A stretch of DNA of 64,000 nucleotides from Aureimonas sp. SK2. Lineage in GTDB: Bacteria; Pseudomonadota; Alphaproteobacteria; Rhizobiales; Rhizobiaceae. Made by a program: the position numbers and the translations under genes. A model generated the notes under the pieces. The model made no database searches, was not told the origin of the DNA, and was given only the letters and a program-made list of their open reading frames with translations. This document shows, one piece after another, positions 1 through 64,000 of the stretch. Positions within the stretch are counted from its first letter, which is position 1; each line of letters starts with the position of its first letter. The stretch is from the NCBI RefSeq assembly GCF_029813115.1, contig NZ_JAPZDS010000002.1:372001-436000 (forward strand), given 5' to 3'.

Positions 1-1479
1 CGCGATGCGCTCCAGCGCGGGGATGTCGAGATGCGCCTCCAGCCGCGCCGCGACGGCGTCGAGAGCCGCCTCGATGCTTGCGCGATAGGTCCGGTCCGAG
101 GGGGGGCGTCCGAGCCCTGCCAGATAGGCCTCGCGCCACGGATCGCCCGAGAACAGGCCGTGCAGATAAGTGCCGCGCACGCGACCGTCGGCGCTGACGG
201 CGCCTTCCGGATGACCGGCGACATGAGCGAAGGGGCGCGCACGGTCCCCGCCCTCGGTCCGGCCCATGTGGATCTCGTAGGCGGGAAAGGCGATGCCCGT
301 TTCGGAGCGCGCCTCGACCTCGCGCAACGTCTTGGGGCCCGTCATCCGCGTCTCGACCGCGAGAAGGCCGAGCCCCTCCGCTTTCCGTGTCTCGCCCTCG
401 ATGCCGTCGGGGTCGAGGATGCGCCGGCCCAGCATCTGGTAGCCGCCGCACAGGCCGAGAACGTGGCCGCCGCGCGCGTGGTGGTCGAGGATCGCGCGGT
501 CCCAACCTTGGGCGCGCAGGGCGGCGAGGTCGGCGATCGTCGCCTTGGAGCCCGGCAGGAGCACGAGCTTCGCCTCCCGCGGCCAGGGCTCGCCCGGCCG
601 CACGAGGCGCACGCAGACGCCGGGCGTCTGGAGCAACGGGTCGAGATCGTCGAAATTGGCGATATGCGGCAGGCGCGGCACGGCGATCACGAGATCGCCC
701 GGGCGCGGCTCGGCCGGGGGGCGCCGGTCGAGCGCGACCGAATCCTCGGCCGGCAGCAGCCCGGCCTCGGGAAGCCACGGCACCACGCCGAGGCTCGGCC
801 AGCCGGTGAAGCGCGTCACGGCGGCGAGCCCGTCGTCGAAGAGCGAGGGATCGCCGCGGAACTTGTTGATCAGGAAGCCGCGGACGGGCGCGCGATCGTC
901 GGGGGGCAGGATCGCATGGGTCCCGACCAGCGAGGCGATGACGCCGCCCCGGTCGATGTCGCCGACCAGCACCACGGGCAGGCCGGCGGCGCGGGCAAAG
1001 CCCATGTTGGCGATGTCGCCGGCGCGCAAGTTGATCTCGGCCGGCGAGCCCGCGCCCTCCACCAGAACGAGGTCGGCGCCGTCGCAGACCCGCGCGAAGC
1101 TGTCGAGGACGGCCGGCAGGAAGGTGGACTTCAGCGCCTGGTAGTCGCGCCCGCGCGCCGAGCCCATGACCCGGCCCTGCACCACGACCTGCGAGCCCGT
1201 GTCCGACTGGGGCTTCAGGAGCACTGGGTTCATGTGGACGCTGGGGGGCACCCGGCAGGCCAGCGCCTGGAGCGCCTGCGCCCGCCCGATCTCGCCCCAT
1301 TCGCCGGCCTCCGCGTTCCAGGCGACGGCGGCGTTGTTGCTCATGTTCTGCGGCTTGAAGGGGCGCACTTGGAGGCCCCGGTTGGCGAACAGGCGGCAGA
1401 GGCCGGCCACCAGCACGCTCTTGCCGACGTCCGACCCCGTGCCCTGCAGCATCAGGGCGGGCGGGCGCCGCGCCGTCAC
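1..1479 (-). CDS. cobQ: Cobyric acid synthase CobQ (3' end cut by window)
   Basis: CobQ amidates adenosylcobyrinic acid a,c-diamide at four side chains using glutamine and ATP. The N-terminal dethiobiotin-synthetase-like domain shows a P-loop (GTGSDVGKS, residues 13-21) and the family segment [12 protein letters not shown] glutamine amidotransferase domain follows, with the nucleophile segment LCGGYQMLG near residue 341. The 493 codons present already match the usual family length of about 485-500, so only the last few residues should be missing. The start is GTG at 1479, giving a GTGA overlap with the upstream permease gene, which implies translational coupling. The function is clear; only the C-terminus is unseen. 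Confidence 0.95.
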
Positions 1480-2222
1480 GACCAGAGGAACCGCACCGCC
1501 AGCGCGATGCAGACGAGGACGAGGAGCGGGCGGATCAGCCCCGCGCCGAAGCGCATGGCGACGGCAGCGCCGACGCGGGCGCCGAGAAATTGCGCGACGC
1601 CCATGGCAAGGCCGAGCTTCCAGTGGATGGAGCCGACCAAGGCGAAGACGGCGAAGCCCCCGAGATTGGAGGCGAAGTTGAGGAGCTTGGTGTGGGCCGT
1701 CGCCTTGAGGACGCCGTAGCCGGCGAGCGACACGAAGGCCAGCATGAAGAAGGACCCCGTTCCCGGCCCGAACAACCCGTCATAGGCGCCGATCAGCGGC
1801 ACCAGGAACAGCGCGAAGGCGCGCGGCGAGATGCGGCGCTCGCGATCGATGTCGGAAAGGCCCGGCTTGAAGGCGAAGTAGAGCGCGATGGCGATCAGCA
1901 GGAAGGGCAGGAGCCGTTCCAGGAGGTCGAGCGGCAGCGCCGCCGCCAGAAGGGCGCCGAGGCACGCGCCGGCAAAGGACAGGCCCGCCGCCGGCAGGAG
2001 GGGGCCGAGCTTCACGTGCCCCTTTCTGGCATAGGTGATCGTCGCCGAGGCCGAGCCGAAGAGCGACTGGAGCTTGTTGGTGCCGAGCGCCGACAAGGGG
2101 TCGAGCCCGCCCAGCAAGAGCGCCGGCACCGTGATCATGCCCCCGCCCCCCGCGATCGCGTCGATCAGCCCCGCGCCGAAGGCGGCGAGGACGAGAAGCA
2201 GGAAGGTTTCGTCGAGGGGCAT
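1476..2222 (-). CDS. TauE/SafE family sulfite exporter-like membrane permease
   Basis: A 248-residue integral membrane protein with about eight hydrophobic segments and two related halves, as in the TauE/SafE (DUF81) family. The N-terminal half carries the family-like segment [22 protein letters not shown] and the second half a similar [15 protein letters not shown]. Family members move small sulfur anions or organic acids, but many have no known substrate. The ATG at 2222 was chosen because upstream in-frame codons lack hydrophobic character and fall in a repeat-bearing intergenic region. The stop overlaps the cobQ start (GTGA). Its place inside the cobalamin island makes a role in metal or precursor traffic possible, but this is inference. 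Confidence 0.85.
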
Positions 2223-2647
2223 GGCGGTCGGGCTTTCGCGGGCGGGCGGACAGGCCATAAGCCCGGCTGCCCGTCCGGCCAAGGGGAAAAGGCGAAGCGT
2301 TTGACCTCGGCGTCCGCCTGCGGCATGAGACACGGGCCTGACGGTGCCCGCTTTCGAGTGCCTGACAAGACCTCCGGGCGGAGGGCTGGCGAGGGACTTG
2401 TCGTCGAGACGAGGAGCCGAGCGGAGACCATGCAGCGCATGGGCGAGCATCGGCAACGACGCATCGGCGGCAAGGAACCGGCAGACCGACCCCGCGAGGT
2501 CTTGTCAGGCACTCATAGGGCTCTGACACCCATGATTTCGCGGAACGGCCGACCCAATCCGGGGGCCGACGCGAAAACCGGCGGATCGATTCGCCGCGCT
2601 CCCCGCGCGGCGCCTCCTCCGGCGCGACACGACGACGGAGGACGATC
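2223..2647. other. 425-bp divergent intergenic region, no riboswitch recognised
   Basis: The gap separates the divergent tauE-cobQ and cbiX-cobM transcription units and so should hold both promoters. I looked on both strands for a cobalamin riboswitch (B12 box and the conserved CCCCGC core) and found no convincing match. The main structure is a 19-bp perfect inverted repeat enclosing about 120 bp, listed separately. A good Shine-Dalgarno sequence (GGAGG) precedes the cbiX start. No gene is supported here. Confidence 0.6.
2356..2514. repeat. Inverted-repeat element, 19-bp perfect arms, 159 bp overall
   Basis: The left arm at 2356-2374 (GAGTGCCTGACAAGACCTC) and the right arm at 2496-2514 are exact reverse complements over 19 bp. 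The 121-bp interior contains a smaller hairpin (CATGC-AGC-GCATG) and direct copies of GCATCGG. I see no transposase and no clear target-site duplication. The layout resembles a non-autonomous miniature inverted-repeat element or an intergenic palindromic repeat. Copy number in the genome is unknown, so its nature as a mobile or repeated element is inference. Confidence 0.5.
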
Positions 2648-3742
2648 ATGAAGGCCTTGATGCTGTGCGGCCATGGCAGCCGCGACCGGGGCGCGGTGGA
2701 CGAGTTCCGGGGCCTTGCCGAGAAGATGGCCCGCCGCCTGCCCGACTGGAGCGTCGACTACGGCTATCTCGAGTTCGCGACACCCATCATCCGCGACGGG
2801 CTCGACCGGCTGAAGGAAAAGGGCGCGCGCGAGATCCTGGCGCTGCCCGGCATGCTGTTCGCCGCCGGCCACGCCAAGAACGACATTCCCTCCGTCCTCA
2901 ACACCTATGCCGCGCAGAACGGCGTGTCGGTCACCTACGGGCGCGAACTCGGCATCGACCCCAAGATGATCCGCGCCGCGGGCGAGCGCATCCGCGAGGT
3001 GCTGCGCCTCGACGGCTGGCGCGACGGCGAGCCGCTGCACGACACGATGCTGGTCGTGGTCGGACGCGGCGCGTCGGATCCCGACGCCAATTCCAACGTC
3101 GCCAAGGTCATGCGGCTCCTGTGGGAAGGGCTCGGCTTCGGCTGGGGCGAGACGGCCTATTCCGGTGTCACCTTCCCGCTGGTGGAGCCGGGCCTCACCC
3201 ACGTCGCCCGCCTCGGCTATCGGCGCGTCGTGGTGTTCCCGTATTTCCTTTTCACCGGCATCCTGGTGGACCGGATCTACGACGCGACCGACCGCGTGGC
3301 GGCCGCGCACCCGGACATCCGATTCCTGAAGGCGAAATATCTCGGCGCCCACGACCTCGTGGTCGAGACCTTCGTGGACCGGCTGGAGGAGATCCTCCAG
3401 GGCACCAATCTCATGAACTGCCAGATGTGCAAGTATCGCGAGCAAGTGCTGGGCTTCGAGGCCGAGGTCGGCCTGCCGCAGGAAAGCCACCACCACCATG
3501 TCGAGGGCATCGGCACCGGCCCGGCGGCGCACGACCATGGGCACGATCACTCCCATGGACATGGCCACCACCACGACCATTCCCACGGTCATCACCACCA
3601 CGACCATGCGCATGGCCACGATCACGACCATCCGCGCGATCATGGGCACCACCATGGCCACGGCCACGCGCATGGCCACACGCACCACCCCTATCCGCAT
3701 GCCGACCATCCGCTCGGGCCGCGCACGTTGAAGCGTCACTGA
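2648..3742 (+). CDS. cbiX: Sirohydrochlorin cobaltochelatase CbiX, long form with Fe-S motif and His-rich tail
   Basis: CbiX inserts Co2+ into sirohydrochlorin early in corrin synthesis. The 364-residue protein has two chelatase half-domains, with putative catalytic histidines in the N-terminal CGHGSR and in AAGHAKNDIP. Residues 256-261 read MNCQMC, the MXCXXC motif that houses a 4Fe-4S centre in the long CbiX of Bacillus megaterium. The last 80 or so residues are dominated by His, Asp and Gly, as in that protein, and probably store or deliver metal. It is the first gene of the cbiX-cobH-cobL-cobI-cobJ-cobM operon; a GGAGG Shine-Dalgarno sequence supports the ATG at 2648. Its presence argues for early cobalt insertion. 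Confidence 0.92.
   Translation: MKALMLCGHGSRDRGAVDEFRGLAEKMARRLPDWSVDYGYLEFATPIIRDGLDRLKEKGAREILALPGMLFAAGHAKNDIPSVLNTYAAQNGVSVTYGRELGIDPKMIRAAGERIREVLRLDGWRDGEPLHDTMLVVVGRGASDPDANSNVAKVMRLLWEGLGFGWGETAYSGVTFPLVEPGLTHVARLGYRRVVVFPYFLFTGILVDRIYDATDRVAAAHPDIRFLKAKYLGAHDLVVETFVDRLEEILQGTNLMNCQMCKYREQVLGFEAEVGLPQESHHHHVEGIGTGPAAHDHGHDHSHGHGHHHDHSHGHHHHDHAHGHDHDHPRDHGHHHGHGHAHGHTHHPYPHADHPLGPRTLKRH
3487..3715 (+). repeat. Low-complexity CAC/CAT/GAC tract coding the CbiX His-rich tail
   Basis: A run of CAC, CAT, GAC, GAT and GGC codons in irregular repetition encodes the His/Asp/Gly tail of CbiX. Such tracts are prone to length change by slippage or recombination, so the tail length may vary between strains. 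It is part of the reading frame, not a separate element. Confidence 0.75.
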
Positions 3743-3750
3743 AGCGGCCG

Positions 3751-4401
3751 ATGCCCGTCCCGGCCTATCTCAGCGACCCCGCCGCGATCTATGCGGCGAG
3801 CTTCCGCACCATCCGCGAGGAGGGCGCGGCGGTGCTCGGGCGCTTGGCCCCCGACGCGCACGATCTCGCCATCCGCATCGCCCATGCCTGCGGCATGGTG
3901 GACGCGATGGACGACCTCGTGGTCTCGTCCGATGCCGTGGCGGCGGGGCGCGCGGCTCTCGCGTCCGGCGCGCCGATCCTGGTGGATGCCGAGATGGTGG
4001 CGCACGGTGTGATCCGCGCTCAGCTGCCGGCGGGCAACCGCGTGGTTTGCCGGCTCAACGATCCATCCGTCCCCGAGCGGGCGCGGCAACTCGCCACCAC
4101 GCGCTCGGCGGCGCAGGTCGACCTCTGGGACGCCGATCTCGCCGGTGCCGTCGTTGCCATCGGCAACGCGCCGACCGCGCTGTTCCGCCTTCTGGAGCGG
4201 CTGGACGCCGCCGCGCCGCGCCCGGCCGTGATCCTCGGCTTTCCCGTCGGCTTCGTCGGCGCCGCCGAATCCAAGGCGGAGCTTGCCGCCGACCCGCGCG
4301 GGCTTCCCTTCGCGACGCTGCGCGGCCGGCGGGGCGGCAGCGCCGTCGCCGCGGCGGCGGTCAACGCGCTCGCCGCCGGCCTCGAAGGCGCGCCGGCATG
4401 A
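3751..4401 (+). CDS. cobH: Precorrin-8X methylmutase CobH
   Basis: CobH moves the C11 methyl group to C12, turning precorrin-8X into hydrogenobyrinic acid (or the cobalt form into cobyrinic acid). The 216-residue length fits the family. The catalytic histidine lies in IAHACGM near residue 45, and the conserved segments DAEMVAHGV and GFPVGFVGAAESK are present. The start ATG at 3751 follows cbiX by 8 bp; the stop overlaps the cobL start in ATGA. The hydrophobic repeats after that belong to the Rossmann-like core. Confidence 0.95.
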   Translation: MPVPAYLSDPAAIYAASFRTIREEGAAVLGRLAPDAHDLAIRIAHACGMVDAMDDLVVSSDAVAAGRAALASGAPILVDAEMVAHGVIRAQLPAGNRVVCRLNDPSVPERARQLATTRSAAQVDLWDADLAGAVVAIGNAPTALFRLLERLDAAAPRPAVILGFPVGFVGAAESKAELAADPRGLPFATLRGRRGGSAVAAAAVNALAAGLEGAPA

Positions 4402-5612
4402 CGCCCTGGCTGCACCTTGTAGGCATCGGCGACGGCGGCCTTGCGACCCTGCCGCCGGATGCCGCGCGCAGTCTGGCCGAGGCCGAGATCGTCTTCGGCG
4501 GCGCCCGTCACCTCGCGATGCTGCCGGGCGACCATCCGGCCGAGCGGCGCCCCTGGCGCTCGCCCTTCGCCGATTCGGCCGCCGACATTCTGGCCGCGCG
4601 CGGGCGTCGCGCCGTGGTCCTTGCGACGGGCGACCCCTCCTGGTTCGGGCCGGCACGCTGGCTGCGCGAGGTGCTGGCGCCGGGCGAGTTCACGGTCCTG
4701 CCCGCCCCCTCCGCCTTCTCGCTCGCGGCCGCCCGGCTCGGCTGGGCGCTGGAGGACGTCCGTTGCCTGTCCGTCCACGGCCGGCCGCTCGAGGCGATCG
4801 CGCCGGACCTTCGCGACGGCGCCCGGCTCCTCGTCCTGTCGGAGGACGGCACGACGCCCGCCCGCCTTGCGGCCTGGGCGAGCGAGCGCGGCTTCGGGCC
4901 GAGCCGGCTGCATGTCCTGGAGCACATGGGCGGCGAGGGGGAGCGGCTGCGCGCATGCCGGGCCGACGCCTTCGACCTCGGGGAGGTCGCCGCCCTCAAC
5001 ACGATCGCCCTCGAATGCGCGGCGGGGGAGGGCACCCGCGCCCATTCGACCGCACCGGGCCTGCCCGACGACGCCTTCCGCCACGACGGCAAGATGACCA
5101 AGCGCACGCTGCGGGCTCTGGCCCTCGCGGCGCTCGAGCCGATGCCCGGCCAGCTTCTCTGGGACGTCGGCGCCGGCTGCGGCTCGATCTCGGTGGAGTG
5201 GCTGCGCGCGGCGCCGGGCGGCCGGGCGCTCGCCATCGAGCCGCACGAGGCCCGCCGGGCGATGATCGCGGAGAACGCCCGCAACCTCGCGCCGCACGGT
5301 CTTGAGATCGTGCCGGCCCGCGCGCCGGACGCCTTTGCCGGCTTGCCCGCGCCGGACGCCGTGTTTCTCGGCGGCGGGCTGACGGACGGCCTCTTCCCCG
5401 GAGCCTTCGGGGCGCTCAAGCCCGGCGGCCGGCTCGTCGCCCATGCGGTGACGCTGGAATCGGAGGCGATCCTCCTGGCGCTGCACGAGGTCCACGGCGG
5501 CGAGCTGCTGCGCGCTGGGGTGTCGACGGCCGAGCCCGTCGGCCCCTATCGCGGCTGGCGCGCATCCATGCCCGTGACCCACTGGCACATCACCAAGCAG
5601 GCGCTCCCATGA
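4398..5612 (+). CDS. cobL: Precorrin-6Y C5,15-methyltransferase (decarboxylating) CobL
   Basis: A bifunctional enzyme that methylates C5 and C15 and decarboxylates the C12 acetate side chain of precorrin-6Y. The 404 residues comprise an N-terminal CbiE-like tetrapyrrole methylase domain (starts WLHLVGIGDGG; includes ATGDPSWFG) and a C-terminal CbiT-like SAM domain (HDGKMTKRTLRALAL, then DVGAGCGSISVEW). The length is that of fused CobL. The gene overlaps cobH and cobI by 4 bp each (ATGA), a sign of translational coupling within the operon. Confidence 0.95.
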   Translation: MTPWLHLVGIGDGGLATLPPDAARSLAEAEIVFGGARHLAMLPGDHPAERRPWRSPFADSAADILAARGRRAVVLATGDPSWFGPARWLREVLAPGEFTVLPAPSAFSLAAARLGWALEDVRCLSVHGRPLEAIAPDLRDGARLLVLSEDGTTPARLAAWASERGFGPSRLHVLEHMGGEGERLRACRADAFDLGEVAALNTIALECAAGEGTRAHSTAPGLPDDAFRHDGKMTKRTLRALALAALEPMPGQLLWDVGAGCGSISVEWLRAAPGGRALAIEPHEARRAMIAENARNLAPHGLEIVPARAPDAFAGLPAPDAVFLGGGLTDGLFPGAFGALKPGGRLVAHAVTLESEAILLALHEVHGGELLRAGVSTAEPVGPYRGWRASMPVTHWHITKQALP

Positions 5613-6340
5613 CCGGGCGCCTCCTCGGGATCGGCCTCGGGCCGGGCGACCCCGAGCTCCTGACGCTGAAGGCGGTGCGCCTCCTGCGGGAAGCGCCCGT
5701 GATCGCCTATCCCCTGTCGGAAGGCGGGACGAGCCTTGCCCGCTCGATCGCCGCCCCGCACCTCCCAGGAGGCCAGTCCGAGATCGCGATCGAGCTCTGC
5801 ATGTCGGTGACCCGGGCGCCGGGGCAGGGCGCCTACGACCTCGCCGCGCCGAAGATCGCCGCCGAGCTGGACGCCGGCCGCGACGTCGCCGTGCTCTGCG
5901 AGGGTGATCCGTTCTTCTACGGCTCCTTCCTCCAGCTCTTCGCGCGGCTCGGAAGCCGCTACCCCGCCGAGATCGTGCCGGGCATCTCCTCCGTCATGGC
6001 GGCGGCCGCGCGCACGCGGCGGCCTTTGAGCGCACGGGACGACCGCTTCGCCGTCCTGCCCGCGACCCTGCCCGACGCCGCCTTGCGGGCCGGGATAGAG
6101 GCGGCCGAAAGCGTCGCGATCCTCAAGCTCGGCCGGCACTTTGCGCGCGCCAAGGCGCTGATCGGGACGCTTGGCCTGACCAAGGACGCGACCTATGCCG
6201 AGCGTGTCGGCCAGCCCGGAGAGCGCGTCCTGCCGCTCGCCGAGACGGGTGACCGCGCCCCCTATTTCGCGCTGATCCTCCTCTACAAGGGCGCCGAACC
6301 CGCGATCCTCTCGGCGCTCGCCCCGGAAGCCTCCCGATGA
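5609..6340 (+). CDS. cobI: Precorrin-2 C20-methyltransferase CobI
   Basis: CobI adds a methyl group from S-adenosylmethionine to C20 of precorrin-2 (or cobalt-factor II). The 243-residue protein has the tetrapyrrole methylase fold with the SAM loop GIGLGPGDPELLTLKA at the N-terminus, CEGDPFFYGSF in the middle and EIVPGISSVMAAAA after it. It starts in an ATGA overlap with cobL and ends in another with the cbiG/cobJ fusion gene. The DPFFYGS form of the motif is typical of C20-methyltransferases. Confidence 0.95.
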   Translation: MTGRLLGIGLGPGDPELLTLKAVRLLREAPVIAYPLSEGGTSLARSIAAPHLPGGQSEIAIELCMSVTRAPGQGAYDLAAPKIAAELDAGRDVAVLCEGDPFFYGSFLQLFARLGSRYPAEIVPGISSVMAAAARTRRPLSARDDRFAVLPATLPDAALRAGIEAAESVAILKLGRHFARAKALIGTLGLTKDATYAERVGQPGERVLPLAETGDRAPYFALILLYKGAEPAILSALAPEASR

Positions 6341-8142
6341 CCGTGCCCGCGATCCTCTGCCTCGGTCCCGCCGCCCTGCCGCTCGCCCGGCGCCTCGCCG
6401 ACGCGCTGCGCGGCGAGGTGCATGGGGGCGAGCGCGTCGCCGGCGCCGACCTCGCCTTTTCCGGCGCGGCCGAGCATATCCGGGGCCTCTTCACGTCCGG
6501 CCGCCCCATCGTCGCGCTGATGGCCTCCGGCGCGCTGATCCGCATCCTCGCCCCGATGCTCGCCGACAAGGGCGCCGAGCCGCCGGTTCTCTGCGTCGCC
6601 GAGGACGGCTCGGCCGTGGTGCCGCTTCTGGGCGGCCATCACGGAGCGAACGATCTGGCCCGCCGGATCGCCGCGATCCTCGATGTCGCTCCCGCCATCA
6701 CCACGGCGGGCGACCTGCGTTTCGGCGTCGCGCTCGACGCGCCGCCCGACGGCTTCGTGCTCGAAAACCCGGCCGACGCCAAATCCGTCATGGCCGAACT
6801 CCTTGCCGGCGAGCACGCCTGGATCGAGGGCGCGGCGCCGTGGCTGGAGGCGTCGTCCATCCCCGTGTCCGACGACGGCCGCGTCACCTTGAGCGTCTCG
6901 GAGGAGGCCCGTGCGTCGGCGCCGCTCGAACTCCTGTACCGCCCCAGCACCCTGGTGCTCGGCATCGGCGCCGAGCGGGGCGCGCCGCCGGAAGAGGCCG
7001 TGGCGCTGGCCGAACGGGTGATCGGCGAATCCGGCCTTAGCCCCCTTTCGCTCGCCGCCGTAGCCTCGCTCGACCTCAAGGCGGACGAGCCGGCGATCCA
7101 CGCGGTCGCCGCCCGTTTCAATGTGCCCGCCCGCTTCTTCGACGCGGCGCGGCTGGAAGCAGAAGTGCCGCGCCTCGCCAACCCTTCCGAACTCGTGTTC
7201 CGCGAGACCGGCTGCCACGGCGTGGCGGAAGGGGCGGCGCTTGCCGGCGTCGGGAATGCCGGCGAACTGGTGGTCCCCAAGCGGAAGTCCGCCCGCGCGA
7301 CCGCCGCGCTCGCCCGCGCGCCCCGGCCCCTCGATGCGACGGCCATTGGCCGCTCGCGGGGCCGGCTCTTCGTGGTCGGCATCGGGCCGGGGGGCGCGCA
7401 CTGGCGCTCGCCGGAAGTCTCCGCCATGGTGGCCGAAGCCGGCGATCTCGTCGGCTATTCGCTCTATCTCGACCTCCTGGGGCCGCTCGCCGTGGGCAAG
7501 CGCCGCCACGACTTCGATCTCGGCGCGGAAGAGGCGCGGGTGCGCTTCGCCTTGGAACTCGCGGCGGAGGGGCGCGACGTTGCGCTCGTCTGCTCAGGCG
7601 ATGCCGGCATCTACGCCATGGCGACGCTGGTCTTCGAACTGATCGACCGGGGCGACGTGGCGGACGCCGCGCGTCGCGTCGCGATCGCCGTCTCGCCCGG
7701 CATTTCCGCCCTCCAGGCGGCGGCGGCGCGCGCCGGGGCGCCGCTCGGCCACGACTTCTGCACCATCTCGCTCTCCGACCTCCTGACGCCCTGGGAGGAC
7801 ATCCAGCGGCGGGTGAAGGCGGCCGCCGAGGGCGACTTCGTGATCGCCTTCTACAACCCGGTCTCCAAGCGCCGCCGTACGCAACTCGCTCATGCCCGCG
7901 ACGTTCTCCTCGCCCATCGCCCGCCCGAGACGCCGGTGGTGCTCGCCACCAATCTCGGCCGCGAGGGCGAAAGCGTACGGATCGTCGAACTGCGTCACCT
8001 CGACGTCGACGAGGTCGACATGCTGACCGTGGTCGTCGTCGGCTCCACCAACACGCGGGCCTTCGTGAGCGGGGAAGGCCGCGCTTACGCCTATACGCCG
8101 CGCGGCTATGCGGCCAAGGCCGGATCGGGGATCGGATCGTGA
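6337..8142 (+). CDS. cobJ: CbiG-CobJ fusion: cobalt-precorrin-5A hydrolase plus precorrin-3B C17-methyltransferase
   Basis: The 601-residue protein joins two pathway enzymes. Residues 1 to about 335 are CbiG-like: an N-terminal domain with IVALMASGALIRILAPML and DGSAVVPLLGGHHGAN, and a C-terminal CobE-like part (LVLGIGAERGAPPEE, VFRETGCHGVAEGAAL). Residues from about 350 onward are CobJ/CbiH (LFVVGIGPGG, CSGDAGIYAMA, FCTISLSDLLTPW, FVIAFYNPVSKRR), which contracts the ring and methylates C17. CbiG opens the delta-lactone of cobalt-precorrin-5A in the cobalt-early route. It has ATGA and GTGA overlaps with its neighbours. Confidence 0.92.
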   Translation: MTVPAILCLGPAALPLARRLADALRGEVHGGERVAGADLAFSGAAEHIRGLFTSGRPIVALMASGALIRILAPMLADKGAEPPVLCVAEDGSAVVPLLGGHHGANDLARRIAAILDVAPAITTAGDLRFGVALDAPPDGFVLENPADAKSVMAELLAGEHAWIEGAAPWLEASSIPVSDDGRVTLSVSEEARASAPLELLYRPSTLVLGIGAERGAPPEEAVALAERVIGESGLSPLSLAAVASLDLKADEPAIHAVAARFNVPARFFDAARLEAEVPRLANPSELVFRETGCHGVAEGAALAGVGNAGELVVPKRKSARATAALARAPRPLDATAIGRSRGRLFVVGIGPGGAHWRSPEVSAMVAEAGDLVGYSLYLDLLGPLAVGKRRHDFDLGAEEARVRFALELAAEGRDVALVCSGDAGIYAMATLVFELIDRGDVADAARRVAIAVSPGISALQAAAARAGAPLGHDFCTISLSDLLTPWEDIQRRVKAAAEGDFVIAFYNPVSKRRRTQLAHARDVLLAHRPPETPVVLATNLGREGESVRIVELRHLDVDEVDMLTVVVVGSTNTRAFVSGEGRAYAYTPRGYAAKAGSGIGS

Positions 8143-8918
8143 CCGTCCATTTCATCGGCGCCGGCCCCGGCGCGCCCGACCTCATCACCGTGCGCGGACT
8201 TCGCCTGATCGAGCGCTGCCCGGTCTGCCTCTATGCCGGCTCGCTGGTGCCGGAGGAGATCGTCAGGGCCGCGCCCAAGGGCGCCCGCGTCCTCGACACC
8301 GCCCCGATGCATCTCGACGAGATCGTGGCCGAGATGGAGGCCGCCCACCTAGCGGGTTTCGACGTCGCGCGCGTCCATTCGGGCGACCCGTCGATCTACG
8401 GCGCGACCGCCGAGCAGATGCGCCGGCTCGACGCGCTCGGCATTCCCTACGACGTGACGCCGGGCGTGCCGGCCTTCGCCGCCGCGGCGGCAGCGCTCAA
8501 ACAGGAACTGACGATCCCCGAGGTCTGCCAGAGCGTGATCGTCACGCGCACGGCGATGAAGTCCTCCGCCATGCCCGAAGGCGAGGATCTAGCGACGCTC
8601 GGGCGGAGCGGCGCGACGCTCGCGATCCATCTGTCGATCCGCAACCTCGCCCATATCGAGCGCGAACTGTCGCCGCTGCCGGCCTACGGTCCGGACTGCC
8701 CCGTGGTCGTCGCCTATCGCGTCGGCTGGCCGGACGAGGCCTTCATCCATGCGACGCTCGCGACGGTGGCGAAGCGCGTGCGCGAGGCCAAGCTCACCCG
8801 CACAGCGCTGGTTCTCGTCGGCCGCGCGCTGCGGGCGGAGGGCTTCGTCGATTCCAAGCTCTACGACGCCGCCCATCCGCATATCCTGCGGCCGAAGCGC
8901 GCGAAGTCAGCCGGCTAA
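8139..8918 (+). CDS. cobM: Precorrin-4 C11-methyltransferase CobM
   Basis: CobM (CbiF in the cobalt-early route) methylates C11 of precorrin-4. The 259 residues show FIGAGPGAPDLITVRG at the N-terminus, VHSGDPSIYGA in the SAM site, and YDVTPGVPAFAAAAAAL, all diagnostic of the family. The start is GTG at 8139 in a GTGA overlap with the preceding fusion gene. It is the last gene of the plus-strand operon; its end overlaps the convergent cobK end by 12 bp, so there is no room for a separate terminator. Confidence 0.95.
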   Translation: MTVHFIGAGPGAPDLITVRGLRLIERCPVCLYAGSLVPEEIVRAAPKGARVLDTAPMHLDEIVAEMEAAHLAGFDVARVHSGDPSIYGATAEQMRRLDALGIPYDVTPGVPAFAAAAAALKQELTIPEVCQSVIVTRTAMKSSAMPEGEDLATLGRSGATLAIHLSIRNLAHIERELSPLPAYGPDCPVVVAYRVGWPDEAFIHATLATVAKRVREAKLTRTALVLVGRALRAEGFVDSKLYDAAHPHILRPKRAKSAG

Positions 8919-9650
8919 CCAAGCGAGTGTCGCCTCGACGCTCGACAACAGAGGCGGCGGGGGCGGCGGCGGGCGGTCGATCAGGACGACGGGGATTTCC
9001 AGATCGCGCGCAGCCACGATCTTGGCGTAAGAGGTCGCCCCCCCGGCGTTGCGGCAGACGAGATGGGTGATGCCGTTGGCGACGAACAGCGCCGTCTCGG
9101 CCGCGACATCGCCCGGCTTGCCGAGCACGAGGTCGGCGGGAAAGGGCAGGGCGGCCGGCGCGTCCACCATGCGCAGGACGGGGCGGAGATCCGGCCGATG
9201 GCGGAACGGGGCGATGTGCTGGTGCCCGAGCGCCAGGAAGGGCCGCGCCCCCTCTGGCAGCGCGTCGACGGCCGCCTTGAGGCAGAGGACGCGTTGCCAG
9301 CGGTCGCCGGGCGCCTCGTCCCATCCGGGACGGTGCAGAGCCACCCGTTTCACACGCGTCACCTGCGCCGCCTCCGCTGCGTTGCGCGAGATGCCGACCG
9401 CGAAGGGATGCGTCGCATCCACGAGATGGGTGATGCGCTCGGCCGCGAGCCAGTCCGCCAGCCCCGCCGCGCCGCCGAACCCGCCGATCCGCGCTTCGAT
9501 GCTGCCGGGAAGGTCGGGCGCCACGGTGCGACCGGCTAGGGACAGGACGAGCCGCTCTGGCGAATGTTCCACGTGAAACACTTTGGCAAGGATTGTGGCT
9601 TCCGCCGTCCCGCCGAGAATCAGGACGCGGACCTCGGACCTACCCGGCAC
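8907..9650 (-). CDS. cobK: Precorrin-6A reductase CobK
   Basis: CobK reduces precorrin-6A (or its cobalt form) with a nicotinamide cofactor to the 6Y/6B form used by CobL. The 247 residues begin with the Rossmann segment VLILGGTAEA and contain THLVDATHPFAVGISRNA and ITHLVCRNAGG, typical of the family. The GTG start at 9650 lies inside the last codons of cbiD (11-bp overlap), so the two are co-transcribed. The segment KVFHVEHS near residue 25 is coded by a perfect parS sequence, probably tolerated in a variable loop. A poly-proline run (RPPPPPPPLL) near the C-terminus is coded by a slip-prone GC tract. Confidence 0.93.
   Translation of the reverse strand: MPGRSEVRVLILGGTAEATILAKVFHVEHSPERLVLSLAGRTVAPDLPGSIEARIGGFGGAAGLADWLAAERITHLVDATHPFAVGISRNAAEAAQVTRVKRVALHRPGWDEAPGDRWQRVLCLKAAVDALPEGARPFLALGHQHIAPFRHRPDLRPVLRMVDAPAALPFPADLVLGKPGDVAAETALFVANGITHLVCRNAGGATSYAKIVAARDLEIPVVLIDRPPPPPPPLLSSVEATLAWLAG
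9565..9580. other. parS site (ParB-binding centromere sequence) inside cobK
   Basis: The 16 bases TGTTCCACGTGAAACA match the bacterial parS consensus TGTTNCACGTGAAACA at every position. ParB spreads from such sites to organise and segregate the origin-proximal chromosome, or a repABC-type or chromid replicon. An exact chance match is unlikely in GC-rich DNA. It lies in coding sequence, as chromosomal parS sites often do. No parA or parB gene is in the window. Other CACGTG hexamers I noticed in the window lack the flanking bases. Confidence 0.85.
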
Positions 9651-10758
9651 GGGCGATCACCTGTCCGGCGCGGTCCGTCACCAGCACCTCGACACGGCAG
9701 GGCGCGTCGCCGAGCGCTTCCCGCGCCGTCGCCAGCGCGCGCCGGGCGACCGGCGTGGCGAGGTCGAGCCCTTGCGCGGCCGAGAGGTCCAGCACTTCCT
9801 TCGCCGTGTTGGCGCGGAGCACAGTGGTTTCCATCTCGCCCGCCCGCTCGCCGAGAAGGCCGAGCAAGAAGCCGAAATCCACCTGGCTCCGACCGGAATG
9901 GAGGTCGAGCGACCCCTGCGCGAGCTTGGTGAACTTGGCGAAGCCTCCGGCGAGCGTCAGGCGCGGGACGGGGTGGCGACGCAGATACTTCAGAACCCCG
10001 CCCGCGAAGTCGCCCATGTCGAGATAGGCGATGTCGGGAAGCGTGGGATAGAGACGTCGTGCGGCGTCCTCGCTGGCCGAGCCCGTCGCACCGACGACAT
10101 GGGCGAGGCCCGAAGCGCGCGCGACGTCGATACCGCGATGGATCGAATGGATCCAGGCCGAGCAGGAAAAGGGATGGACGATCCCCGTCGTGCCGAGGAT
10201 CGACAGGCCGCCGAGAATGCCGAGCCGGCCGTTCCAGGTCTTCTCCGCCAGCCGCTCCCCGTCCCGCACCTCGATCGTGATCTCGACATCGGGGGAAAGT
10301 CCGTGCGCGGCGCAGAGCGCCTCGACTTCCGCGCGCATCAGGGCGCGGGGCACCGGGTTGATCGCGGGCTCCCCCGGCGGGATCGGCAGGCCGGGGCGCG
10401 TCACGGTGCCGACGCCGGGTCCTGCCCGGAAACAGATGCCGGAGCCGGGAGGGGCGAGGCGCACGCGCGCGCCGATCTCGGCGAGATGCGTGACGTCCGG
10501 ATCGTCGCCCGCGTCCTTCACGATGGCGGCGAAGGCGGTGCCCTCCGACAGATCCGTGCGGGCGAGGGGGAAGGCCGGACGCTCGCCCTTCGGCAACGCG
10601 ATCTCGACGGGATCTGGGAAGTCACCGGTCAGAAGGGCGGTCAGCGCCGCCTTGGTCGCGGCGGTGGCGCAGGCGCCCGTAGTCCAGCCGCGCCGGAGCG
10701 GCGCTCCGTCGCGCGTCCCGCTCGTGCTGGTCCGGCGCTGGCCGAGATCGATGCTCAT
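9640..10758 (-). CDS. cbiD: Cobalt-precorrin-5B C1-methyltransferase CbiD
   Basis: CbiD methylates C1 of cobalt-precorrin-5B in the cobalt-early route and takes the place of the unrelated CobF. The 372 residues show the family signature LRRGWTTGACATAATKAAL near the N-terminus, then GVGTVTRPGLPIPPGEPAINP and GILGGLSILGTTGIVHP, which are unmistakable. It heads the minus-strand cbiD-cobK pair and is divergent from cobB, 47 bp away, so the two promoters must lie close together or overlap. The TAG stop overlaps the cobK start. Confidence 0.95.
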   Translation of the reverse strand: MSIDLGQRRTSTSGTRDGAPLRRGWTTGACATAATKAALTALLTGDFPDPVEIALPKGERPAFPLARTDLSEGTAFAAIVKDAGDDPDVTHLAEIGARVRLAPPGSGICFRAGPGVGTVTRPGLPIPPGEPAINPVPRALMRAEVEALCAAHGLSPDVEITIEVRDGERLAEKTWNGRLGILGGLSILGTTGIVHPFSCSAWIHSIHRGIDVARASGLAHVVGATGSASEDAARRLYPTLPDIAYLDMGDFAGGVLKYLRRHPVPRLTLAGGFAKFTKLAQGSLDLHSGRSQVDFGFLLGLLGERAGEMETTVLRANTAKEVLDLSAAQGLDLATPVARRALATAREALGDAPCRVEVLVTDRAGQVIARAG

Positions 10759-10805
10759 GAAAGGGCTTATAGGCGCGGCGCATCCGTGCGAAAAGCGCCG
10801 CCATC

Positions 10806-12113
10806 ATGCAGCCTCGCCCGTCCCGCCCCGGTCTCCTCGTCGCAGCGCCCCAGTCGGGGAGCGGCAAGACGCTGCTGACCCTCGCGCTTCTGCGATGGGC
10901 GCGCCGACGCGGGCTTTTCGTCGCGCCGGCCAAGGCGGGACCGGACTATATCGACCCGGCCTTCCATGCCGCCGCCGCCGGACGCGCCTCGGTCAATCTC
11001 GACCCCTACGCCATGCGCCCTGCGCTGGTGCGGGACCTTGCCGCGGCCGATGGCCTGCCGCTCGTGGTCGAGGGCATGATGGGCCTCTTCGACGGCGCGG
11101 CGGACGGCACGGGATCGGCGGCCGACCTTGCCGAGGCGCTGGGCCTGCCCGTCCTCCTCGTGGTCGACTGCGCGAAGCAGTCGCATTCGGTGGCGGCGCT
11201 GGTGCGCGGCTTTCGCGACCATCGGCCGGGCCTGCGTTTCTGCGGCCTCGCGCTGAACCGCATCGGCAGCCCCCGGCACGAGGCGCTTCTGCGTGCGGCG
11301 CTGGAGCCGCTCGGCCTGCCCGTTCTGGCCGCGCTTCTCCGGCAGGAGGCGCTGGTCCTGCCCGAGCGCCATCTCGGCCTCGTTCAGGCGGGCGAGACCG
11401 CGGGGCTCGACGCCTTTCTTGAAGCGGCGGCGGACTGGTTCGCCGAAGGCGCTGACGCTGCGGCCTTCGAGGCGCTTCTCGGCCCCGCAAGCCCCACCTG
11501 TCCGGATCGGGCCGCCGTCGCCCGTCTCGCCCCCCTCGGCGCACGGATCGCCGTGGCGCGGGACGAGGCTTTCGCCTTCGCCTATCCCCATCTCCTCGAC
11601 GGCTGGCAGGCCGGCGGGGCGGAGCTCTCGTTCTTTTCGCCGCTCGCGGACGAGGGGCCGGACACGGCTGCGGACGCGGTGTTCCTGCCCGGCGGCTATC
11701 CCGAACTCCATGCCGGGCGGATCGCCGCCGCGAGCGGCTTCCGTGCCGGCATGGAAGCCGCGCGGGCGCGCGGTGCCCGGATCTACGGCGAGTGCGGCGG
11801 CTACATGGTGCTGGGCGAAGCGCTGGAGGATGCGGAGAGGCAGCGACACCCGATGCTCGGCTTCCTGCCGCTCGTCACCTCCTTCGCGCAGCGCCGGCTG
11901 CATCTCGGCTATCGCCGGCTTCGGCCCCGACCGGGTGGGCCTTGGGGCGAGCCGCTCGTCGGGCACGAGTTCCACTATTCCACCGCCGTCTGGGAGGGCG
12001 AAGCCGAACGCCTGTTCGAGGCGCGCGATGCGCTCGGCGCGGATCTCGGCGCCGTGGGTCTCCGGCGCGGCCAAGTCGCCGGCTCCTATCTCCACGTGGT
12101 GGATCTCGCATGA
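10806..12113 (+). CDS. cobB: Cobyrinate / hydrogenobyrinate a,c-diamide synthase CobB (CbiA)
   Basis: The enzyme amidates the a and c acetates of the corrin ring with glutamine and ATP. The 435 residues carry an N-terminal P-loop domain (LVAAPQSGSGKTLLTLALL, then AKAGPDYIDPAFH) and a C-terminal class I amidotransferase domain with nucleophile Cys in YGECGGYMVLGEAL and the downstream LVGHEFHYS. Length and order are normal. It leads a cobB-cobC-cbiB operon on the plus strand; its stop overlaps the cobC start (ATGA). Confidence 0.95.
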   Translation: MQPRPSRPGLLVAAPQSGSGKTLLTLALLRWARRRGLFVAPAKAGPDYIDPAFHAAAAGRASVNLDPYAMRPALVRDLAAADGLPLVVEGMMGLFDGAADGTGSAADLAEALGLPVLLVVDCAKQSHSVAALVRGFRDHRPGLRFCGLALNRIGSPRHEALLRAALEPLGLPVLAALLRQEALVLPERHLGLVQAGETAGLDAFLEAAADWFAEGADAAAFEALLGPASPTCPDRAAVARLAPLGARIAVARDEAFAFAYPHLLDGWQAGGAELSFFSPLADEGPDTAADAVFLPGGYPELHAGRIAAASGFRAGMEAARARGARIYGECGGYMVLGEALEDAERQRHPMLGFLPLVTSFAQRRLHLGYRRLRPRPGGPWGEPLVGHEFHYSTAVWEGEAERLFEARDALGADLGAVGLRRGQVAGSYLHVVDLA

Positions 12114-13126
12114 CGACCCATCTCGTCCATGGCGGGGCGCTGGGCGCTGCCGTCGCGCGCTTCGGCGGACGGCGGGAGGACTGGCTCGACCTGTCCACCG
12201 GCATCAATCCCGTGCCCCCACCTTTGCCCGAGCTTGAACCCGCCCTTTTCGCCCGTCTGCCGGAGGCCGAACTGGAAGCGGAAGCGCGCGAGGCGGCGCG
12301 CCTTCACTACGGCGCCGCTCCGGAGGCCGGGATCGTGGCGGCGCCCGGCAGCCAGGCGCTGATCTCGCTCCTGCCGCATCTCCTGCCGTCTGGGCCGGCG
12401 GCGATCCTTCATCCCGCCTATGCCGAGCACGCCCGCGCCTTTCGCGCGGCTGGCCGCGCCGTCCTTGGCCTGTCGGACCCTGCGGATGCGCCGGCTTCCG
12501 CCGCCGTCGCGGTCGTCGTGAACCCCAACAATCCCGACGGGCGCCGGTTTTCACGTGAATCGCTTTTGGAGCTGGCGGACGCGATGGCGGCACGCGGCGG
12601 CTGGCTGGTGGTGGACGAAGCCTTCATGGATGCCGATCCGCGCGAGAGCCTCGGACCCGACGCCGGGCGTCCGGGACTCGTGGTGCTGCGGTCCTTCGGC
12701 AAGTTCTTCGGCCTTGCGGGCCTGCGGCTCGGCTTTGCGCTGACGACGCGGGACCTTGCCGCCGGGATACACGCACGCCTCGGACCTTGGTCGGTGTCCG
12801 GCCCGGCCCTGGCCGTGGGCGCGCGGCTGATGGCGGACAGGGAGACGATCGCCGCCCTGCGCGCCGCCATTGCCGTGCGGTCGGCGCTGACGCGCGGCGC
12901 GATCGCGGCGGCGGGTCTCTGCCCCGAAGGCGAGGCGGCCCTCTTCTCCCTCGTGTCGGTGCCGAACGCGCATGCGCTGTTCGAGGCGCTGGCACGGCGG
13001 CGGATCCTCGTTCGTCCCTTTGCCGAACGGCCGGACTGGCTGCGATTCGGCGTGGTGCGCGACGCGGCCGAAGCGGAGCGGCTCCGAGCGGCCCTCGAGG
13101 CGGCCCTGCCGGAGCTCCGCGCTTGA
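12110..13126 (+). CDS. cobC: Threonine-phosphate decarboxylase CobC
   Basis: A PLP-dependent class I/II aminotransferase-fold enzyme (CobD in Salmonella naming) that makes aminopropanol phosphate for the lower-loop linker. The 338 residues open with HGGALGAAVARFG and LDLSTGINPVPPPLP, have VVVNPNNPDGR and LVVDEAFMD, and the PLP lysine in RSFGKFFGLAGLRLGF. The ATG at 12110 gives an ATGA overlap with cobB, and the TGA stop overlaps the TTG start of cbiB. Position between cobB and cbiB fits the pathway order. Confidence 0.94.
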   Translation: MTTHLVHGGALGAAVARFGGRREDWLDLSTGINPVPPPLPELEPALFARLPEAELEAEAREAARLHYGAAPEAGIVAAPGSQALISLLPHLLPSGPAAILHPAYAEHARAFRAAGRAVLGLSDPADAPASAAVAVVVNPNNPDGRRFSRESLLELADAMAARGGWLVVDEAFMDADPRESLGPDAGRPGLVVLRSFGKFFGLAGLRLGFALTTRDLAAGIHARLGPWSVSGPALAVGARLMADRETIAALRAAIAVRSALTRGAIAAAGLCPEGEAALFSLVSVPNAHALFEALARRRILVRPFAERPDWLRFGVVRDAAEAERLRAALEAALPELRA

Positions 13127-14088
13127 GCGTCTGGCTCGCCCCGCTGGCACTTGGGCTCGACCGGCTCGTTGGCGATCCCGACTGGCTGTGGCGACGCCTG
13201 CCCCATCCCGTGGCCGGCTTCGGCGCACTGATCGCGCTCGCCGATCGCTGGGGCAACCGTCCGCACTGGCCTAATCGTGGCCGCCGTCTGGCGGGTGTCG
13301 CATCCATCCTCGTGCTTCTCGCGCTCGCCGCGCTTCTCGGCGCCCTCCTGCACGGCCTCTTCCGGCCTCTCGGCTGGCCGGGTCTTGCGGTGGAGGCGGT
13401 GCTGGCGTCCGTGTTCCTGGCGCAGAAGAGCCTGATCGACCATGTCGCGCGCGTCGCGACGGCGCTGGAGGGCGAGGGTCTGGCGGCGGGGCGGCGGGCG
13501 GTGTCGATGATCGTCGGGCGCGACCCGGCTGCGCTGGACGAGGCGGGCGTCAGCCGCGCGGCGATCGAGAGTCTCGCCGAGAACGCCTCGGACGGGGTGG
13601 TCGCCCCGCTCTTCTTCCTTCTCCTCTTCGGCCTGCCGGGCCTCCTCGCCTACAAGATGCTGAACACGGCCGATTCGATGATCGGCCACTTGGACGAGCG
13701 CCATCGCGCCTTCGGCTGGGCGGCCGCGCGGCTCGACGACGTCGCCAACTGGATCCCCGCGCGCCTCACCGCTGGCCTCTTCGCCGTCGCGGCCTGGATC
13801 CTGCTGGGCCGCGCGAGCGCTTCGCGTGCGGCCCGTGCGGCGCTGGCCGACGGCTCGCGTCACCGCTCGCCCAATGCCGGCTGGCCGGAAGCGGCCGCAG
13901 CCGGCGCGCTAGACCTCGCGCTCGGCGGCCCGCGCCGCTATGGCGAACTCGCGGTCGAGGCGCCGTTTCTTCATGGATCGGGCCGGCGCGCGGCAGAGCC
14001 GGCCGACATCCGTCGGGGACTGCGCCTGTTCCGGCGTGTCTGCGATCTTCTCCTCGGTCTGACGCTGGTGCTTGCCCTCACGCTGTGA
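13123..14088 (+). CDS. cbiB: Adenosylcobinamide-phosphate synthase CbiB (CobD)
   Basis: An inner-membrane enzyme that attaches aminopropanol or its phosphate to adenosylcobyric acid. The 321-residue protein has several hydrophobic segments and the family motifs LAENASDGVVAPLF, YKMLNTADSMIGH and FGWAAARLDDVANWIPARLT. The start is taken as TTG at 13123 because it forms a TTGA overlap with the cobC stop and places the conserved WLAPLALGLDRLVGDP segment at the N-terminus; no ATG serves as well. The end overlaps the convergent cobS gene by 11 bp. Confidence 0.93.
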   Translation: MSVWLAPLALGLDRLVGDPDWLWRRLPHPVAGFGALIALADRWGNRPHWPNRGRRLAGVASILVLLALAALLGALLHGLFRPLGWPGLAVEAVLASVFLAQKSLIDHVARVATALEGEGLAAGRRAVSMIVGRDPAALDEAGVSRAAIESLAENASDGVVAPLFFLLLFGLPGLLAYKMLNTADSMIGHLDERHRAFGWAAARLDDVANWIPARLTAGLFAVAAWILLGRASASRAARAALADGSRHRSPNAGWPEAAAAGALDLALGGPRRYGELAVEAPFLHGSGRRAAEPADIRRGLRLFRRVCDLLLGLTLVLALTL

Positions 14089-14854
14089 GCAGGGCGAGGC
14101 CGAGCAGCCAGGCGAGTTCCGTAACCTGCTGGCAGGCGCCGAGCGTATCGCCCGTCTGGCCGCCCAGCCGGCGCCGGAGAACGCCGCTGAGGAGAAGCCA
14201 GGCGACCGCGGCCAGGAACGGCGGCAGGAGGACGGCGCCGGTGCCGAAGACGGGCAGCGTCGAGACCAGCGCCAGCAGGATGCCGATCAGGACGGCGAGC
14301 CGGCCGGCGCGTGGCGACGGGCGCCCCACCCGGTCGGCGAGGCCGCCGGGATCGGCGCTCGGCAGCGCGGCCCAGAGGAGCGCCATCGCGCCTCGGCTGG
14401 CGGCACCCGCGGCGGGCAGGGCCAGCGCGGCGGCGAGCGCCGAGCCGGCCGCGATGTCGGCAAGGAGCGCGATGCGCAGGAGGAGGGCGCCGACGAGCGC
14501 CAGCGCGCCATAGGTGCCGACCCGGCTGTCCTTCATGATCGCGAGCGCCCGGCTCCGGTCGGCATGCCCGAACAATCCGTCCGCCGTGTCGCCGAGCCCG
14601 TCTTCGTGCAGCGCGCCCGTCAGCGCGACGAGAAGGAGGACGGCGAGGGCGGAGGCGGCGAGCGGCGACAGACCGGTTTGGAGGACGCCGTAGAGGAGGA
14701 GGGCGGACGGGGCGGCCACCAGCAGCCCCACCACTGGAAAGGCGGGCGCATCCCGCCCCAGCGGCACGGGCGGCCCGGCGAAGGCGGCCGGCACGGCCGG
14801 CAGGCGGGTGAGAAAGGCGCCGGCGCGTAAGGCGGGGTACAGGAGGCGAATCAT
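14078..14854 (-). CDS. cobS: Adenosylcobinamide-GDP ribazoletransferase CobS (CobV)
   Basis: The membrane-bound cobalamin synthase joins adenosylcobinamide-GDP and alpha-ribazole (phosphate). The 258-residue, highly hydrophobic protein has the family start AFLTRLPAVP, the catalytic-region motif TGALHEDGLGDTADGLFG and IMKDSRVGTYGALAL. It is divergent from cobT with 115 bp between the starts. The gene stands alone on the minus strand between the cobB-cobC-cbiB operon and cobT. Confidence 0.95.
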   Translation of the reverse strand: MIRLLYPALRAGAFLTRLPAVPAAFAGPPVPLGRDAPAFPVVGLLVAAPSALLLYGVLQTGLSPLAASALAVLLLVALTGALHEDGLGDTADGLFGHADRSRALAIMKDSRVGTYGALALVGALLLRIALLADIAAGSALAAALALPAAGAASRGAMALLWAALPSADPGGLADRVGRPSPRAGRLAVLIGILLALVSTLPVFGTGAVLLPPFLAAVAWLLLSGVLRRRLGGQTGDTLGACQQVTELAWLLGLALLTA

Positions 14855-14969
14855 GCGCCGAGCCTACACCATGCCGGCCGGCCGCTCGCCGGCCGGACCG
14901 GTTTGCGCGAGGTCCCCTTTGCGCCTATCACGCGGGCAAACCCGCCCGACCTTTCCGGAGCCCAGCCCC

Positions 14970-15986
14970 ATGTCCGCCACCGGCCTTCCCTTCGACGACA
15001 TCCGCGCGCTTCTCCGACAGATGCCGCAGGCCGACGGGGCGGCCCGGCACGCGGCGCGCCACCGCCAGGAGGAGCTGACCAAGCCCTCGGGAAGCCTCGG
15101 CCGGCTGGAGGAGATCGCCGAGTGGATGGCGGCCTGGCAGGGGCGGGCGCCGACCGTCGACCGGCCCGTGGTCGCGGTCTTTGCCGGCAACCACGGCGTG
15201 GCCGCCAAGGGCGTTTCGGCCTTTCCACCGTCCGTCACGCAAGGCATGGTGGAGAACTTCGCGGCCGGGGGCGCCGCGATCAACCAGATCTGCGCGACCT
15301 TCGATCTCGGGCTCAAGATCTTCGACCTGGCGCTGGACTATCCGACCGCCGACATCTCGGAAGAGGCGGCGCTGTCGGAGCGCGACTGCGCCGCCACCAT
15401 GGCCTTCGGCATGGAATGCCTGGCGGGCGAGCCGGACCTCCTGATCCTCGGCGAGATGGGTATCGGCAACACGGCAGTGGCCGCCGCGCTCTTCGCGGCC
15501 CTGTTCGGCGGCACGGCCGCGGACTGGGTCGGCCCGGGTACGGGCCAGGACGCCGCCGGCATGGCGCGCAAGACGGCCGTGGTGGACCAGGCGCTCGACC
15601 TCCATCGCTCGCATTTCTCCGACCCGCTGGAAGTGCTGCGGCGCCTTGGGGGGCGCGAGATCGCGGCCATGAGCGGCGCGATTCTGGCCGCGCGCATGCA
15701 GCGCGTGCCGGTGATCGTGGACGGGTTCGTCGCCACGGCAGCGGCGGCCGTCCTCCATGCCATGGACGCAAGGGCGCTCGACCATTGCCTGTTCGGCCAC
15801 GTCTCGGCCGAGCCCGGCCACCAGAAGGCGCTCGCCGCCATGGACAAGGTACCGCTTCTGGCGCTCGGCATGCGGCTCGGCGAGGGCACCGGCGCGGCGT
15901 TGGCGGCGGCGGTCGTGAAGGCCGCGATCGCCTGCCACAACGGCATGGCGACCTTCGCGCAGGCGGGCGTCGCCAACCGCGACTGA
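14970..15986 (+). CDS. cobT: Nicotinate-nucleotide-dimethylbenzimidazole phosphoribosyltransferase CobT
   Basis: CobT activates the lower ligand by transferring phosphoribose from nicotinate mononucleotide to dimethylbenzimidazole (the enzyme called CobU in Pseudomonas denitrificans). The 338 residues include KPSGSLGRLEEIAEWMA, VFAGNHGVAAKGVSAFP, LGEMGIGNTAVAAAL and the catalytic glutamate loop LGMRLGEGTGAALA. ATG at 14970 is preferred over an upstream in-frame ATG because the protein then starts at the usual distance from the first motif. The end meets a convergent small gene after 2 bp. Confidence 0.95.
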   Translation: MSATGLPFDDIRALLRQMPQADGAARHAARHRQEELTKPSGSLGRLEEIAEWMAAWQGRAPTVDRPVVAVFAGNHGVAAKGVSAFPPSVTQGMVENFAAGGAAINQICATFDLGLKIFDLALDYPTADISEEAALSERDCAATMAFGMECLAGEPDLLILGEMGIGNTAVAAALFAALFGGTAADWVGPGTGQDAAGMARKTAVVDQALDLHRSHFSDPLEVLRRLGGREIAAMSGAILAARMQRVPVIVDGFVATAAAAVLHAMDARALDHCLFGHVSAEPGHQKALAAMDKVPLLALGMRLGEGTGAALAAAVVKAAIACHNGMATFAQAGVANRD

Positions 15987-15988
15987 GG

Positions 15989-16237
15989 TCAGGGCGTGGG
16001 CGGGCCGGGTTCCGGCGGGGCCTGCGTCCCGTCCGGCGCCGGCTTGTAGGCGATCAGGAAGACCCAGGCGGCATAGGCGCCGATCGCCCCGGTCATGATG
16101 GCCCACATCGGGTCGCCGACCGTAAGTTCCACCACCGTCCAGGCGGCGCAGACGGCCACGACGGCGATGCGGCGCCACAGCGGGCGGAAGAAGGGATGGC
16201 TGGCATCCTTCAAGGGGAAGTCCTCCTGCCGGCGCAT
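15989..16237 (-). CDS. Small conserved membrane protein, DUF3329-like
   Basis: An 82-residue protein with the segment HPFFRPLWRRIAVVAVCAAW near the N-terminus and two hydrophobic stretches (about residues 24-40 and 47-64) followed by a proline-rich tail. The HPFFRPLWRR motif is one I associate with short alphaproteobacterial membrane proteins of the DUF3329 type; function unknown. It is convergent with cobT, 2 bp apart, and lies downstream of nothing on its own strand except after a 72-bp gap from the opgC end. The family call is from memory, not a search. Confidence 0.65.
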   Translation of the reverse strand: MRRQEDFPLKDASHPFFRPLWRRIAVVAVCAAWTVVELTVGDPMWAIMTGAIGAYAAWVFLIAYKPAPDGTQAPPEPGPPTP

Positions 16238-16308
16238 CCGGCCCCGGCCTTATAGCGGGCCGGACGCCCCGAGGCACGCCCGGGCGCGCACGTTGTCGCG
16301 AGCGCGGC

Positions 16309-17484
16309 TCACGCCCTCGCCCGTGCCAGGGCCTTCGTTTCCCCCGTCTCGGTGGGAGCGCGTTCGGGCGCGGCGGGCGCGTTCACCGCGCGCCACCAGT
16401 CGAGGAACAGCGCCAGCGCGAAGTGCACGGCCAGGCCCAGCACGATCAGGCCCGTGTCGAAGGCGAGCGACGGCTCGCGGTTGAGGCGCAGGAGCTGGGC
16501 GAAGAGCGACAGAACCGTGCCGACGGCGAAGACCGGAAGCGAATGTCGGCCGAGAAGCGCGAACGGGTTGTCGCGGCCGACCCGCTGGAAGGGCGAATGC
16601 GCCGGCGCATAGGCGAAGACGTAGACCAGCGCCAGGAGATGCAGGAGGCGCGGCGCCGAGACATAGGTCTTGTCGAAGCTGCGCAGGAACTCGGGCAGGG
16701 GCAGCGCGTGCTCCCATCCCCAGAGCGAGCCCGAGACGAAGACGAAGGACAAGGCGAGATAGGCCAGCGCGGCGATGTAGAGCGAGCGCGAATAGGCGAC
16801 CAGCGCGTGGCCGCCGGCCTTGGCGAGTCCCGTCGCGAGGCCGATGGCGAACAGGAACTGCCAGGCGAAGGGATTGAACTGCCAGCCGCCGGGATTGGGA
16901 TGGTTGGGCAGGTTGAAGCGCCAGACCCCGCAGGCGAGCCAGATGGCGCCGCACACCGCCAGGAGGCCCGCGAGGCCGAACCGGCGCACCACGGCCAGCA
17001 TGGCCGGCAGCATGAGGAGGAGCACGGCATACATCGGCAGGATGTTGAGATAGGCGAACTGGTGGCCGAGCGTCGCAATGCCGGCGAGCGTATCGACGGG
17101 GCGCGACAGGAAATAGCCGAAGCCGAGCTGCATGAGATAGCGCCCGTCGCCTGTGGCGAGCGCGGCGAAGGCGTAGAGGCTCACCACGATCATCGTGAGC
17201 GCGATGTGGTTGAGATAGAGGACGCCCGCCCGCCGAAAGGCGCGGATCGCGGCGACGAGGCCGGACCGCTCCAGAAAGCTGCGCCCGTAGGCGAAGGCGC
17301 AGGACACGCCCGCCAGGAAGACGAAGAGCTCGGCCGAATCGGAAAAGCCGAAATTGCGCGACGTGAAGTGCTCCCAGAGAACCCCGGGCACATGGTTCAC
17401 GAAGATCATCAGGAGCGCGACGCCGCGATAGAAGTCGATGCGATGATCGCGCGGCGCGGTTAGGCGCCGTGAGGGTATTGGCAT
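16309..17484 (-). CDS. opgC: OpgC-type membrane acyltransferase
   Basis: OpgC proteins are membrane enzymes that succinylate osmoregulated periplasmic glucans. The 391-residue protein begins RDHRIDFYRGVALLMIFVNHVPG, the typical start of the OpgC/acyltransferase-3-like superfamily, and has about ten hydrophobic segments, among them FSDSAELFVFLAGVSCAFAYG. It is third in the minus-strand set opgG - small ORF - opgC, separated from the small ORF by 230 bp. The glucan context makes OpgC the best call, though the donor and exact substrate cannot be read from sequence. Confidence 0.85.
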   Translation of the reverse strand: MPIPSRRLTAPRDHRIDFYRGVALLMIFVNHVPGVLWEHFTSRNFGFSDSAELFVFLAGVSCAFAYGRSFLERSGLVAAIRAFRRAGVLYLNHIALTMIVVSLYAFAALATGDGRYLMQLGFGYFLSRPVDTLAGIATLGHQFAYLNILPMYAVLLLMLPAMLAVVRRFGLAGLLAVCGAIWLACGVWRFNLPNHPNPGGWQFNPFAWQFLFAIGLATGLAKAGGHALVAYSRSLYIAALAYLALSFVFVSGSLWGWEHALPLPEFLRSFDKTYVSAPRLLHLLALVYVFAYAPAHSPFQRVGRDNPFALLGRHSLPVFAVGTVLSLFAQLLRLNREPSLAFDTGLIVLGLAVHFALALFLDWWRAVNAPAAPERAPTETGETKALARARA

Positions 17485-17714
17485 GGATACTCTGAACGCT
17501 TCCGACGCTTGTCGCCCGCCCGGCCCTGTCGGGCCGAACCGGCTTCATGTCCCTTCAGGGGATATCGCGCCCGGATCGGGCGAGGGCAAGGCAGGGAGCG
17601 GCCGGCGCCGGCGCGCGCCCCCAAAGCGCACGATGCAAACGCCTGTTCCCAAAGGCCTATGGCCGGCGGGCGGCCGTTCACGCGCCGATCACAAAACGCT
17701 TAGCCGTATGGGCG
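17485..17714. other. 230-bp gap between the small ORF and opgC
   Basis: The gap contains several short GC-rich inverted repeats (for example GGCCC-TGT-CGGGCC and CCCGGATCGGG) but none followed by a T-run. It may hold an opgC promoter. No reading frame with coding character was found in it. Confidence 0.35.
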
Positions 17715-18050
17715 TCAGCGCATGTCCTCGTCCGTGCGCGTCATGTGCTCGCGCAGGATCGGGCGCACCGGCATGGAAAGCGGCGCGCGCGGCGGGGGCA
17801 GCAGGAGCTTGCGCAGGAAGGCGAGGGCCTTGCGCTTGCCGAGCCGCGCGGCCTCGACGACGACCTGCGGCTCGGGACCGGTGCGGCCCTCGAAGACCAG
17901 CCGTTCGGCGATCGCCGTCAGGAGGTCCTCCTCCGAAAGGTCCGGCCGGTCCACCAGCATGCCGGCAGGGCGCGCATCGAAGAACCGCTCGGGCGCACGG
18001 GAGGCATCGATCGCCGGACGCCCCTCGAGGGTGGCGGGAGGCAGACTCAC
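17715..18050 (-). CDS. Hypothetical protein coupled to opgG
   Basis: A 111-residue soluble protein that I do not recognise. It has no signal peptide or membrane segment; the middle is acidic (PDLSEEDLLTAIAERLVF) and the later part basic (RLGKRKALAFLRKLLLPP). The GTG at 18050 forms a GTGA overlap with the opgG stop, so it is probably translated together with OpgG; an ATG at 18065 in the same frame is the alternative start. Its position between opgG and opgC suggests a role in glucan synthesis or its control, but this rests on context only. Confidence 0.65.
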   Translation of the reverse strand: MSLPPATLEGRPAIDASRAPERFFDARPAGMLVDRPDLSEEDLLTAIAERLVFEGRTGPEPQVVVEAARLGKRKALAFLRKLLLPPPRAPLSMPVRPILREHMTRTDEDMR

Positions 18051-19738
18051 GGCCGACCCGTCCATTGGTAGAGCCAGGTCTCGGAAATGATGCGCTGGTT
18101 GAAGGACAGCTTGGCGCGCAACTCGACCGGCGCGGCATCGAGTTTCTCCAGCTCGATCGACAAGCGCCAGCCGCCGCCCGGCAGCCGGCTCACGCCGCTA
18201 TGCACGAGGCGGGCCGTGTCGGGCACTTCGAGGATCGGCACCACCACGGCATCGCCCGGTAGGTTCTCCGCCGTGCCCCCGACGAAGTTGATCTCGAAGC
18301 GGCGCAGGTTGGTCTCGCCCGTATCGGCCGCATTGCCGCCGAGCCCTGCATAGGTGCCACCGACGACCGCCTGGTGGCTCTCCATCTCGTCGACGAAGCC
18401 CCAGTGCATGCGGTAGCGGAACTCGAACTGCGAGCCCGCCGCCGGCTTCTCCTCCGGCACCCAGAAGGCGACGATGTTGTCGTTGACCTCCGAATCGGTG
18501 GGGATTTCGACCAGTTGCACGATGCCCCGGCCCCAGTCGCCCATCGGCTCGATCACCAGGGAGGGGCGCAGCTCGTAATGCGCCTCGACGTCCTGATAGT
18601 GGGAGAAGTCGCGGTCGCGCTGGAGCAGGCCGAAGAGCTTCGGGGAAGTCTCGCTGAAATAGGATAGGGCGAGCTCATCGGGGTTCTTCAGGGGGCGCCA
18701 GAGGCGTTCGCCGTTGGGGCGCAGGATGAAGAGACCGTCGCTGTCGTGGACCTCCGGCCGGAAGTCCTCGCGCACGTTGTGGTCGTTCTCGCCGAAATGG
18801 TACATCGAGGTCAGCGGTGCGACGCCGAGCCGCTCCACCTCGCTGCGGAAGAACAGCCGGGCCGTCACGTCGATCTGCGTCTCGACGCCTGGCCGGATGA
18901 AGAAGGAATAGGCACCGGCCAGGCTCGGCCCCTCCAGCTCGGCGAAGATCTGGATCGTCTCCTGACCCGGCTGCGGCTTCACGATGTAGAAGGCGGTGAA
19001 GCGCGGGAATTCCTCGGCGGCCGCCGTCGCCGTGTTGATGGCCAAGCCCCGCGCCGACAGGCCGTAGCGGTTGTTCATGCCGAGCGCGCGGAAGTAGGAG
19101 GCGCCGAGGAACGAGACCAGCTCGTCGTAGAGATCCGGCCGGTCCAGCGGGTAGTTCAGGCGGAAGCCGGCGACGCCCGGAAGCTGCAGGTTCACGAAGG
19201 CGGAGGGGTCCAGCGGCGCCAGGAACTCGAAGTTCGCGCCCGAGAAGATCTGCGGCTGGAAATGGGTGCCGTCGCCGATGAAGAGGCGCGTCGTATCCTT
19301 GTACAGGAATCCGGGGAAATAGGCCTGCAGGTGGAAGTTCATGGGCTCGTTGGCCCAGACCGTCTGGTCGCGACGGTAGAGGATGCGGCGGTAGCCGTCG
19401 TAATCGAGGTCGGCGATCGGCTGGGGCAGGTCGCGCGCGGGCTCGGACCAGGGCGCGGCCGCACGGGCGCGCATCGCGTTGGACAGGGCGTCGAAGGAGA
19501 AGGCGTTGAGGTCCACCACGGTAGGCGGCGGGGCGGGGGGCGCGGCCGGGGCCGGGGCCGCCGGCGCAGGCGCGCCCGGCGCCGGAGGCTCCTGTGCTGC
19601 GGCGCGCTGTGCCCAGACAAGGGCGAGGACGCCGCCCAGTCCGTATTTCAGAGCCGTGCGGCGTGAGGTCGGGGTCTGTGTCGTCACGGAAATGGCAGGC
19701 TTCTTTCGGAAGTGCGGCAAGGCCCTTAGCATATGCAA
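18047..19738 (-). CDS. opgG: Periplasmic glucan biosynthesis protein OpgG/OpgD (MdoG family)
   Basis: MdoG-family proteins act in the periplasm on the backbone of osmoregulated periplasmic glucans. The protein (up to 563 residues) has a twin-arginine-like signal (SRRTALKYGLGGVLALVWAQ) and then an Ala/Pro linker. The mature part has family segments LDYDGYRRILYRRDQTVWA, FRLNYPLDRPDLYDELVSFLGASYFRALG and MYHFGENDHNVREDFRPEVHDSDGL. A GTG at 19687 would put the arginine pair close to the N-terminus and may be the true start. A MarR gene lies 50 bp upstream on the same strand. The Tat signal suggests export in the folded state, as for OpgD. Confidence 0.9.
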   Translation of the reverse strand: MHMLRALPHFRKKPAISVTTQTPTSRRTALKYGLGGVLALVWAQRAAAQEPPAPGAPAPAAPAPAAPPAPPPTVVDLNAFSFDALSNAMRARAAAPWSEPARDLPQPIADLDYDGYRRILYRRDQTVWANEPMNFHLQAYFPGFLYKDTTRLFIGDGTHFQPQIFSGANFEFLAPLDPSAFVNLQLPGVAGFRLNYPLDRPDLYDELVSFLGASYFRALGMNNRYGLSARGLAINTATAAAEEFPRFTAFYIVKPQPGQETIQIFAELEGPSLAGAYSFFIRPGVETQIDVTARLFFRSEVERLGVAPLTSMYHFGENDHNVREDFRPEVHDSDGLFILRPNGERLWRPLKNPDELALSYFSETSPKLFGLLQRDRDFSHYQDVEAHYELRPSLVIEPMGDWGRGIVQLVEIPTDSEVNDNIVAFWVPEEKPAAGSQFEFRYRMHWGFVDEMESHQAVVGGTYAGLGGNAADTGETNLRRFEINFVGGTAENLPGDAVVVPILEVPDTARLVHSGVSRLPGGGWRLSIELEKLDAAPVELRAKLSFNQRIISETWLYQWTGRP

Positions 19739-19788
19739 AAAGCCGCCGCCTGCCTAGCGCATCGGCTCGATGGGAGCCGGGCGCCCTG

Positions 19789-20283
19789 TCACCGCAATCG
19801 GCGAAGCTTGGCCGCCAGAAGACTGTCGGCTTCCCGCAGAGCCTCCAGGAGATCGCCGCGACGCTCCGGAGCGACGGCCGAGTTGAGATCGCCTTCCAGC
19901 TTTTCCCACAGGGCGTTGACACGGCCCCTGAGAGCCTCGCCGGCCGGGGTGAGCATGACCATGGTGCGGCGCGCATCGTGACTGTGGGCGGTGCGCTCGA
20001 CCAGGTTCTTCTCCATCAGCCGGTCCAGCATCTTGGATACGGTCGAAGGCCGGACCGAAAGCTGATCCGCCAAGGCGGAGACGCTGATGGGAACGCCGGG
20101 CTCCACGCGCGCCAGGAGCTGATCCTGGCCCGGATGGAGATCGATCTCCATCAGGAGCAGCGACAGAAAGGCCCTGGTCGACTTCGAGATCGACAGAAGG
20201 TGCTGCACCATGCCTCCCTCGCCTGCCGGGGCGGAGGACGACGAAGCGAGCGCGGCGTCGGACGAAACGAGAGTTTGGCTCAT
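19789..20283 (-). CDS. MarR family transcriptional regulator
   Basis: A 164-residue winged-helix regulator. The MarR core runs from about residue 25 to 150, with recognition-helix segment ISVSALADQLSVRPSTVSKMLDRLMEKNLVER and the wing HSHDARRTMVMLTPAG. The ATG at 20283 was chosen over in-frame upstream codons because those have no coding character and a purine-rich stretch precedes it. It lies 50 bp upstream of opgG in the same direction, so it could be co-transcribed with and regulate the glucan genes. The effector is unknown. Confidence 0.88.
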   Translation of the reverse strand: MSQTLVSSDAALASSSSAPAGEGGMVQHLLSISKSTRAFLSLLLMEIDLHPGQDQLLARVEPGVPISVSALADQLSVRPSTVSKMLDRLMEKNLVERTAHSHDARRTMVMLTPAGEALRGRVNALWEKLEGDLNSAVAPERRGDLLEALREADSLLAAKLRRLR

Positions 20284-20516
20284 GCACCCTTTATGCGGGA
20301 CCCCGACAACGCGTTGCATTAAACTACTTGTAAGTCTGACAAATAAACCGGCGAACGAAAAAATGGATGTTTTTGCAACCACCGGAGGTGTCTGGCGCGG
20401 GAAATGAGGCGGCAAGCCTTCGTTCAGTGTGTTTGAAAGTCGTCGATGCAAGGTCATCCCGCAGAAACTTCGGGCGCGATACAACCTGTTATCCCGGATC
20501 GGAGGGTGAGACAGGT

Positions 20517-21902
20517 ATGTGGATCGAGGAGGCCCACTGCGGCGAAGCGGCGGCGAGCGTGCGTCTGTCCAAGCTGCTGGGGGCCTTGTCCTTCGCGCTC
20601 GATCTGACGGAGGGGCAGCCGATCGGCCATTGCGCGCGCGCCGCCTGGATCGGCCTGTCGATCGGACGCCGCATGGGGCTGACCGAGGCGGAACTCGGCG
20701 AACTCTACTACACCGTCCTCCTCAAGGACCTCGGCTGTTCCAGCAACGCGGCGCGCATCTGCGAGCTGTATCTCGCTGACGATCTCGCCTTCAAGCGGGA
20801 CTTCAAGACCTTGGGGACCAGCCTGCCCAAGGTTCTGGGTTTCGTCCTGTCACATACCGGCCGCCGCTCGCCGCTGGGGGACCGGCTCCGGGCCATCCTC
20901 CACATCGCGCGGCACGGCGGGGAGATTTCCGTCGATCTGATCCAGACCCGCTGCGATCGCGGGGCCGAGATCGCCGCTTCGCTCGGCTTTCCCGCCTCGG
21001 TGAGCGCCGGCATTCAGGCGCTGGACGAGCACTGGAACGGCACCGGCAAGCCGGTCGGTCTCGCGGGTGAGGCCATTCCCGTCCTCGCGCGAATCGCCCG
21101 CTTGGCGCAGATCGTCGATGTGTTCCATACGGCGGCGGGACCGCAAGCGGCGCTGGATGAAGCGCGGGCGCGCGCCGGAACCTGGTTCGACCCGGACGCG
21201 GTGGCGTGTTTCGAGGCCGCGGCGTCCGCTCCCGGCTTCTGGCAGGATCTCGCGGCTCCCGGACTTTCCGCCCGCGTCTTCGCGCTTGAACAGGGGCGGG
21301 GCCTCGTTCCCGTGACCGAATCCTATCTCGACGACGTCGCCCGCGCCTTCGCGCAGATCGTCGATGCCAAGAGCCCCTTCACCTCCGGCCATTCGGAACG
21401 CGTGTCGATCTATGCCGACCTCGTGGCGGGCGAACTCGGCTACGGCGAGGCGCGCCGACGCTGGCTGCGCCGGGCGGCGCTGCTCCACGATCTCGGCAAG
21501 CTCGGCGTGTCCAATGCCGTTCTCGACAAGAACGGGCGGCTCGACGAGGACGAGCTGCGCGAAGTGCGCACCCATGCCGAACTGTCGGAGCGGATCCTCG
21601 CCCATGTCCCGGCCTTCCGCGACATGGCCCGGGTCGGCGGCGCCCATCACGAGCGGCTCGACGGGCGCGGCTATCCGCGCGCCCTGAAAGACGACGAGAT
21701 CGACCTCGACACGCGCATCGTGTCGGTGGCCGACGTGTTCGACGCGCTCACGGCCGATCGGCCCTATCGGCGGGCCATGACGGTGCCGCAGGCGCTGGAC
21801 CTGATGGAGCGCGACTCCGGCACGGCCTTCGACCCCCGCTGCCTCGCGGCGCTCACACGCGCCCTCGGCCGGATCGAAGGGGACCTGTCGCGGGCGGCCT
21901 GA
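20517..21902 (+). CDS. HD-GYP domain phosphohydrolase with degenerate N-terminal HD repeat
   Basis: A 461-residue soluble protein. The C-terminal part (about 290-455) is a complete HD-GYP domain: SGHSERVSIYADLVA, the metal-binding LLHDLGKLG near residue 323 and HHERLDGRGYP near 377-387, the signature of cyclic-di-GMP phosphodiesterases. The N-terminal half has the same helical pattern (GHCARAAWIGLSIGRRMGL, VLLKDLGCSSNAARI), but the HD pair is replaced by Lys-Asp near residue 70, so that copy should not bind metal normally. The start ATG at 20517 follows a GGAGGG stretch. It is divergent from marR and convergent with a sensor kinase. Confidence 0.88.
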   Translation: MWIEEAHCGEAAASVRLSKLLGALSFALDLTEGQPIGHCARAAWIGLSIGRRMGLTEAELGELYYTVLLKDLGCSSNAARICELYLADDLAFKRDFKTLGTSLPKVLGFVLSHTGRRSPLGDRLRAILHIARHGGEISVDLIQTRCDRGAEIAASLGFPASVSAGIQALDEHWNGTGKPVGLAGEAIPVLARIARLAQIVDVFHTAAGPQAALDEARARAGTWFDPDAVACFEAAASAPGFWQDLAAPGLSARVFALEQGRGLVPVTESYLDDVARAFAQIVDAKSPFTSGHSERVSIYADLVAGELGYGEARRRWLRRAALLHDLGKLGVSNAVLDKNGRLDEDELREVRTHAELSERILAHVPAFRDMARVGGAHHERLDGRGYPRALKDDEIDLDTRIVSVADVFDALTADRPYRRAMTVPQALDLMERDSGTAFDPRCLAALTRALGRIEGDLSRAA

Positions 21903-21905
21903 GTC

Positions 21906-22171
21906 ATACCGACGCGCCTAATGAATTGATCTGTTTCGCCGGCGCGGCCTTCGTCGTGGACGAGGAGGGCGAGGGGAGCGGCCTTCCGGCCGTGACCCCG
22001 AGCCCGACGACGACCACGACGGAGGAGGCTCGGCCCTGCGGGCGGGCCTTGGCGGTCTTTCGGAGTGCGTCGCCGCGCTTGGACGTGCCCCCTTGTACGC
22101 CCGGCGCGTCGCTCCTACCCGAAAGTCCGCCAAGGCCCACGAAACAGGTCAATTCACAGGCGCGTCGGTAT
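21906..22171. repeat. Inverted-repeat element, about 33-bp imperfect arms, 266 bp overall
   Basis: The left arm 21906-21938 and right arm 22140-22171 are reverse complements apart from three substitutions and one single-base gap; both contain ATACCGACGCGCCT at the outer end. A second nested inverted repeat (22044-22063 and 22119-22138, one mismatch in 20) sits inside. The element starts 3 bp after the HD-GYP stop codon and its right arm overlaps the stop codon of the facing kinase gene. No transposase frame is present. A miniature mobile element or a bidirectional terminator-like structure are both possible. Confidence 0.55.
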
Positions 22172-24063
22172 CAGATCTCCTCGTACGACTGGAGTTCGCC
22201 GAGCCGCGCCTCCAGCCTGCAGCGCAGACCCCCCGGCTCGTAGTCCATGACCACGGCGCCGGCCGAGGAGCCCGGCAGGCCCATCTCGATCAGCCTGGTG
22301 CCGAACCCCATGCGCTCCGGACGCTGGACCGGCGGCCCGCCCGCCTCGTGCCAGACAAGCGTGAGGACCGCCTCGCCCTCGCTTTTGCCCACCGACCACT
22401 CGACCCGCACCGAGCCGCCCGGCACCGACAGGGCGCCGTACTTCACGGCGTTGGTGGCCAGCTCGTGTCCGACCAGGGCGAGCGACAGGGCGGCCTTGGG
22501 GCCGATCATCACCGGCGGGCCGGACAGGGCTATGCGCTCCTCCGGGTCGTTGGGCGCGACGGCCGCGCGCAGGATGGCCTCCACCGAGCCGCCGTCGCTG
22601 CGCCCGGCAAGGAGGATGTCGTGCGCCTGAGACAGGGTACGGATGCGCTGGCCGAGGCTGGCGCGCGCGCTGGCCAGGTCCGGCGCGCCGCGCAGGGTCT
22701 GCGTGGCGATCGACTGCACCACGGCCAGGGTGTTCTTGAGGCGGTGGGCGAGCTCGTGGTTGAGGAGCTTGCGCTGCTCGTCGTCGCGCTTGCGGCTCTC
22801 GATGTCGCTGACGGCGATCACGGCGGCCACCGTCTGGCCGCCGCCGTCCTTGACCGCGCTGCCCTGGACCTCGATCCAGCGGCCGCCGTCCTCCGGGCGA
22901 CCGGTGCGCATTTCCAGCGAGGCGGCGTCCGCCTCGCCCGAGACGATGCGCGCCAGGGGATGCTCGTCCCGGCCGACGGGACTGCCGTCCTCGTGGAAGC
23001 CGGCGAAGCGGTTTTCGGCATCAGCGTCGGCCGAGGGCGCCCGCGGCCCGAGCAGGCTGTCCAGCCGCCGGTTCGCCAGGAGCACCCGGCCGGTCGGCGC
23101 CTCGGCGAGAAGGACGCCGACCGGCATGTCGTCCACCAGGGTGCGCACCCGCGCCTCGTTGATCCGAAGCGCCCGCTCCTGGTCGATCCGGTCGCTGACG
23201 TCGAGAAAGATCACCGTGAAGCGGTCGTCGCCGAAGGGGCGCACGATGCCCTCGTACCAGCGGCCGAGCGAGCCGACGCGGCGCGTGAAACGGCTCGGCT
23301 GGCCGGTCTCCACCACGGTGGCGAAGTCCTCGATCCATTCCGGCTCGATGTTCGGCAGCACCTCGCGCACGCTTCGCCCGACGACGCTGCCCTCGGGGAT
23401 GCCCGTCAGCGCGTACCAGGCGCGGTTGACCTCCTCGTAGGCCCAGTCCACCACCCGGCCGTCCGCGTCGCGCAGCACCCGGCCGAGGATGAAGGCCTCC
23501 TCGAGCTGCTCGAAGATCGTGCGCCAGCGCGCTTCGGAGAGGCGCTCGGACATCGCGGCCATGACCAGCTCGGCGGCCGAGGACAGCCGCGCGAGATCGC
23601 CGTCCGTCCAGGTGCGCGGGGCTCCGTCGATCGCCGCGAGCGCGCCGACCAGCTCTCCGCTGGCCAGCCGCAGGGGCACGCCGAGATAAGCGACGACGCC
23701 CAGCACGTCGATCGCGCGGTTGTTGCAGAAGTCCGGGTCGAGGCGGGCATCGGTCACCACGACGGGGCGGCCCTCCTCCACGACATGGCGGCAGAAGGAC
23801 ATGTCGAGCGGCGTCTCGCCGTGGCTCGCCCAGGGTTCGGGAAGGCCGGGGCTGGCGGCGAAGAACTGTCGTTCGCTGCCGACCAGGGTGACGATGGCGA
23901 CGGGAACGCCGAGCATCACGCGCACATGCTCGGCGATCAGCAAGAACTGTCGCTCGCCCACACGCTCCAAAAGGCCGCTGTGACGGAGGGCGCGGACGCG
24001 TGCATCCTCACGGCGGGGATGCGGTGTCTCGTCGGGCGCCGTGTCGGAATGGATTTCGTGCAT
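22171..24063 (-). CDS. HWE-family sensor histidine kinase with GAF and PAS domains
   Basis: A 630-residue soluble sensor kinase. An N-terminal GAF domain (about 20-165; contains LDMSFCRHVVEEGRPVVVTD) is followed by two PAS domains (about 185-290 and 300-420). The kinase core has the phospho-accepting histidine in ELAHRLKNTLAVVQSIATQT, the N-box HELATNAVKYGALS and the WHE motif in LTLVWHEAGG that defines the HWE family, frequent in Hyphomicrobiales. ATG at 24063 is the first good start; frame remains open far upstream antisense to other genes. The stop codon lies in the arm of an inverted-repeat element. No response regulator is adjacent. Confidence 0.92.
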   Translation of the reverse strand: MHEIHSDTAPDETPHPRREDARVRALRHSGLLERVGERQFLLIAEHVRVMLGVPVAIVTLVGSERQFFAASPGLPEPWASHGETPLDMSFCRHVVEEGRPVVVTDARLDPDFCNNRAIDVLGVVAYLGVPLRLASGELVGALAAIDGAPRTWTDGDLARLSSAAELVMAAMSERLSEARWRTIFEQLEEAFILGRVLRDADGRVVDWAYEEVNRAWYALTGIPEGSVVGRSVREVLPNIEPEWIEDFATVVETGQPSRFTRRVGSLGRWYEGIVRPFGDDRFTVIFLDVSDRIDQERALRINEARVRTLVDDMPVGVLLAEAPTGRVLLANRRLDSLLGPRAPSADADAENRFAGFHEDGSPVGRDEHPLARIVSGEADAASLEMRTGRPEDGGRWIEVQGSAVKDGGGQTVAAVIAVSDIESRKRDDEQRKLLNHELAHRLKNTLAVVQSIATQTLRGAPDLASARASLGQRIRTLSQAHDILLAGRSDGGSVEAILRAAVAPNDPEERIALSGPPVMIGPKAALSLALVGHELATNAVKYGALSVPGGSVRVEWSVGKSEGEAVLTLVWHEAGGPPVQRPERMGFGTRLIEMGLPGSSAGAVVMDYEPGGLRCRLEARLGELQSYEEI

Positions 24064-24143
24064 CGACCGTTTCAGGAGCAACAGGTCACGGAATCTAGGC
24101 TTCGACGGCGCGACTGACAGGGGCGGGCGGCGACGGACACCTC

Positions 24144-25028
24144 TCAGCCCATCCGGGCGGAGGCGTAGCCGCCGGGCGAGGCCGGGAAGACCACGGTACG
24201 ATCGCCGTTCAGGAAGGTGCGATGGTGGATATGGGCGTGGATGGCGCGCGAGAGCACCTGCGCCTCGACGTCCCGGCCGATCGAGACGTAGTCCGCCGCC
24301 GACTGCGCATGGGTGATGCGAGCGACGTCCTGCTCGATGATCGGGCCTTCGTCGAGGTCGGCCGTGACGTAGTGGGCCGTGGCGCCGATCAGCTTCACGC
24401 CGCGCTCGTAGGCCTGCTTGTAGGGATTGGCGCCCTTGAAGCTCGGCAGGAACGAGTGGTGAATGTTGATGATGCGGCCGGACATGCGCTGGCACATCGC
24501 ATCGGACAGGACCTGCATGTAGCGGGCGAGCACGATCAGCTCGGTGCCGGCGCTTTCCGCGATCTCCAGGATGCGCGCTTCCGCCTGCGGCTTGTTGGCT
24601 TTGGTCACCGGCACGTGGTGGAAGGGCAGGTCGTGGTTCACGACGACCTTCTGGTAGTCGAGGTGGTTGGAGACGACGCCGACGATGTCGATGGGCAGGG
24701 CGCCGATGCGCCAGCGGTAGAGGATGTCGTTGAGACAATGGCCGAAGCGCGACACCATCAGGAGCACCTTCATCGGCACGGCGGCGTCGAAGATCTCGTA
24801 ATCCATTGAGAAGGGAACGGCGACCGGCGCGAAGCCCTCGCGCAGCGCCTCCAAGCCGACGCCCTCTTCCGAGCGGAAGCCGATGCGCATGAAGAAGCGG
24901 CCGGTCTCCAGGTCGTCGAACTGCGCCGAGTCCACGATGTTGCAGCCGCGCCCGGCGAGGTAGGTCGAGATCGCCGCCACGATGCCGCGCGCCGTCGGAC
25001 AGGTCACCGTCAGGACAAACTGCTGCAT
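24144..25028 (-). CDS. purU: Formyltetrahydrofolate deformylase PurU
   Basis: PurU hydrolyses 10-formyltetrahydrofolate to formate and tetrahydrofolate, balancing one-carbon units and feeding PurT. The 294 residues have an N-terminal ACT domain (FVLTVTCPTARGIVAAISTYLAGRG) and a C-terminal formyltransferase domain with the catalytic segment RIINIHHSFLPSFKGANPY and the aspartate in TADLDEGPIIEQD. ATG at 25028 is preferred over ATG 25049 because it places the ACT domain at the very start. It lies downstream of lepA on the same strand with a 150-bp gap. Confidence 0.95.
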   Translation of the reverse strand: MQQFVLTVTCPTARGIVAAISTYLAGRGCNIVDSAQFDDLETGRFFMRIGFRSEEGVGLEALREGFAPVAVPFSMDYEIFDAAVPMKVLLMVSRFGHCLNDILYRWRIGALPIDIVGVVSNHLDYQKVVVNHDLPFHHVPVTKANKPQAEARILEIAESAGTELIVLARYMQVLSDAMCQRMSGRIINIHHSFLPSFKGANPYKQAYERGVKLIGATAHYVTADLDEGPIIEQDVARITHAQSAADYVSIGRDVEAQVLSRAIHAHIHHRTFLNGDRTVVFPASPGGYASARMG

Positions 25029-25178
25029 CGTGGTCGGCCCGCTCTCCAAGTCGTGTCGAGCGGCTCATGGCATGCGGGCGGCGGCAAGGCCAGCCACATT
25101 CGCAGGAAGAGGCAGGCCTGCGGGCCGCAAGCCCTCTCTGCTCGTGGCGTCGCCGGACGTTTCGGCCCGGCGGGGCGA

Positions 25179-26993
25179 TCAGCTGTCCATCTTCAGCGCG
25201 GCGATGAAGGCTTCCTGCGGGATGTCCACCTTGCCGAACTGGCGCATGCGCTTCTTGCCCTCCTTCTGCTTGTCGAGGAGCTTGCGCTTGCGGCTTGCGT
25301 CGCCGCCGTAGCACTTGGCGGTCACGTCCTTGCGGAGCGCCGAGATGGTCTCGCGCGCCACCACCTTGCCGCCGATCGCCGCCTGGATCGGGATCTTGAA
25401 GAGGTGGTTGGGGATCAGCTCCTTCAGCTTCTCGCACATGGCGCGGCCGCGCTTCTCGGCCTGGGTGCGGTGGACCAGCATGGAGAGCGCGTCCACCGGT
25501 TCGGCGTTGACGAGGATCGACAGCTTCACGAGGTCGCCCTCGCGATAGTCGGCGAGCTGGTAGTCGAAGGACGCGTAGCCCTTGGAGATCGACTTCAGGC
25601 GGTCGTAGAAGTCGAAGACCACCTCGTTGAGCGGCAGCTCGTAGGTGACCATGGCGCGCTTGCCGACATAGGACAGGTCGACCTGGATGCCGCGCCGCTC
25701 CTGGCAGAGCGTCAGGATGTTGCCGAGATAGTCGTCGGGCGTCAGGATCGTCGCCTTGATCCAGGGCTCGTAGATCGCCTCGATCTGCATCGTGTCCGGC
25801 ATGTCGGCCGGATTGTGCAGCATCACCATCTCGCCGTTGCGCATCCGGATCTCGTAGACTACCGACGGCGCGGTCGCGATGAGGTCGAGGTCGAACTCGC
25901 GGCTCAGGCGCTCCTGGATGATCTCCAGATGCAGGAGCCCGAGGAAGCCGCAGCGGAAGCCGAAGCCGAGCGCGGCCGAGGATTCCATCTCGAAGGAGAA
26001 GCTTGCGTCGTTGAGGCGCAGCTTGCCCATGGCCGCGCGCAGGTCGTCGAAGGCGGCGGCGTCCGTCGGGAAGAGGCCGCAGAAGACGACGGGCTGGGCC
26101 GGCTGGAAGCCGGGCAGCATCTCGGCCGTCTGGCGCTTGTCCTCGGTGATCGTGTCGCCGACGCGCGTATCGGCCACTTCCTTGATGGAGGCGGTGATGA
26201 AGCCGAGCTCGCCGGGGCCGAGCGCGTCCATGTTGACCATCTTGGGCGTGAAGACGCCGACCCGATCGACGGGATACTTGGCGTCCGTGCCCATCATGCG
26301 GATGGTCTGGCCGCGCTTCAGCTCGCCGTCGATGACGCGCACGAGCACGACGACGCCGAGATAGGCGTCGTACCAAGAATCCACGAGCATCGCCTTGAGG
26401 GGCGCGTCGCGGTCGCCGGTCTTGGGCGGCGGCAGGCGCTTGACGATGGCCTCCAGCACCTCCTCGATGCCGATGCCCGATTTCGCCGAGATCATCACGG
26501 CCTCGGAGGCGTCGATGCCGATGACCTCCTCGATCTGCTCCTTCACCTTGTCGGGCTCGGCGGCGGGCAGGTCGATCTTGTTGAGGACCGGCACGATCTC
26601 GAGGTCGTTGTCCAAGGCCAGATAGACGTTGGCGAGCGTCTGCGCCTCGACGCCTTGAGCGGCGTCCACCACCAGCAGCGCGCCCTCGCAGGCCGAGAGC
26701 GAGCGCGAGACCTCGTAGGCGAAGTCGACATGGCCCGGCGTGTCGATGAGGTTGAGGACGTAGGTCTCACCGTCCTTGGCCGGATAGGTCAGGCGCACGG
26801 TCTGCGCCTTGATCGTGATCCCGCGCTCCTTCTCGATATCCATGTTATCGAGAACCTGCTCCTTGCCCGCCATCTCGCGCGCGTCGAGGCCGCCGGTGAG
26901 CTGGATCAGCCGGTCGGCGAGCGTCGATTTGCCATGGTCGATATGGGCGACGATGGAGAAGTTGCGGATGCGGGAAAGCGGCGTCTGGCTCAT
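25179..26993 (-). CDS. lepA: Elongation factor 4 (LepA)
   Basis: LepA is a ribosome-associated GTPase that acts on stalled or mis-translocated ribosomes and on initiation. The 604-residue length is normal. GTPase motifs are [14 protein letters not shown] (G1), [16 protein letters not shown] (G3) and [13 protein letters not shown] (G4). EF-G-like domains follow ([19 protein letters not shown]), and the LepA-specific C-terminal domain ends with [19 protein letters not shown]. It lies 73 bp after a YeeE/YedE gene on the same strand. Confidence 0.97.
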
Positions 26994-27024
26994 GACAAAC
27001 GCCTATAAGGCTTTGCGAGGCTGA

Positions 27025-27054
27025 CGGGAATGGGGTTTTGCGCCGCCATTCCCG
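27025..27054 (-). terminator. Hairpin between the YeeE/YedE gene and lepA
   Basis: CGGGAATGG at 27025-27033 pairs exactly with CCATTCCCG at 27046-27054 around a 12-nt loop. It lies between the stop of the transporter gene and the lepA start. There is no T-run on the minus strand, so this may be a weak or Rho-assisted terminator, or a processing or protein-binding structure in front of lepA. Confidence 0.35.
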
Positions 27055-27066
27055 ATCCGGAGCGGT

Positions 27067-28290
27067 TCAGGCGCCGTCGCCCCGCGCGATCCGCTCGCCG
27101 CGCCGCTCGTCGAAGAAGAACGGGCGAAGGCGCACGCCGACCGTGTTGCCCGCAAAGGCCGCGACGAGCCAGAGCCAGCCGTGCAGCGACCCGCTCGCGA
27201 TGCCGGAGAAATAGGCCCCGATATTGCAGCCATAAGCGATGCGCGCGCCGTAGCCGAGAAGGAGCCCGCCCACGACCGCCGCGGCGAGCGAGCGCAGCGG
27301 GATGCGAAGGCTCGGCGCGAACCGGCCGGCAAGGCTCGCCGCCAGCATGGCGCCCGCGATGATGCCGAAGTCCATCACCGAGGTGACGTCGGCAAAGACG
27401 CTGTTCGACAGGGCCTTGGCGTTGGCAGGTGTCTGCCAGTAGGCCCAGGCCGAGGGATCGAAGCCGATGGCTTGCGCGCCCTTGGCGCCCCAGAGCGCGA
27501 AGGCGGAGGTGATGCCCCAGGGCCGACCGGCGAGCGCGAGCGTCACGAAGTTCAGGACGGCGAGGGCGAGGGCCCCGGCGATCAGGGGCCAGGGGCCGCG
27601 CGCGAAGCGGGCGAAGCCCTTCGTGGCCGGCCGCGCCTCGGTCTCCAACGCGCCATGGCGACGCCGTTCGGCCCACACGGTCAGGGCGGCGATCGCGGCG
27701 AAGAGGGCGAGCGAAACGCCGATGCCGGGCAGGGGGCCGAGCGTGTGCACCAGCGAGACCGGCTGGATCGAGGGCAGCGCCAGCCACCAGTCGAAATGCA
27801 CCGTGGCGAGCACCGAGCCGACGATGAAGAAGACCAGCGTCACCAGCATGCGCGCGTTGCCGCCGCCGGCGGTGAACAGCGTTCCGGAGGCGCAGCCGCC
27901 GCCCATCTGCATGCCGATGCCGAACAGGAAGGCGCCGACGACGACGCCGGTCGAAAGCGGCGAGACGAGGCCGGTCACAGGCTGGCCGAACAGGGTACCC
28001 GCCCCGAGCGCGGGAAAGAACAGCACGACGGCGAGCGCCAGCATCGCCATCTGCGCCCGAAGGCCCCGCCCGCGCCGTTCCAGGATGAAGACCCGCCAGG
28101 CCGAGGTGAAGCCGAAGGCGGCGTGATAGAGCGTCAGGCCCAGCGCGCCGCCGAGCAGCAGCAGCGCGCCCTGGCGCGGACCGTAGGCTGCGCCCAGCGC
28201 GAGACTGCCGAGGAGAAGCGTCGCGAAGGCCGCAAGCCCCGGCGGGCCGGGCAGGACGGCGGGCGCGGGACGAAGGGTGGCATCGGTCAT
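27067..28290 (-). CDS. YeeE/YedE family transporter (thiosulfate/sulfur-compound uptake type)
   Basis: A 407-residue inner-membrane protein with about ten hydrophobic segments. It carries both cysteine-containing motifs of the YeeE/YedE (DUF395) family: MQMGGGCASGTLFTAGGG in the first half and ARIAYGCNIGAYFSGIASGSLHGW in the second. In structurally studied members these cysteines line a path for thiosulfate. The fused two-half length is that of the full-size family. An upstream dyad (28358-28372) may be its operator. Substrate is inferred from family only. Confidence 0.88.
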   Translation of the reverse strand: MTDATLRPAPAVLPGPPGLAAFATLLLGSLALGAAYGPRQGALLLLGGALGLTLYHAAFGFTSAWRVFILERRGRGLRAQMAMLALAVVLFFPALGAGTLFGQPVTGLVSPLSTGVVVGAFLFGIGMQMGGGCASGTLFTAGGGNARMLVTLVFFIVGSVLATVHFDWWLALPSIQPVSLVHTLGPLPGIGVSLALFAAIAALTVWAERRRHGALETEARPATKGFARFARGPWPLIAGALALAVLNFVTLALAGRPWGITSAFALWGAKGAQAIGFDPSAWAYWQTPANAKALSNSVFADVTSVMDFGIIAGAMLAASLAGRFAPSLRIPLRSLAAAVVGGLLLGYGARIAYGCNIGAYFSGIASGSLHGWLWLVAAFAGNTVGVRLRPFFFDERRGERIARGDGA

Positions 28291-28357
28291 CGGTCAACTC
28301 CAGGCGTGGCCGGCCGCTTTCGTCCGACCCGCCTCATTCATCGTGGATGATCGATAG

Positions 28358-28372
28358 ATAAGCCTCGCTTAT
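28358..28372 (-). promoter_or_regulatory. Dyad ATAAGC-N3-GCTTAT upstream of the YeeE/YedE gene
   Basis: A perfect 6-bp dyad with a 3-bp centre lies 68-82 bp upstream of the transporter start. Its ATA-N9-TAT form fits the general LysR-type box (T-N11-A), and a TATCTA stretch just downstream on the minus strand could be a -10 region. No LysR gene is adjacent, so regulator identity is open. Confidence 0.35.
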
Positions 28373-28508
28373 TGTGACCGCGAGGCATGACCATCCGAGT
28401 TGCCAGGGAGAAGCGGACGGCTTTTGCGTGGATCGGGCGGCGGGCAGGTCGTTGCGTGCGCGCATCGGCCTTCCGCCGACCTGCCAGCGAGCCTGCCGGC
28501 TGCGGACA

Positions 28509-29645
28509 TCAGGCGACGGCGTCCTGCCTCGGGCCTTCCGCGATCGCCTCACCCTGGATCGCGACCCGGTTACGGCCTGCCCGCTTGGCGGCGTAGAGCG
28601 CCGCATCGGCCCTCGTGATGCCGTTGCGAATCGTGTCCGAGCCCGCGATTCGGGAAACCCCGATGCTCGCGGACATGCGGACCGCCTGACCGTCGTGATC
28701 AACGCACCGCCCGGCGACCGCCTCCCGCAGGTGCTGAGCGGCGGCCTTTGCCGTTTCGAGCGAGGCACCTGGCAGCAGCACGACGAATTCCTCGCCGCCG
28801 GACCGTGCGAGGATCGCGGTCTCGGGCAGACAGGTCTCGGCCCGGCGGACGAATTCTCGCAGCGCCTCGTCGCCCGCGGCATGGCCGTAGCGATCGTTGA
28901 GAGCCTTGAAGTGGTCGAGATCGGCGACCATCACGCCCATCGGCCCGGAAGCCTTCGCCTCGTAGGCTCTGAGGCCCGCCAGGTTCAGGCAGCCGGTCAG
29001 GGCGTCGCGATGGACGAGCCGGTCGAGCCGGAGATTGTCGCGCTCCATCACCATTCCGAAGATGCAGGCGATGGCGATCGTGCTGCAGACCTGATCGGTG
29101 AGCGAGATGGCGAGCGTGACGTTTTCCGGCGTCAGGTTCACCGAGCCCCAGACGACGACGGAAACCGTGGTGGCGAGTTGCACGGCGAAGGTCGTGCCGG
29201 CCATCCATCGGAACGCCAGTCGATCCCGGTTGCGGCACAGGACGTAGAGCGGCACCTGGATGGTTATCGCGCAGCTGAGGACGAAGGTGACGAGTTCCGG
29301 CTCGCTGCCACCGGGAAAGGCGGCGAGGAGCAGGGCATGCACCAGCGGCGGAACCGGCAGCGACGAGAGCATCAGCTTGGAGAAGGGGCGTCGTCCGTCG
29401 AAGCCACGGAATCCAGCCAGGATGAGGAGCGAACCGGCGACCAGCAGCCCATAGGTGGGGCCTCCCAGGGCGGGATGGGCCTTCCCTGCCATCTGCAGGG
29501 CGAGACCGGCGGCAAAGACGAAGAACGCCGCGGACCACCAGCCGAGATAACGCTTCTCCACTCGCACCAGCCAAGCGACCGCGAGAATCAGGCAGCAGGT
29601 GACGTTGGTGATCGCGCTTGACACGTGGAGCGTGTGTAGGTCCAT
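28509..29645 (-). CDS. Membrane-bound GGDEF diguanylate cyclase
   Basis: A 378-residue protein with six or so hydrophobic segments in the first 200 residues and a C-terminal GGDEF domain (about 210-365). The domain begins with HRDALTGCLNLAGLRAYE, has the metal site VMVADLDHFKALNDRYGHAAGDEAL and the active-site loop as SGGEEF, an accepted active variant. KRAGRNRV closes the domain. No RXXD inhibitory motif is obvious in the five residues before GGEEF. It should make cyclic di-GMP at the inner membrane. It stands alone on the minus strand; the 113-bp gap upstream presumably holds its promoter. Confidence 0.92.
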   Translation of the reverse strand: MDLHTLHVSSAITNVTCCLILAVAWLVRVEKRYLGWWSAAFFVFAAGLALQMAGKAHPALGGPTYGLLVAGSLLILAGFRGFDGRRPFSKLMLSSLPVPPLVHALLLAAFPGGSEPELVTFVLSCAITIQVPLYVLCRNRDRLAFRWMAGTTFAVQLATTVSVVVWGSVNLTPENVTLAISLTDQVCSTIAIACIFGMVMERDNLRLDRLVHRDALTGCLNLAGLRAYEAKASGPMGVMVADLDHFKALNDRYGHAAGDEALREFVRRAETCLPETAILARSGGEEFVVLLPGASLETAKAAAQHLREAVAGRCVDHDGQAVRMSASIGVSRIAGSDTIRNGITRADAALYAAKRAGRNRVAIQGEAIAEGPRQDAVA

Positions 29646-29758
29646 CGCAGCAGCCCGGATCCGTCATTCTCGACCCATCATAAGGGCTCGGTCCGACGGG
29701 GAGGTTAACGACCGCGAGCGTCCGGGGGATTGCGGCTCCACGCACCTTCGGGGCACGG

Positions 29759-30916
29759 CTACCCCTCGGCGTGCCGAACTTCCGCCAGACCGAGCCAGCG
29801 GGCGAGAAGCTGCAGTTCCGCCTCCAGCGCCGCGCGCGTGTCGGCCGGGGCGTCCGGCTCCAAGTGCAGGGACGGCACCAGAAGCCGCGCGCCGGCCCTG
29901 TCGGCCTTGAGGTCGACGCGCGCGGCGAGGCGCTCTCCGTGGAGGAAGGGGAGGACGTAGTAGCCGTGCTTGCGCTGGGCCGCCGGGACGTAGATTTCGA
30001 TCCGGTAGCGAAAGCCGAACAGGCGCTCGGCGCGCGCCCGCTCCCAGACCAGCGGGTCGAAGGGGGCGAGAAGGGCCGCGGCCGCGACCCGGCGCGGGGA
30101 TCGCGCATCCTTGTGAAGGTAGGCGGCGGGCCAGCCCGGCACCGAAACGGACAGGAGGGTGCCGTCTTCCACGAGGTCGGCGACGGCGCTGCGCGTTTCC
30201 GGCGGTCCCAGCCGGAAATAGTCCTTGAGCTCGCCGAAGGTCGCGATTCCGAGCGCCCGGGCCGAACGCTCCACGAGGATGCGATGCGCTTCCCCTTCGT
30301 CCGGCGTCTGCAGCGCCAGGATGGCAGGCGGAATCACGCGCTCCGGGAGGTCGTAGACCCGCTCGAAGCTGCGCCGGCGCGTGCGCGTCGTCAGGTGCCC
30401 GGCATAGAAGAGCCATTCCAGCATGCGCTTGGGCTCGGACCATTCCCACCAGCCGGTGCGCCCCGTCTCGAAATCCGAGGCGCTCGAGGGTCCGTCCCGG
30501 CGGATGCGGTCGAGAAGCGCCATCGCCTCCGCTCGCCGCGGGCCGGCAAAGGCGCGCATGCCGGGGTAGCCGGCCTCGCCCCGGTCGGCCCGCATCATGC
30601 GCCAGCGCAGCGCCGGATGGAGGTCGAGGGGCAGGAGCGAGGCCTCGTGCGCCCAATATTCGAAGACCCGCCGCTCCGACGGCCGGCCCCAGGCGTCGCG
30701 GTCGAGAAGGGCGGTGTCGTAGGGGCCGAGCCGCGAGAAGGCCGGCAGGTAGTGCGCGCGGGCAAGGACGTTGACGCTGTCGATCTGGTGCAGCCCCAGC
30801 CGGTCGAGGTTGCGGCGCAGATGCAGCGCGCCCGCCCGCTCGGGCCGGCCCTTACCGAAGCCTTGTGCGGCGAGCGCGACGCGCCGCGCTTCGGCGGGCG
30901 AGAGGGACAGCGTCAT
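29759..30916 (-). CDS. YcaQ/AlkX-type winged-helix DNA glycosylase
   Basis: A 385-residue protein of the HTH_42 (YcaQ/AlkX/AlkZ) superfamily, whose studied members excise alkylated bases and unhook interstrand crosslinks. The characteristic Q-phi-D motif appears as HQIDSVNVLARAHYLPAFSRLG, and the conserved YDLPERVIP, ALLAPFDPLVWER and FGFRYRIEIYVPAAQRKHGYYVLPF segments are present. The ATG at 30916 overlaps the stop of the upstream pseudouridine synthase gene (ATGA), so the two are one transcription unit. The enzymatic call is by family. Confidence 0.88.
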   Translation of the reverse strand: MTLSLSPAEARRVALAAQGFGKGRPERAGALHLRRNLDRLGLHQIDSVNVLARAHYLPAFSRLGPYDTALLDRDAWGRPSERRVFEYWAHEASLLPLDLHPALRWRMMRADRGEAGYPGMRAFAGPRRAEAMALLDRIRRDGPSSASDFETGRTGWWEWSEPKRMLEWLFYAGHLTTRTRRRSFERVYDLPERVIPPAILALQTPDEGEAHRILVERSARALGIATFGELKDYFRLGPPETRSAVADLVEDGTLLSVSVPGWPAAYLHKDARSPRRVAAAALLAPFDPLVWERARAERLFGFRYRIEIYVPAAQRKHGYYVLPFLHGERLAARVDLKADRAGARLLVPSLHLEPDAPADTRAALEAELQLLARWLGLAEVRHAEG

Positions 30917-31692
30917 GCCTGCCGCTCCAGAAGGGCGCGCTCGGCCTCGGTCAGGGGGCGGACCGCGCCCTTGGGGAGGTCCCCGAGCGGGAGGTCGCCG
31001 ATCGAGACGCGCACGAGGCGCAGCGTCTGCGCGCCCAACGCGGCGAGGAGGCGGCGGATGTGGCGGTTGCGACCCTCGTCCAGCACGATCTCGGCCCAGG
31101 CGCTGCGCGTGCCCTCACGCAGCCAGCGAGCCGAGCGCACCCCGAGCCGCTCGCCCCGGTCCTCGACGCCCGCACGGATGGCAGCCAGGAGCGCGTCGTC
31201 GGCCGCGCGGTCGATCTGGACGTGATAGGTCTTGGGAACGTGCGAGGCGGGATCGAGCAGGCGCTGCGCCAGACCCGTGTCGTTGGTGAGGAGGAGCAGC
31301 CCCTCGCTCGCCTTGTCGAGCCGTCCGACCGGCGAGACATGCGGCAGGTCCAGCCCGTCGAGGCACTGATAGATCGTCTCGCGCCCCTCCGGGTCGTCGC
31401 GCGTGGTCACGAGGCCGCGCGGCTTGTTCAGCATCAGGAGCACCGGCGCCTCGGCGCGCACGGGGCGCCCGTCCACCTCGATCCGGGCGGTGGCCGCATG
31501 GGTGCGGTGCTCGGGATCGCGCACCACGCGCCCGTCGAGCCGTACGCGGCCCTCGCGGACCAGCGCCTCGCCCTGGCTGCGCGAACAGTAGCCGAGCTTG
31601 GACAGGACGCGCGCCAGGCCATGGCCGCCGTCGCCCGCCTGGCGGGCTCGGGCGGGTTGCGGACGGGACGAGGTGCGGTTCCTGGGCGGCAT
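30913..31692 (-). CDS. RsuA/RluB-family pseudouridine synthase
   Basis: A 259-residue enzyme that converts specific rRNA uridines to pseudouridine. After a basic N-terminal tail there is an S4 RNA-binding domain (LARVLSKLGYCSRSQGEALVREGRVRLDG), then LMLNKPRGLVTT and the catalytic aspartate in VGRLDKASEGLLLLTND. GRNRHIRRLLAALG completes the family signature. ATG 31692 is preferred over a longer in-frame extension because the extension is antisense-like low-information sequence overlapping the next gene region. Whether it modifies 16S or 23S rRNA cannot be decided by eye. Confidence 0.92.
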   Translation of the reverse strand: MPPRNRTSSRPQPARARQAGDGGHGLARVLSKLGYCSRSQGEALVREGRVRLDGRVVRDPEHRTHAATARIEVDGRPVRAEAPVLLMLNKPRGLVTTRDDPEGRETIYQCLDGLDLPHVSPVGRLDKASEGLLLLTNDTGLAQRLLDPASHVPKTYHVQIDRAADDALLAAIRAGVEDRGERLGVRSARWLREGTRSAWAEIVLDEGRNRHIRRLLAALGAQTLRLVRVSIGDLPLGDLPKGAVRPLTEAERALLERQA

Positions 31693-31751
31693 GGCGATCG
31701 GCGCGGCGGGTCTGTTCCTGATTGCGACGCCGCGACCCTCAGTGCAAGCCC

Positions 31752-32699
31752 TCAGGGCGCAGCGGGCTCCGGCGGGGCGGCCGGATCGGGCGCCTTTGCC
31801 GCGAGGTCCCAAAGCCGGGCGATGCGGGCGGCGAAAGCCTCGGGCGTTTCCGCGAGGAGCCGGCCGCAGGTCTCCGCGGCTTCCGCGCGCAGTTCGGTCT
31901 GGTGTCGGTCGAGGAGTGCCAGCACTATGTCGAGATCGGCTCGCGCGCCGAAGGAGCGCGGATCGGCCAGCATCTCGGCATGGAGCACGGCATAGTCGTG
32001 GTCGCGGCCGAGCGCGTCGGCCGCCCGGTCGGCCTCCTCGCGCAAGGGGGCGATCACGGCAGGCCAGACATCCTCTAGGAGCTTGAGGTGCATGCCGAGA
32101 TACTTGATCCGCTTGCGCAGATCGTGGAAGTCTTCCGCATGGCCGCTGCGGCGCGCCGTCTTCAGGTCGCGCCGGCCGCGGCGATAGTTGGCTTCGATGG
32201 CGGAGACGACCTGGCCGCGGTTGCGGCCGGCCTTGCGGCCGAGCACCAGCGCGTCGAGTGCCAGCCGCCCTTCCTTGAGGCTGCGGATCGCGGCGGCCGC
32301 CACGTCCTCGGCGCTGCCCTGCGCTTCGATCGCGGCCTGGCGCTTGAGTTCCAGCGCGGTGCGCACCACGGCGAAGGACGGGCTCTCGACCTCGCCGGCG
32401 AAGCGCGCCTCCAACCCGTCCAGCGCCTCGATCAGCGCCGTGCGGTCGCGCACGCCCGAAAGGGTGCGGCCGGCATCGCGATAGCGCGCGTTCTCCGCGG
32501 CGGCGAAGTTGGGTTCGGCCGCGCGCAGGAGACGCACCAGCCCCCGCAGCTTCTTCAGGCGCTTGCGGGCCTCGTGGACCGCCTCGTGCCGATTATCCTC
32601 GCCGTCCGACAGGTCGCGGACCGCCTTGTCGATCTGTTCCTGGGCGGCGCGCCGGATGGAGGCGTCGACGGGGATACGGGGGTCGAAGCGGTAGGCCAT
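31752..32699 (-). CDS. CHAD domain protein
   Basis: A 315-residue alpha-helical CHAD domain protein. The two characteristic basic helices are present: HEAVHEARKRLKKLRGLVRLL near residue 40 and DFHDLRKRIKYLGMHLKLL near 190. CHAD domains bind polyphosphate and often partner CYTH enzymes. Here the CYTH gene is the next one upstream on the same strand, 82 bp away, so the pair likely works on polyphosphate or another triphosphate. ATG 32699 was taken in place of ATG 32735 as it begins with the usual MAYRFD.. start. Confidence 0.9.
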   Translation of the reverse strand: MAYRFDPRIPVDASIRRAAQEQIDKAVRDLSDGEDNRHEAVHEARKRLKKLRGLVRLLRAAEPNFAAAENARYRDAGRTLSGVRDRTALIEALDGLEARFAGEVESPSFAVVRTALELKRQAAIEAQGSAEDVAAAAIRSLKEGRLALDALVLGRKAGRNRGQVVSAIEANYRRGRRDLKTARRSGHAEDFHDLRKRIKYLGMHLKLLEDVWPAVIAPLREEADRAADALGRDHDYAVLHAEMLADPRSFGARADLDIVLALLDRHQTELRAEAAETCGRLLAETPEAFAARIARLWDLAAKAPDPAAPPEPAAP

Positions 32700-32781
32700 G
32701 CTCTCCTCTGCGGCCGGAACGGCCGAAGTACCCATCTAGGGCGCAGCAGGGGGGAAACACGGCGCCCTGCGCCGGGAATCG

Positions 32782-33243
32782 TCAATCCGGGCGTCCGTTC
32801 AGCGCGAGGGCGGCGTTGGTGTAGCGCGGGTCGCGCGTCACCTCCCTGCCGATCCAGTCGGGGAGCGCCACAGGATGGTGAAGGGCGGGCAGCTCGATCT
32901 CGGCCATGACCAGGGGCGCCAGCGCGCCCTCGAAGACATCCACCTCGATCGTGAGATCGCCAAGCGGCACGAGATGACGGCGCTTGGACACGACTAGGCC
33001 GACGCGGGCAGCCTCCAGCTCGGCCGCGTCGGCTTCGGGGATGGGATATTCATATTCGCCGCGGGCATGGCCCGCGCCGGTCTTCACGGTCATCATGGCG
33101 CCTCGCCCTTCACGCAGACGCACCCGGACCGTCAGATCCTCGCGGACCGCCAAGTAGAACTGGCGTATCCGCGTCCCCTCGTCCGCCTCCTGGCGCCACC
33201 CGTCGCCGTTGAGGAGGAACTTTCGCTCGATCTCGATTCCCAT
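32782..33243 (-). CDS. CYTH domain protein (triphosphate tunnel metalloenzyme)
   Basis: A 153-residue stand-alone CYTH protein. It starts MGIEIERKFLL, the ExExK signature, and has the alternating charged beta-strand pattern of a triphosphate tunnel (TVRVRLREGRGAMMTVKTG, IEVDVFEGALAPLVMAEIEL). Such enzymes hydrolyse inorganic triphosphate or related substrates. It precedes a CHAD gene, reproducing as two genes the CYTH-CHAD arrangement that other bacteria have as one protein. Confidence 0.92.
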   Translation of the reverse strand: MGIEIERKFLLNGDGWRQEADEGTRIRQFYLAVREDLTVRVRLREGRGAMMTVKTGAGHARGEYEYPIPEADAAELEAARVGLVVSKRRHLVPLGDLTIEVDVFEGALAPLVMAEIELPALHHPVALPDWIGREVTRDPRYTNAALALNGRPD

Positions 33244-33408
33244 GAGCGTTCAAGGTCGCGCGCCGGCCCGTTCCGTCAAGCGCCATCAGTCGTCCTCAAC
33301 GAACAGTTCCTTTCGCTCGTTGCGGATGAAGGGGAGGGGCGCGAAGATCACGCAGGTCGGGCATGATCGTCAGGCCGACGCCGAAATCCGCCAACGGATC
33401 GACGCCCA

Positions 33409-33441
33409 AGAAAAAACCCTGCAGCCGGAAGGCGCAGGGTT
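33409..33441 (-). terminator. Second Rho-independent terminator, orphan
   Basis: On the minus strand AACCCTGC (33441-33434) pairs with GCAGGGTT (33422-33415) around an 11-nt loop and is followed by a run of six T. No annotated gene ends directly before it; cspA already has its own terminator 107 bp upstream. It may end a small RNA or act as an attenuator before the CYTH-CHAD genes. Confidence 0.7.
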
Positions 33442-33547
33442 CCATCTTGGCGGTGGTCGTCGTCGCGGTCCGCCAGTTCATCCGTGGTCGAAGCCGGGCG
33501 ACGGGATGATGCTGGCACGCCAAGCCTGCGCGGAGCTGGCGGCACGC

Positions 33548-33577
33548 AAAAAAAAGCCCGCCGATGGTTCGGCGGGC
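33548..33577 (-). terminator. Rho-independent terminator of cspA
   Basis: On the minus strand a 9-bp GC-rich stem (GCCCGCCGA/TCGGCGGGC, 33556-33564 with 33569-33577) with a TGGT/ACCA loop is followed by eight T. It lies about 40 bp after the cspA stop, the classic place and form of an intrinsic terminator. Confidence 0.9.
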
Positions 33578-33613
33578 GGGATCGCGGGCCACGCGGGGCC
33601 GGCTTTACAGGGC

Positions 33614-33823
33614 TCAGAGAGCCTTGAGGTTCTGCGCGGCGAGCTTGCCGGTCTTGCGGTCGGCGACGAGCTCGAAGCTGACCTTCTGGCCGTCCGTCAG
33701 GCCGTCGAGGCCCGAGCGCTGCACCGCCGTGATGTGCACGAAGGCGTCCTGACCTCCATCATCGGGGGCGATGAAGCCGAAGCCCTTGTCGGAGTTAAAC
33801 CATTTCACGGTTCCCGTAGCCAT
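33614..33823 (-). CDS. cspA: Cold-shock domain protein CspA family
   Basis: A 69-residue single cold-shock domain that binds single-stranded RNA and DNA. It has RNP1 as [10 protein letters not shown] and RNP2 as DAFVHIT, and begins [18 protein letters not shown] as usual in alphaproteobacteria. ATG 33823 follows an AAGGTG Shine-Dalgarno stretch. A strong intrinsic terminator lies downstream. The symbol denotes the family; which csp paralogue it is cannot be decided. Confidence 0.95.
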
Positions 33824-34170
33824 GGGACACCTTTCTACGCAAGCGTTCGTCGGCGGCCTTCCGGCGCGCTCCAGTTTCGAATATCGCGATGAAACGGGAT
33901 AAGCAGGCGCCGCGCTGGCGGCGCAGGGCCAAACGTCCGGCCATCTCACGACCGCTTCGATATGCCCGTGCCCGAAGAAAAAGGCAAGCCGGGGTTATCT
34001 CTTCAGTCGGACAATATGATGTGTCATCGCCTCGCATGCGCGCCTCTGCCGCAGGATCTTCCTTGGGCGCCCACGCATTTGGTTACGATGATGGATCCCG
34101 CCTCGCCCCTCCGCCTCCCGTCGCAGCGTATGCGCCTCGAAATGCCCTCGCACCGCATCCAGGCCGTCTC
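33824..34170. other. 347-bp divergent gap between cspA and the GH15 gene
   Basis: This should contain the cspA promoter and its 5' leader (which in csp genes is often long) and the promoter of the GH15 gene. The stretch is less GC-rich than its surroundings around 33870-34020. A frame in line with the GH15 gene is open through most of it, so the GH15 start could be earlier, for example ATG 34036. No other gene is supported. Confidence 0.4.
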
Positions 34171-35988
34171 ATGCTGAACCGCGTGAAACCGGCACTGGAT
34201 CCCACCGTCGCGCTGCCGGGACGGCCGAAGGCCCTGCCGCTCGAAGCCTACGCGGCGCTCGGCGACGGGCGATCCGTGGCGCTGGTCGGGCTCGACGGGT
34301 CGATCGACTGGTGGTGCGTGCCCAACATGAACTCGGCCCCGATGCTCGATCGCATCCTCGACGAGGAGCGCGGCGGCTTCTTCTCCCTGACGCCGGTCGG
34401 CGACTACCGGGCGCAGCGCACCTACCGCCCGGACTCCAACGTCTTGGAAACGGTGTTCGAGGGACCGGGGGGGCGGGCGCGGCTGGTGGAGTCGCTCAAC
34501 AGCGGCTCGGGCGGCCGGCTGCCCTGGTGCGAACTGGCGCGCCGGATCGAGGGGCTGGAGGGCGAGGTCGCGTTCGAGCTGCGCCTCGTCTTCGGCACGC
34601 AGGCCGACACGATCTGCCCCTTTCTCTTCGCCAACGCCAACGCCACGACCTTCCATGCGGGCTCGGTGATCGGCCTCCTGCGCACCAGCGACGGCGTGGT
34701 GATCGAGGAGGAGGGCGACGGCGAGATCCGGGGCCGGGTCAGCGTCGTAGCCGGCGCGCGCGAGGTGGTCGCGATCGTGGCAGGCGAGGACGAGCCGCTG
34801 GTGGTCGAGGCGCCCGAGCGGATCGACGCCCGCATCGACGTGACCGACGGCGAATGGCGGCAATGGTGCGCCGGGATCCAGTTCGACGGTTCCTACCGAC
34901 CGCAGGTGATCCGCAGCGCGCTGGCGCTCAAGCTCCTTCTCTACTCGCCGACCGGGGCGATCGCCGCGGCTGCCACGACCTCGCTGCCGGAGGGGATCGG
35001 GGGCGAAAAGAACTACGACTACCGCTACGCCTGGGTTCGCGACGCGTCCTACACGATCAAGGCCTTCCTGCGCATCGGCGCCTCGGCCGAGGCCAAGGGC
35101 GCCTTTACCTGGCTGATCAAGCGGCTGGCCGAGCACGGCGCACTGGTCTGCTATACGCTGGAAGGCGGGCTTCTTGGCGAGGAGGTGGAGATCGACGTGC
35201 CGGGCTATCGCGGCAGCCGCCCCGTCCGGCGCGGCAACCAGGCCGCCGGCCAGCACCAGCACGGCATCTACGGCGACATCTTCGAGACGGCGGCCCGCTT
35301 CGTGGCGGGCGGCAACGTGCTCGACCCGCGCAGCGCGGCGGTGCTGGCGGGCGTCGCCGACCGCTGCGCCGAGACCTGGCGCCAGCCCGATTCCGGCATC
35401 TGGGAACTCTCGGAGCGCCGGCATTACACGATGTCGAAGATCAGCGCCTGGCAGGCGCTGGCGCGCGCGGTGGAACTCGCCGACGGCGGCCACATCCCCT
35501 CCACCTGCCGGGAGCGCTGGGCTCGCTCGCGCGACCGGATCGCCGCCTGGGTGGACGCCAATTGCTGGTCGGAGCGGCACCAGTCCTATGTCATGGTGCC
35601 GGGCGGAGACGAACTCGACGCCTCGCTCGCGCTCGCCGTGCGCTTCGGGTTCGACGGGCGCGACCGCCTGGAAAAGACGCTGCGGGCGCTCGACGCGAAG
35701 CTGCGAAAGGGCCTCTTCCACTATCGCTACCACGGCGTGGAGAGCCACGAGGGCTGCTTCCTCGCCTGTACCTTCTGGATCATCGAGGGGCTGGCGCTGC
35801 TCGGCCACCGCGACGAGGCGCGTCTGCGCTTCGACGAGGTGCTCGACGCGCTGGGCGACCGGGGTGCCGGCATCCTGGCCGAGATGGTGGATCCGAAGTC
35901 GCTCGCCTATCTCGGCAACATGCCGCAGGGCCTCAGCCATCTCGCGCTGATCCAGACGGCCGCGACCCTCGACGGCTGCGATCTCTGA
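34171..35988 (+). CDS. GH15 family glucoamylase/trehalase-type glycoside hydrolase
   Basis: A 605-residue cytosolic-type enzyme with an N-terminal beta-sandwich (LEAYAALGDGRSVALVGLDGSIDWWCVPN) and an (alpha/alpha)6 catalytic domain that starts at NYDYRYAWVRDASYTIKAFL. Further family segments are HGIYGDIFETAARF, DSGIWELSERRHYTMSKISAWQALARAV and MPQGLSHLALIQTA. Family members hydrolyse alpha-glucosidic bonds in dextrins or trehalose. ATG 34171 is the conservative start; the frame is open to 33889. The stop touches the convergent oiaK stop with no gap. Confidence 0.88.
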   Translation: MLNRVKPALDPTVALPGRPKALPLEAYAALGDGRSVALVGLDGSIDWWCVPNMNSAPMLDRILDEERGGFFSLTPVGDYRAQRTYRPDSNVLETVFEGPGGRARLVESLNSGSGGRLPWCELARRIEGLEGEVAFELRLVFGTQADTICPFLFANANATTFHAGSVIGLLRTSDGVVIEEEGDGEIRGRVSVVAGAREVVAIVAGEDEPLVVEAPERIDARIDVTDGEWRQWCAGIQFDGSYRPQVIRSALALKLLLYSPTGAIAAAATTSLPEGIGGEKNYDYRYAWVRDASYTIKAFLRIGASAEAKGAFTWLIKRLAEHGALVCYTLEGGLLGEEVEIDVPGYRGSRPVRRGNQAAGQHQHGIYGDIFETAARFVAGGNVLDPRSAAVLAGVADRCAETWRQPDSGIWELSERRHYTMSKISAWQALARAVELADGGHIPSTCRERWARSRDRIAAWVDANCWSERHQSYVMVPGGDELDASLALAVRFGFDGRDRLEKTLRALDAKLRKGLFHYRYHGVESHEGCFLACTFWIIEGLALLGHRDEARLRFDEVLDALGDRGAGILAEMVDPKSLAYLGNMPQGLSHLALIQTAATLDGCDL

Positions 35989-37314
35989 TCAGCGCCCGTC
36001 GCGGATGCGCGAGAAATAGTCGTCGCCGCCGACCTGGCCCCCCTTCAGCGCGATCTCGAGCCCGTCGAAGGCCGGATCGTCGCTGTGGGCCAGCGCCAGG
36101 GGCGAGCCCGGCGTGTCGGCGAGTGGCAGGCGGGTGGTGAGCGCGTGGATGCCGAGCTGGCGCAGCGCGTGGCTTGACGTGTCGCCGCCCGCGATCACCG
36201 CGCGGCCGAGGCCGAGGCGTCGCACCAGGCCCGCCTGGAGCCGGCCGAGCCCGCGCCCGATGGCGTGGCGCGCGCCCTCCGTTTCGGCAAATTCCGCCCC
36301 GATGTCGCTTTCCGGCCCCATGGCGGTGTGGACGATCACCGAGCGACCGGCTCGGAGCGCGGTTTCGGCCCGCGCCTCGACGGCCTCGACCGCCGCCGTG
36401 TCGCCGGCCACGATGGCGCGTGGGTCGAAGGCGATCGGCTCGAAGCCGTTCTCGCCGGCATGCCGGATCTGGCGCTCTGTCGTGGGCGAGCAGCTTCCCG
36501 AGACGACCGAGATGCGCTCCGCCGGCGGGAGCGGCGCGAAGGCGGCGGGGGCGCCGATGCGGCCGGTCTTCGCCCAATGCGCCGTCAGCGCGTATTCGAC
36601 CCCGGAGGAGCCGACGGCGAAGCGGCAGCCCGCCTGCGCCAACCGTTCGAGCTGGCGCCCCACCGCGCCTTGCGTTTCCGTGTTCAGGACATCGAGAAGC
36701 ACGAGGCCGGGATCGGTGGCGAGGATCGCGTCGAGCCGGGCGTCGGCGTCCGGCACCGTTAGGGCGAGGTGGTCGAAGAGGGCGACGGAAAGAGTCGTCT
36801 GTTCGGCGAGATGCAGGGCGAGGTCGGCCTCGCGCATCGGTGTCACCGGATGGCGGCTCATGACGGGATGGCGGTCGATGCGGTAGGTCTCGCCCCGGTA
36901 ACCCGCGAAGAGGTGGCCGAAGGCGGTCCAGCGCTTGAGCGGGGGCGCGCCGACGACGAGCGGCACGGGGCGATCGCCGAACAGGGCGCGCCCGATCTCG
37001 GCGGCGCGCCCGATCGAGCCGATGGCCGGGCTCGAATCGAAGGTCGAGCAGACCTTGTAGTGGGTGAGGTCGGCGCCCAGCGACTTCAGCCACGCGAAGG
37101 CGGCCGGCAGGTTCTCGTCCATCCAGGCCGGCGTCTCGCTGCGGCTGGTGCCGGCAAGGCCGATCGCCCGGGCGTCCGGAAACTTCGCCCGCTGCGCCTG
37201 CGTCGGCACTTCGGTGAAGAGCACCGTCTCGATGCCGCTGGAGGCCAGCGACTCCATCACGTCCGTCGAGCCGGTCAGGTCGTCGCCGTAGAAGGCGAGG
37301 AGAGGCGCGGTCAT
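35989..37314 (-). CDS. oiaK: 3-oxo-isoapionate kinase, four-carbon acid sugar kinase family
   Basis: A 441-residue DUF1537/four-carbon-acid sugar kinase. The N-terminal domain opens LLAFYGDDLTGSTDVMESLASSG and has YKVCSTFDSSPAIGSIG; the C-terminal nucleotide-binding domain shows VIVHTAMGPESD, AVIAGGDTSSHALRQLG and ALKGGQVGGDDYF. In known D-apiose pathways this family phosphorylates 3-oxo-isoapionate, and the kinase gene lies beside a RuBisCO-like decarboxylase gene, as here (3 bp between the oiaX stop and this ATG). The specific substrate is inferred from this neighbourhood; the family is certain. Confidence 0.82.
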   Translation of the reverse strand: MTAPLLAFYGDDLTGSTDVMESLASSGIETVLFTEVPTQAQRAKFPDARAIGLAGTSRSETPAWMDENLPAAFAWLKSLGADLTHYKVCSTFDSSPAIGSIGRAAEIGRALFGDRPVPLVVGAPPLKRWTAFGHLFAGYRGETYRIDRHPVMSRHPVTPMREADLALHLAEQTTLSVALFDHLALTVPDADARLDAILATDPGLVLLDVLNTETQGAVGRQLERLAQAGCRFAVGSSGVEYALTAHWAKTGRIGAPAAFAPLPPAERISVVSGSCSPTTERQIRHAGENGFEPIAFDPRAIVAGDTAAVEAVEARAETALRAGRSVIVHTAMGPESDIGAEFAETEGARHAIGRGLGRLQAGLVRRLGLGRAVIAGGDTSSHALRQLGIHALTTRLPLADTPGSPLALAHSDDPAFDGLEIALKGGQVGGDDYFSRIRDGR

Positions 37315-37317
37315 GGC

Positions 37318-38595
37318 TCAGGCTCCCTTGGCGTCCGGCCCGCCGAAGGCGCGGAGCGAGGCGGCGAGTTCGGGGCGGTCGGCGGCGAAGGTCGCAAGGT
37401 CGATGCCGGCCACGGCGGCCTCCCACGCCTGCCGGACCGCGCGCACGCCCGCCGCCGGGCCCATCGGATGGCTGACGACGCCGCCGCCGCAGAGGTACAG
37501 GAGGTCGGTCGAGCGCGCCGCGGCATAGGTCTCGGGCGCCTGCCCGCCCCATTGGCCCGAACACACGACGGGGAGCGGCCGGTCGTCCTCGCGAAACAGC
37601 GGGCGGCGCAGCGCCGCGTAGGAGCGGCGGAAGGACTCGTCCGGCTCCCAGTACTTCGCCCCGATGCCGTTGATCTGGAACTGGTCGACGCCGAGGAGGC
37701 GCCAGACTGTCTCGTAGACCGAAAAGTCGAGCCCGAGCGAGGGGTGGCGCGTGAGGATGTCCCAGCCGTTGCGATGGGCATGGAGCACCAGCCCCGAGCG
37801 CTTGCGCAGAAAGGCCATGGCGCCCATGCCGATCGAGTTGATGTTGACGACGGCCGCATTGCCGCCGGCGGCCAGCACCGTGTCGTGGTTTCGCATCATC
37901 TCGTCGGGGTCGGTGGCGGAGATGCCGAAGGCGACCATCACCTTCTTGCCCGTGCGCTGCTCGTGGTCGAGCACGACCGGCATGATCGCCTTCACACGCT
38001 CGTCGAGCGGCGAATAGGCCGGGCTCATCAGCTTCTCGTCGTCCTTGATGAAGTCGACGCCGGCCTCCACCAGCTCGCGCACCATGGCCGCGCTTTCGGG
38101 CGGGCGCAGGCCCAGCGCCGGCTTGACGATGGTGCCGATGATCGGGCGCCCCGAGACGCCGGTGAGCCGCTTGGACCCCTCGATGCCGAACTGCGGCCCG
38201 GGCCAGGCGCGGCCGAAGGCCTCCGGCAGCTTCAGGCCGGTGATCCGGATGCCGCTGAAGCCCTTGATGGAAAAGGTGCCGGCGATGGCGATGGTCATCA
38301 GGGCGGCGAGGTCGGTGCCGATCGCCTCCATGGGAAAGGCGATGTCGGCTTCGCCGCACTGGAAGACGCGGGGCTCTGCGAGGTCGTCATGACTGCGCCC
38401 GAAGGCGGGTTCGGAAGCGGGCTCCAGGTGCCGCACGGCCAGGACCCGCGCGGCGACGCGCGCCTTCAGCTCCGGCGTCTCGCCCGGCAGCGGAACGAAG
38501 GTGCCCGTGGACTGGTCGCTCGCGATCTTTGCGGCCAGCTTCTCGACGCTGCCCGGCGTCTCGATCCGGTAGGTCAGGACGATGTCGTCGCTCAT
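37318..38595 (-). CDS. oiaX: RuBisCO-like protein, probable 3-oxo-isoapionate-4-phosphate decarboxylase
   Basis: A 425-residue RuBisCO large-subunit-like protein. It keeps the carbamylated-lysine motif as GVDFIKDDE (Lys184, Asp186, Glu187) and Lys158 in GTIVKPALGL, but the second lysine expected in that loop is Ala160, so it cannot be a CO2-fixing RuBisCO. HAHRNGWDILTRHPSLGLDF is typical of RuBisCO-like proteins. Beside a four-carbon-acid kinase, ApnO, ApsD and ApnL homologues, the best call is OiaX of D-apiose catabolism, which decarboxylates 3-oxo-isoapionate 4-phosphate. It leads the oiaX-oiaK operon, divergent from a GntR gene. Confidence 0.85.
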   Translation of the reverse strand: MSDDIVLTYRIETPGSVEKLAAKIASDQSTGTFVPLPGETPELKARVAARVLAVRHLEPASEPAFGRSHDDLAEPRVFQCGEADIAFPMEAIGTDLAALMTIAIAGTFSIKGFSGIRITGLKLPEAFGRAWPGPQFGIEGSKRLTGVSGRPIIGTIVKPALGLRPPESAAMVRELVEAGVDFIKDDEKLMSPAYSPLDERVKAIMPVVLDHEQRTGKKVMVAFGISATDPDEMMRNHDTVLAAGGNAAVVNINSIGMGAMAFLRKRSGLVLHAHRNGWDILTRHPSLGLDFSVYETVWRLLGVDQFQINGIGAKYWEPDESFRRSYAALRRPLFREDDRPLPVVCSGQWGGQAPETYAAARSTDLLYLCGGGVVSHPMGPAAGVRAVRQAWEAAVAGIDLATFAADRPELAASLRAFGGPDAKGA

Positions 38596-38641
38596 GGGCG
38601 AGGCCTGTGGGAAGGGGAGGGGAAGCGCGGGGGCGGCGCAT

Positions 38642-38662
38642 CTGGTATGGTCGCGATACCAG
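38642..38662. promoter_or_regulatory. Palindromic operator between oiaX and the GntR gene
   Basis: CTGGTAT and ATACCAG form a perfect 7-bp dyad with a 7-bp spacer, 47 bp upstream of oiaX and 54 bp upstream of the divergent regulator gene. The TGGTAT...ATACCA form is like operators of FCD-type GntR regulators. The 8-mer CTGGTATG recurs in the dyad upstream of apnO (43263-43287), as expected for a shared regulator. Confidence 0.6.
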
Positions 38663-38715
38663 CGCAGAGGCCGCCGCATTCGGCGGCGCAAGGATCGGGA
38701 GCGGAAGCGTCAGGC

Positions 38716-39429
38716 ATGGTGAAGCCGTTCGAACCGATCGTCCGCCGCAAGCTGTCCGCGGAAGTCTACGAGCGTCTGAAGGCGATGATCACGTCGGGCG
38801 AGCTGAAGCCCGGCGACCAGATGCCCTCCGAGCGCGAGCTGATGGAGCGTTTCGGCGTCGGCCGGCCGGCGATCCGCGAGGCGATGCAGACGCTGAACGG
38901 CATGGGGCTCGTCGCCATCTCGCACGGGGAGCGTGCCAAGGTCCTCAGCCTCACGCCGCGCTCGCTGTTCGGGCAGGTGGACCGGGCGGCCGAGATCATG
39001 CTGACCACATCGCCCGCCGCGCTCGGCCACCTGAAGGAGGCGCGCATCTTCTTCGAGCGGGGCATCGTGCGCCAGGCCGCCGAGCGCGCCGATCCGCCCG
39101 ATGTCGAGGCGCTCGCCGCGCTCTTGGCCGAGCAGCGCGACGCGCTCGGCACGCCGGAACTCTTCGTGCGCACGGACATGCGCTTCCACGCGCGGATCGC
39201 CGCCATTCCCGGCAACCCGATCTTCGAGGCGGTGGCCGAATCCATGCTCGGATGGCTGCGCCAGTACCACAACGAGCTCCTGATCTGGAGCGGCCGGGAG
39301 AACGTCACCCTCCTGGAGCACGAGGAGATCCTCCAGGCCATCGCCGCCGGCGATCCCGATGCCGCCGAGGCGGCGATGGTGCGCCATCTCGAGCGCTCGC
39401 GCGAACAGTTCCGCCATCAGAGCGCCTGA
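38716..39429 (+). CDS. GntR/FadR (FCD) transcriptional regulator of the apiose genes
   Basis: A 237-residue regulator with an N-terminal GntR winged helix (about 10-75; KLSAEVYERLKAMITSGELKPGDQMPSERELMERFGVGRPAIREAMQTL) and a C-terminal FCD ligand-binding domain (DMRFHARIAAIPGNPIFEAV, and HEEILQAIAAGDPDAAEAAM). FCD members sense sugar acids or organic acids, here perhaps an apionate intermediate. It is divergent from oiaX and its 3' end overlaps apnL by 13 bp in convergent orientation, placing it in the middle of the two apiose operons. Confidence 0.9.
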   Translation: MVKPFEPIVRRKLSAEVYERLKAMITSGELKPGDQMPSERELMERFGVGRPAIREAMQTLNGMGLVAISHGERAKVLSLTPRSLFGQVDRAAEIMLTTSPAALGHLKEARIFFERGIVRQAAERADPPDVEALAALLAEQRDALGTPELFVRTDMRFHARIAAIPGNPIFEAVAESMLGWLRQYHNELLIWSGRENVTLLEHEEILQAIAAGDPDAAEAAMVRHLERSREQFRHQSA

Positions 39430-41342
39430 GCGAGGACGAGCCGGGCGACCGCATAGGGCGGCAGGCGCAAGGGCTCCTCGACGGGCCGCTCCGGCGGCAT
39501 CGCGCCGCCGGCCGCCGCGTCGAAGGCGGCTTCATCGAGCAGCGAGAGGGTGGCGCCGGGGGCGATCCCCTCCAGCACAGCGTCCTGCGTTTCCGGCGTG
39601 AGGTTGGCGAGCCAGACCTCACGCCGGCCGTCGGCGCGGCGGGCGGCGAAGCCGTCCACCGTCCCGCGCCGGCCGGAGCGAAGCTCCAGCCGCTCGGCGC
39701 CACCGACCGCGGCGAGCCCCCGCGCCACGTGATAGGCCGGCGCGACCCCGCCCCCGTCGAGAAAAAGCCCGTGCGGGCCGGCAAGGCTCGCACCCGCCCA
39801 GGCCTCGACGGCGGAGCCCGCGAGGCGCGCGGCGTAGCCGACCAGGAAAGCCGCGCCGAACTGGCCTCTCGCGCGCGGGTCGTCGTGCGCCATCGGAACG
39901 CGCCGCCCGTCCGGGTTCGGCATGGTGCGCGAGCCGTAGGGGTTCTGCCGCATGCCGATCGTCGTCGGTCCGAGACGGTAGGGCTTGGCGTCGACGAAGC
40001 CTTCGGTCGAGCGCGTGATGAAGGGGATCGCCTCCAGCGTCTGCATCACCGAAAGATCGTCGGCGGCGTGGACGATCGGGTTGGTCGCATGGGTGACGAA
40101 GTCGAGGCCTTCGAGCGGCACGCGCTTGCGGTTCAACTCGGTGAAATAGCTGACCATGCCGCCGCCGAGCGTGACGCCCGGAAAGGCGGCGCGGGCGGCG
40201 CGGTAGACCGCGTCCAGCGGCGGGCAGGCCGGCCAGGCGCTGCCGGGCGGCGTCGACCGGCGATCGGCATCGGGGCTGACGACGAGCGCCTGTGGACGGA
40301 GGCCCGACGCTTCGACCATCCGGGCAACGTCGGCGAGTTCCGCCTGCGGGTCGTCCCGGCCGGGCAGGACGAGTTCAAGCACGCGCTCGGCCTGCGGCGC
40401 CAGGGCGGCGATGCGGGCGAAGGCTTCCAGCGCGCCCGAGCCGTGGCCGGCGAGCGGGTCGAGATGGAAGAGCAGAAAGGCGGGCGCGAGATCGGCCAGC
40501 CGCTCGGGCCGGTCGAGCACCGCCTCCGCCTCCTCGGGTGCGACGGCGGGGCCGAAGCGCGGCATGGGGCGAGGAAGAGGGGCCCCGAGCCGGAGCCGGA
40601 CCGGGCCGGCTTCGTCCCGGGACTCGGCGCCGGCAAAACCTTCGGCTCCTTCGATGCGCAGCGTCACCGACTGACGGTCGGCGACCCCCGCCTCCATCCG
40701 GTAGGGCCAGGGCTTGGCCAGCGGGCGCACGTAGGTCTTGTAGGACGCGTCCGACCAGGCGCGCTGGTCTTCCATCTCGAAGGCATCGCCCTCCATCCGG
40801 CAGGTGGCGGAAAGGCCGAGTGCGGGATCGTGCGTCAGCGCGCGAATGTCCTGGAAGGGCTGCCAGGGCTCGATCCGATCGGGAAACCGCGCCTCCTCCA
40901 CCCGTCCGTCGGTGTGCTCCACGCGGAGCGGTGTGCCGGCGACGCCCTCGATCGGATGCAGCACACAGAAGCCGCAGCGGTTGGTCTCGAAGGGCCGGTC
41001 GGGCCGGGCCTCGACCGCAAAGGACAGGCGTCCGTCGGCCTCGCCCTCGATCGTGGCCTCGTAGGCGAGGCGCGCGCCGTCCGGCGCCTCGACCTCGGCC
41101 CGGTAGCGGACCCGGAAGCGGTTCCCGCCTTCCTCGACATGGAGGTCGCGGATCGGCGGATCGTAGGTGCCCCAGTCGCGGTCGCGCACGACATAGGAGA
41201 CGGCGCGCAGCACCTCGACGCCGGCAAACGCGATCCCGCGCAGGTTGCCGGAGACGAGATCGGCCGTGAGCCGCCCCGCCCGGAGACGCCGCGCGGGGGC
41301 GACCTCCTCGCGCGTGCCGAAGAGCTTCAGCGCGTCCGCCAT
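39417..41342 (-). CDS. apnL: Probable D-apionate lactonase ApnL
   Basis: A 641-residue protein without a recognisable signal peptide. I can see no classic domain motif; the N-terminal third has a beta-rich pattern with RALTHDPALGLSATCRMEGD, and the central part looks like a TIM-barrel (GVTLGGGMVSYFTELNRKRVP, DFVTHATNPIVHAADDLSVMQTLEAI). It lies between apsD (1 bp gap) and the GntR gene in a cluster with the full set of D-apiose genes, where a long protein of this kind is the D-apionolactonase. The assignment therefore rests on context and overall size rather than on catalytic residues I can point to. Confidence 0.7.
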   Translation of the reverse strand: MADALKLFGTREEVAPARRLRAGRLTADLVSGNLRGIAFAGVEVLRAVSYVVRDRDWGTYDPPIRDLHVEEGGNRFRVRYRAEVEAPDGARLAYEATIEGEADGRLSFAVEARPDRPFETNRCGFCVLHPIEGVAGTPLRVEHTDGRVEEARFPDRIEPWQPFQDIRALTHDPALGLSATCRMEGDAFEMEDQRAWSDASYKTYVRPLAKPWPYRMEAGVADRQSVTLRIEGAEGFAGAESRDEAGPVRLRLGAPLPRPMPRFGPAVAPEEAEAVLDRPERLADLAPAFLLFHLDPLAGHGSGALEAFARIAALAPQAERVLELVLPGRDDPQAELADVARMVEASGLRPQALVVSPDADRRSTPPGSAWPACPPLDAVYRAARAAFPGVTLGGGMVSYFTELNRKRVPLEGLDFVTHATNPIVHAADDLSVMQTLEAIPFITRSTEGFVDAKPYRLGPTTIGMRQNPYGSRTMPNPDGRRVPMAHDDPRARGQFGAAFLVGYAARLAGSAVEAWAGASLAGPHGLFLDGGGVAPAYHVARGLAAVGGAERLELRSGRRGTVDGFAARRADGRREVWLANLTPETQDAVLEGIAPGATLSLLDEAAFDAAAGGAMPPERPVEEPLRLPPYAVARLVLAQAL

Positions 41343-41343
41343 G

Positions 41344-42372
41344 TCAGACCTCCGACGGGTCGAGCGTCGCGCCGGTCGCGGCGCTGCGATAGGCGGCCTC
41401 GACCAAGGCGAAGGTCTTCAGGTTGTCGCGACCGGACGTCGCGGGCTCCGTGCCGGCGCTCAAGGACTCGACCCAGTGCCGCTGGATCAGCGCGACGCTC
41501 TCCTGGATGTTGTGCCAGGGGCGGGAGGCCCAGGAGAGGAGCGGCGGCGAGACGTCCTCGTGCCGCGTGCCGTTCGGGCCGGTCACGGTCAGGCGATAGC
41601 CTTCGTCCAGCCGGATCGTGCCGTCCGCCCCGTCGATCTCGACCAGCGTCTGCGGGAAGCGCTCGGTCTCCAGCTTCGTGGCGTAGGAACAGTCCACCAC
41701 GGAGGAGAAGCCCGCCTCGTGATCGAGGAGCATGGTCGCGACGTCCTCGCCGCGGATCGCCAAGTTCACGCGTTTCGTGCGCGCGGTGATGCGCGCGACG
41801 TCGCCGAACAGGAAGCGGGCGATATCGAGGGCGTGGATGCCGAGGTCCTCGATGATGAAGCGCTCGCCCTCTGCCAGATAGGGCTGGCCGGCATAGACGT
41901 CGTAGGCGGAGCGGAACGAGACGCGGCCGAAGAAGGGCGCCCCGATCTCGCCGGAGTCCAAGACCCGCCGCACCGCCTGGATCGGCGACTGCCAGCGGAA
42001 GTTCTCGTGGATCATCAGCGGCACGCCGGCGCTCTCGCAGGCGACGACCATCGCCCGCGCGTCGTCCATGGTGGGCGCGAAGGGCTTCTGGCAGATCGCG
42101 GGGATCGTCAGCGACGCCGCGAGTTCCACCAGCGCGCGGTGGCTCGGCGCGGTGGTGGCGATGTCGACGAAGTCGGGCCGCACCTCGCGCAGCATCGCCT
42201 CCGCGTCGGTGAAGCGCCGGGCGACGCCGAAGCGCTCGCCCATCTCACGCAATCGCGTTTCGTCGCGGTCGCAGATCGCGACGATGGAGACGCCCGGGAT
42301 GTCGCCCCAGGCGTGCATCTGGTTGACGGCGAAGAAGCCGCAGCCGATCAGGGCGCCGCGTAGCTCGCTCAT
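41344..42372 (-). CDS. apsD: Gfo/Idh/MocA oxidoreductase, probable D-apiose dehydrogenase ApsD
   Basis: A 342-residue NAD(P)-dependent sugar dehydrogenase of the Gfo/Idh/MocA family. The Rossmann start is GALIGCGFFAVNQMHAW, the substrate-side lysine occurs in AICQKPFAPT (QKP in place of the common EKP), and the conserved histidine is in IIEDLGIHALDIARFLFG. D-apiose dehydrogenases that make apionolactone belong to this family. Its operon neighbours (apnO upstream by 13 bp, apnL downstream by 1 bp) match the order lactone formation, hydrolysis and oxidation. Substrate is inferred. Confidence 0.8.
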   Translation of the reverse strand: MSELRGALIGCGFFAVNQMHAWGDIPGVSIVAICDRDETRLREMGERFGVARRFTDAEAMLREVRPDFVDIATTAPSHRALVELAASLTIPAICQKPFAPTMDDARAMVVACESAGVPLMIHENFRWQSPIQAVRRVLDSGEIGAPFFGRVSFRSAYDVYAGQPYLAEGERFIIEDLGIHALDIARFLFGDVARITARTKRVNLAIRGEDVATMLLDHEAGFSSVVDCSYATKLETERFPQTLVEIDGADGTIRLDEGYRLTVTGPNGTRHEDVSPPLLSWASRPWHNIQESVALIQRHWVESLSAGTEPATSGRDNLKTFALVEAAYRSAATGATLDPSEV

Positions 42373-42385
42373 GGGACGATCCCGC

Positions 42386-43213
42386 TCAGGTGATGCGGCG
42401 GATGGAGGCCATCAGCTCGTCCGGCTCGAAGACCCGCTTCCAGTCGTCGCGCATCAGGGCCGGCTTGCCGAACTCGATCGCCTTGTTGCAGGCGTCGGAG
42501 AAGACGCCCGGCGTTTCCTCGAAGATCACGGCGCCCAGCACGTTCATGTGGCCGAGTAGGAAGTCGCGGGCGGCTTCCTTCGGCACGCCGCGCGCCACCA
42601 CCTCGTCCATCGCCTCGCGCATCACCACGAGAAGGCTCGCCGTCACGGTCTCGGACAGGCCGGGCTCCAAGAGCGCCATCTGCTCCACCGTAATGCGGTG
42701 CGAGCGCATCACCGGTGCCCAGATCACCTTGGCGATCTCCTCGCCCAGCGCATAGGCCTCGTCGGGGCCTTGCATCAGCGCGGAGACGATATGCTGCTTG
42801 GCCGCGACGCCGCCGAAGAAGTCGCGCTTGGCAGCCTCGTCGGTCTCGTCGTTGAAGATCGGCGGGTGACAGGGATGGGTGACGAAATAGGTGAGGTCGG
42901 CGCGCTCGGGCAGGTGGCCGGCGAAGGGCGCGGCGGCGTCGAGGATCACCACCATCGTGCCGGGCTTGAGCTTGGCCTCGATGCCGGACAGGACCTTTCC
43001 GATCAGCGTGTCGGGCACGGCGAGGACGACGACGTCGGCACCCGCGAGGGCGGCGTCCTCGTCGACGCAGGTGACGCCGAGATGCGCCTGCAGCCGCTCG
43101 CGGCCCGCCTCGGAGCGCTCGACATGGCGCACGTCGAAGCGCGACCCCTTGAGATTGCCGGCAAGGCGGGTGCCCATCTTTCCGCCGGCCCCGAACAGGG
43201 CGATCGAAGTCAT
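42386..43213 (-). CDS. apnO: Probable D-apionate oxidoisomerase ApnO
   Basis: A 275-residue dehydrogenase with an N-terminal Rossmann domain (IALFGAGGKMGTRLAGNLKGS) and a helical C-terminal domain like that of 6-phosphogluconate dehydrogenase relatives (TYFVTHPCHPPIFNDETDE, AKQHIVSALMQGPDEAYALGEE). Such a protein oxidises and rearranges D-apionate to 3-oxo-isoapionate in known apiose gene sets. It is first in the apnO-apsD-apnL operon; ATG 43213 follows an AGGATCC stretch and is preferred to ATG 43243. A palindrome (43263-43287) lies just upstream. Confidence 0.8.
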   Translation of the reverse strand: MTSIALFGAGGKMGTRLAGNLKGSRFDVRHVERSEAGRERLQAHLGVTCVDEDAALAGADVVVLAVPDTLIGKVLSGIEAKLKPGTMVVILDAAAPFAGHLPERADLTYFVTHPCHPPIFNDETDEAAKRDFFGGVAAKQHIVSALMQGPDEAYALGEEIAKVIWAPVMRSHRITVEQMALLEPGLSETVTASLLVVMREAMDEVVARGVPKEAARDFLLGHMNVLGAVIFEETPGVFSDACNKAIEFGKPALMRDDWKRVFEPDELMASIRRIT

Positions 43214-43262
43214 GGAGGATCCTTCAGTCTGGATTGCCTCCATGGGTTCGCACGGCGTGATG

Positions 43263-43287
43263 AACTCGTCAACTGGTATGACGAGTT
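43263..43287 (-). promoter_or_regulatory. Palindromic operator upstream of apnO
   Basis: AACTCGTCA and TGACGAGTT form a perfect 9-bp dyad around ACTGGTA. The site also contains CTGGTATG (43273-43280), the half-site found in the oiaX/gntR intergenic dyad. It lies 50 bp upstream of the apnO start, a position suited to repression. Probably a binding site of the cluster's GntR regulator. Confidence 0.5.
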
Positions 43288-43297
43288 TGAGAGGCGA

Positions 43298-43510
43298 TCA
43301 GGACTCTTCGAGCGTGAAGCCGATCTTCAGGCCGACCTGATAATGCGCTACGCGGCCGCCCTCGACATGGCCGCGGGTTTCCGTGACCTCGAACCAGCGG
43401 ATATTGCGCACGGTCCTGGCCGCGTCGGCGATGGCGTTCTCGATCGCCTGCTCGACCGATTCCGGCGAGGAGCCGACGATCTCGACGATCTTGTAGGTGT
43501 GCTCGGACAT
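43298..43510 (-). CDS. Dodecin family flavin-binding protein
   Basis: A 70-residue dodecin, which assembles into a hollow dodecamer that stores or buffers flavins. The sequence has the family order [44 protein letters not shown] (including the flavin-stacking tryptophan) and a final strand [17 protein letters not shown] 43510 gives the usual length. It stands on the minus strand between the apnO upstream region and an S24 regulator gene. Confidence 0.95.
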
Positions 43511-43598
43511 GGGCGCTCTCCCTGCTGGACGCCGGTCCGCCCGTGCGGCCGGCCCTTTCCGTTCTAGGGGCGCCATCCCTCGCGCAAAGGGTTGCCGC

Positions 43599-44243
43599 CT
43601 ACTGGCTGACCCAGAGTATGCGGGCGATCCACTCGATCTCGGCGAGCGGGAACTGGCGGTCAGGAAACTCCGGGTTGACGGAGGCGAGCTCGATCGTGCG
43701 CGCCGTCTGGCGCTGGAGGATCTTGACCATGACCTCGCCGCCCTTGGTGCGCACCACGACCCGGTCGCCCCGGCGCACCGGCGCGCCCGGCTTGACCACC
43801 ACGACGTCCCCGTCGCGATAGAGCGGCATCATGGACTGGCCGGAGACTTCGAGCGCATAGAGCGAATCGTCGGCGCCCGGCAGTTCCACCTCCTCCCAGC
43901 CCTGTCCGGCGGGAAAGCTGGCATCGTCGAAATAGCCGCCGCCGCCCGCCTCCGCAAAGCCGAGCAGCGGCACCGCGTTGCGCGGCGCGGGGAGGGGGCC
44001 GAGCGCGCGCAGGGCCGCGTCCGGCCCCGCGAAGAAGGCCTCCGAACTCGTGCCCGTCGCCTCCAGCACCTTGGCGATCGATTCCGTCGAGGGCCAGCGC
44101 GGCCGCCCGTCCGGGGCGGTGCGCTTGGACTTGTTGAAGGTGGTGGGATCCAGCCCCGCCTTGCGCGCCAGCCCCGAGGGCGACATCTTCAGCCGTGCGG
44201 CGAGGCCGTCGATCGCGGCCCAGATCCTGTCATGCGACAGCAT
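43599..44243 (-). CDS. S24 (LexA/CI-like) HTH repressor
   Basis: A 214-residue regulator with an N-terminal helix-turn-helix (about 10-70, [22 protein letters not shown]) and a C-terminal S24 peptidase-like domain. The catalytic serine is Ser137 in [10 protein letters not shown] and the lysine Lys174 in [10 protein letters not shown]. An Ala99-Gly100 pair in [12 protein letters not shown] is a possible self-cleavage site. Such proteins are chromosomal relatives of phage CI repressors and may respond to DNA damage; no phage genes are nearby. A palindrome over its probable -10 region suggests autoregulation. Confidence 0.88.
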
Positions 44244-44608
44244 GCGGCAAACCCTTCGGCTGGTGGCCCGGAGCGGCAGGGTGCCGCTTCCCGTCTGAGG
44301 AATATAGTCCTCGGCCCATTCTGTCTAAGATGTGACTCCCGTCCTGTCGATAAGTCGGACGCCGCGGAAGGGCTCGAAACCGCTCCGGGGCGCCGGTTTT
44401 CCACGGGTTCGCACTGGTGCGGCGGATCGGCCCGTTCCCGATCTTTCCACGGCGGACCGGGAACCCGGAGGCCAAATGCGGCATTTCTGCGAATGGATCG
44501 TGGCGGCTCATGGGCCGCCCGGTCGCCCGCGCGGCCGTTTTGGCTCGAAGGACTGGGATGAGTACGATCGGCTTCCGCTTCGCCCCCAATACGACCGAGG
44601 AAACGCGC
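44244..44608. other. Divergent gap between the S24 repressor and YihY genes
   Basis: Apart from the palindromic promoter of the repressor, the gap has GC-rich sequence without a further gene. The YihY frame is open from 44417 and has starts at 44558 and 44609, so the true gap is 314 or 365 bp. The promoter of the YihY gene must lie here but I cannot pick it out. Confidence 0.4.
44297..44312 (-). promoter_or_regulatory. Palindrome overlapping the probable promoter of the S24 repressor gene
   Basis: GAGGA-N6-TCCTC is a perfect dyad 54 bp upstream of the repressor start. Read on the minus strand its centre includes TATATT, a good -10 hexamer, with TTAGAC 16 bp further upstream as a -35. A repressor bound to this dyad would block its own promoter. 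The assignment of the binding protein is inference. Confidence 0.5.
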
Positions 44609-45589
44609 ATGCGTGCGAGCGAGCCGGGGCGGGGCCGCGACGCGACGGGGCCTTTCGGCATTCCCTGGCGCGGCTGGAAGGACATCATCTGGCGGCTCTA
44701 CTACTCGTTCTTCGAGGACCGCGTGATGCTGATCGCGGCGGGCGCCACGTTCTACCTGCTGCTCGCGCTGTTCCCGGCCTTCGCGGTCTTCGTCTCCTTC
44801 TACGGCATCGTCGCCAACCCGACGACGATCGCTGACCACATCGCCTTCATCGGGCGCTTCCTGCCGCAGGCGGGCACCGACATCCTCACCTCGCAGCTCG
44901 AATATCTCGTCACGCGCGACCCGGCCTCGCTGTCCGCGAGCTTCGTGACCAGCCTTCTCTTCTCGCTCTGGAGCGCCAACAACGGCATCAAGACGCTGTT
45001 CGAGGCGATGAACGTCGCCTATGGCGAGCACGAGCAGCGCTCGTTCCTGAAACTGAACGCGGTCGCCTTCTGCTTCACGATCGGCGCCTTCTTCATCGCC
45101 ACCGTGCTCTTCGTCTCGGTGGGCGTCGTGCCGGCCTTCATGGCGATCGTCGGCGCGCAGAGCTACACGGACGAGCTGATCGCCGCCGCGCGCTGGCCGG
45201 TGGTGTTCGTGCTGATCGTCGGCGCCATCAGCATGGTCTACCGCTACGGGCCGAGCCGCAACCGGGCGCGCTGGACCTGGGTTCTGTTCGGCGCCATCCT
45301 GACGGCCAGCGTCTGGCTCGCGGCCTCGATCGGCTTTTCCTGGTACCTTCGGTCCTTCGCCAACTACTCGATGACCTACGGCTCGCTTGGTGCCGTCATC
45401 GGCTTCATGATGTGGGTCTGGATCTCGTCGATCATCTTCATCGTCGGCGCCGAGGTGAACGCCGAGATGGAGCACCAGACCGCGATGGACACGACCGACG
45501 CGCCCGACAAGCCGCTCGGCGAGCGCGGGGCGCGCGTCGCCGACACGATCGGCCGGTCGCTCTCGCGGGAGAAGCGCGAGGGGGCCTGA
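44609..45589 (+). CDS. YihY/BrkB family inner-membrane protein
   Basis: A 326-residue membrane protein with six hydrophobic segments. The family start PWRGWKDIIWRLYYSFFEDRVMLIAAGATFYLLLALFPA is followed by LLFSLWSANNGIKTLFEAMNVAYGE and YGSLGAVIGFMMWVWISSIIFIVGAEVNAEMEHQ, both diagnostic. Function of the family is unsettled; it was once misnamed RNase BN. ATG 44609 has a good GAGGA Shine-Dalgarno 8 bp upstream; ATG 44558, with AAGGA, is a real alternative that adds 17 residues. It is convergent with fadB. Confidence 0.92.
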   Translation: MRASEPGRGRDATGPFGIPWRGWKDIIWRLYYSFFEDRVMLIAAGATFYLLLALFPAFAVFVSFYGIVANPTTIADHIAFIGRFLPQAGTDILTSQLEYLVTRDPASLSASFVTSLLFSLWSANNGIKTLFEAMNVAYGEHEQRSFLKLNAVAFCFTIGAFFIATVLFVSVGVVPAFMAIVGAQSYTDELIAAARWPVVFVLIVGAISMVYRYGPSRNRARWTWVLFGAILTASVWLAASIGFSWYLRSFANYSMTYGSLGAVIGFMMWVWISSIIFIVGAEVNAEMEHQTAMDTTDAPDKPLGERGARVADTIGRSLSREKREGA

Positions 45590-45611
45590 CCCCCTCGCCG
45601 GTTCGCCTGCC

Positions 45612-47813
45612 TTACGCGGCGGCCTTGGCCGGGGCGAAGCGGGAATAGAAGCTCTCGCCGCGCTCGGCCATCTCCTTCAGGAGCGGCGTCGGGCGGAACC
45701 GCTCGCCATGCTTGGCGGCCAGCTTCTCGCAGAGCGCCACGAAGGCGCTCGCACCCATGCCATCGATGTAGGACAGCGTGCCGCCCGTATAGGGCGCGAA
45801 GCCGAAGCCGAGGATGGAGCCGACATCGGCCTCGCGCGGGTCGGTGACGACGCCTTCCTCCACTGTGCGCGCCGCTTCCAGCGCCATGGTCACGAGGAAG
45901 CGCTGCTTCAGCTCCTCGAAATCGACCGCATCGGCCTTCTGCTGGGGGAACTTGTCCTTGAGGCCCGGCCAGAGATGCTTCTTGGCGGGCTTGGCCGGGT
46001 AGTCGTAGAAGCCCTTGCCGGCCTTGCGGCCGAGCCGGCCTTCCTCGTCCACCATCGCGTTGACGAGCGCGAAGTGGCGCGGGTCGATCGACCCTTCGCC
46101 CATGTCGCGGATCGTCGCCTTCATGATCTTCTGGGAAAGGTCCACCGCCGTCTCGTCGTTGAGCGCGAGCGGGCCGACCGGCATGCCGGCGAGTTTCGCC
46201 GCGTTCTCGATCATGGCCGGCGGTACGCCCTCGACCAGCATGTCGTAGGCTTCCGTCATGTAGCGAAGCACGCAGCGGTTGGCGAAAAAGCCGCGCGTGT
46301 CGTTGACGACGATCGGCGTCTTCTTGATGGCGCGCACGAAGTCGAGCGCGACGGCGAGCGCCTTGTCGCCCGTCTCCTTGCCGAGGATAACCTCCGTCAG
46401 CATCATCTTGTCGACCGGCGAGAAGAAGTGGATGCCGACGAAACGCGAGGCGTCGGGGAAGGCTTCCGCGAGGCTCGTGATCGGCAGGGTGGAGGTGTTG
46501 GAGGCGAAGATCGCGTCGGGCTTCAGCACCTCGGCCACGCGCCGGCTCACCTCCGCCTTCACGTCGCGGTCCTCGAAAACGGCCTCGATCACGAGGTCGG
46601 CGTCGGAGAGGGCCGCGTAGTCCGGCGTCGCCTGGATGCGGGCGAGAAGCGCCTCGGCCTCCTCGGGCTTGGCGCGGCCCTTCTTGACGAGGCCTTCCAT
46701 GAGGCTTGCCGAATGCGCCTTGCCCTTGTCGGCGGCAGCCTGGTCGCGGTCGACCAACACGACCTCGATGCCGGCCTTGGCCGCGACATAGGCGATGCCG
46801 GCGCCCATGAAGCCGGCGCCGATCACGCCGACCTTTCGAATCGTCTGCTCCGGCACGCCGGCCGGGCGGCGCGCGCCTTTGTTCAGCGCCTGCATGGACA
46901 CGAACAGCGAGCGGATCATCATCGCCGCTTCGGTGCTGCGCAGGACTTCCGTGAAGTAGCGCTGCTCGATCCGGAGGCCTACGTCGATCGGGACGAGCAG
47001 GCCCTCATAGACGCATTTCACGATGGCACGGGCGCCGGGATAGTTGTCGGCGGTCTCCTTGCGGTAGAGCGAGGCGACGGCGGGCCAGACCTGCGCGCCG
47101 GCCGGCGAATAGACCGGGCCGGACGGCAGCTTGAAGCCCTTCTCGTCCCAGGCCTTCACGGGCTTGAGGCCCGCCTTCAGCATGGCCTTCGCCGCCTCGA
47201 TCAACTGGTCGTCGGGCACGACCTCGTCGATCAGCTTCATGCCCTTGGCCTTGGCGGCCGTCAGCGTCTCGCCCTTGAGGAGCATCTGAAGGGCGCTTTG
47301 AGTGTCCGTCAGGCGTGGCACGCGCTGGGTGCCGCCGGCGCCGGGGAAGATGCCGACCTTGACTTCCGGAAGGCCCATCTTGGCGCTCTGCGCGGCGACG
47401 CGCCCGTGGCAGGCGAGCGCCAGCTCGAAGCCGCCGCCCATGCAGGTGCCGTTGATCGCGCAGACATAGGGCTTGCCCGAGGTTTCCAGCTTGCGCCAGA
47501 TCCGGCCCATCTCGCCGCAGCGCTCGAAGAGTTCGGCGACGGCGCCCTCGGGATCCGTCTTCTGCTTCGCCTCGAAGGCGGCGAACATGGCGCCTAGCAT
47601 GTTGAGGTCGGCGCCGCCGGTGAAGGAGCCCGGCTTTCCGGAAGCCAGCACGACGCCCTTGACCGACGGATCGGCGGCGAACGCGTCCACCAGCGTATCG
47701 ATCTCGCGCAGGACCTCCTCGGTGAAGACGTTCATCGAGCGGTCGGGCATGTCCCAGGTGACCAGCGCCAGCCCGTCCGCGTCGGTCTCTACGGTGAAGT
47801 TGCGAAGGTCCAT
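45612..47813 (-). CDS. fadB: Fatty acid oxidation complex alpha subunit (enoyl-CoA hydratase / 3-hydroxyacyl-CoA dehydrogenase)
   Basis: A 733-residue bifunctional beta-oxidation enzyme. Residues 1 to about 200 are the crotonase domain with the oxyanion-hole segments [17 protein letters not shown] and [18 protein letters not shown]. The dehydrogenase begins at [30 protein letters not shown] and includes [20 protein letters not shown] and [17 protein letters not shown]. The C-terminal 3HCDH repeat ends [22 protein letters not shown]. The matching thiolase gene lies beyond a divergent EAL gene rather than next to it. Confidence 0.95.
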
Positions 47814-47962
47814 GCGCTTGTTCTCCCGAACGATCGATCCGCATGCGGCAAAGCTCTGCGGAATTGCTTAGACAGGTCACCGAAGTCCGAGGACCTTCAG
47901 TGTTTCAAAAGACTTGGTGAATAGAATCGGCCCCATCGCATCGAGGACGGGACCGAAGGACG

Positions 47963-48748
47963 ATGGCTGCGGACTGCAAAGGGTGCCAATCGGGCAAGCC
48001 CCTCGACTTCGACTTCTCGATGGCCTTCCAGCCGATCTTCGACATCACCTCGGCGAAAGTCTGGGGCTACGAGGCGCTGATCCGGGGCACGGCCGGCGAG
48101 GGGGCCTACGCCATCCTGTCCAAGGTCTCGGACGAGCAGCGCTACCGCTTCGACCAGGCCTGCCGGGTCAAGGCGCTGGAACTGGCCGCCAACCTGTTTC
48201 CGCGGGGCGAGAACACGCGCCTGTCGATCAACTTCCTGCCCAACGCCGTCTACGAGCCGGCCGCGTGCCTGCGCGCGACGCTGCTCGCGGCCCGCCGCCA
48301 CGACTTCCCGCTCCAGTCGCTGATGTTCGAGTTCACCGAGAACGAGGAGATTGTCGATACCGGCCACCTCCAGAACATCCTGACCGAGTACCGCCGCCAG
48401 GGCTTCATCACGGCGCTGGACGACTTCGGTGCCGGCTATGCCGGCCTCGGCCTCCTGGCGGACTTCCAGCCCGACCTGATCAAGCTGGACATGAAGCTTA
48501 TTCGCGGCATCGAGGTCAGCCGCCCGCGCCAGGTGATCGTGGCGACCATCGCCACGGCCTGCCGCGAACTCGGCATCCAGGTCCTGGCCGAGGGCATCGA
48601 GACCGAGGACGAGTTCACCGTGCTCAAGGCCGCCGGCATCACCCTGTTCCAGGGCTACTGGTTCGCCCGTCCGGCCTTCGAGGCGCTGCCGGCGATCGAC
48701 ATGTCGATCCGCGCGACGCACCGGCCGAGCCGCAGCATGGTGGCCTGA
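47963..48748 (+). CDS. EAL domain cyclic-di-GMP phosphodiesterase
   Basis: A 261-residue protein that is almost entirely an EAL domain. The catalytic set looks intact: YEALIRG, FEFTENEEI, ITALDDFGAGYAGLG, DLIKLDMKLIRGI and VLAEGIETEDEF, so hydrolysis of cyclic di-GMP to pGpG is likely. The short N-terminus has a CKGCQSG pair of cysteines that could bind metal or sense redox state. It is transcribed against its neighbours, between fadB and the thiolase gene, separating the beta-oxidation genes. Confidence 0.92.
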   Translation: MAADCKGCQSGKPLDFDFSMAFQPIFDITSAKVWGYEALIRGTAGEGAYAILSKVSDEQRYRFDQACRVKALELAANLFPRGENTRLSINFLPNAVYEPAACLRATLLAARRHDFPLQSLMFEFTENEEIVDTGHLQNILTEYRRQGFITALDDFGAGYAGLGLLADFQPDLIKLDMKLIRGIEVSRPRQVIVATIATACRELGIQVLAEGIETEDEFTVLKAAGITLFQGYWFARPAFEALPAIDMSIRATHRPSRSMVA

Positions 48749-48756
48749 GGCCGCCA

Positions 48757-49965
48757 TCACACCCGCTCGATGATCGTCGCCGTGCCCATGCCGGCGCCGA
48801 TGCAGAGGGTGACGAGCGCCGTCTGCTTGTCCTGGCGCTCCAGCTCGTCGAGCACGGTGCCGAGGATCATCGCGCCGGTGGCGCCGAGCGGATGGCCCAT
48901 GGCGATCGCCCCGCCGTTGACGTTCATGACAGCCGGGTCGATCTCGAAGGCCTGGAGGTAGCGCAGGACGACGGCCGCGAAGGCCTCGTTCAGCTCGAAC
49001 AGGTCGATGTCCGACAGCGCCATGCCGGAGCGCTTCAGGAGCTTTTCCGTCACGTCCACCGGGCCGGTCAGCATCAGGGCCGGGTCGGAGCCGATCGAGG
49101 CGAAGGCGCGGATGCGGGCGCGGGGCTTGAGGCCCAGCGTCTCGCCGCCGGCCTTGGAGCCGACCAGCACCGCCGCGGCGCCGTCCACGATGCCGGACGA
49201 GTTGCCGGCGTGGTGCACGTGGTTCACCGCCTCAACCTCGGGATGCGCCTGGATGGCGACTGCGTCGTAGCCGCCCATCTCGCCCATCATCGCGAAGGAG
49301 GCGTTGAGGCTCCCAAGCGACTGCATGTCGGTGGAGGGACGCATGTGCTCGTCATGCGCCAGGATCACCAGTCCGTTCTGGTCCCGAACCGGCACGACGG
49401 AGCGCCCGAAGCGGCCCTCGTCCCAGGCCTTGGCAGCGCGCTTCTGCGATTCCACGGCATAGGCGTCGACGTCGTCCCGGCTGAAGCCGTACTTGGTCGC
49501 GATGAGGTCCGCCGAGACGCCCTGCGGCATGAAGTAGGCGGGGATGCCGACGGACGGATCCATGATCCAGGCGCCGCCGGACATGCCCATGCCGACGCGC
49601 GACATGGATTCGACGCCGCCCGCGATCACGAGCTCGTCGGAGCCCGCCGCGACCTTGGCGGCGGCGAGGTTCACCGCGTCGAGACCGGAGGCGCAGAAGC
49701 GCGAGATCTGCATGCCGGGGGCGGCGAAGTCGTAGCCCGCCTCGAAGGCCGAGGCCTTGGGGATCACCGAGCCGGCCTCGCCCACAGGGTCGACGCAGCC
49801 GAAGATGATGTCGTCGACCTCCTTCGTCGGCAGGCCGTTGCGCTCGCGCAAGGCTTCTAGAACCTTGGCGCCGAGCCGGACGGCCGGCACCTCGTGGAGG
49901 GAGCCGTCCTTCTTGCCGCGGCCGCGCGGGGTGCGCACGTGGTCGTAGATGAAAGCGTCGGTCAT
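48757..49965 (-). CDS. fadA: Acetyl-CoA acyltransferase (thiolase, FadA type)
   Basis: A 402-residue thiolase that cleaves 3-ketoacyl-CoA in beta-oxidation. The nucleophilic cysteine is in [18 protein letters not shown]; further family segments are [36 protein letters not shown] with the catalytic histidine, and [15 protein letters not shown] with the second cysteine. The ATG at 49965 shares one base with the stop of the upstream small gene (TGATG), so they are translationally coupled. It is the last gene of the acyl-CoA dehydrogenase operon. Confidence 0.93.
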
Positions 49966-50207
49966 CACTTGCCCTTAAGTATCCAAAGGTTGTTGCGACC
50001 GCGGCGGCCGTATTCGAGAAAGCCCTTTCGAGCTAGCTGATTGGCTGCCCATCGGACATCATACTGCCACGTGAAGAAGTGGTCGCCTGCCTCACGAAGC
50101 TGCCCTTCGTGATGCTCCCAGATGTGTCTGCAAACTTCGACGATCGTCGCCTCGCCGTCATATGCCTTCAGCGCAGCGATGACCCATTCGACAAAATGCT
50201 CACGCAC
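49965..50207 (-). CDS. Small winged-helix-like protein inside the beta-oxidation operon
   Basis: An 80-residue protein I do not recognise with certainty. The sequence has a helical first half (MREHFVEWVIAALKAYDGE, ATIVEVCRHIWEHHEGQL) and ends VRWAANQLARKGFLEYGRRGRNNLWILKG, which looks like the recognition helix and wing of a winged-helix domain such as that at the N-terminus of Mrr-type proteins. By eye its GC content is in the mid 50s percent, well below its neighbours, which suggests recent acquisition. It sits between the acyl-CoA dehydrogenase and thiolase genes and its TGA overlaps the thiolase ATG. Confidence 0.6.
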   Translation of the reverse strand: MREHFVEWVIAALKAYDGEATIVEVCRHIWEHHEGQLREAGDHFFTWQYDVRWAANQLARKGFLEYGRRGRNNLWILKGK

Positions 50208-50229
50208 CTAGAATCTCCTTCCGGCGTGG

Positions 50230-52026
50230 TCAGAAGGCGTCGGCGTCGAGCGCCATCATGGACTCGGCGCCCGTCGAGATGCGGGCGAGGTGCGCCGCCG
50301 TCTCGGGCATCAGCCGGTCCATGAAGAAGCGCGCGGTGACGAGCTTGTTCTCCAGGAACGATGTATCGTCGCCGGCGCCCGCCGCCAGCTGCGCCGTCGC
50401 GATCTCCGCCGTGCGGCCCCACATGTAGCCGAGCGCCACGAGGCCGAAGAGGTGCATGTAGTCGGTGGAGGCGGCGCCCGCGTTGTCGGGCTTGGCCATG
50501 GCGTTGGTCATCAGCCACATCGTGGCCGACTGGAGGTCGTTGAGGCCCTTCTTCAAGGACTTGGTGAAGGGCGCCATGGCTTCGTTGGAACGGTGCTCCT
50601 CGCAGAAGGTGCCGACCTCCTTGAAGAAGGCCTGGATCGCCCGCCCGCCGTTCAGCGCCAGCTTGCGACCGACGAGGTCGAGCGCCTGGATGCCGTTGGC
50701 GCCCTCGTAGATTTGGGCGATGCGCGCGTCGCGCACGAACTGCTCCATGCCCCATTCCTGGACATAGCCGTGGCCGCCATAGACCTGCTGCGCCAGGACC
50801 GCGTTCTCGAAGCCCTTGTCGGTGAGGACGCCCTTGATGACCGGGGTGAGGAGGCCCATCCAATCGTCGGCCGCCTCGCGCACCTTGGCGTCCTCGGCCC
50901 GGTGCGACAGGTCGCCCTTGAGCGCGGTCCAGAGGATCAGCGCCCGGCCCGCCTCGTTGATCGAACGAATGGTCATCAACATGCGGCGCACGTCGGGGTG
51001 GACGATGATCGGGTCGGCCGCTTTCTCGCCGTGCTTGGAGCCCGACAGGGCACGGCCCTGCAGGCGGTCGCGGGCGTAGGCGACGGCGTTCTGGTAGGCG
51101 ATCTCGGAGATCGCGAGACCCTGGACGCCGACGCCGAGCCGCGCCTCGTTCATCATGGTGAACATGGCGCGCAGGCCCTTGTGCGCCTCGCCGACCAGCC
51201 AGCCCGTCGCCCCGTCGTAGTTCATGACGCAGGTGGCGTTGCCGTGGATGCCCATCTTCTCTTCCAGCGAGCCGCAGGACACGCCGTTGCGCGCACCCGG
51301 GTTGCCGGCCTCGTCGGGCAGGAACTTCGGCACGATGAAGAGCGAGATGCCCTTCACGCCTTCCGGCGCGCCCTCGATGCGGGCGAGCACGAGATGGACG
51401 ATGTTCTCCGACAGGTCGTGCTCGCCGGCCGAGATGAAGATCTTCTGGCCGGAAATCTTGTAGGTTCCGTCCTCCGCCGGCACTGCGCGGGTGCGCAGGA
51501 GGCCGAGATCCGTGCCGCAATGGGGCTCGGTGAGGTTCATGGTGCCGGTCCAGATGCCGTCCACCATCTTCGGCAGGTAGAGCGCCTTCTGCTCGTCGGA
51601 GCCGTGGCTCTCGATCGCGGCGATCGCGCCGCGCGTGAGGCCCGGATACATGGCGAAGGCCATGTTGGCCGAGGACAGGAACTCGTTGACCGCCGCCGCC
51701 AGCGTGTGCGGCAGGCCCTGCCCGCCATAGTCCGGGTTCGCCGACAGGCCGCCCCAGCCCGCCTCGCGGAACTGGTTGTAGGCTTCCTTGAAGCCCTTCG
51801 GCGTCGTCACCGAGGCATCGGCGGCGCGATGGCAGCCCTCGCGGTCGCCCGACTGGTTGAGCGGCAGGAAGATGTCGGTGGCGAACTTGCCGGCCTCGCC
51901 GAGAATGGCTTCCACGACGTCCGGCGTCGCATCGGCAAAGCCCGGCAGGTTGCCGTGGCGTTCCCAGCCGAGAAGGTGGTTGAGCACGAAGAGCGTATCG
52001 GCGACGGGGGCCTGATAGACCGGCAT
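50230..52026 (-). CDS. Acyl-CoA dehydrogenase, large form
   Basis: A 598-residue FAD enzyme that introduces the first double bond in beta-oxidation. It has the extended N-terminus of the large class ([20 protein letters not shown]), the central FAD-binding part [23 protein letters not shown] and [21 protein letters not shown], the C-terminal [23 protein letters not shown] with [11 protein letters not shown], and a further helical tail. ATG 52026 begins the usual MPxYxAP start. A palindrome 27 bp upstream is probably its operator. It is divergent from an aminopeptidase gene and first in the operon with the small winged-helix gene and fadA. Confidence 0.94.
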
Positions 52027-52052
52027 TGACGGAACTCCCAGCGTCAAATCTT

Positions 52053-52072
52053 TGACGTTTGCGTAAACGTCA
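52053..52072 (-). promoter_or_regulatory. Palindrome TGACGTTT-N4-AAACGTCA upstream of the acyl-CoA dehydrogenase gene
   Basis: A perfect 8-bp dyad with a 4-bp centre, 27 bp upstream of the start codon. The sequence resembles the motif described for the MerR-family regulator LiuR that controls branched-chain acid and fatty acid breakdown in proteobacteria. No regulator gene is adjacent, so the identity is inference; an operator function is likely from position and symmetry. Confidence 0.55.
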
Positions 52073-52220
52073 CTTTGCGATCTGTACTCCCGTTCCGGCC
52101 TTCGATCAAGCGGGGCCGGCCTCCCCGGGCCTCGATCCTCGCGGATGCTTGATCGGGTCTTGAGATCGCCGCCGGAGACTGAAACACAGGACGGTGACAA
52201 TGCAAGGAAGGGGCGGCCCC

Positions 52221-54041
52221 ATGTTCCAGAGCTTCGACGAAGCGTCCGATTCCACCGAGAGCGCCTCGCGCGTCGAGCGCCTGCGCGAGAGCCTCAGGCA
52301 GGCCGGCGTCGACGGGTTCGTGGTGCCGCGGGCCGACGAGCACCAGGGGGAATACATCCCCGCGTCGGCCGACCGGCTGCGCTGGCTCACCGGCTTCACG
52401 GGCTCGGCCGGCACGGCGCTGGTTCTTCCCGCGAGCGCCGCGATCTTCGTGGACGGGCGCTACACGGTGCAGGTGCGCGCGCAGGTGGATGCCGCCGTGT
52501 TCCTCATCGAAAGCTCGGTCGACACGCCGCTTGGCGCCTATCTTCGCGAGCACGCCAAGGGGCTTCGCATCGGCATCGACCCGTGGCTGCACACGGTCGG
52601 CGAAGTGGCGGCGCTGCGCACGGCGATGGCGGACGCGGGCGGCGAGCTGGTGGCCCTGAAGCACAACCCGCTCGATCGCGTCTGGCAGGACCGGCCGCTG
52701 CCGCCCAAGGGCCTCGTGTCGCTCCATCCGATCACGTATGCCGGGCGCGCCTCCGACGAGAAGCTCGACGAGATCCGCGCCGCCCTCGCAAAGGCCGGCG
52801 CCGGTGCCACCGTCCTCACCGACCCCTCGTCCGTCGCCTGGACCTTCAACATCCGCGGCTCCGACGTGCCGCACACGCCGCTGCCGCTGTCCTTCGCCTT
52901 GATCCCGCAGGACGGGCGCCCGACCCTGTTCATCGACGCGGACAAGCTCAGGGAGGAGGTCGCGGGTGCCTTGGCGGCCCTCGTCGACATCGCCGCCCCG
53001 GACGCGCTGGAGCCGGCGCTGGCCCGTCTCGCGTCGGGGCAGCGCGTCATGCTGGACCACGCGCTCGCGGCCGACCGCCTGCGCGAGGTGGTGGAAGGGG
53101 CGGGGGGAACCGTCGTTGCCGGCACCGATCCCGCGCGCCTGCCCCGCGCCCGCAAGAACGCGGTCGAGATCGAGGGCGCGCGGCGGGCGCACCTTCGCGA
53201 CGGTGCGGCGGTCTCGGCCTTTCTCTCATGGCTGGACGCCCAGGCGCCCGGAACGGTCGACGAGATCGGGGCGGCCGAAGCCCTGGAGGGCTTCCGGACC
53301 CGCTTCGGCGAGGCGGACGGGCAGCCCTTGCGCGACCTGTCCTTCGACACGATCTCGGCCAGCGGCCCCAACGCCGCCCTGCCGCACTACCGCGTGAACC
53401 GGCAGTCGAACCGGGTTCTCGGCCGGGGCGAGGTGTTCCTGATCGATTCCGGCGCGCAGTATCTCGACGGGACCACCGACATCACCCGGACCGTCGCGAT
53501 CGGAGAGGCGAGCGAGGAGGCCCGGATCAAGTTCACGCTGGTGCTGAAGGGCATGATCGCCGTCGCGCGAGCGCGCTTTCCCGTCGGCACGCGGGGCATC
53601 GACCTCGACCCGCTCGCCCGCCTCGCCCTATGGCGCACGGGCTGCGACTATGCCCACGGCACGGGCCACGGGATCGGCTCCTATCTCGCCGTCCACGAGG
53701 GGCCGCAGTCGATCTCGAAGCGCGGCATGGCGGTGCTGGAAGCGGGGATGATCGTGTCGGACGAGCCCGGCTACTACCGCGAGGGGGCCTTCGGCATCCG
53801 CATCGAGAACCTGATCCTGGTCCGTCCGGCGGAGCGGATCGCCGGCGGCGACCTCGACGCCCACGATTTCGAGACACTGACCTTCGTGCCCATCGACCGC
53901 CGGATGATCGCCCCGGATCATCTCGACGACGGGGAACGCGCCTGGCTCGACGCCTATCATGCCGAGGTCTTGGAAAAGATCGGCCCGCGCCTCGACGGCG
54001 AGGCGAAGGCCTGGCTGCAGGCCGCGACGCGGCCGCTCTGA
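52221..54041 (+). CDS. pepP: Aminopeptidase P family (Xaa-Pro aminopeptidase)
   Basis: A 606-residue M24 metallopeptidase of the long, three-domain type. Two creatinase-like N-terminal domains (GFVVPRADEHQGEYIPASADRLRWLTGFTGSAGTALVL) are followed by the catalytic pita-bread domain. Metal ligands are seen in FLIDSGAQYLDGTTDITRT (two Asp), GTGHGIGSYLAVHEGP (His) and SDEPGYYREGAFGIRIENL (two Glu). ATG 52221 is chosen because homologues start MFQSF and an AGGAAGGGG stretch precedes it; GTG 52194 and ATG 52200 are alternatives. Confidence 0.92.
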   Translation: MFQSFDEASDSTESASRVERLRESLRQAGVDGFVVPRADEHQGEYIPASADRLRWLTGFTGSAGTALVLPASAAIFVDGRYTVQVRAQVDAAVFLIESSVDTPLGAYLREHAKGLRIGIDPWLHTVGEVAALRTAMADAGGELVALKHNPLDRVWQDRPLPPKGLVSLHPITYAGRASDEKLDEIRAALAKAGAGATVLTDPSSVAWTFNIRGSDVPHTPLPLSFALIPQDGRPTLFIDADKLREEVAGALAALVDIAAPDALEPALARLASGQRVMLDHALAADRLREVVEGAGGTVVAGTDPARLPRARKNAVEIEGARRAHLRDGAAVSAFLSWLDAQAPGTVDEIGAAEALEGFRTRFGEADGQPLRDLSFDTISASGPNAALPHYRVNRQSNRVLGRGEVFLIDSGAQYLDGTTDITRTVAIGEASEEARIKFTLVLKGMIAVARARFPVGTRGIDLDPLARLALWRTGCDYAHGTGHGIGSYLAVHEGPQSISKRGMAVLEAGMIVSDEPGYYREGAFGIRIENLILVRPAERIAGGDLDAHDFETLTFVPIDRRMIAPDHLDDGERAWLDAYHAEVLEKIGPRLDGEAKAWLQAATRPL

Positions 54042-54045
54042 CCGC

Positions 54046-54534
54046 TCAGCGGCAGAGACGGCGCGGGCCGGAGGAGGGCTGGTAGGTGCCGGTCTCGGCG
54101 TCGAAGGAGCGGTAGCGCGTCTCGCAGTAGCGATACCACGGGCCGGTGAAGGGAGCGGGGCGCGCCCCTTTGCGCACCAGCGTCACCCCGCGCGGCGGCT
54201 CGGCGGCGGCCAGCGCCGCGTCGAGGTCGAAGGCCAGCACCGAACCGGCCGTGAGCGCGGGGTTGTCGCGATAGACGCCCGGAACCGGCGGGGCGGGGTG
54301 GGCGTAGAAGATCGGCCCCGTCACCTGCGGGCCGCCGTAGATGCCGGGATCGCGCTCGTAGACGGGCGGCGAGACGGCGAGGGGAACGGTCGGGATCGGC
54401 CCCGGACGCACGAAGACGGGCCGGTTGTAGGGATCGAGACCGACATACTCGCCAGCAACCGCCGCACCGGTCAGGCCTGCCGAAAGGCCCGCCGCGGCAA
54501 GGGCCGCCATCGCGGCCCGGCTCCATTCACCCAT
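54046..54534 (-). CDS. BA14K family secreted protein
   Basis: A 162-residue protein with a Sec-type signal (residues 1-32, AAMAALAAAGLSAGLTGAAVAG). The C-terminus carries the BA14K-like segment PWYRYCETRYRSFDAETGTYQP ending in RRLCR, with two conserved cysteines. BA14K proteins are found in Brucella and relatives, where one is an immunogenic lectin-like envelope protein. A similar but shorter paralogue follows 127 bp upstream. An EcfG-like promoter precedes it. The stop faces the convergent pepP end. Confidence 0.82.
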   Translation of the reverse strand: MGEWSRAAMAALAAAGLSAGLTGAAVAGEYVGLDPYNRPVFVRPGPIPTVPLAVSPPVYERDPGIYGGPQVTGPIFYAHPAPPVPGVYRDNPALTAGSVLAFDLDAALAAAEPPRGVTLVRKGARPAPFTGPWYRYCETRYRSFDAETGTYQPSSGPRRLCR

Positions 54535-54571
54535 CGCCCGTCCCCCCCTTCGCGGATTGATCCTCGCGCTA

Positions 54572-54597
54572 AAGGTGCGTGGAGCCGTCCTGGTTCC
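54572..54597 (-). promoter_or_regulatory. EcfG-like promoter of the first BA14K gene
   Basis: On the minus strand GGAAC (54597-54593) is followed after 19 bases by TT (54573-54572). This fits the GGAAC-N18-19-TT rule of the general stress sigma factor (RpoE2/EcfG) of alphaproteobacteria. It is 38 bp or more upstream of the BA14K start. The -10 region lacks the full CGTT, so this is a weaker match than the one upstream of the second BA14K gene. Confidence 0.4.
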
Positions 54598-54604
54598 GAA
54601 AGCG

Positions 54605-54637
54605 ATGCGGCCGCACCCTTTCGAGGTGCGGCCGCAT
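54605..54637 (-). terminator. Terminator-like hairpin after the second BA14K gene
   Basis: ATGCGGCCGCACC at 54605-54617 and GGTGCGGCCGCAT at 54625-54637 are exact reverse complements over 13 bp with a 7-nt loop. It lies 25 bp after the stop of the second BA14K gene (54662). Only a short CTTT follows on the minus strand, so termination may be imperfect. Confidence 0.65.
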
Positions 54638-54661
54638 GAGGTCATGGAGAGGCCGTCCGGC

Positions 54662-55159
54662 TCAGCGGCAGAACTGCCGCGGGCCGTGATAGGGCTGGAA
54701 TGTGCCCGAGCGCGGGTCGAAGGAGCGGTAGCGCTGCGAGCAGTAGCGGTACCATTCGCGGGTCCACGGCTCCGCCCGATAGGCGGGTGCGGCGTAGTAG
54801 CGCGGCGCGCGCTCGATGTAGCGGGGCTGCGCGGTGCTTGCGATGGCCGCGCCGACGCCAAGGCCGACGATCGCGCCGGCAATGGCCGCGCCCCCGTTGT
54901 GGCGGCGGTGATAGCCGCGGTGGCCGTAGCCGTAGCGAGGGCCGCCGTAGTAACGCGGGCCGCCGTGGTAGCGGTGGCCGCCCCAGCCGGCGCCGCGGAA
55001 GCCGCCGGGACCGTAGTGCGGGCCGTAGCGGTAGTAGGGATCGGCCTTGGCAGCCGTGACGCCGACCAGCGGCGTCGTGGAGGGGAGGGCGGCCGGCACC
55101 ATGGTCAGCGCGAGCGCGACCGCCAGTGTGCGCCCGGCAAGCCATTTCGGAATGCGCAT
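54662..55159 (-). CDS. BA14K family secreted protein, Gly/Tyr/His-rich
   Basis: A 165-residue protein with a Sec signal (about residues 1-38, ending TAAKA). The middle is rich in Gly, Tyr, His and Arg (YYRYGPHYGPGGFRG), followed by a glycine-zipper-like hydrophobic stretch AAIAGAIVGLGVGAAIAS. The C-terminus is BA14K: WYRYCSQRYRSFDPRSGTFQP ending RQFCR, nearly the same as the neighbouring paralogue. It is probably an envelope protein made under stress, as an EcfG-type promoter lies upstream. Confidence 0.85.
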   Translation of the reverse strand: MRIPKWLAGRTLAVALALTMVPAALPSTTPLVGVTAAKADPYYRYGPHYGPGGFRGAGWGGHRYHGGPRYYGGPRYGYGHRGYHRRHNGGAAIAGAIVGLGVGAAIASTAQPRYIERAPRYYAAPAYRAEPWTREWYRYCSQRYRSFDPRSGTFQPYHGPRQFCR

Positions 55160-55197
55160 GGGTAATCTCCGGACAACTGTTCTGTGATGGCCGAAGA

Positions 55198-55222
55198 ACC
55201 GTTTTCAACCTGAACGGTTCCT
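55198..55222 (-). promoter_or_regulatory. EcfG-type promoter of the second BA14K gene
   Basis: On the minus strand GGAAC (55222-55218) is followed after 18 bases by TT, inside GGTT (-10). This meets the GGAAC-N18-TT consensus of the general stress response sigma factor of Rhizobiales. The expected transcript start leaves a leader of about 30 nt before the ATG at 55159. The two elements also form an 8-bp inverted repeat (GAACCGTT/AACGGTTC). Confidence 0.6.
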
Positions 55223-55380
55223 GAACGAGCCGGAGCCGTCACGCCGCAGCTTCGGCGGCGAGGCTGTGACCTCGACGCACGCATCTGGAAAAATTGATTA
55301 ATATTTCGTAAATCATGTTGCGGAGACCGGGGTTCCCCGGCAAGACCGCGAGACATCCGGTCCAAGGGGAGTCGATAGGG

Positions 55381-56895
55381 ATGAGCTCACCGCTGTCGTT
55401 CTTCTTTCGGCGTGACGGCCAGCGCCCGAGCGAGAGCGCAGGAGAGCGGATCGATTTCGGAAAGGCGATCGAACCGGTGCAGCCACGTGTCTCCAACCCC
55501 GCCCCGGCGGGCCATGGGGGCTTCGTGCCTCCGCTCGACAATATCGGCCAGCGCAACGAGATGCTGAAGGTGCGCATCGGCGAGATGGCCGAGCGTCTCA
55601 CCGACCTGCGCAGCCTGACGGACGACTTCGCCCAGCTCATCGGCCCGATCGAGACGATCGCCGAGGAGCTGCCGCGCTCCAAGTCGCGTATCCTCGAGCT
55701 CGAGGCCCTGCTCCAGCAGGAGATGGAAGGCGGACAGGCGCTGCGCCGCGAGGTGGACTCGCTGCTCGGCCGCTACTCCACCGCCTCCAGCGAGCTGTCC
55801 ACCGCGATGGCGCGCGCGACGCGCCTCGAAAACCTCCTGCGCGAGCAGGAAACCGCCTTCGACGAGCAGCGCCTCACGCTGCGCGAGAAGACCACCCATG
55901 CCAACGCGCTGGAGCGCCAGCTTCTCGCCGAGGTCGAGCAGAACCAGTCGCTCGCCCTGGAGGTGAAGACGCTCCGGGCCGAGGCGCAGGTGTCCGATCA
56001 GGCGCTGGCCGACGCCGAGCGGATGCTGGCCGAGGTCTCCGAGCGCCGCCAGATCCTGGAGCAGGAGAACCGCCGGCTCCAGAGCCTTGCCGAGGAGCAG
56101 GCCGCCGAGCTGGTCACCTCGGGCACCCGCAACGACGAGCTGGAAGCCCAGATCGAGGCGCATCTCCAGACGATCGCGCTGCAGGAGACCCAGATCGCCG
56201 CCGAGCAGGCGGGCCGCCAGCGCGCCGTCACCCAGCTCGAGGCAGAACTTGCCGCGATCAAGACCGAGCGGTCCAGCGCCGGCATGAAGATCGAAGCCCT
56301 GTCGGCACGCCTGATGGCGACGGACCAGATCCTCGCCCAGGTGCGCGGCCAGCTCCGCGAGCGCGAGGAGGCCATGCGCGCCGCCGAGCGGGCCAACAAG
56401 GAGGCGATCGCCGAGCGCACCACCTTCGACCGGCGCCTGGAAGCCAGCAAGACGGAGGCCTCGCGCCTCCTCGCGCAGCTCCAGGACGCCCAGAAGGGGC
56501 GCACGGAGCTGGAAGCGCGCTGCGACATGCTGGTCAAGGCGCTGGCCGCCAAGGATGCCGCGCTCGAAGGCGTCACCTCGCGGGCGAACAATCTCTCCGA
56601 CCGCGTCGAGGCGCTCACCCTGCGCTTCGAGCAGGAGCGCCAGACCCTGGAGGCGACCAACCGCCGCCTGATCGAGGAGCTGCAGACCGAGAAGGCCGAG
56701 CGCACGCTGGCCCAGGGTGCGCTCGACATCGCGCGCGAGAACCGCACGGCCCTGCAGCGCCAGAACGAGACGCTGAAGCGGGCGACGCGCACGCGCGGCG
56801 ATGCGGGCCTCTACGGCGACGGGATGCCCGAGGGTCCGGGCGGCGACGCCCATTCCAACGTGCGCCCCTTCATGATGCCCGAAAAGGGGGAGTAA
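55381..56895 (+). CDS. Long coiled-coil protein of unknown function
   Basis: A 504-residue protein with a non-helical N-terminus (SPLSFFFRRDGQRP, then GHGGFVPPLDN) and an almost unbroken coiled coil from about residue 60 to 470, rich in Glu, Gln, Leu, Arg and Ala heptads (for example SKSRILELEALLQQEMEG and QRNEMLKVRIGEMAERL). There is no signal peptide or membrane segment. The form is like bacterial filament-type or scaffold proteins, but I cannot name a family. It leads a set of three coiled-coil genes on the plus strand. ATG 55381 is preferred to ATG 55315 by its position before the conserved-looking FFFRRDG segment. Confidence 0.8.
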   Translation: MSSPLSFFFRRDGQRPSESAGERIDFGKAIEPVQPRVSNPAPAGHGGFVPPLDNIGQRNEMLKVRIGEMAERLTDLRSLTDDFAQLIGPIETIAEELPRSKSRILELEALLQQEMEGGQALRREVDSLLGRYSTASSELSTAMARATRLENLLREQETAFDEQRLTLREKTTHANALERQLLAEVEQNQSLALEVKTLRAEAQVSDQALADAERMLAEVSERRQILEQENRRLQSLAEEQAAELVTSGTRNDELEAQIEAHLQTIALQETQIAAEQAGRQRAVTQLEAELAAIKTERSSAGMKIEALSARLMATDQILAQVRGQLREREEAMRAAERANKEAIAERTTFDRRLEASKTEASRLLAQLQDAQKGRTELEARCDMLVKALAAKDAALEGVTSRANNLSDRVEALTLRFEQERQTLEATNRRLIEELQTEKAERTLAQGALDIARENRTALQRQNETLKRATRTRGDAGLYGDGMPEGPGGDAHSNVRPFMMPEKGE

Positions 56896-57062
56896 AGGGT
56901 CGGCCGTGCTTCGCCCGGCGGGTGCGAGCCGAGGATCGCGCCGGCCGAACGGGGCTCCGACCAAGGAAATGCGCCGCAACCTATTGAACGGATGCGGGTA
57001 AATGTCCGAAGGTCCTCACCGGACCCTCGGAGACGATGCGTGAGCGGCGGCAAAGGATCGGC

Positions 57063-57539
57063 ATGATGGCGAATAGTGCGAGCGAGGAGATCGGCGTGAG
57101 CCTGCGGCAGAGCGTGACGGAGCATTCCGGCTCCGGGCGCGGCGACGGCAGCTTCGTCCTGGTCTCGAACAACGACAGGTCCGGGGCCGCGCGCGACTGG
57201 TCGGCGGCGCTGGACCTCGTCCGCGAGGCCAGCGAGGCGATCCGCATCCGCGACGAGCGCGCCACCGAGATGGAGATCGAGCACCGGCTCGACGCCGAGC
57301 GCGCCAGCGAGGAGATCCGCTCGCTTCAGGAACAGCTCGACGATGCCGAAGTCCGCATCGCCGAAACCGAAGCGCGGGCGCGCCTGGCCGAAGCGCGCGC
57401 ATCGGAGGCCGAGGCCTGGCTCGCCAAGATGCACGACGCCATCGTCGGCAGCTTCACCCCGGTTCTCGCCGGCGAGGACAGCGCCGAGGCCGAGCTGCGG
57501 GCCGCTCTCGCCAGCGGCCGGCTGGAAGACGACGAATGA
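57063..57539 (+). CDS. Short coiled-coil protein of unknown function
   Basis: A 158-residue soluble protein. After a low-complexity start, residues from about 50 to 125 form a charged coiled coil (IRSLQEQLDDAEVRIAETEARARLAEARASEAEAWL) ending in an acidic tail. AAGGA five bases before ATG 57063 supports this start; an ATG at 57036 is possible. Its stop overlaps the next coiled-coil gene in ATGA. I do not recognise a family. Confidence 0.7.
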   Translation: MMANSASEEIGVSLRQSVTEHSGSGRGDGSFVLVSNNDRSGAARDWSAALDLVREASEAIRIRDERATEMEIEHRLDAERASEEIRSLQEQLDDAEVRIAETEARARLAEARASEAEAWLAKMHDAIVGSFTPVLAGEDSAEAELRAALASGRLEDDE

Positions 57540-58153
57540 GCGCCGTTCGCGAGACGGTCTCCCTCCCCGAAGACGAGGTCGTGTCCATGGCGAAATCGGA
57601 GGGCGGACCGACCGGCGGGCGGCGGAGCGAGGCGGAGCAGGCCGACACGGTGCGGGTGGCGGAGGTCGCGACCCTTTTCCGCGGCTCCGACGCGCCGGAC
57701 GCGGCATCGCCCCGCGCGACGCTCGACATGCCCCCGCCCGAAGCCCCCTCCGCCGGGGCGATCGCGCTGGCGGTCGGGCACCTGACCATCGAGCCCTCGC
57801 CGACGGACTGGACGCGCACGCTGACGCTGGTGGAGCGAACGGCCGCGACGATCCGGGCCTACGAGAAGCGCTTCGTCCAGTTGGAGAAGCAGTCCAAGGC
57901 GCTCGCCGACCGGGCCGCCGAGGATCACCATCGGCTCCAGACCCATATCCAGTCGCTCGAGGAGCGGCTTCGCCAGTCGGAGGAGAAGGTAGTCGCCGCC
58001 GAGGCGGCGCTGCGCGACGCCGAGTACCACGAGTGGGAAGCCGACATGCGCGCCAAGCGCGCCGAGCAGCGCGCCGTGGAAGCCGAAACCAAGTGCCGCC
58101 AGACCGAGGCCTATCTGCGCCGGGTCCACGAGCTCCTGTCCGGCGTCTCCTGA
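57536..58153 (+). CDS. Coiled-coil protein of unknown function, coupled to the preceding gene
   Basis: A 205-residue soluble protein. The first 85 residues look disordered (acidic, Pro/Ala-rich), then WTRTLTLVERTAATIRAYEKRF leads into a coiled coil to about residue 195 (SLEERLRQSEEKVVAAEAAL; AKRAEQRAVEAETKCRQTEAYL). It shares an ATGA overlap with the preceding coiled-coil gene, so the two are made together and might form a hetero-coiled-coil. No family assignment is possible by eye. Confidence 0.72.
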   Translation: MSAVRETVSLPEDEVVSMAKSEGGPTGGRRSEAEQADTVRVAEVATLFRGSDAPDAASPRATLDMPPPEAPSAGAIALAVGHLTIEPSPTDWTRTLTLVERTAATIRAYEKRFVQLEKQSKALADRAAEDHHRLQTHIQSLEERLRQSEEKVVAAEAALRDAEYHEWEADMRAKRAEQRAVEAETKCRQTEAYLRRVHELLSGVS

Positions 58154-58236
58154 CGCCGGTCCGCCATCGGGCCCGGATACGGTTCAAACCGCTTTAGCGT
58201 TCGGTCGCGTGCCCGTCGGACAAGTTCTGCCGGCCG

Positions 58237-60900
58237 TCAGGCCGGCTCCACGAACCCGTCGAGCACGCGCTTCTGGCCGGCGCGGTCGAAGTCCACCGTC
58301 AGCTTGTTGCCCTCCACCAGCGCCACGGTGCCGTTGCCGAACTTGAGGTGGAAGACACGGTCTCCCACCGAAAAACGGCTCGGCTCGTCGGCCACCGATT
58401 TCGCGACCAGCGTGCCCTCGATCTCGCGCGGCCCGCCGGCGCGGGCGGAGGAGTAAAGGCCGCCGCCCTTGCGCGGCGGCTGGTTGGCCCCGCGCGAGCG
58501 ATTGGCAGAGAACGGGTCGGTCAGCCGGCCTGCGAAGCCCGACCGGTCGGCGCCCCCGCCGGGGGCCTCCTCGAAGCCTCGACCTTTTCCGCCCACCCCG
58601 TCCCGCGCGATGTACTTGTCGGCCGTCGCGGCGGCGCGCGCCCGCGCATCCGAGCCCGACACGCCCCCTTCGCCGTATTCGATCGACCGTCCGCGCCCGC
58701 CGGCGTAGGTGCCGGCGCTGCCCGCCGCCTGGGCGCGGCGCCAGCCGGGCGTGCCGTAGGAAGAGGTCGAGAAGGCGTTGCCGTCCCAGCGCGAGGCGCC
58801 GTAGCCGCCCATGCCGCCCGCCCCGTAGCCGCCATAGGAGGCGGAGGGCTCCATGACGTCGACATGGTCCTCGGGCAGCTCGTCCAGGAAGCGCGAGGGG
58901 ATGGTGGACTGCCACATGCCGTGGATGCGCCGGTTGGAGACGAACCAGATCTTCACCCGCCGCTTGCCGCGCGTGATGCCGACATAGGCAAGGCGGCGTT
59001 CCTCCTCCAGCCCCGAGCGCCCGCCCTCGTCCAGCGAGCGCTGGTGCGGGAAGAGGCCCTCCTCCCAGCCGGGCAGGAACACGGTCTCGAACTCCAGCCC
59101 CTTGGCCGAATGGAGCGTCATGATCGAGACCGCGTCCGTCTCGGCGTTCTGCTCGGCGTCCATGACGAGAGCGATGTGCTCCAGAAAGCCCGGCAGGCTC
59201 TCGTAGTCGTCCATGGAGCGGATCAGCTCCTTCAGGTTCTCCAGCCGCCCCGGCGCCTCGGCCGAGCGGTCCGCCTGCCACATCTCGGTATAGCCGGACT
59301 CGTCGAGGATCATCTCGCCGAGATCGGTGTGGCGCATGGTGGAGAGGAGCCCCGACCAGCGCTCGAAGTTGCGCACCACTTCGGCCAGCGCCGCGCGCGG
59401 GCGCGCCTTCAGCTCGTCGCCCTGCACGAGGTCGGCCGCCGCCGCGAGAAGCGGCAGTCCCTTGGCGCGGGCGTATTCGTGGAGGAGCCGGATCGCGGCG
59501 TCGCCGAGGCCCCGCTTCGGCGTGTTGACGATGCGCTCGAAGGCGAGGTCGTCGGCGGGCTGGCAGACGCAGCGGAAATAGGCGAGCGCGTCGCGGATCT
59601 CCTGCCGCTCGTAGAAGCGCGGGCCGCCGATGACCCGGTAGTTGAGGCCAAGCGTGACGAAGCGGTCCTCGAACTCGCGCATCTGGAACGAGGCGCGCAC
59701 CAGGATCGCCATGTCGTTGAGCTTGGAGCCTTTGCGCTGGAGCTGCTCGATCTCCTCGCCGATGGCGCGCGCTTCCTCCTCCGAATCCCAGCCCGCGTTG
59801 ACCGTGACCTTCTCGTGCTCGGGATCCTTGAGGTCGGTGTAGAGCGTCTTGCCGAGCCGGTCCTCGTTGACGGCGATGAGGCCCGCGGCGGCGCCGAGAA
59901 TATGGGCCGTCGAACGGTAGTTACGCTCCAGGCGGATCACGGTCGCGCCGGGAAAGTCGCGCTCGAAGCGCAGGATGTTATCGACCTCCGCGCCGCGCCA
60001 GCCGTAGATCGACTGGTCGTCGTCACCGACGCAGCAGACGTTCACCTTGTCCTGGCCGTTCTGGGCGCGCGCGTCCGAATGCTGGGCGAGGAGCCGCAGC
60101 CAGAGATACTGCGCGACGTTGGTGTCCTGGTACTCGTCCACCAGGATATAGCGGAAGCGCCGGTGATAGTCGGCCAGAACGTCCGGGTGGTTCTGGAACA
60201 GCGCGATCGGATGCATCAGGAGGTCGCCGAAGTCGGCGGCGTTCAGGCTGAGGAGCCGGTCCTGATAGGCGCGATAGAGCTCGCGCCCCTTTCCGTTGGC
60301 AAAAGCGCGCGCGTCGCCTTCCGGGATCTTGTCCGGCGTCAGGCCCTTGTTCTTCCAGCCGTCCATCATCTGGGCGAAGCTGCGGGCGGGCCAACGCTTG
60401 TCGTCGAGATTCTCGGCCTGGATCAGCTGCTTGATCAGGCGGATCTGGTCGTCGGTGTCGAGAATGGTGAAGTTGGACTTGAGGCCCACCAGCTCGGCGT
60501 GCCGGCGCAGGATCTTCACGCCGATCGAGTGGAACGTGCCGAGCCAGGGCATGCCCTCGACCTCGCCGCCGACGAGATGGCCGATGCGCGTCTTCATCTC
60601 GCGCGCGGCCTTGTTGGTGAAGGTGACGGCGAGGATCTGCGAGGGAAAGGCGCGGCGCGTCGTCAGGATATGGGCGATGCGGGTGGTAAGCACGCGCGTC
60701 TTGCCGGTGCCTGCGCCGGCCAGAACCAGGACAGGCCCTTCCGTCGTCTCCACCGCGGCGCGCTGCTCGGGGTTCAGCCCGGAGAGATAGTCGGGGCCTC
60801 CCTGCGCCACCGGGCCGCCGCGCGCGGCCAGAGCCCGCGCCGCGATGCCGCCCTTCGGCCGGCCCTCGGGCGCGGCGTTCTGATCTCGGGTCTCGTCCAT
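58237..60900 (-). CDS. uvrD: ATP-dependent DNA helicase UvrD/PcrA
   Basis: An 887-residue superfamily 1A helicase of nucleotide excision and mismatch repair. It has the Q-motif region YLSGLNPEQRAAVE, Walker A VLAGAGTGKTRVLTTRIAHIL, motif II LVDEYQDTNVAQYLWL, motif III CCVGDDDQSIYGWRGA and motifs V-VI VSIMTLHSAKGLEFETVFLPGWEEGLFPHQ and EERRLAYVGITRGKRR. A Gly-rich linker leads to the C-terminal Tudor-like RNA polymerase-binding domain (FSVGDRVFHLKFGNGTVALVEGNKLTVDFD). The length is normal for alphaproteobacteria. It is convergent with the coiled-coil genes. Confidence 0.96.
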   Translation of the reverse strand: MDETRDQNAAPEGRPKGGIAARALAARGGPVAQGGPDYLSGLNPEQRAAVETTEGPVLVLAGAGTGKTRVLTTRIAHILTTRRAFPSQILAVTFTNKAAREMKTRIGHLVGGEVEGMPWLGTFHSIGVKILRRHAELVGLKSNFTILDTDDQIRLIKQLIQAENLDDKRWPARSFAQMMDGWKNKGLTPDKIPEGDARAFANGKGRELYRAYQDRLLSLNAADFGDLLMHPIALFQNHPDVLADYHRRFRYILVDEYQDTNVAQYLWLRLLAQHSDARAQNGQDKVNVCCVGDDDQSIYGWRGAEVDNILRFERDFPGATVIRLERNYRSTAHILGAAAGLIAVNEDRLGKTLYTDLKDPEHEKVTVNAGWDSEEEARAIGEEIEQLQRKGSKLNDMAILVRASFQMREFEDRFVTLGLNYRVIGGPRFYERQEIRDALAYFRCVCQPADDLAFERIVNTPKRGLGDAAIRLLHEYARAKGLPLLAAAADLVQGDELKARPRAALAEVVRNFERWSGLLSTMRHTDLGEMILDESGYTEMWQADRSAEAPGRLENLKELIRSMDDYESLPGFLEHIALVMDAEQNAETDAVSIMTLHSAKGLEFETVFLPGWEEGLFPHQRSLDEGGRSGLEEERRLAYVGITRGKRRVKIWFVSNRRIHGMWQSTIPSRFLDELPEDHVDVMEPSASYGGYGAGGMGGYGASRWDGNAFSTSSYGTPGWRRAQAAGSAGTYAGGRGRSIEYGEGGVSGSDARARAAATADKYIARDGVGGKGRGFEEAPGGGADRSGFAGRLTDPFSANRSRGANQPPRKGGGLYSSARAGGPREIEGTLVAKSVADEPSRFSVGDRVFHLKFGNGTVALVEGNKLTVDFDRAGQKRVLDGFVEPA

Positions 60901-61082
60901 CGCCTCTACTTAATCGATTCCGCCGGGAACACTAGGGGAACATCGAAAGCCCGCGCCGCCGGCCACATTCCCCGGCTTTCCGCTTGGTCGCGACCCTTGC
61001 TGCCTTGCTCTTGCCGCGGCTTATGCCGCAGAAACAGAGGGAAGCCCGTTCAGGGCGGGGCTCGCGAGGAAAGGCAGGTCGC

Positions 61083-64000
61083 ATGAAGCTCTTCATCGCG
61101 CTGGGCGGCCTTCTCGTCCTCGCGCTCCTGACGCTTCTCGTCGGACCGTCCTTCGTCGACTGGACGAGCTACCGCGCGAGCTTCGAGGCGGAGGCCTCGC
61201 GCATTCTCGGCCAGAGGGTGGAGGTGCGCGGCACGGCCTCGGCGCGGCTCCTGCCGTTTCCCTCCCTATCCTTCACCGATGTCGTGGTGGGCGACGATCC
61301 CACCGACCCCGTCCTGACCGTTCGCGCCTTCCGCATGGACGCCGAACTCGCGCCCTACCTGTCCGGCGAGATCCGCATCTTCGACATGCGGCTCGACGGC
61401 CCGGCGCTGAGCGTCCCGGTGGAGGGCGACGGCACCATCCGCTGGCCGGTGGGCTCGCGCGCGGCGCCCCCGTCCGAAACCGTGGTTCTGGAGCGGATCG
61501 TGGTCGCGGACGGCTCGGCGGTGCTGGCCGACCGCCGCTCGTCGCGCCGCATCGCCCTGACGGCGATCGACGCCACCCTGTCCGCCCAGTCCCTTCGCGG
61601 TCCCTTCGCGGGCAGCGCGACACTCCTTGCCGACGGCCGGCCGCTGGCCGCCTCCTTCTCCACGGGATCCGGGGCCGGGGACGGCCGCCTGCCGCTCCGG
61701 CTGACGCTCGATTCGCAGGCGCTCGACCTGCGCGCGACGTTGGATGCCGTGATCTCCAGCCTTCCCGGCGAGCCGCTCGCCGACGGGACGCTGGCGCTCC
61801 TGAGCCCGATCGACCCTACGGCCGAGCGGCCGGACGGGGCGCCGGCACCGCTCCTGCCGCCGCTGCGCCTGACCACGGAGCTCGGCCTGACGCCGACGTC
61901 GCTGCGCGCGACGGAGCTCCGGGCCGAAGTGGGGGCGGCCGAAGTTCCCTATGTCGCCACCGGTTCGGCCCTGGTGGACGTCGGCTCGATCCCGCGCTTC
62001 GATCTCCAGCTTGACGGCCAGGCGATCGACGTCGACCGGATCGCCCCGCCGAGCGCCCCTGCGGGGGAGCCGCCCGGCCTTCCCGCCCGCATTGAGGCCC
62101 TGCGCGCCGCGCTGGAGCGCCTGCCGACCCCCGGCATGCCCGGCCGGGTGCGCCTGTCGCTGCCGCTGGTCACGGTGGGCGACACGACGATCCGCAGCGT
62201 GTCGCTCGCCGGATCGCCCGCCACGGAAGGCTGGTCGCTCCAGTCCTTCTCCGCCGAACTGCCCGGCCGCACATTGGTCGAGGCCTCGGGCGTCCTGCGC
62301 ACGGAAGGGGAGGCGGGCTTTCGCGGCAACCTGCTTCTCGCCGCGCGCCAGCCCGCCGCCTTTCTCGGCTGGGCGGCCGGCGCCGCGGACCCGGCCCTGA
62401 CGCGCCTCGGGCGCGCCGGCTTCTCGGCCGACGTGGACCTCTCGGCCGCCGACCAGCGGTTCGACGGGCTGGAGATCGATCTCGACGGGCGAAGCCTGAC
62501 CGGCGCCATCCGCCGGGCGGCGCGGCCGGAGGGCAACAACACGACCATCGACCTGCGCGGTGCCGACGTCGATCTCGAACCCGTGGGCGCCCTGGCGCGT
62601 CTCCTGGCCTTGCAGGGCGGCGCGCCGCGCGAGGGGGAACGGTTCGAGCTGCAGTTCTCCGCCGGCCCGGCACGATGGGGCGATGTCGAGGCCGCGAGCC
62701 TCGATGCCGACCTCACCTTCGATCGGGGCCTTGCCGACATCGCGAGCCTCGACGCCACGGCCTTCGCGGGCACCGACCTCCATGTCGAGGGCACGCTGGC
62801 CGACCCGTTCGGCACGCCGCGACCCGATCTCAGCCTTGAGATCGCCTCGGCCGATCCCGCCCGGCTTGCCGAGTTCCTGCGTGCCCGCCTGCCCGCGAGC
62901 CCGCTGGTCGAAGCGCTCGCCCGGCGCGCCCCGTCGCTCGCACCCCTGTCCCTCACCGGCACTGCGGCGTCGCAGGGAACGAACCGCGACGATCTGGCGG
63001 TGGAGCTTTGGGGCACGGCGGCCGGCACCGAGCTGAACCTGCGCGTCGCGCTGGAGAACGGGCTCGCCGCCGCCGAGCGCAACGGACGCTTCGGCCTCGA
63101 CCTCCACCTCAACCAGGCCGATGCCGACGTGCTTCTGGCGCAGGCGGGCCTTGCCGTCCTTCCCTTGGGAGAGACGATGCCGCTCAGCGCGACGCTGGCC
63201 CTCTCGGGCGAGCCCGGCGCCGCGTCGGACGTCTCGATCCAACTGGCCGCGCCGGGCACCGATCTCTCGGCCAACGGATCGGCGACGATCGGCTCGGAGG
63301 GGCTTCGCGCCGCCGTCCTCGCCCTTCGGCTGCGCAGCGACGATCTCGCCTCCTGGGCGACCCGGCTCGCTCTCGCCTTCGGCCAGCCGCTGGACGACCT
63401 GCCCGCCTCCGGCGAGGCGACCGTCTCGCTCGCCGACGGAAGCTGGTCTGTCGACGGCCTCGCCGCGACGCTGGGCACAGCGCGCCTCTCCGGCGCCCTG
63501 ACCGCGCCGGCCGGCGGGCCGGTCTCCGGTCGGCTCGCCATGTCCAACCTGTCGCTCGACTGGCTCGGCCGCCTGGCGACGGGCGTCGATCTGGCCGCCG
63601 CCGTCGCGGGGGAGGGCGGCCAGCCGCCCGCCTTTGCCGCGCCGCTCCTGCCGGGGCGCGCCTTCCGGCTGGCGCTCGGGGCCAAGCGCGCGCAAGGGCT
63701 CGGCCTCTCCCTGTCGGGCCTGTCCGCGACGGTCGAGGGAGACGGCACGCGGCTGGCCGCCTCCGACCTGTCGGCCGAGCTGGCGGGCGGCGGGCGCCTT
63801 TCGGGAGGCGGCGAGGTGCGCAATGCGGCCGGCATCCTCTCGACCCGTCTCGACATGGCCCTGGCCGGACGGCCGCTGGATGCCGGCGCGGGACTTCTGG
63901 CCGGCCGGCTGGACCTGTCCGGGATGTTGACGGGCGGGGGCGAATCCTGGCCCGCCCTTCTCGCATCGCTCGACGGACGCGGACGTCTGACCCTGGCGGA
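61083..64000 (+). CDS. AsmA family protein (3' end cut by window)
   Basis: At least 972 residues of a large inner-membrane-anchored periplasmic protein. A single N-terminal transmembrane segment (FIALGGLLVLALLTLLVGPSFVDW) is followed by the AsmA start YRASFEAEASRILGQRVEVRGTASARLLPFPSLSFTDVVVG, then a long run of beta-strand repeats rich in small residues, as in the AsmA/TamB/YhdP bridge proteins that move phospholipids between membranes. AGGAAAGGCAGG precedes ATG 61083. The frame is open to the window end, so the total length is unknown; rhizobial members are usually 1100-1300 residues. Confidence 0.9.
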   Translation, partial: MKLFIALGGLLVLALLTLLVGPSFVDWTSYRASFEAEASRILGQRVEVRGTASARLLPFPSLSFTDVVVGDDPTDPVLTVRAFRMDAELAPYLSGEIRIFDMRLDGPALSVPVEGDGTIRWPVGSRAAPPSETVVLERIVVADGSAVLADRRSSRRIALTAIDATLSAQSLRGPFAGSATLLADGRPLAASFSTGSGAGDGRLPLRLTLDSQALDLRATLDAVISSLPGEPLADGTLALLSPIDPTAERPDGAPAPLLPPLRLTTELGLTPTSLRATELRAEVGAAEVPYVATGSALVDVGSIPRFDLQLDGQAIDVDRIAPPSAPAGEPPGLPARIEALRAALERLPTPGMPGRVRLSLPLVTVGDTTIRSVSLAGSPATEGWSLQSFSAELPGRTLVEASGVLRTEGEAGFRGNLLLAARQPAAFLGWAAGAADPALTRLGRAGFSADVDLSAADQRFDGLEIDLDGRSLTGAIRRAARPEGNNTTIDLRGADVDLEPVGALARLLALQGGAPREGERFELQFSAGPARWGDVEAASLDADLTFDRGLADIASLDATAFAGTDLHVEGTLADPFGTPRPDLSLEIASADPARLAEFLRARLPASPLVEALARRAPSLAPLSLTGTAASQGTNRDDLAVELWGTAAGTELNLRVALENGLAAAERNGRFGLDLHLNQADADVLLAQAGLAVLPLGETMPLSATLALSGEPGAASDVSIQLAAPGTDLSANGSATIGSEGLRAAVLALRLRSDDLASWATRLALAFGQPLDDLPASGEATVSLADGSWSVDGLAATLGTARLSGALTAPAGGPVSGRLAMSNLSLDWLGRLATGVDLAAAVAGEGGQPPAFAAPLLPGRAFRLALGAKRAQGLGLSLSGLSATVEGDGTRLAASDLSAELAGGGRLSGGGEVRNAAGILSTRLDMALAGRPLDAGAGLLAGRLDLSGMLTGGGESWPALLASLDGRGRLTLA

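Follow-up and report, generated by a model that had tools for sequence, protein, structure and literature searches.

The window analysed here, a 64,000-nucleotide stretch of the Aureimonas sp. SK2 genome, carries two groups of minus-strand enzyme genes separated by a single plus-strand regulator gene. On one side are oiaK (35989..37314), whose 441 aa product is a DUF1537-type kinase (PF07005 and PF17042) and a predicted 3-oxo-isoapionate kinase, and oiaX (37318..38595), encoding a RuBisCO-like protein of 425 aa that is predicted to be the 3-oxo-isoapionate-4-phosphate decarboxylase. On the other are apnL (39417..41342; predicted D-apionolactonase, 641 aa), apsD (41344..42372; a 342 aa Gfo/Idh/MocA oxidoreductase with PF01408/PF22725, predicted to be the D-apiose dehydrogenase) and apnO (42386..43213; predicted D-apionate oxidoisomerase, 275 aa). 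Between them lies the gene for a 237 aa GntR/FCD regulator (38716..39429; PF00392 and PF07729) of the NanR subfamily, which scores 327.3 bits against the subfamily model NF003011 (cut-off 260); it is divergent from oiaX, and its 3' end overlaps the 3' end of apnL. As the five minus-strand enzyme genes flank a regulator on the plus strand, they form two minus-strand units. All five of their reading frames are open at the positions originally given for them, and the coordinates, the family scans and the recurrence of the genes in relatives bear out the description of a five-enzyme set in two operons around a GntR regulator. The original prediction had also placed no sugar transporter and no tetrulose-phosphate isomerase in the window, in agreement with a Pfam scan of 38 of its 51 called proteins and three further open reading frames, which detected neither. 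The only small-molecule transporter family in the scanned proteins is a sulphur-transport family (27067-28290).

Only two of the five enzymes, OiaX and ApnL, score above curated cut-offs. OiaX reaches 753.5 bits against NF042437 (cut-off 700), groups with the OiaX of Rhizobium etli in one clade of 22 rows with a support of 100/100, and retains the KDDE motif when aligned to RuBisCO; a role as a carbon-fixing RuBisCO was rejected on its score of 215.9 against the form III model TIGR03326, whose cut-off is 497.45. ApnL scores 828.5 bits against NF049900 (cut-off 750), matches no Pfam family and has no solved-structure relative that we could find by sequence. For OiaK, the best NCBIfam match is the OiaK model NF042436, at 456.6 bits and thus below the cut-off of 700, which is also missed by all five of the other cluster kinases scanned (440.7-473.2), including that of R. 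etli (473.2). There is no ApsD model among the NCBIfam matches of ApsD, and the functions of ApsD and OiaK are predicted from identity and gene context only. ApnO contains the PGDH_C domain (PF16896, 252.1 bits), aligns at 434 bits with PDB 5t57, which we take to be an ApnO, and is a predicted oxidoisomerase solely through its homology to 5t57 and to the R. etli protein. A tetronate or inositol pathway was rejected in view of how OiaX and ApnL score and of the clade in which OiaX falls; the kinase scores 178.7 against the 3-oxo-tetronate kinase model (cut-off 350) and the dehydrogenase 96.1 against the inositol model (cut-off 355).

The original prediction had proposed that each protein be compared with its known counterparts, and all six match the cluster on plasmid p42f of R. 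etli CFN 42 (NC_007766, where oiaX is annotated), at 61% for OiaK, 73% for OiaX, 62% for the GntR regulator, 55% for ApnL, 69% for ApsD and 80% for ApnO. Together with the OiaX and ApnL family models and the shared gene neighbourhood, these identities uphold the gene names. The R. etli cluster has the same six genes, its NanR-type regulator likewise divergent from oiaX, but its gene order differs, and its run includes TPI-like and RpiB-like isomerase genes and a four-gene ABC importer, both of which are missing from the window. The binding protein of that importer is the one crystallised as PDB 5ibq/4ry0. Two R. rhizogenes loci (L036 and L082) share the gene set of the window but again have an ABC importer in the run. 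Within the locus stretches examined, a number of them truncated where a contig stops, all six genes are present in 65 of 80 loci of named relatives, and this recurrence argues that the grouping is not due to chance.

The pathway of Carter et al. (2018), as cited in PMC6302742, includes a RuBisCO-like protein of Agrobacterium radiobacter K84 that decarboxylates 3-oxo-isoapionate 4-phosphate, as predicted for the protein here, the likeness being one of description only. PMC6302742 also describes a Xanthobacter RuBisCO-like protein of a transcarboxylase/hydrolase branch; it shares the substrate but differs in reaction and is set apart by that description, whereas the protein in the window falls in the OiaX clade. 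Rhodobacteraceae strain LCG007 is reported to have the same five enzymes, likened by annotation only, and to have grown with D-apiose as its only source of carbon (PMC11747546).

We consider it probable, at roughly 0.88, that the locus encodes the known OiaX-type oxidative pathway for D-apiose, a branched sugar of plant cell walls, with substrates, reactions and control as we infer them; the observations themselves are of homology, neighbourhood, operator conservation, purifying selection and an assembly with no match to the cognate importers. Following the generally known chemistry of the ApsD, ApnL, ApnO, OiaK and OiaX steps, D-apiose would be oxidised to a lactone by ApsD and the ring opened by ApnL to give D-apionate, which ApnO would turn into 3-oxo-isoapionate through an oxidation and the shift of a hydroxymethyl group. 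OiaK would then phosphorylate this intermediate, and decarboxylation by OiaX would yield L-erythrulose 1-phosphate; a tetrulose phosphate, also foreseen in the original prediction, is the product to be expected of a RuBisCO-like protein of the OiaX type. Given that no more than two enzymes pass curated cut-offs and that ApsD comes from a broad family, it could be asked whether similar chemistry is applied to some other branched acid or sugar, for instance a tetronate or a relative of hamamelose. We regard this as highly improbable in view of the equivalog scores of OiaX and ApnL, the clade shared with R. etli OiaX and the conserved linkage to the importer that in R. etli has the binding protein of PDB 5ibq.

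The last steps of the D-apiose pathway had been expected to be coded elsewhere, and homology points to another contig of the same genome, C11, where a LerI-like gene (56%) and a DerI-like gene (72%), with PF00121 and PF02502 respectively, lie 3.4 kb apart and adjoin transketolase and aldolase genes. These putative isomerases would convert L-erythrulose 1-phosphate to D-erythrose 4-phosphate. LerI- and/or DerI-like genes occur in 24 of 81 OiaX loci and in none of 18 loci with other RuBisCO-like proteins (Fisher p 0.005, with related loci not being independent), a restriction that would be expected if the product of OiaX is a tetrulose phosphate. In the other 57 OiaX loci, those of Aureimonas included, no such gene is present within the locus stretch examined, which counts against the pathway.

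Two candidate operators accompany the two units. The first, TGGTATN7ATACCA at 38643..38661, lies between oiaX and the regulator gene and is the only exact match in the genome; 73 of 81 loci have its half-site in the 150 bases upstream of oiaX, against 4.4 expected. The second, TCGTCATACCAGTTGACGA (43266..43284, minus strand), is upstream of apnO, contains the inverted repeat AACTCGTCA/TGACGAGTT and is the only genome match with fewer than three mismatches; here 55 of 68 loci have the half-site in the 150 bases upstream of apnO (3.9 expected). These TGGTAT/ATACCA operators are the probable means by which the GntR regulator controls the two units. A site is also seen in 11 of the 12 loci of the binding-protein gene set, the exception being L046, in a count that leaves out L016 and L075, where the gene is at the locus edge. 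The idea that an importer elsewhere in the genome might be found under the same operator failed: with the apnO-type pattern the whole-genome search returned the site itself and two 3-mismatch matches, against one in the control and so nothing above chance, and the two 1-mismatch matches to the oiaX-type pattern fall in 3 kb loci without a called transporter. No importer or isomerase genes sharing the operator were found in these searches. Within 20 kb around the C11 isomerase genes there are two exact half-sites, neither directly before an isomerase gene; one precedes an unrelated-looking neighbour and the other is within a regulator gene.

The enzymes are ordinary; unlike most of its relatives, this locus has no adjoining sugar importer, and its candidate last-step genes are elsewhere in the genome. 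Linkage to the cognate four-gene ABC importer is seen at 58 of the 80 loci from relatives, and orthologues of the importer, at 89-91%, occur in 9 of 21 genomes of the genus; in two sister species the ABC operon is on another contig with the operator upstream. The SK2 assembly has no orthologue of this importer, nor of the major facilitator (so classed by family scan) of other Aureimonas; three further genomes likewise lack both, making 4 of the 18 OiaX-bearing genomes of the genus, and five relatives carry only the major facilitator. The closest match to the cognate binding protein, at 49%, belongs to an ABC system on contig C15, which was rejected on that identity and on its FGGY-kinase-like, GlpD-like and SorC-type neighbours; among the 9 genomes with the true cognate importer, 8 also have copies at this same distance (49-51%). 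Tct genes near the locus of A. flava, another relative without the importer, comprise a confirmed TctA and two genes named from sequence; they were likewise rejected as a linked importer. Similar genes follow in L008 and L009, the corresponding spot in the window lacks them, and they were taken as chance neighbours.

These distributions bear on whether the enzymes might now serve D-apionate or another branched compound that enters as an acid, after loss of the sugar importer and with ApsD and ApnL little used. The four genomes with neither importer are in keeping with such a shift, as are the five relatives with only the major facilitator, which by its look is presumably an acid carrier. Against it stand the intact state of ApsD and ApnL, whose dN/dS is 0.16-0.32, and the fact that the major facilitator too was not found in SK2, and we judge entry as an acid to be unlikely. 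Decay of the cluster into pseudogenes after importer loss was rejected, as 18 gene comparisons (with L004, L005 and L008) gave no internal stops and dN/dS of 0.06-0.32, indicating purifying selection on the cluster genes. L005 and L008, assigned by position to genomes G009 and G015, have the importer on another contig, so that L004 is the only second importer-less case in this comparison.

For the D-apiose pathway, the best candidate for uptake is an ABC system on contig C34, in a locus that also encodes a GntR regulator, a second ApnO-like oxidoisomerase, a xylose-isomerase-like TIM barrel, PdxA and a RuBisCO-like protein that is 42% identical to OiaX and belongs to a separate clade. It is tempting to speculate that apiose use is a split network, the window supplying the OiaX branch without an importer, and C34 both uptake and a second pathway exit through its RuBisCO-like protein, by a reaction other than the OiaX decarboxylation; we hold this only tentatively, as a possibility with the odds against it.

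Predicted D-apiose use is hereby extended to Aureimonas; our literature search returned no paper naming both. The results suggest that importer and enzymes may separate in evolution while the operator stays, and the genome offers a clean case for finding an undescribed apiose importer. The most interesting lead is the C34 cluster, which points to a second pathway built around a RuBisCO-like protein and as yet uncharacterised.

To judge from its sequence, the locus studied here encodes a complete upper D-apiose pathway of known kind, with its importer missing. The genes oiaK, oiaX, apnL, apsD and apnO are called on the minus strand at 35989-43213, and the gene for a GntR regulator, which an NCBIfam scan places in the NanR subfamily, on the plus strand at 38716-39429, where it diverges from oiaX and shares 13 bases with the 3' end of apnL. 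A dodecin gene (43298-43510) lies directly upstream of apnO. Elsewhere, the window holds a cobalamin biosynthesis run at 2648-15986 (CbiX, CbiG, CbiD, CobD, CobS, DBI_PRT), and the product of 55381-56895 is a full-length match to the crescentin rod domain (PF19220, 435 bits). The host assembly consists of 89 contigs totalling 4.56 Mb. The pathway is said to have been defined by Carter et al. in 2018; no paper bringing Aureimonas and apiose together was found in the literature searched.

The apiose gene set named in the original prediction is borne out. OiaX, a RuBisCO-like protein, and ApnL exceed their own NCBIfam cut-offs (753.5 against 700 and 828.5 against 750), and ApnO matches PDB 5t57 at 434 bits; the NCBIfam matches of the window proteins included no model for ApsD or ApnO. 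OiaK scores 456.6 against a cut-off of 700, which has no separating power because the five other cluster kinases scanned, that of Rhizobium etli CFN 42 included, also fall below it (440.7-473.2). All six genes are present on R. etli plasmid p42f, where oiaX is annotated under that name, with identities to the window proteins of 61% (OiaK), 73% (OiaX), 62% (GntR), 55% (ApnL), 69% (ApsD) and 80% (ApnO). The window OiaX is closest to that of Aureimonas flava (92%), followed by those of A. phyllosphaerae and Aureimonas sp. AU22 (both 90%), which puts the host in Aureimonas or very close to it. In a midpoint-rooted tree of 60 RuBisCO-like rows, for which the program raised a long-branch warning affecting the OiaX clade and the L124, L126 and L127 rows, it groups with R. 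etli OiaX in a 22-row clade (support 100/100). Aligned to solved RuBisCO enzymes it retains the KDDE motif, which we take to be the metal site, and it falls far below the cut-off for carbon-fixing form III RuBisCO. The six genes are all open in comparison with related loci L004, L005 and L008, with dN/dS of 0.056-0.323 over 18 comparisons, which indicates that they are maintained. Extracts of one report describe a Rhodobacteraceae strain that grows on D-apiose and has five identically named enzymes (PMC11747546); extracts of another describe two RuBisCO-like activities (PMC6302742).

That the last steps are coded elsewhere, as had been guessed, also appears to hold. In R. etli, TPI-like and RpiB-like genes, for which we take the names LerI and DerI, adjoin oiaK, and relatives of one or both occur in 24 of 81 OiaX loci and in none of the 18 loci whose RuBisCO-like protein is of another type (Fisher p 0.005, uncorrected for kinship among loci). 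The best TPI-like (56%) and RpiB-like (72%) matches in the SK2 genome stand 3.4 kb apart on contig C11, accompanied by a transketolase, a class II aldolase and a SorC-type sugar-binding regulator, and this pair supports the guess.

Conservation of the grouping was assessed in the best 80 of 484 relatives fetched by OiaX, and therefore among nearest relatives; seven of these loci are shorter than 20 kb owing to contig ends. Within the fetched stretch, 65 of the 80 hold all six genes and 58 a four-gene ABC importer (binding protein, DUF2291 protein, ATPase, permease); L013 has part of this importer, and L059 distant matches only (51%, 48%). Over its mature part, the R. etli binding protein shows zero mismatches when aligned with PDB 5ibq and 4ry0, the former presumably holding apiose. 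Candidate operators lie at 38643-38661 and 43266-43284 in the window. In 73 of 81 loci a TGGTAT or ATACCA half-site stands no more than 150 bases upstream of oiaX, against 4.4 expected from shuffles; for apnO the figures are 55 of 68 and 3.9. Two control genes gave 7 of 74 (apsD, 3.0 expected) and 0 of 80 (oiaK, 1.5 expected). Because the loci are related, the counts are not independent. Of the 12 usable rows in which the importer is placed other than after apnO, 11 have the site upstream of the binding-protein gene. On the suggestion that an importer might be found elsewhere under the same operator, a genome-wide search with the apnO operator returned its own site and two matches with 3 mismatches each; the control gave one match.

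Among 21 genus genomes, OiaX is found in 18, the cognate binding protein (89-91% identity) in nine and an MFS carrier (75-79%) in eight; of the OiaX-bearing genomes, six have only the ABC importer, five only the carrier, three both and four neither. These four are SK2 itself, G012, and two that are assigned by position, G004 to A. flava and G018 to an uncultured Aureimonas assembly. Such absence falls short of proof because most genus assemblies are drafts, although SK2 is rated 99.96% complete.

A candidate importer in SK2 is the ABC system of a second RuBisCO-like cluster on contig C34 (L097, 6866-16646), which also encodes a GntR regulator, a second ApnO-like protein, a xylose-isomerase-like TIM barrel and a PdxA-like protein. 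Its RuBisCO-like protein is 42% identical to the window OiaX, scores 437.9 where the OiaX model requires 700, and falls in a different clade. At the set threshold it matches in 31 of 297 family genomes, SK2 included, the weakest matches including OiaX-type proteins; in seven others identity is at least 70%, and of these seven 20-kb regions six have a canonical ApnO gene nearby and two have the C34-type importer bordering OiaK, ApnL and ApnO genes. No exact half-site precedes the C34 genes in SK2, which argues against shared control; in the G006 relative (L125) both half-sites occur in the two intergenic stretches inspected, which argues for a related operator. Since the C34 binding protein has a genus orthologue only in G006 (81%; others 38-41%), this system cannot account for the other three importer-less genomes.

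Further clusters were seen. A third RuBisCO-like type, in a separate clade, adjoins a glyoxalase-like protein of ~179 aa and a TRAP permease in three genus genomes (L124 5183-11214, L126 9427-15459, L127 9979-16010). At L172 8706-15182 and L173 8520-14953 a RuBisCO-like protein stands beside an OiaK-like kinase (44-45%), TRAP-like genes and an NAD-dependent epimerase-like protein (PF01370 in L172); nothing within 20 kb matches ApnO, and this may be another acid-sugar route. An ABC importer with DUF2291-like, SorC-type regulator, FGGY-kinase-like and GlpD-like proteins (L098, 10354-19086) looks like a polyol-use cluster.

As to how the cognate importer came to be missing, dodecin and the operator are followed in Aureimonas sp. 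ME7 (L009) by the importer and then apnO, and in the window by apnO; this is most simply explained by in situ loss of the importer genes with retention of the operator. Two sister genomes, G009 and G015, identified by position as A. phyllosphaerae and Aureimonas sp. AU22, have the ABC operon on another contig (L123 and L122, respectively), with the operator upstream. The MFS carrier, which may act in place of the ABC importer or alongside it, is linked to the apiose set in several Aureimonas, namely at L006 (12793-14055), L007 (12700-14013), L009 (12701-13978) and L013 (3883-5178), as well as in L010, L016 and Labrys L046.
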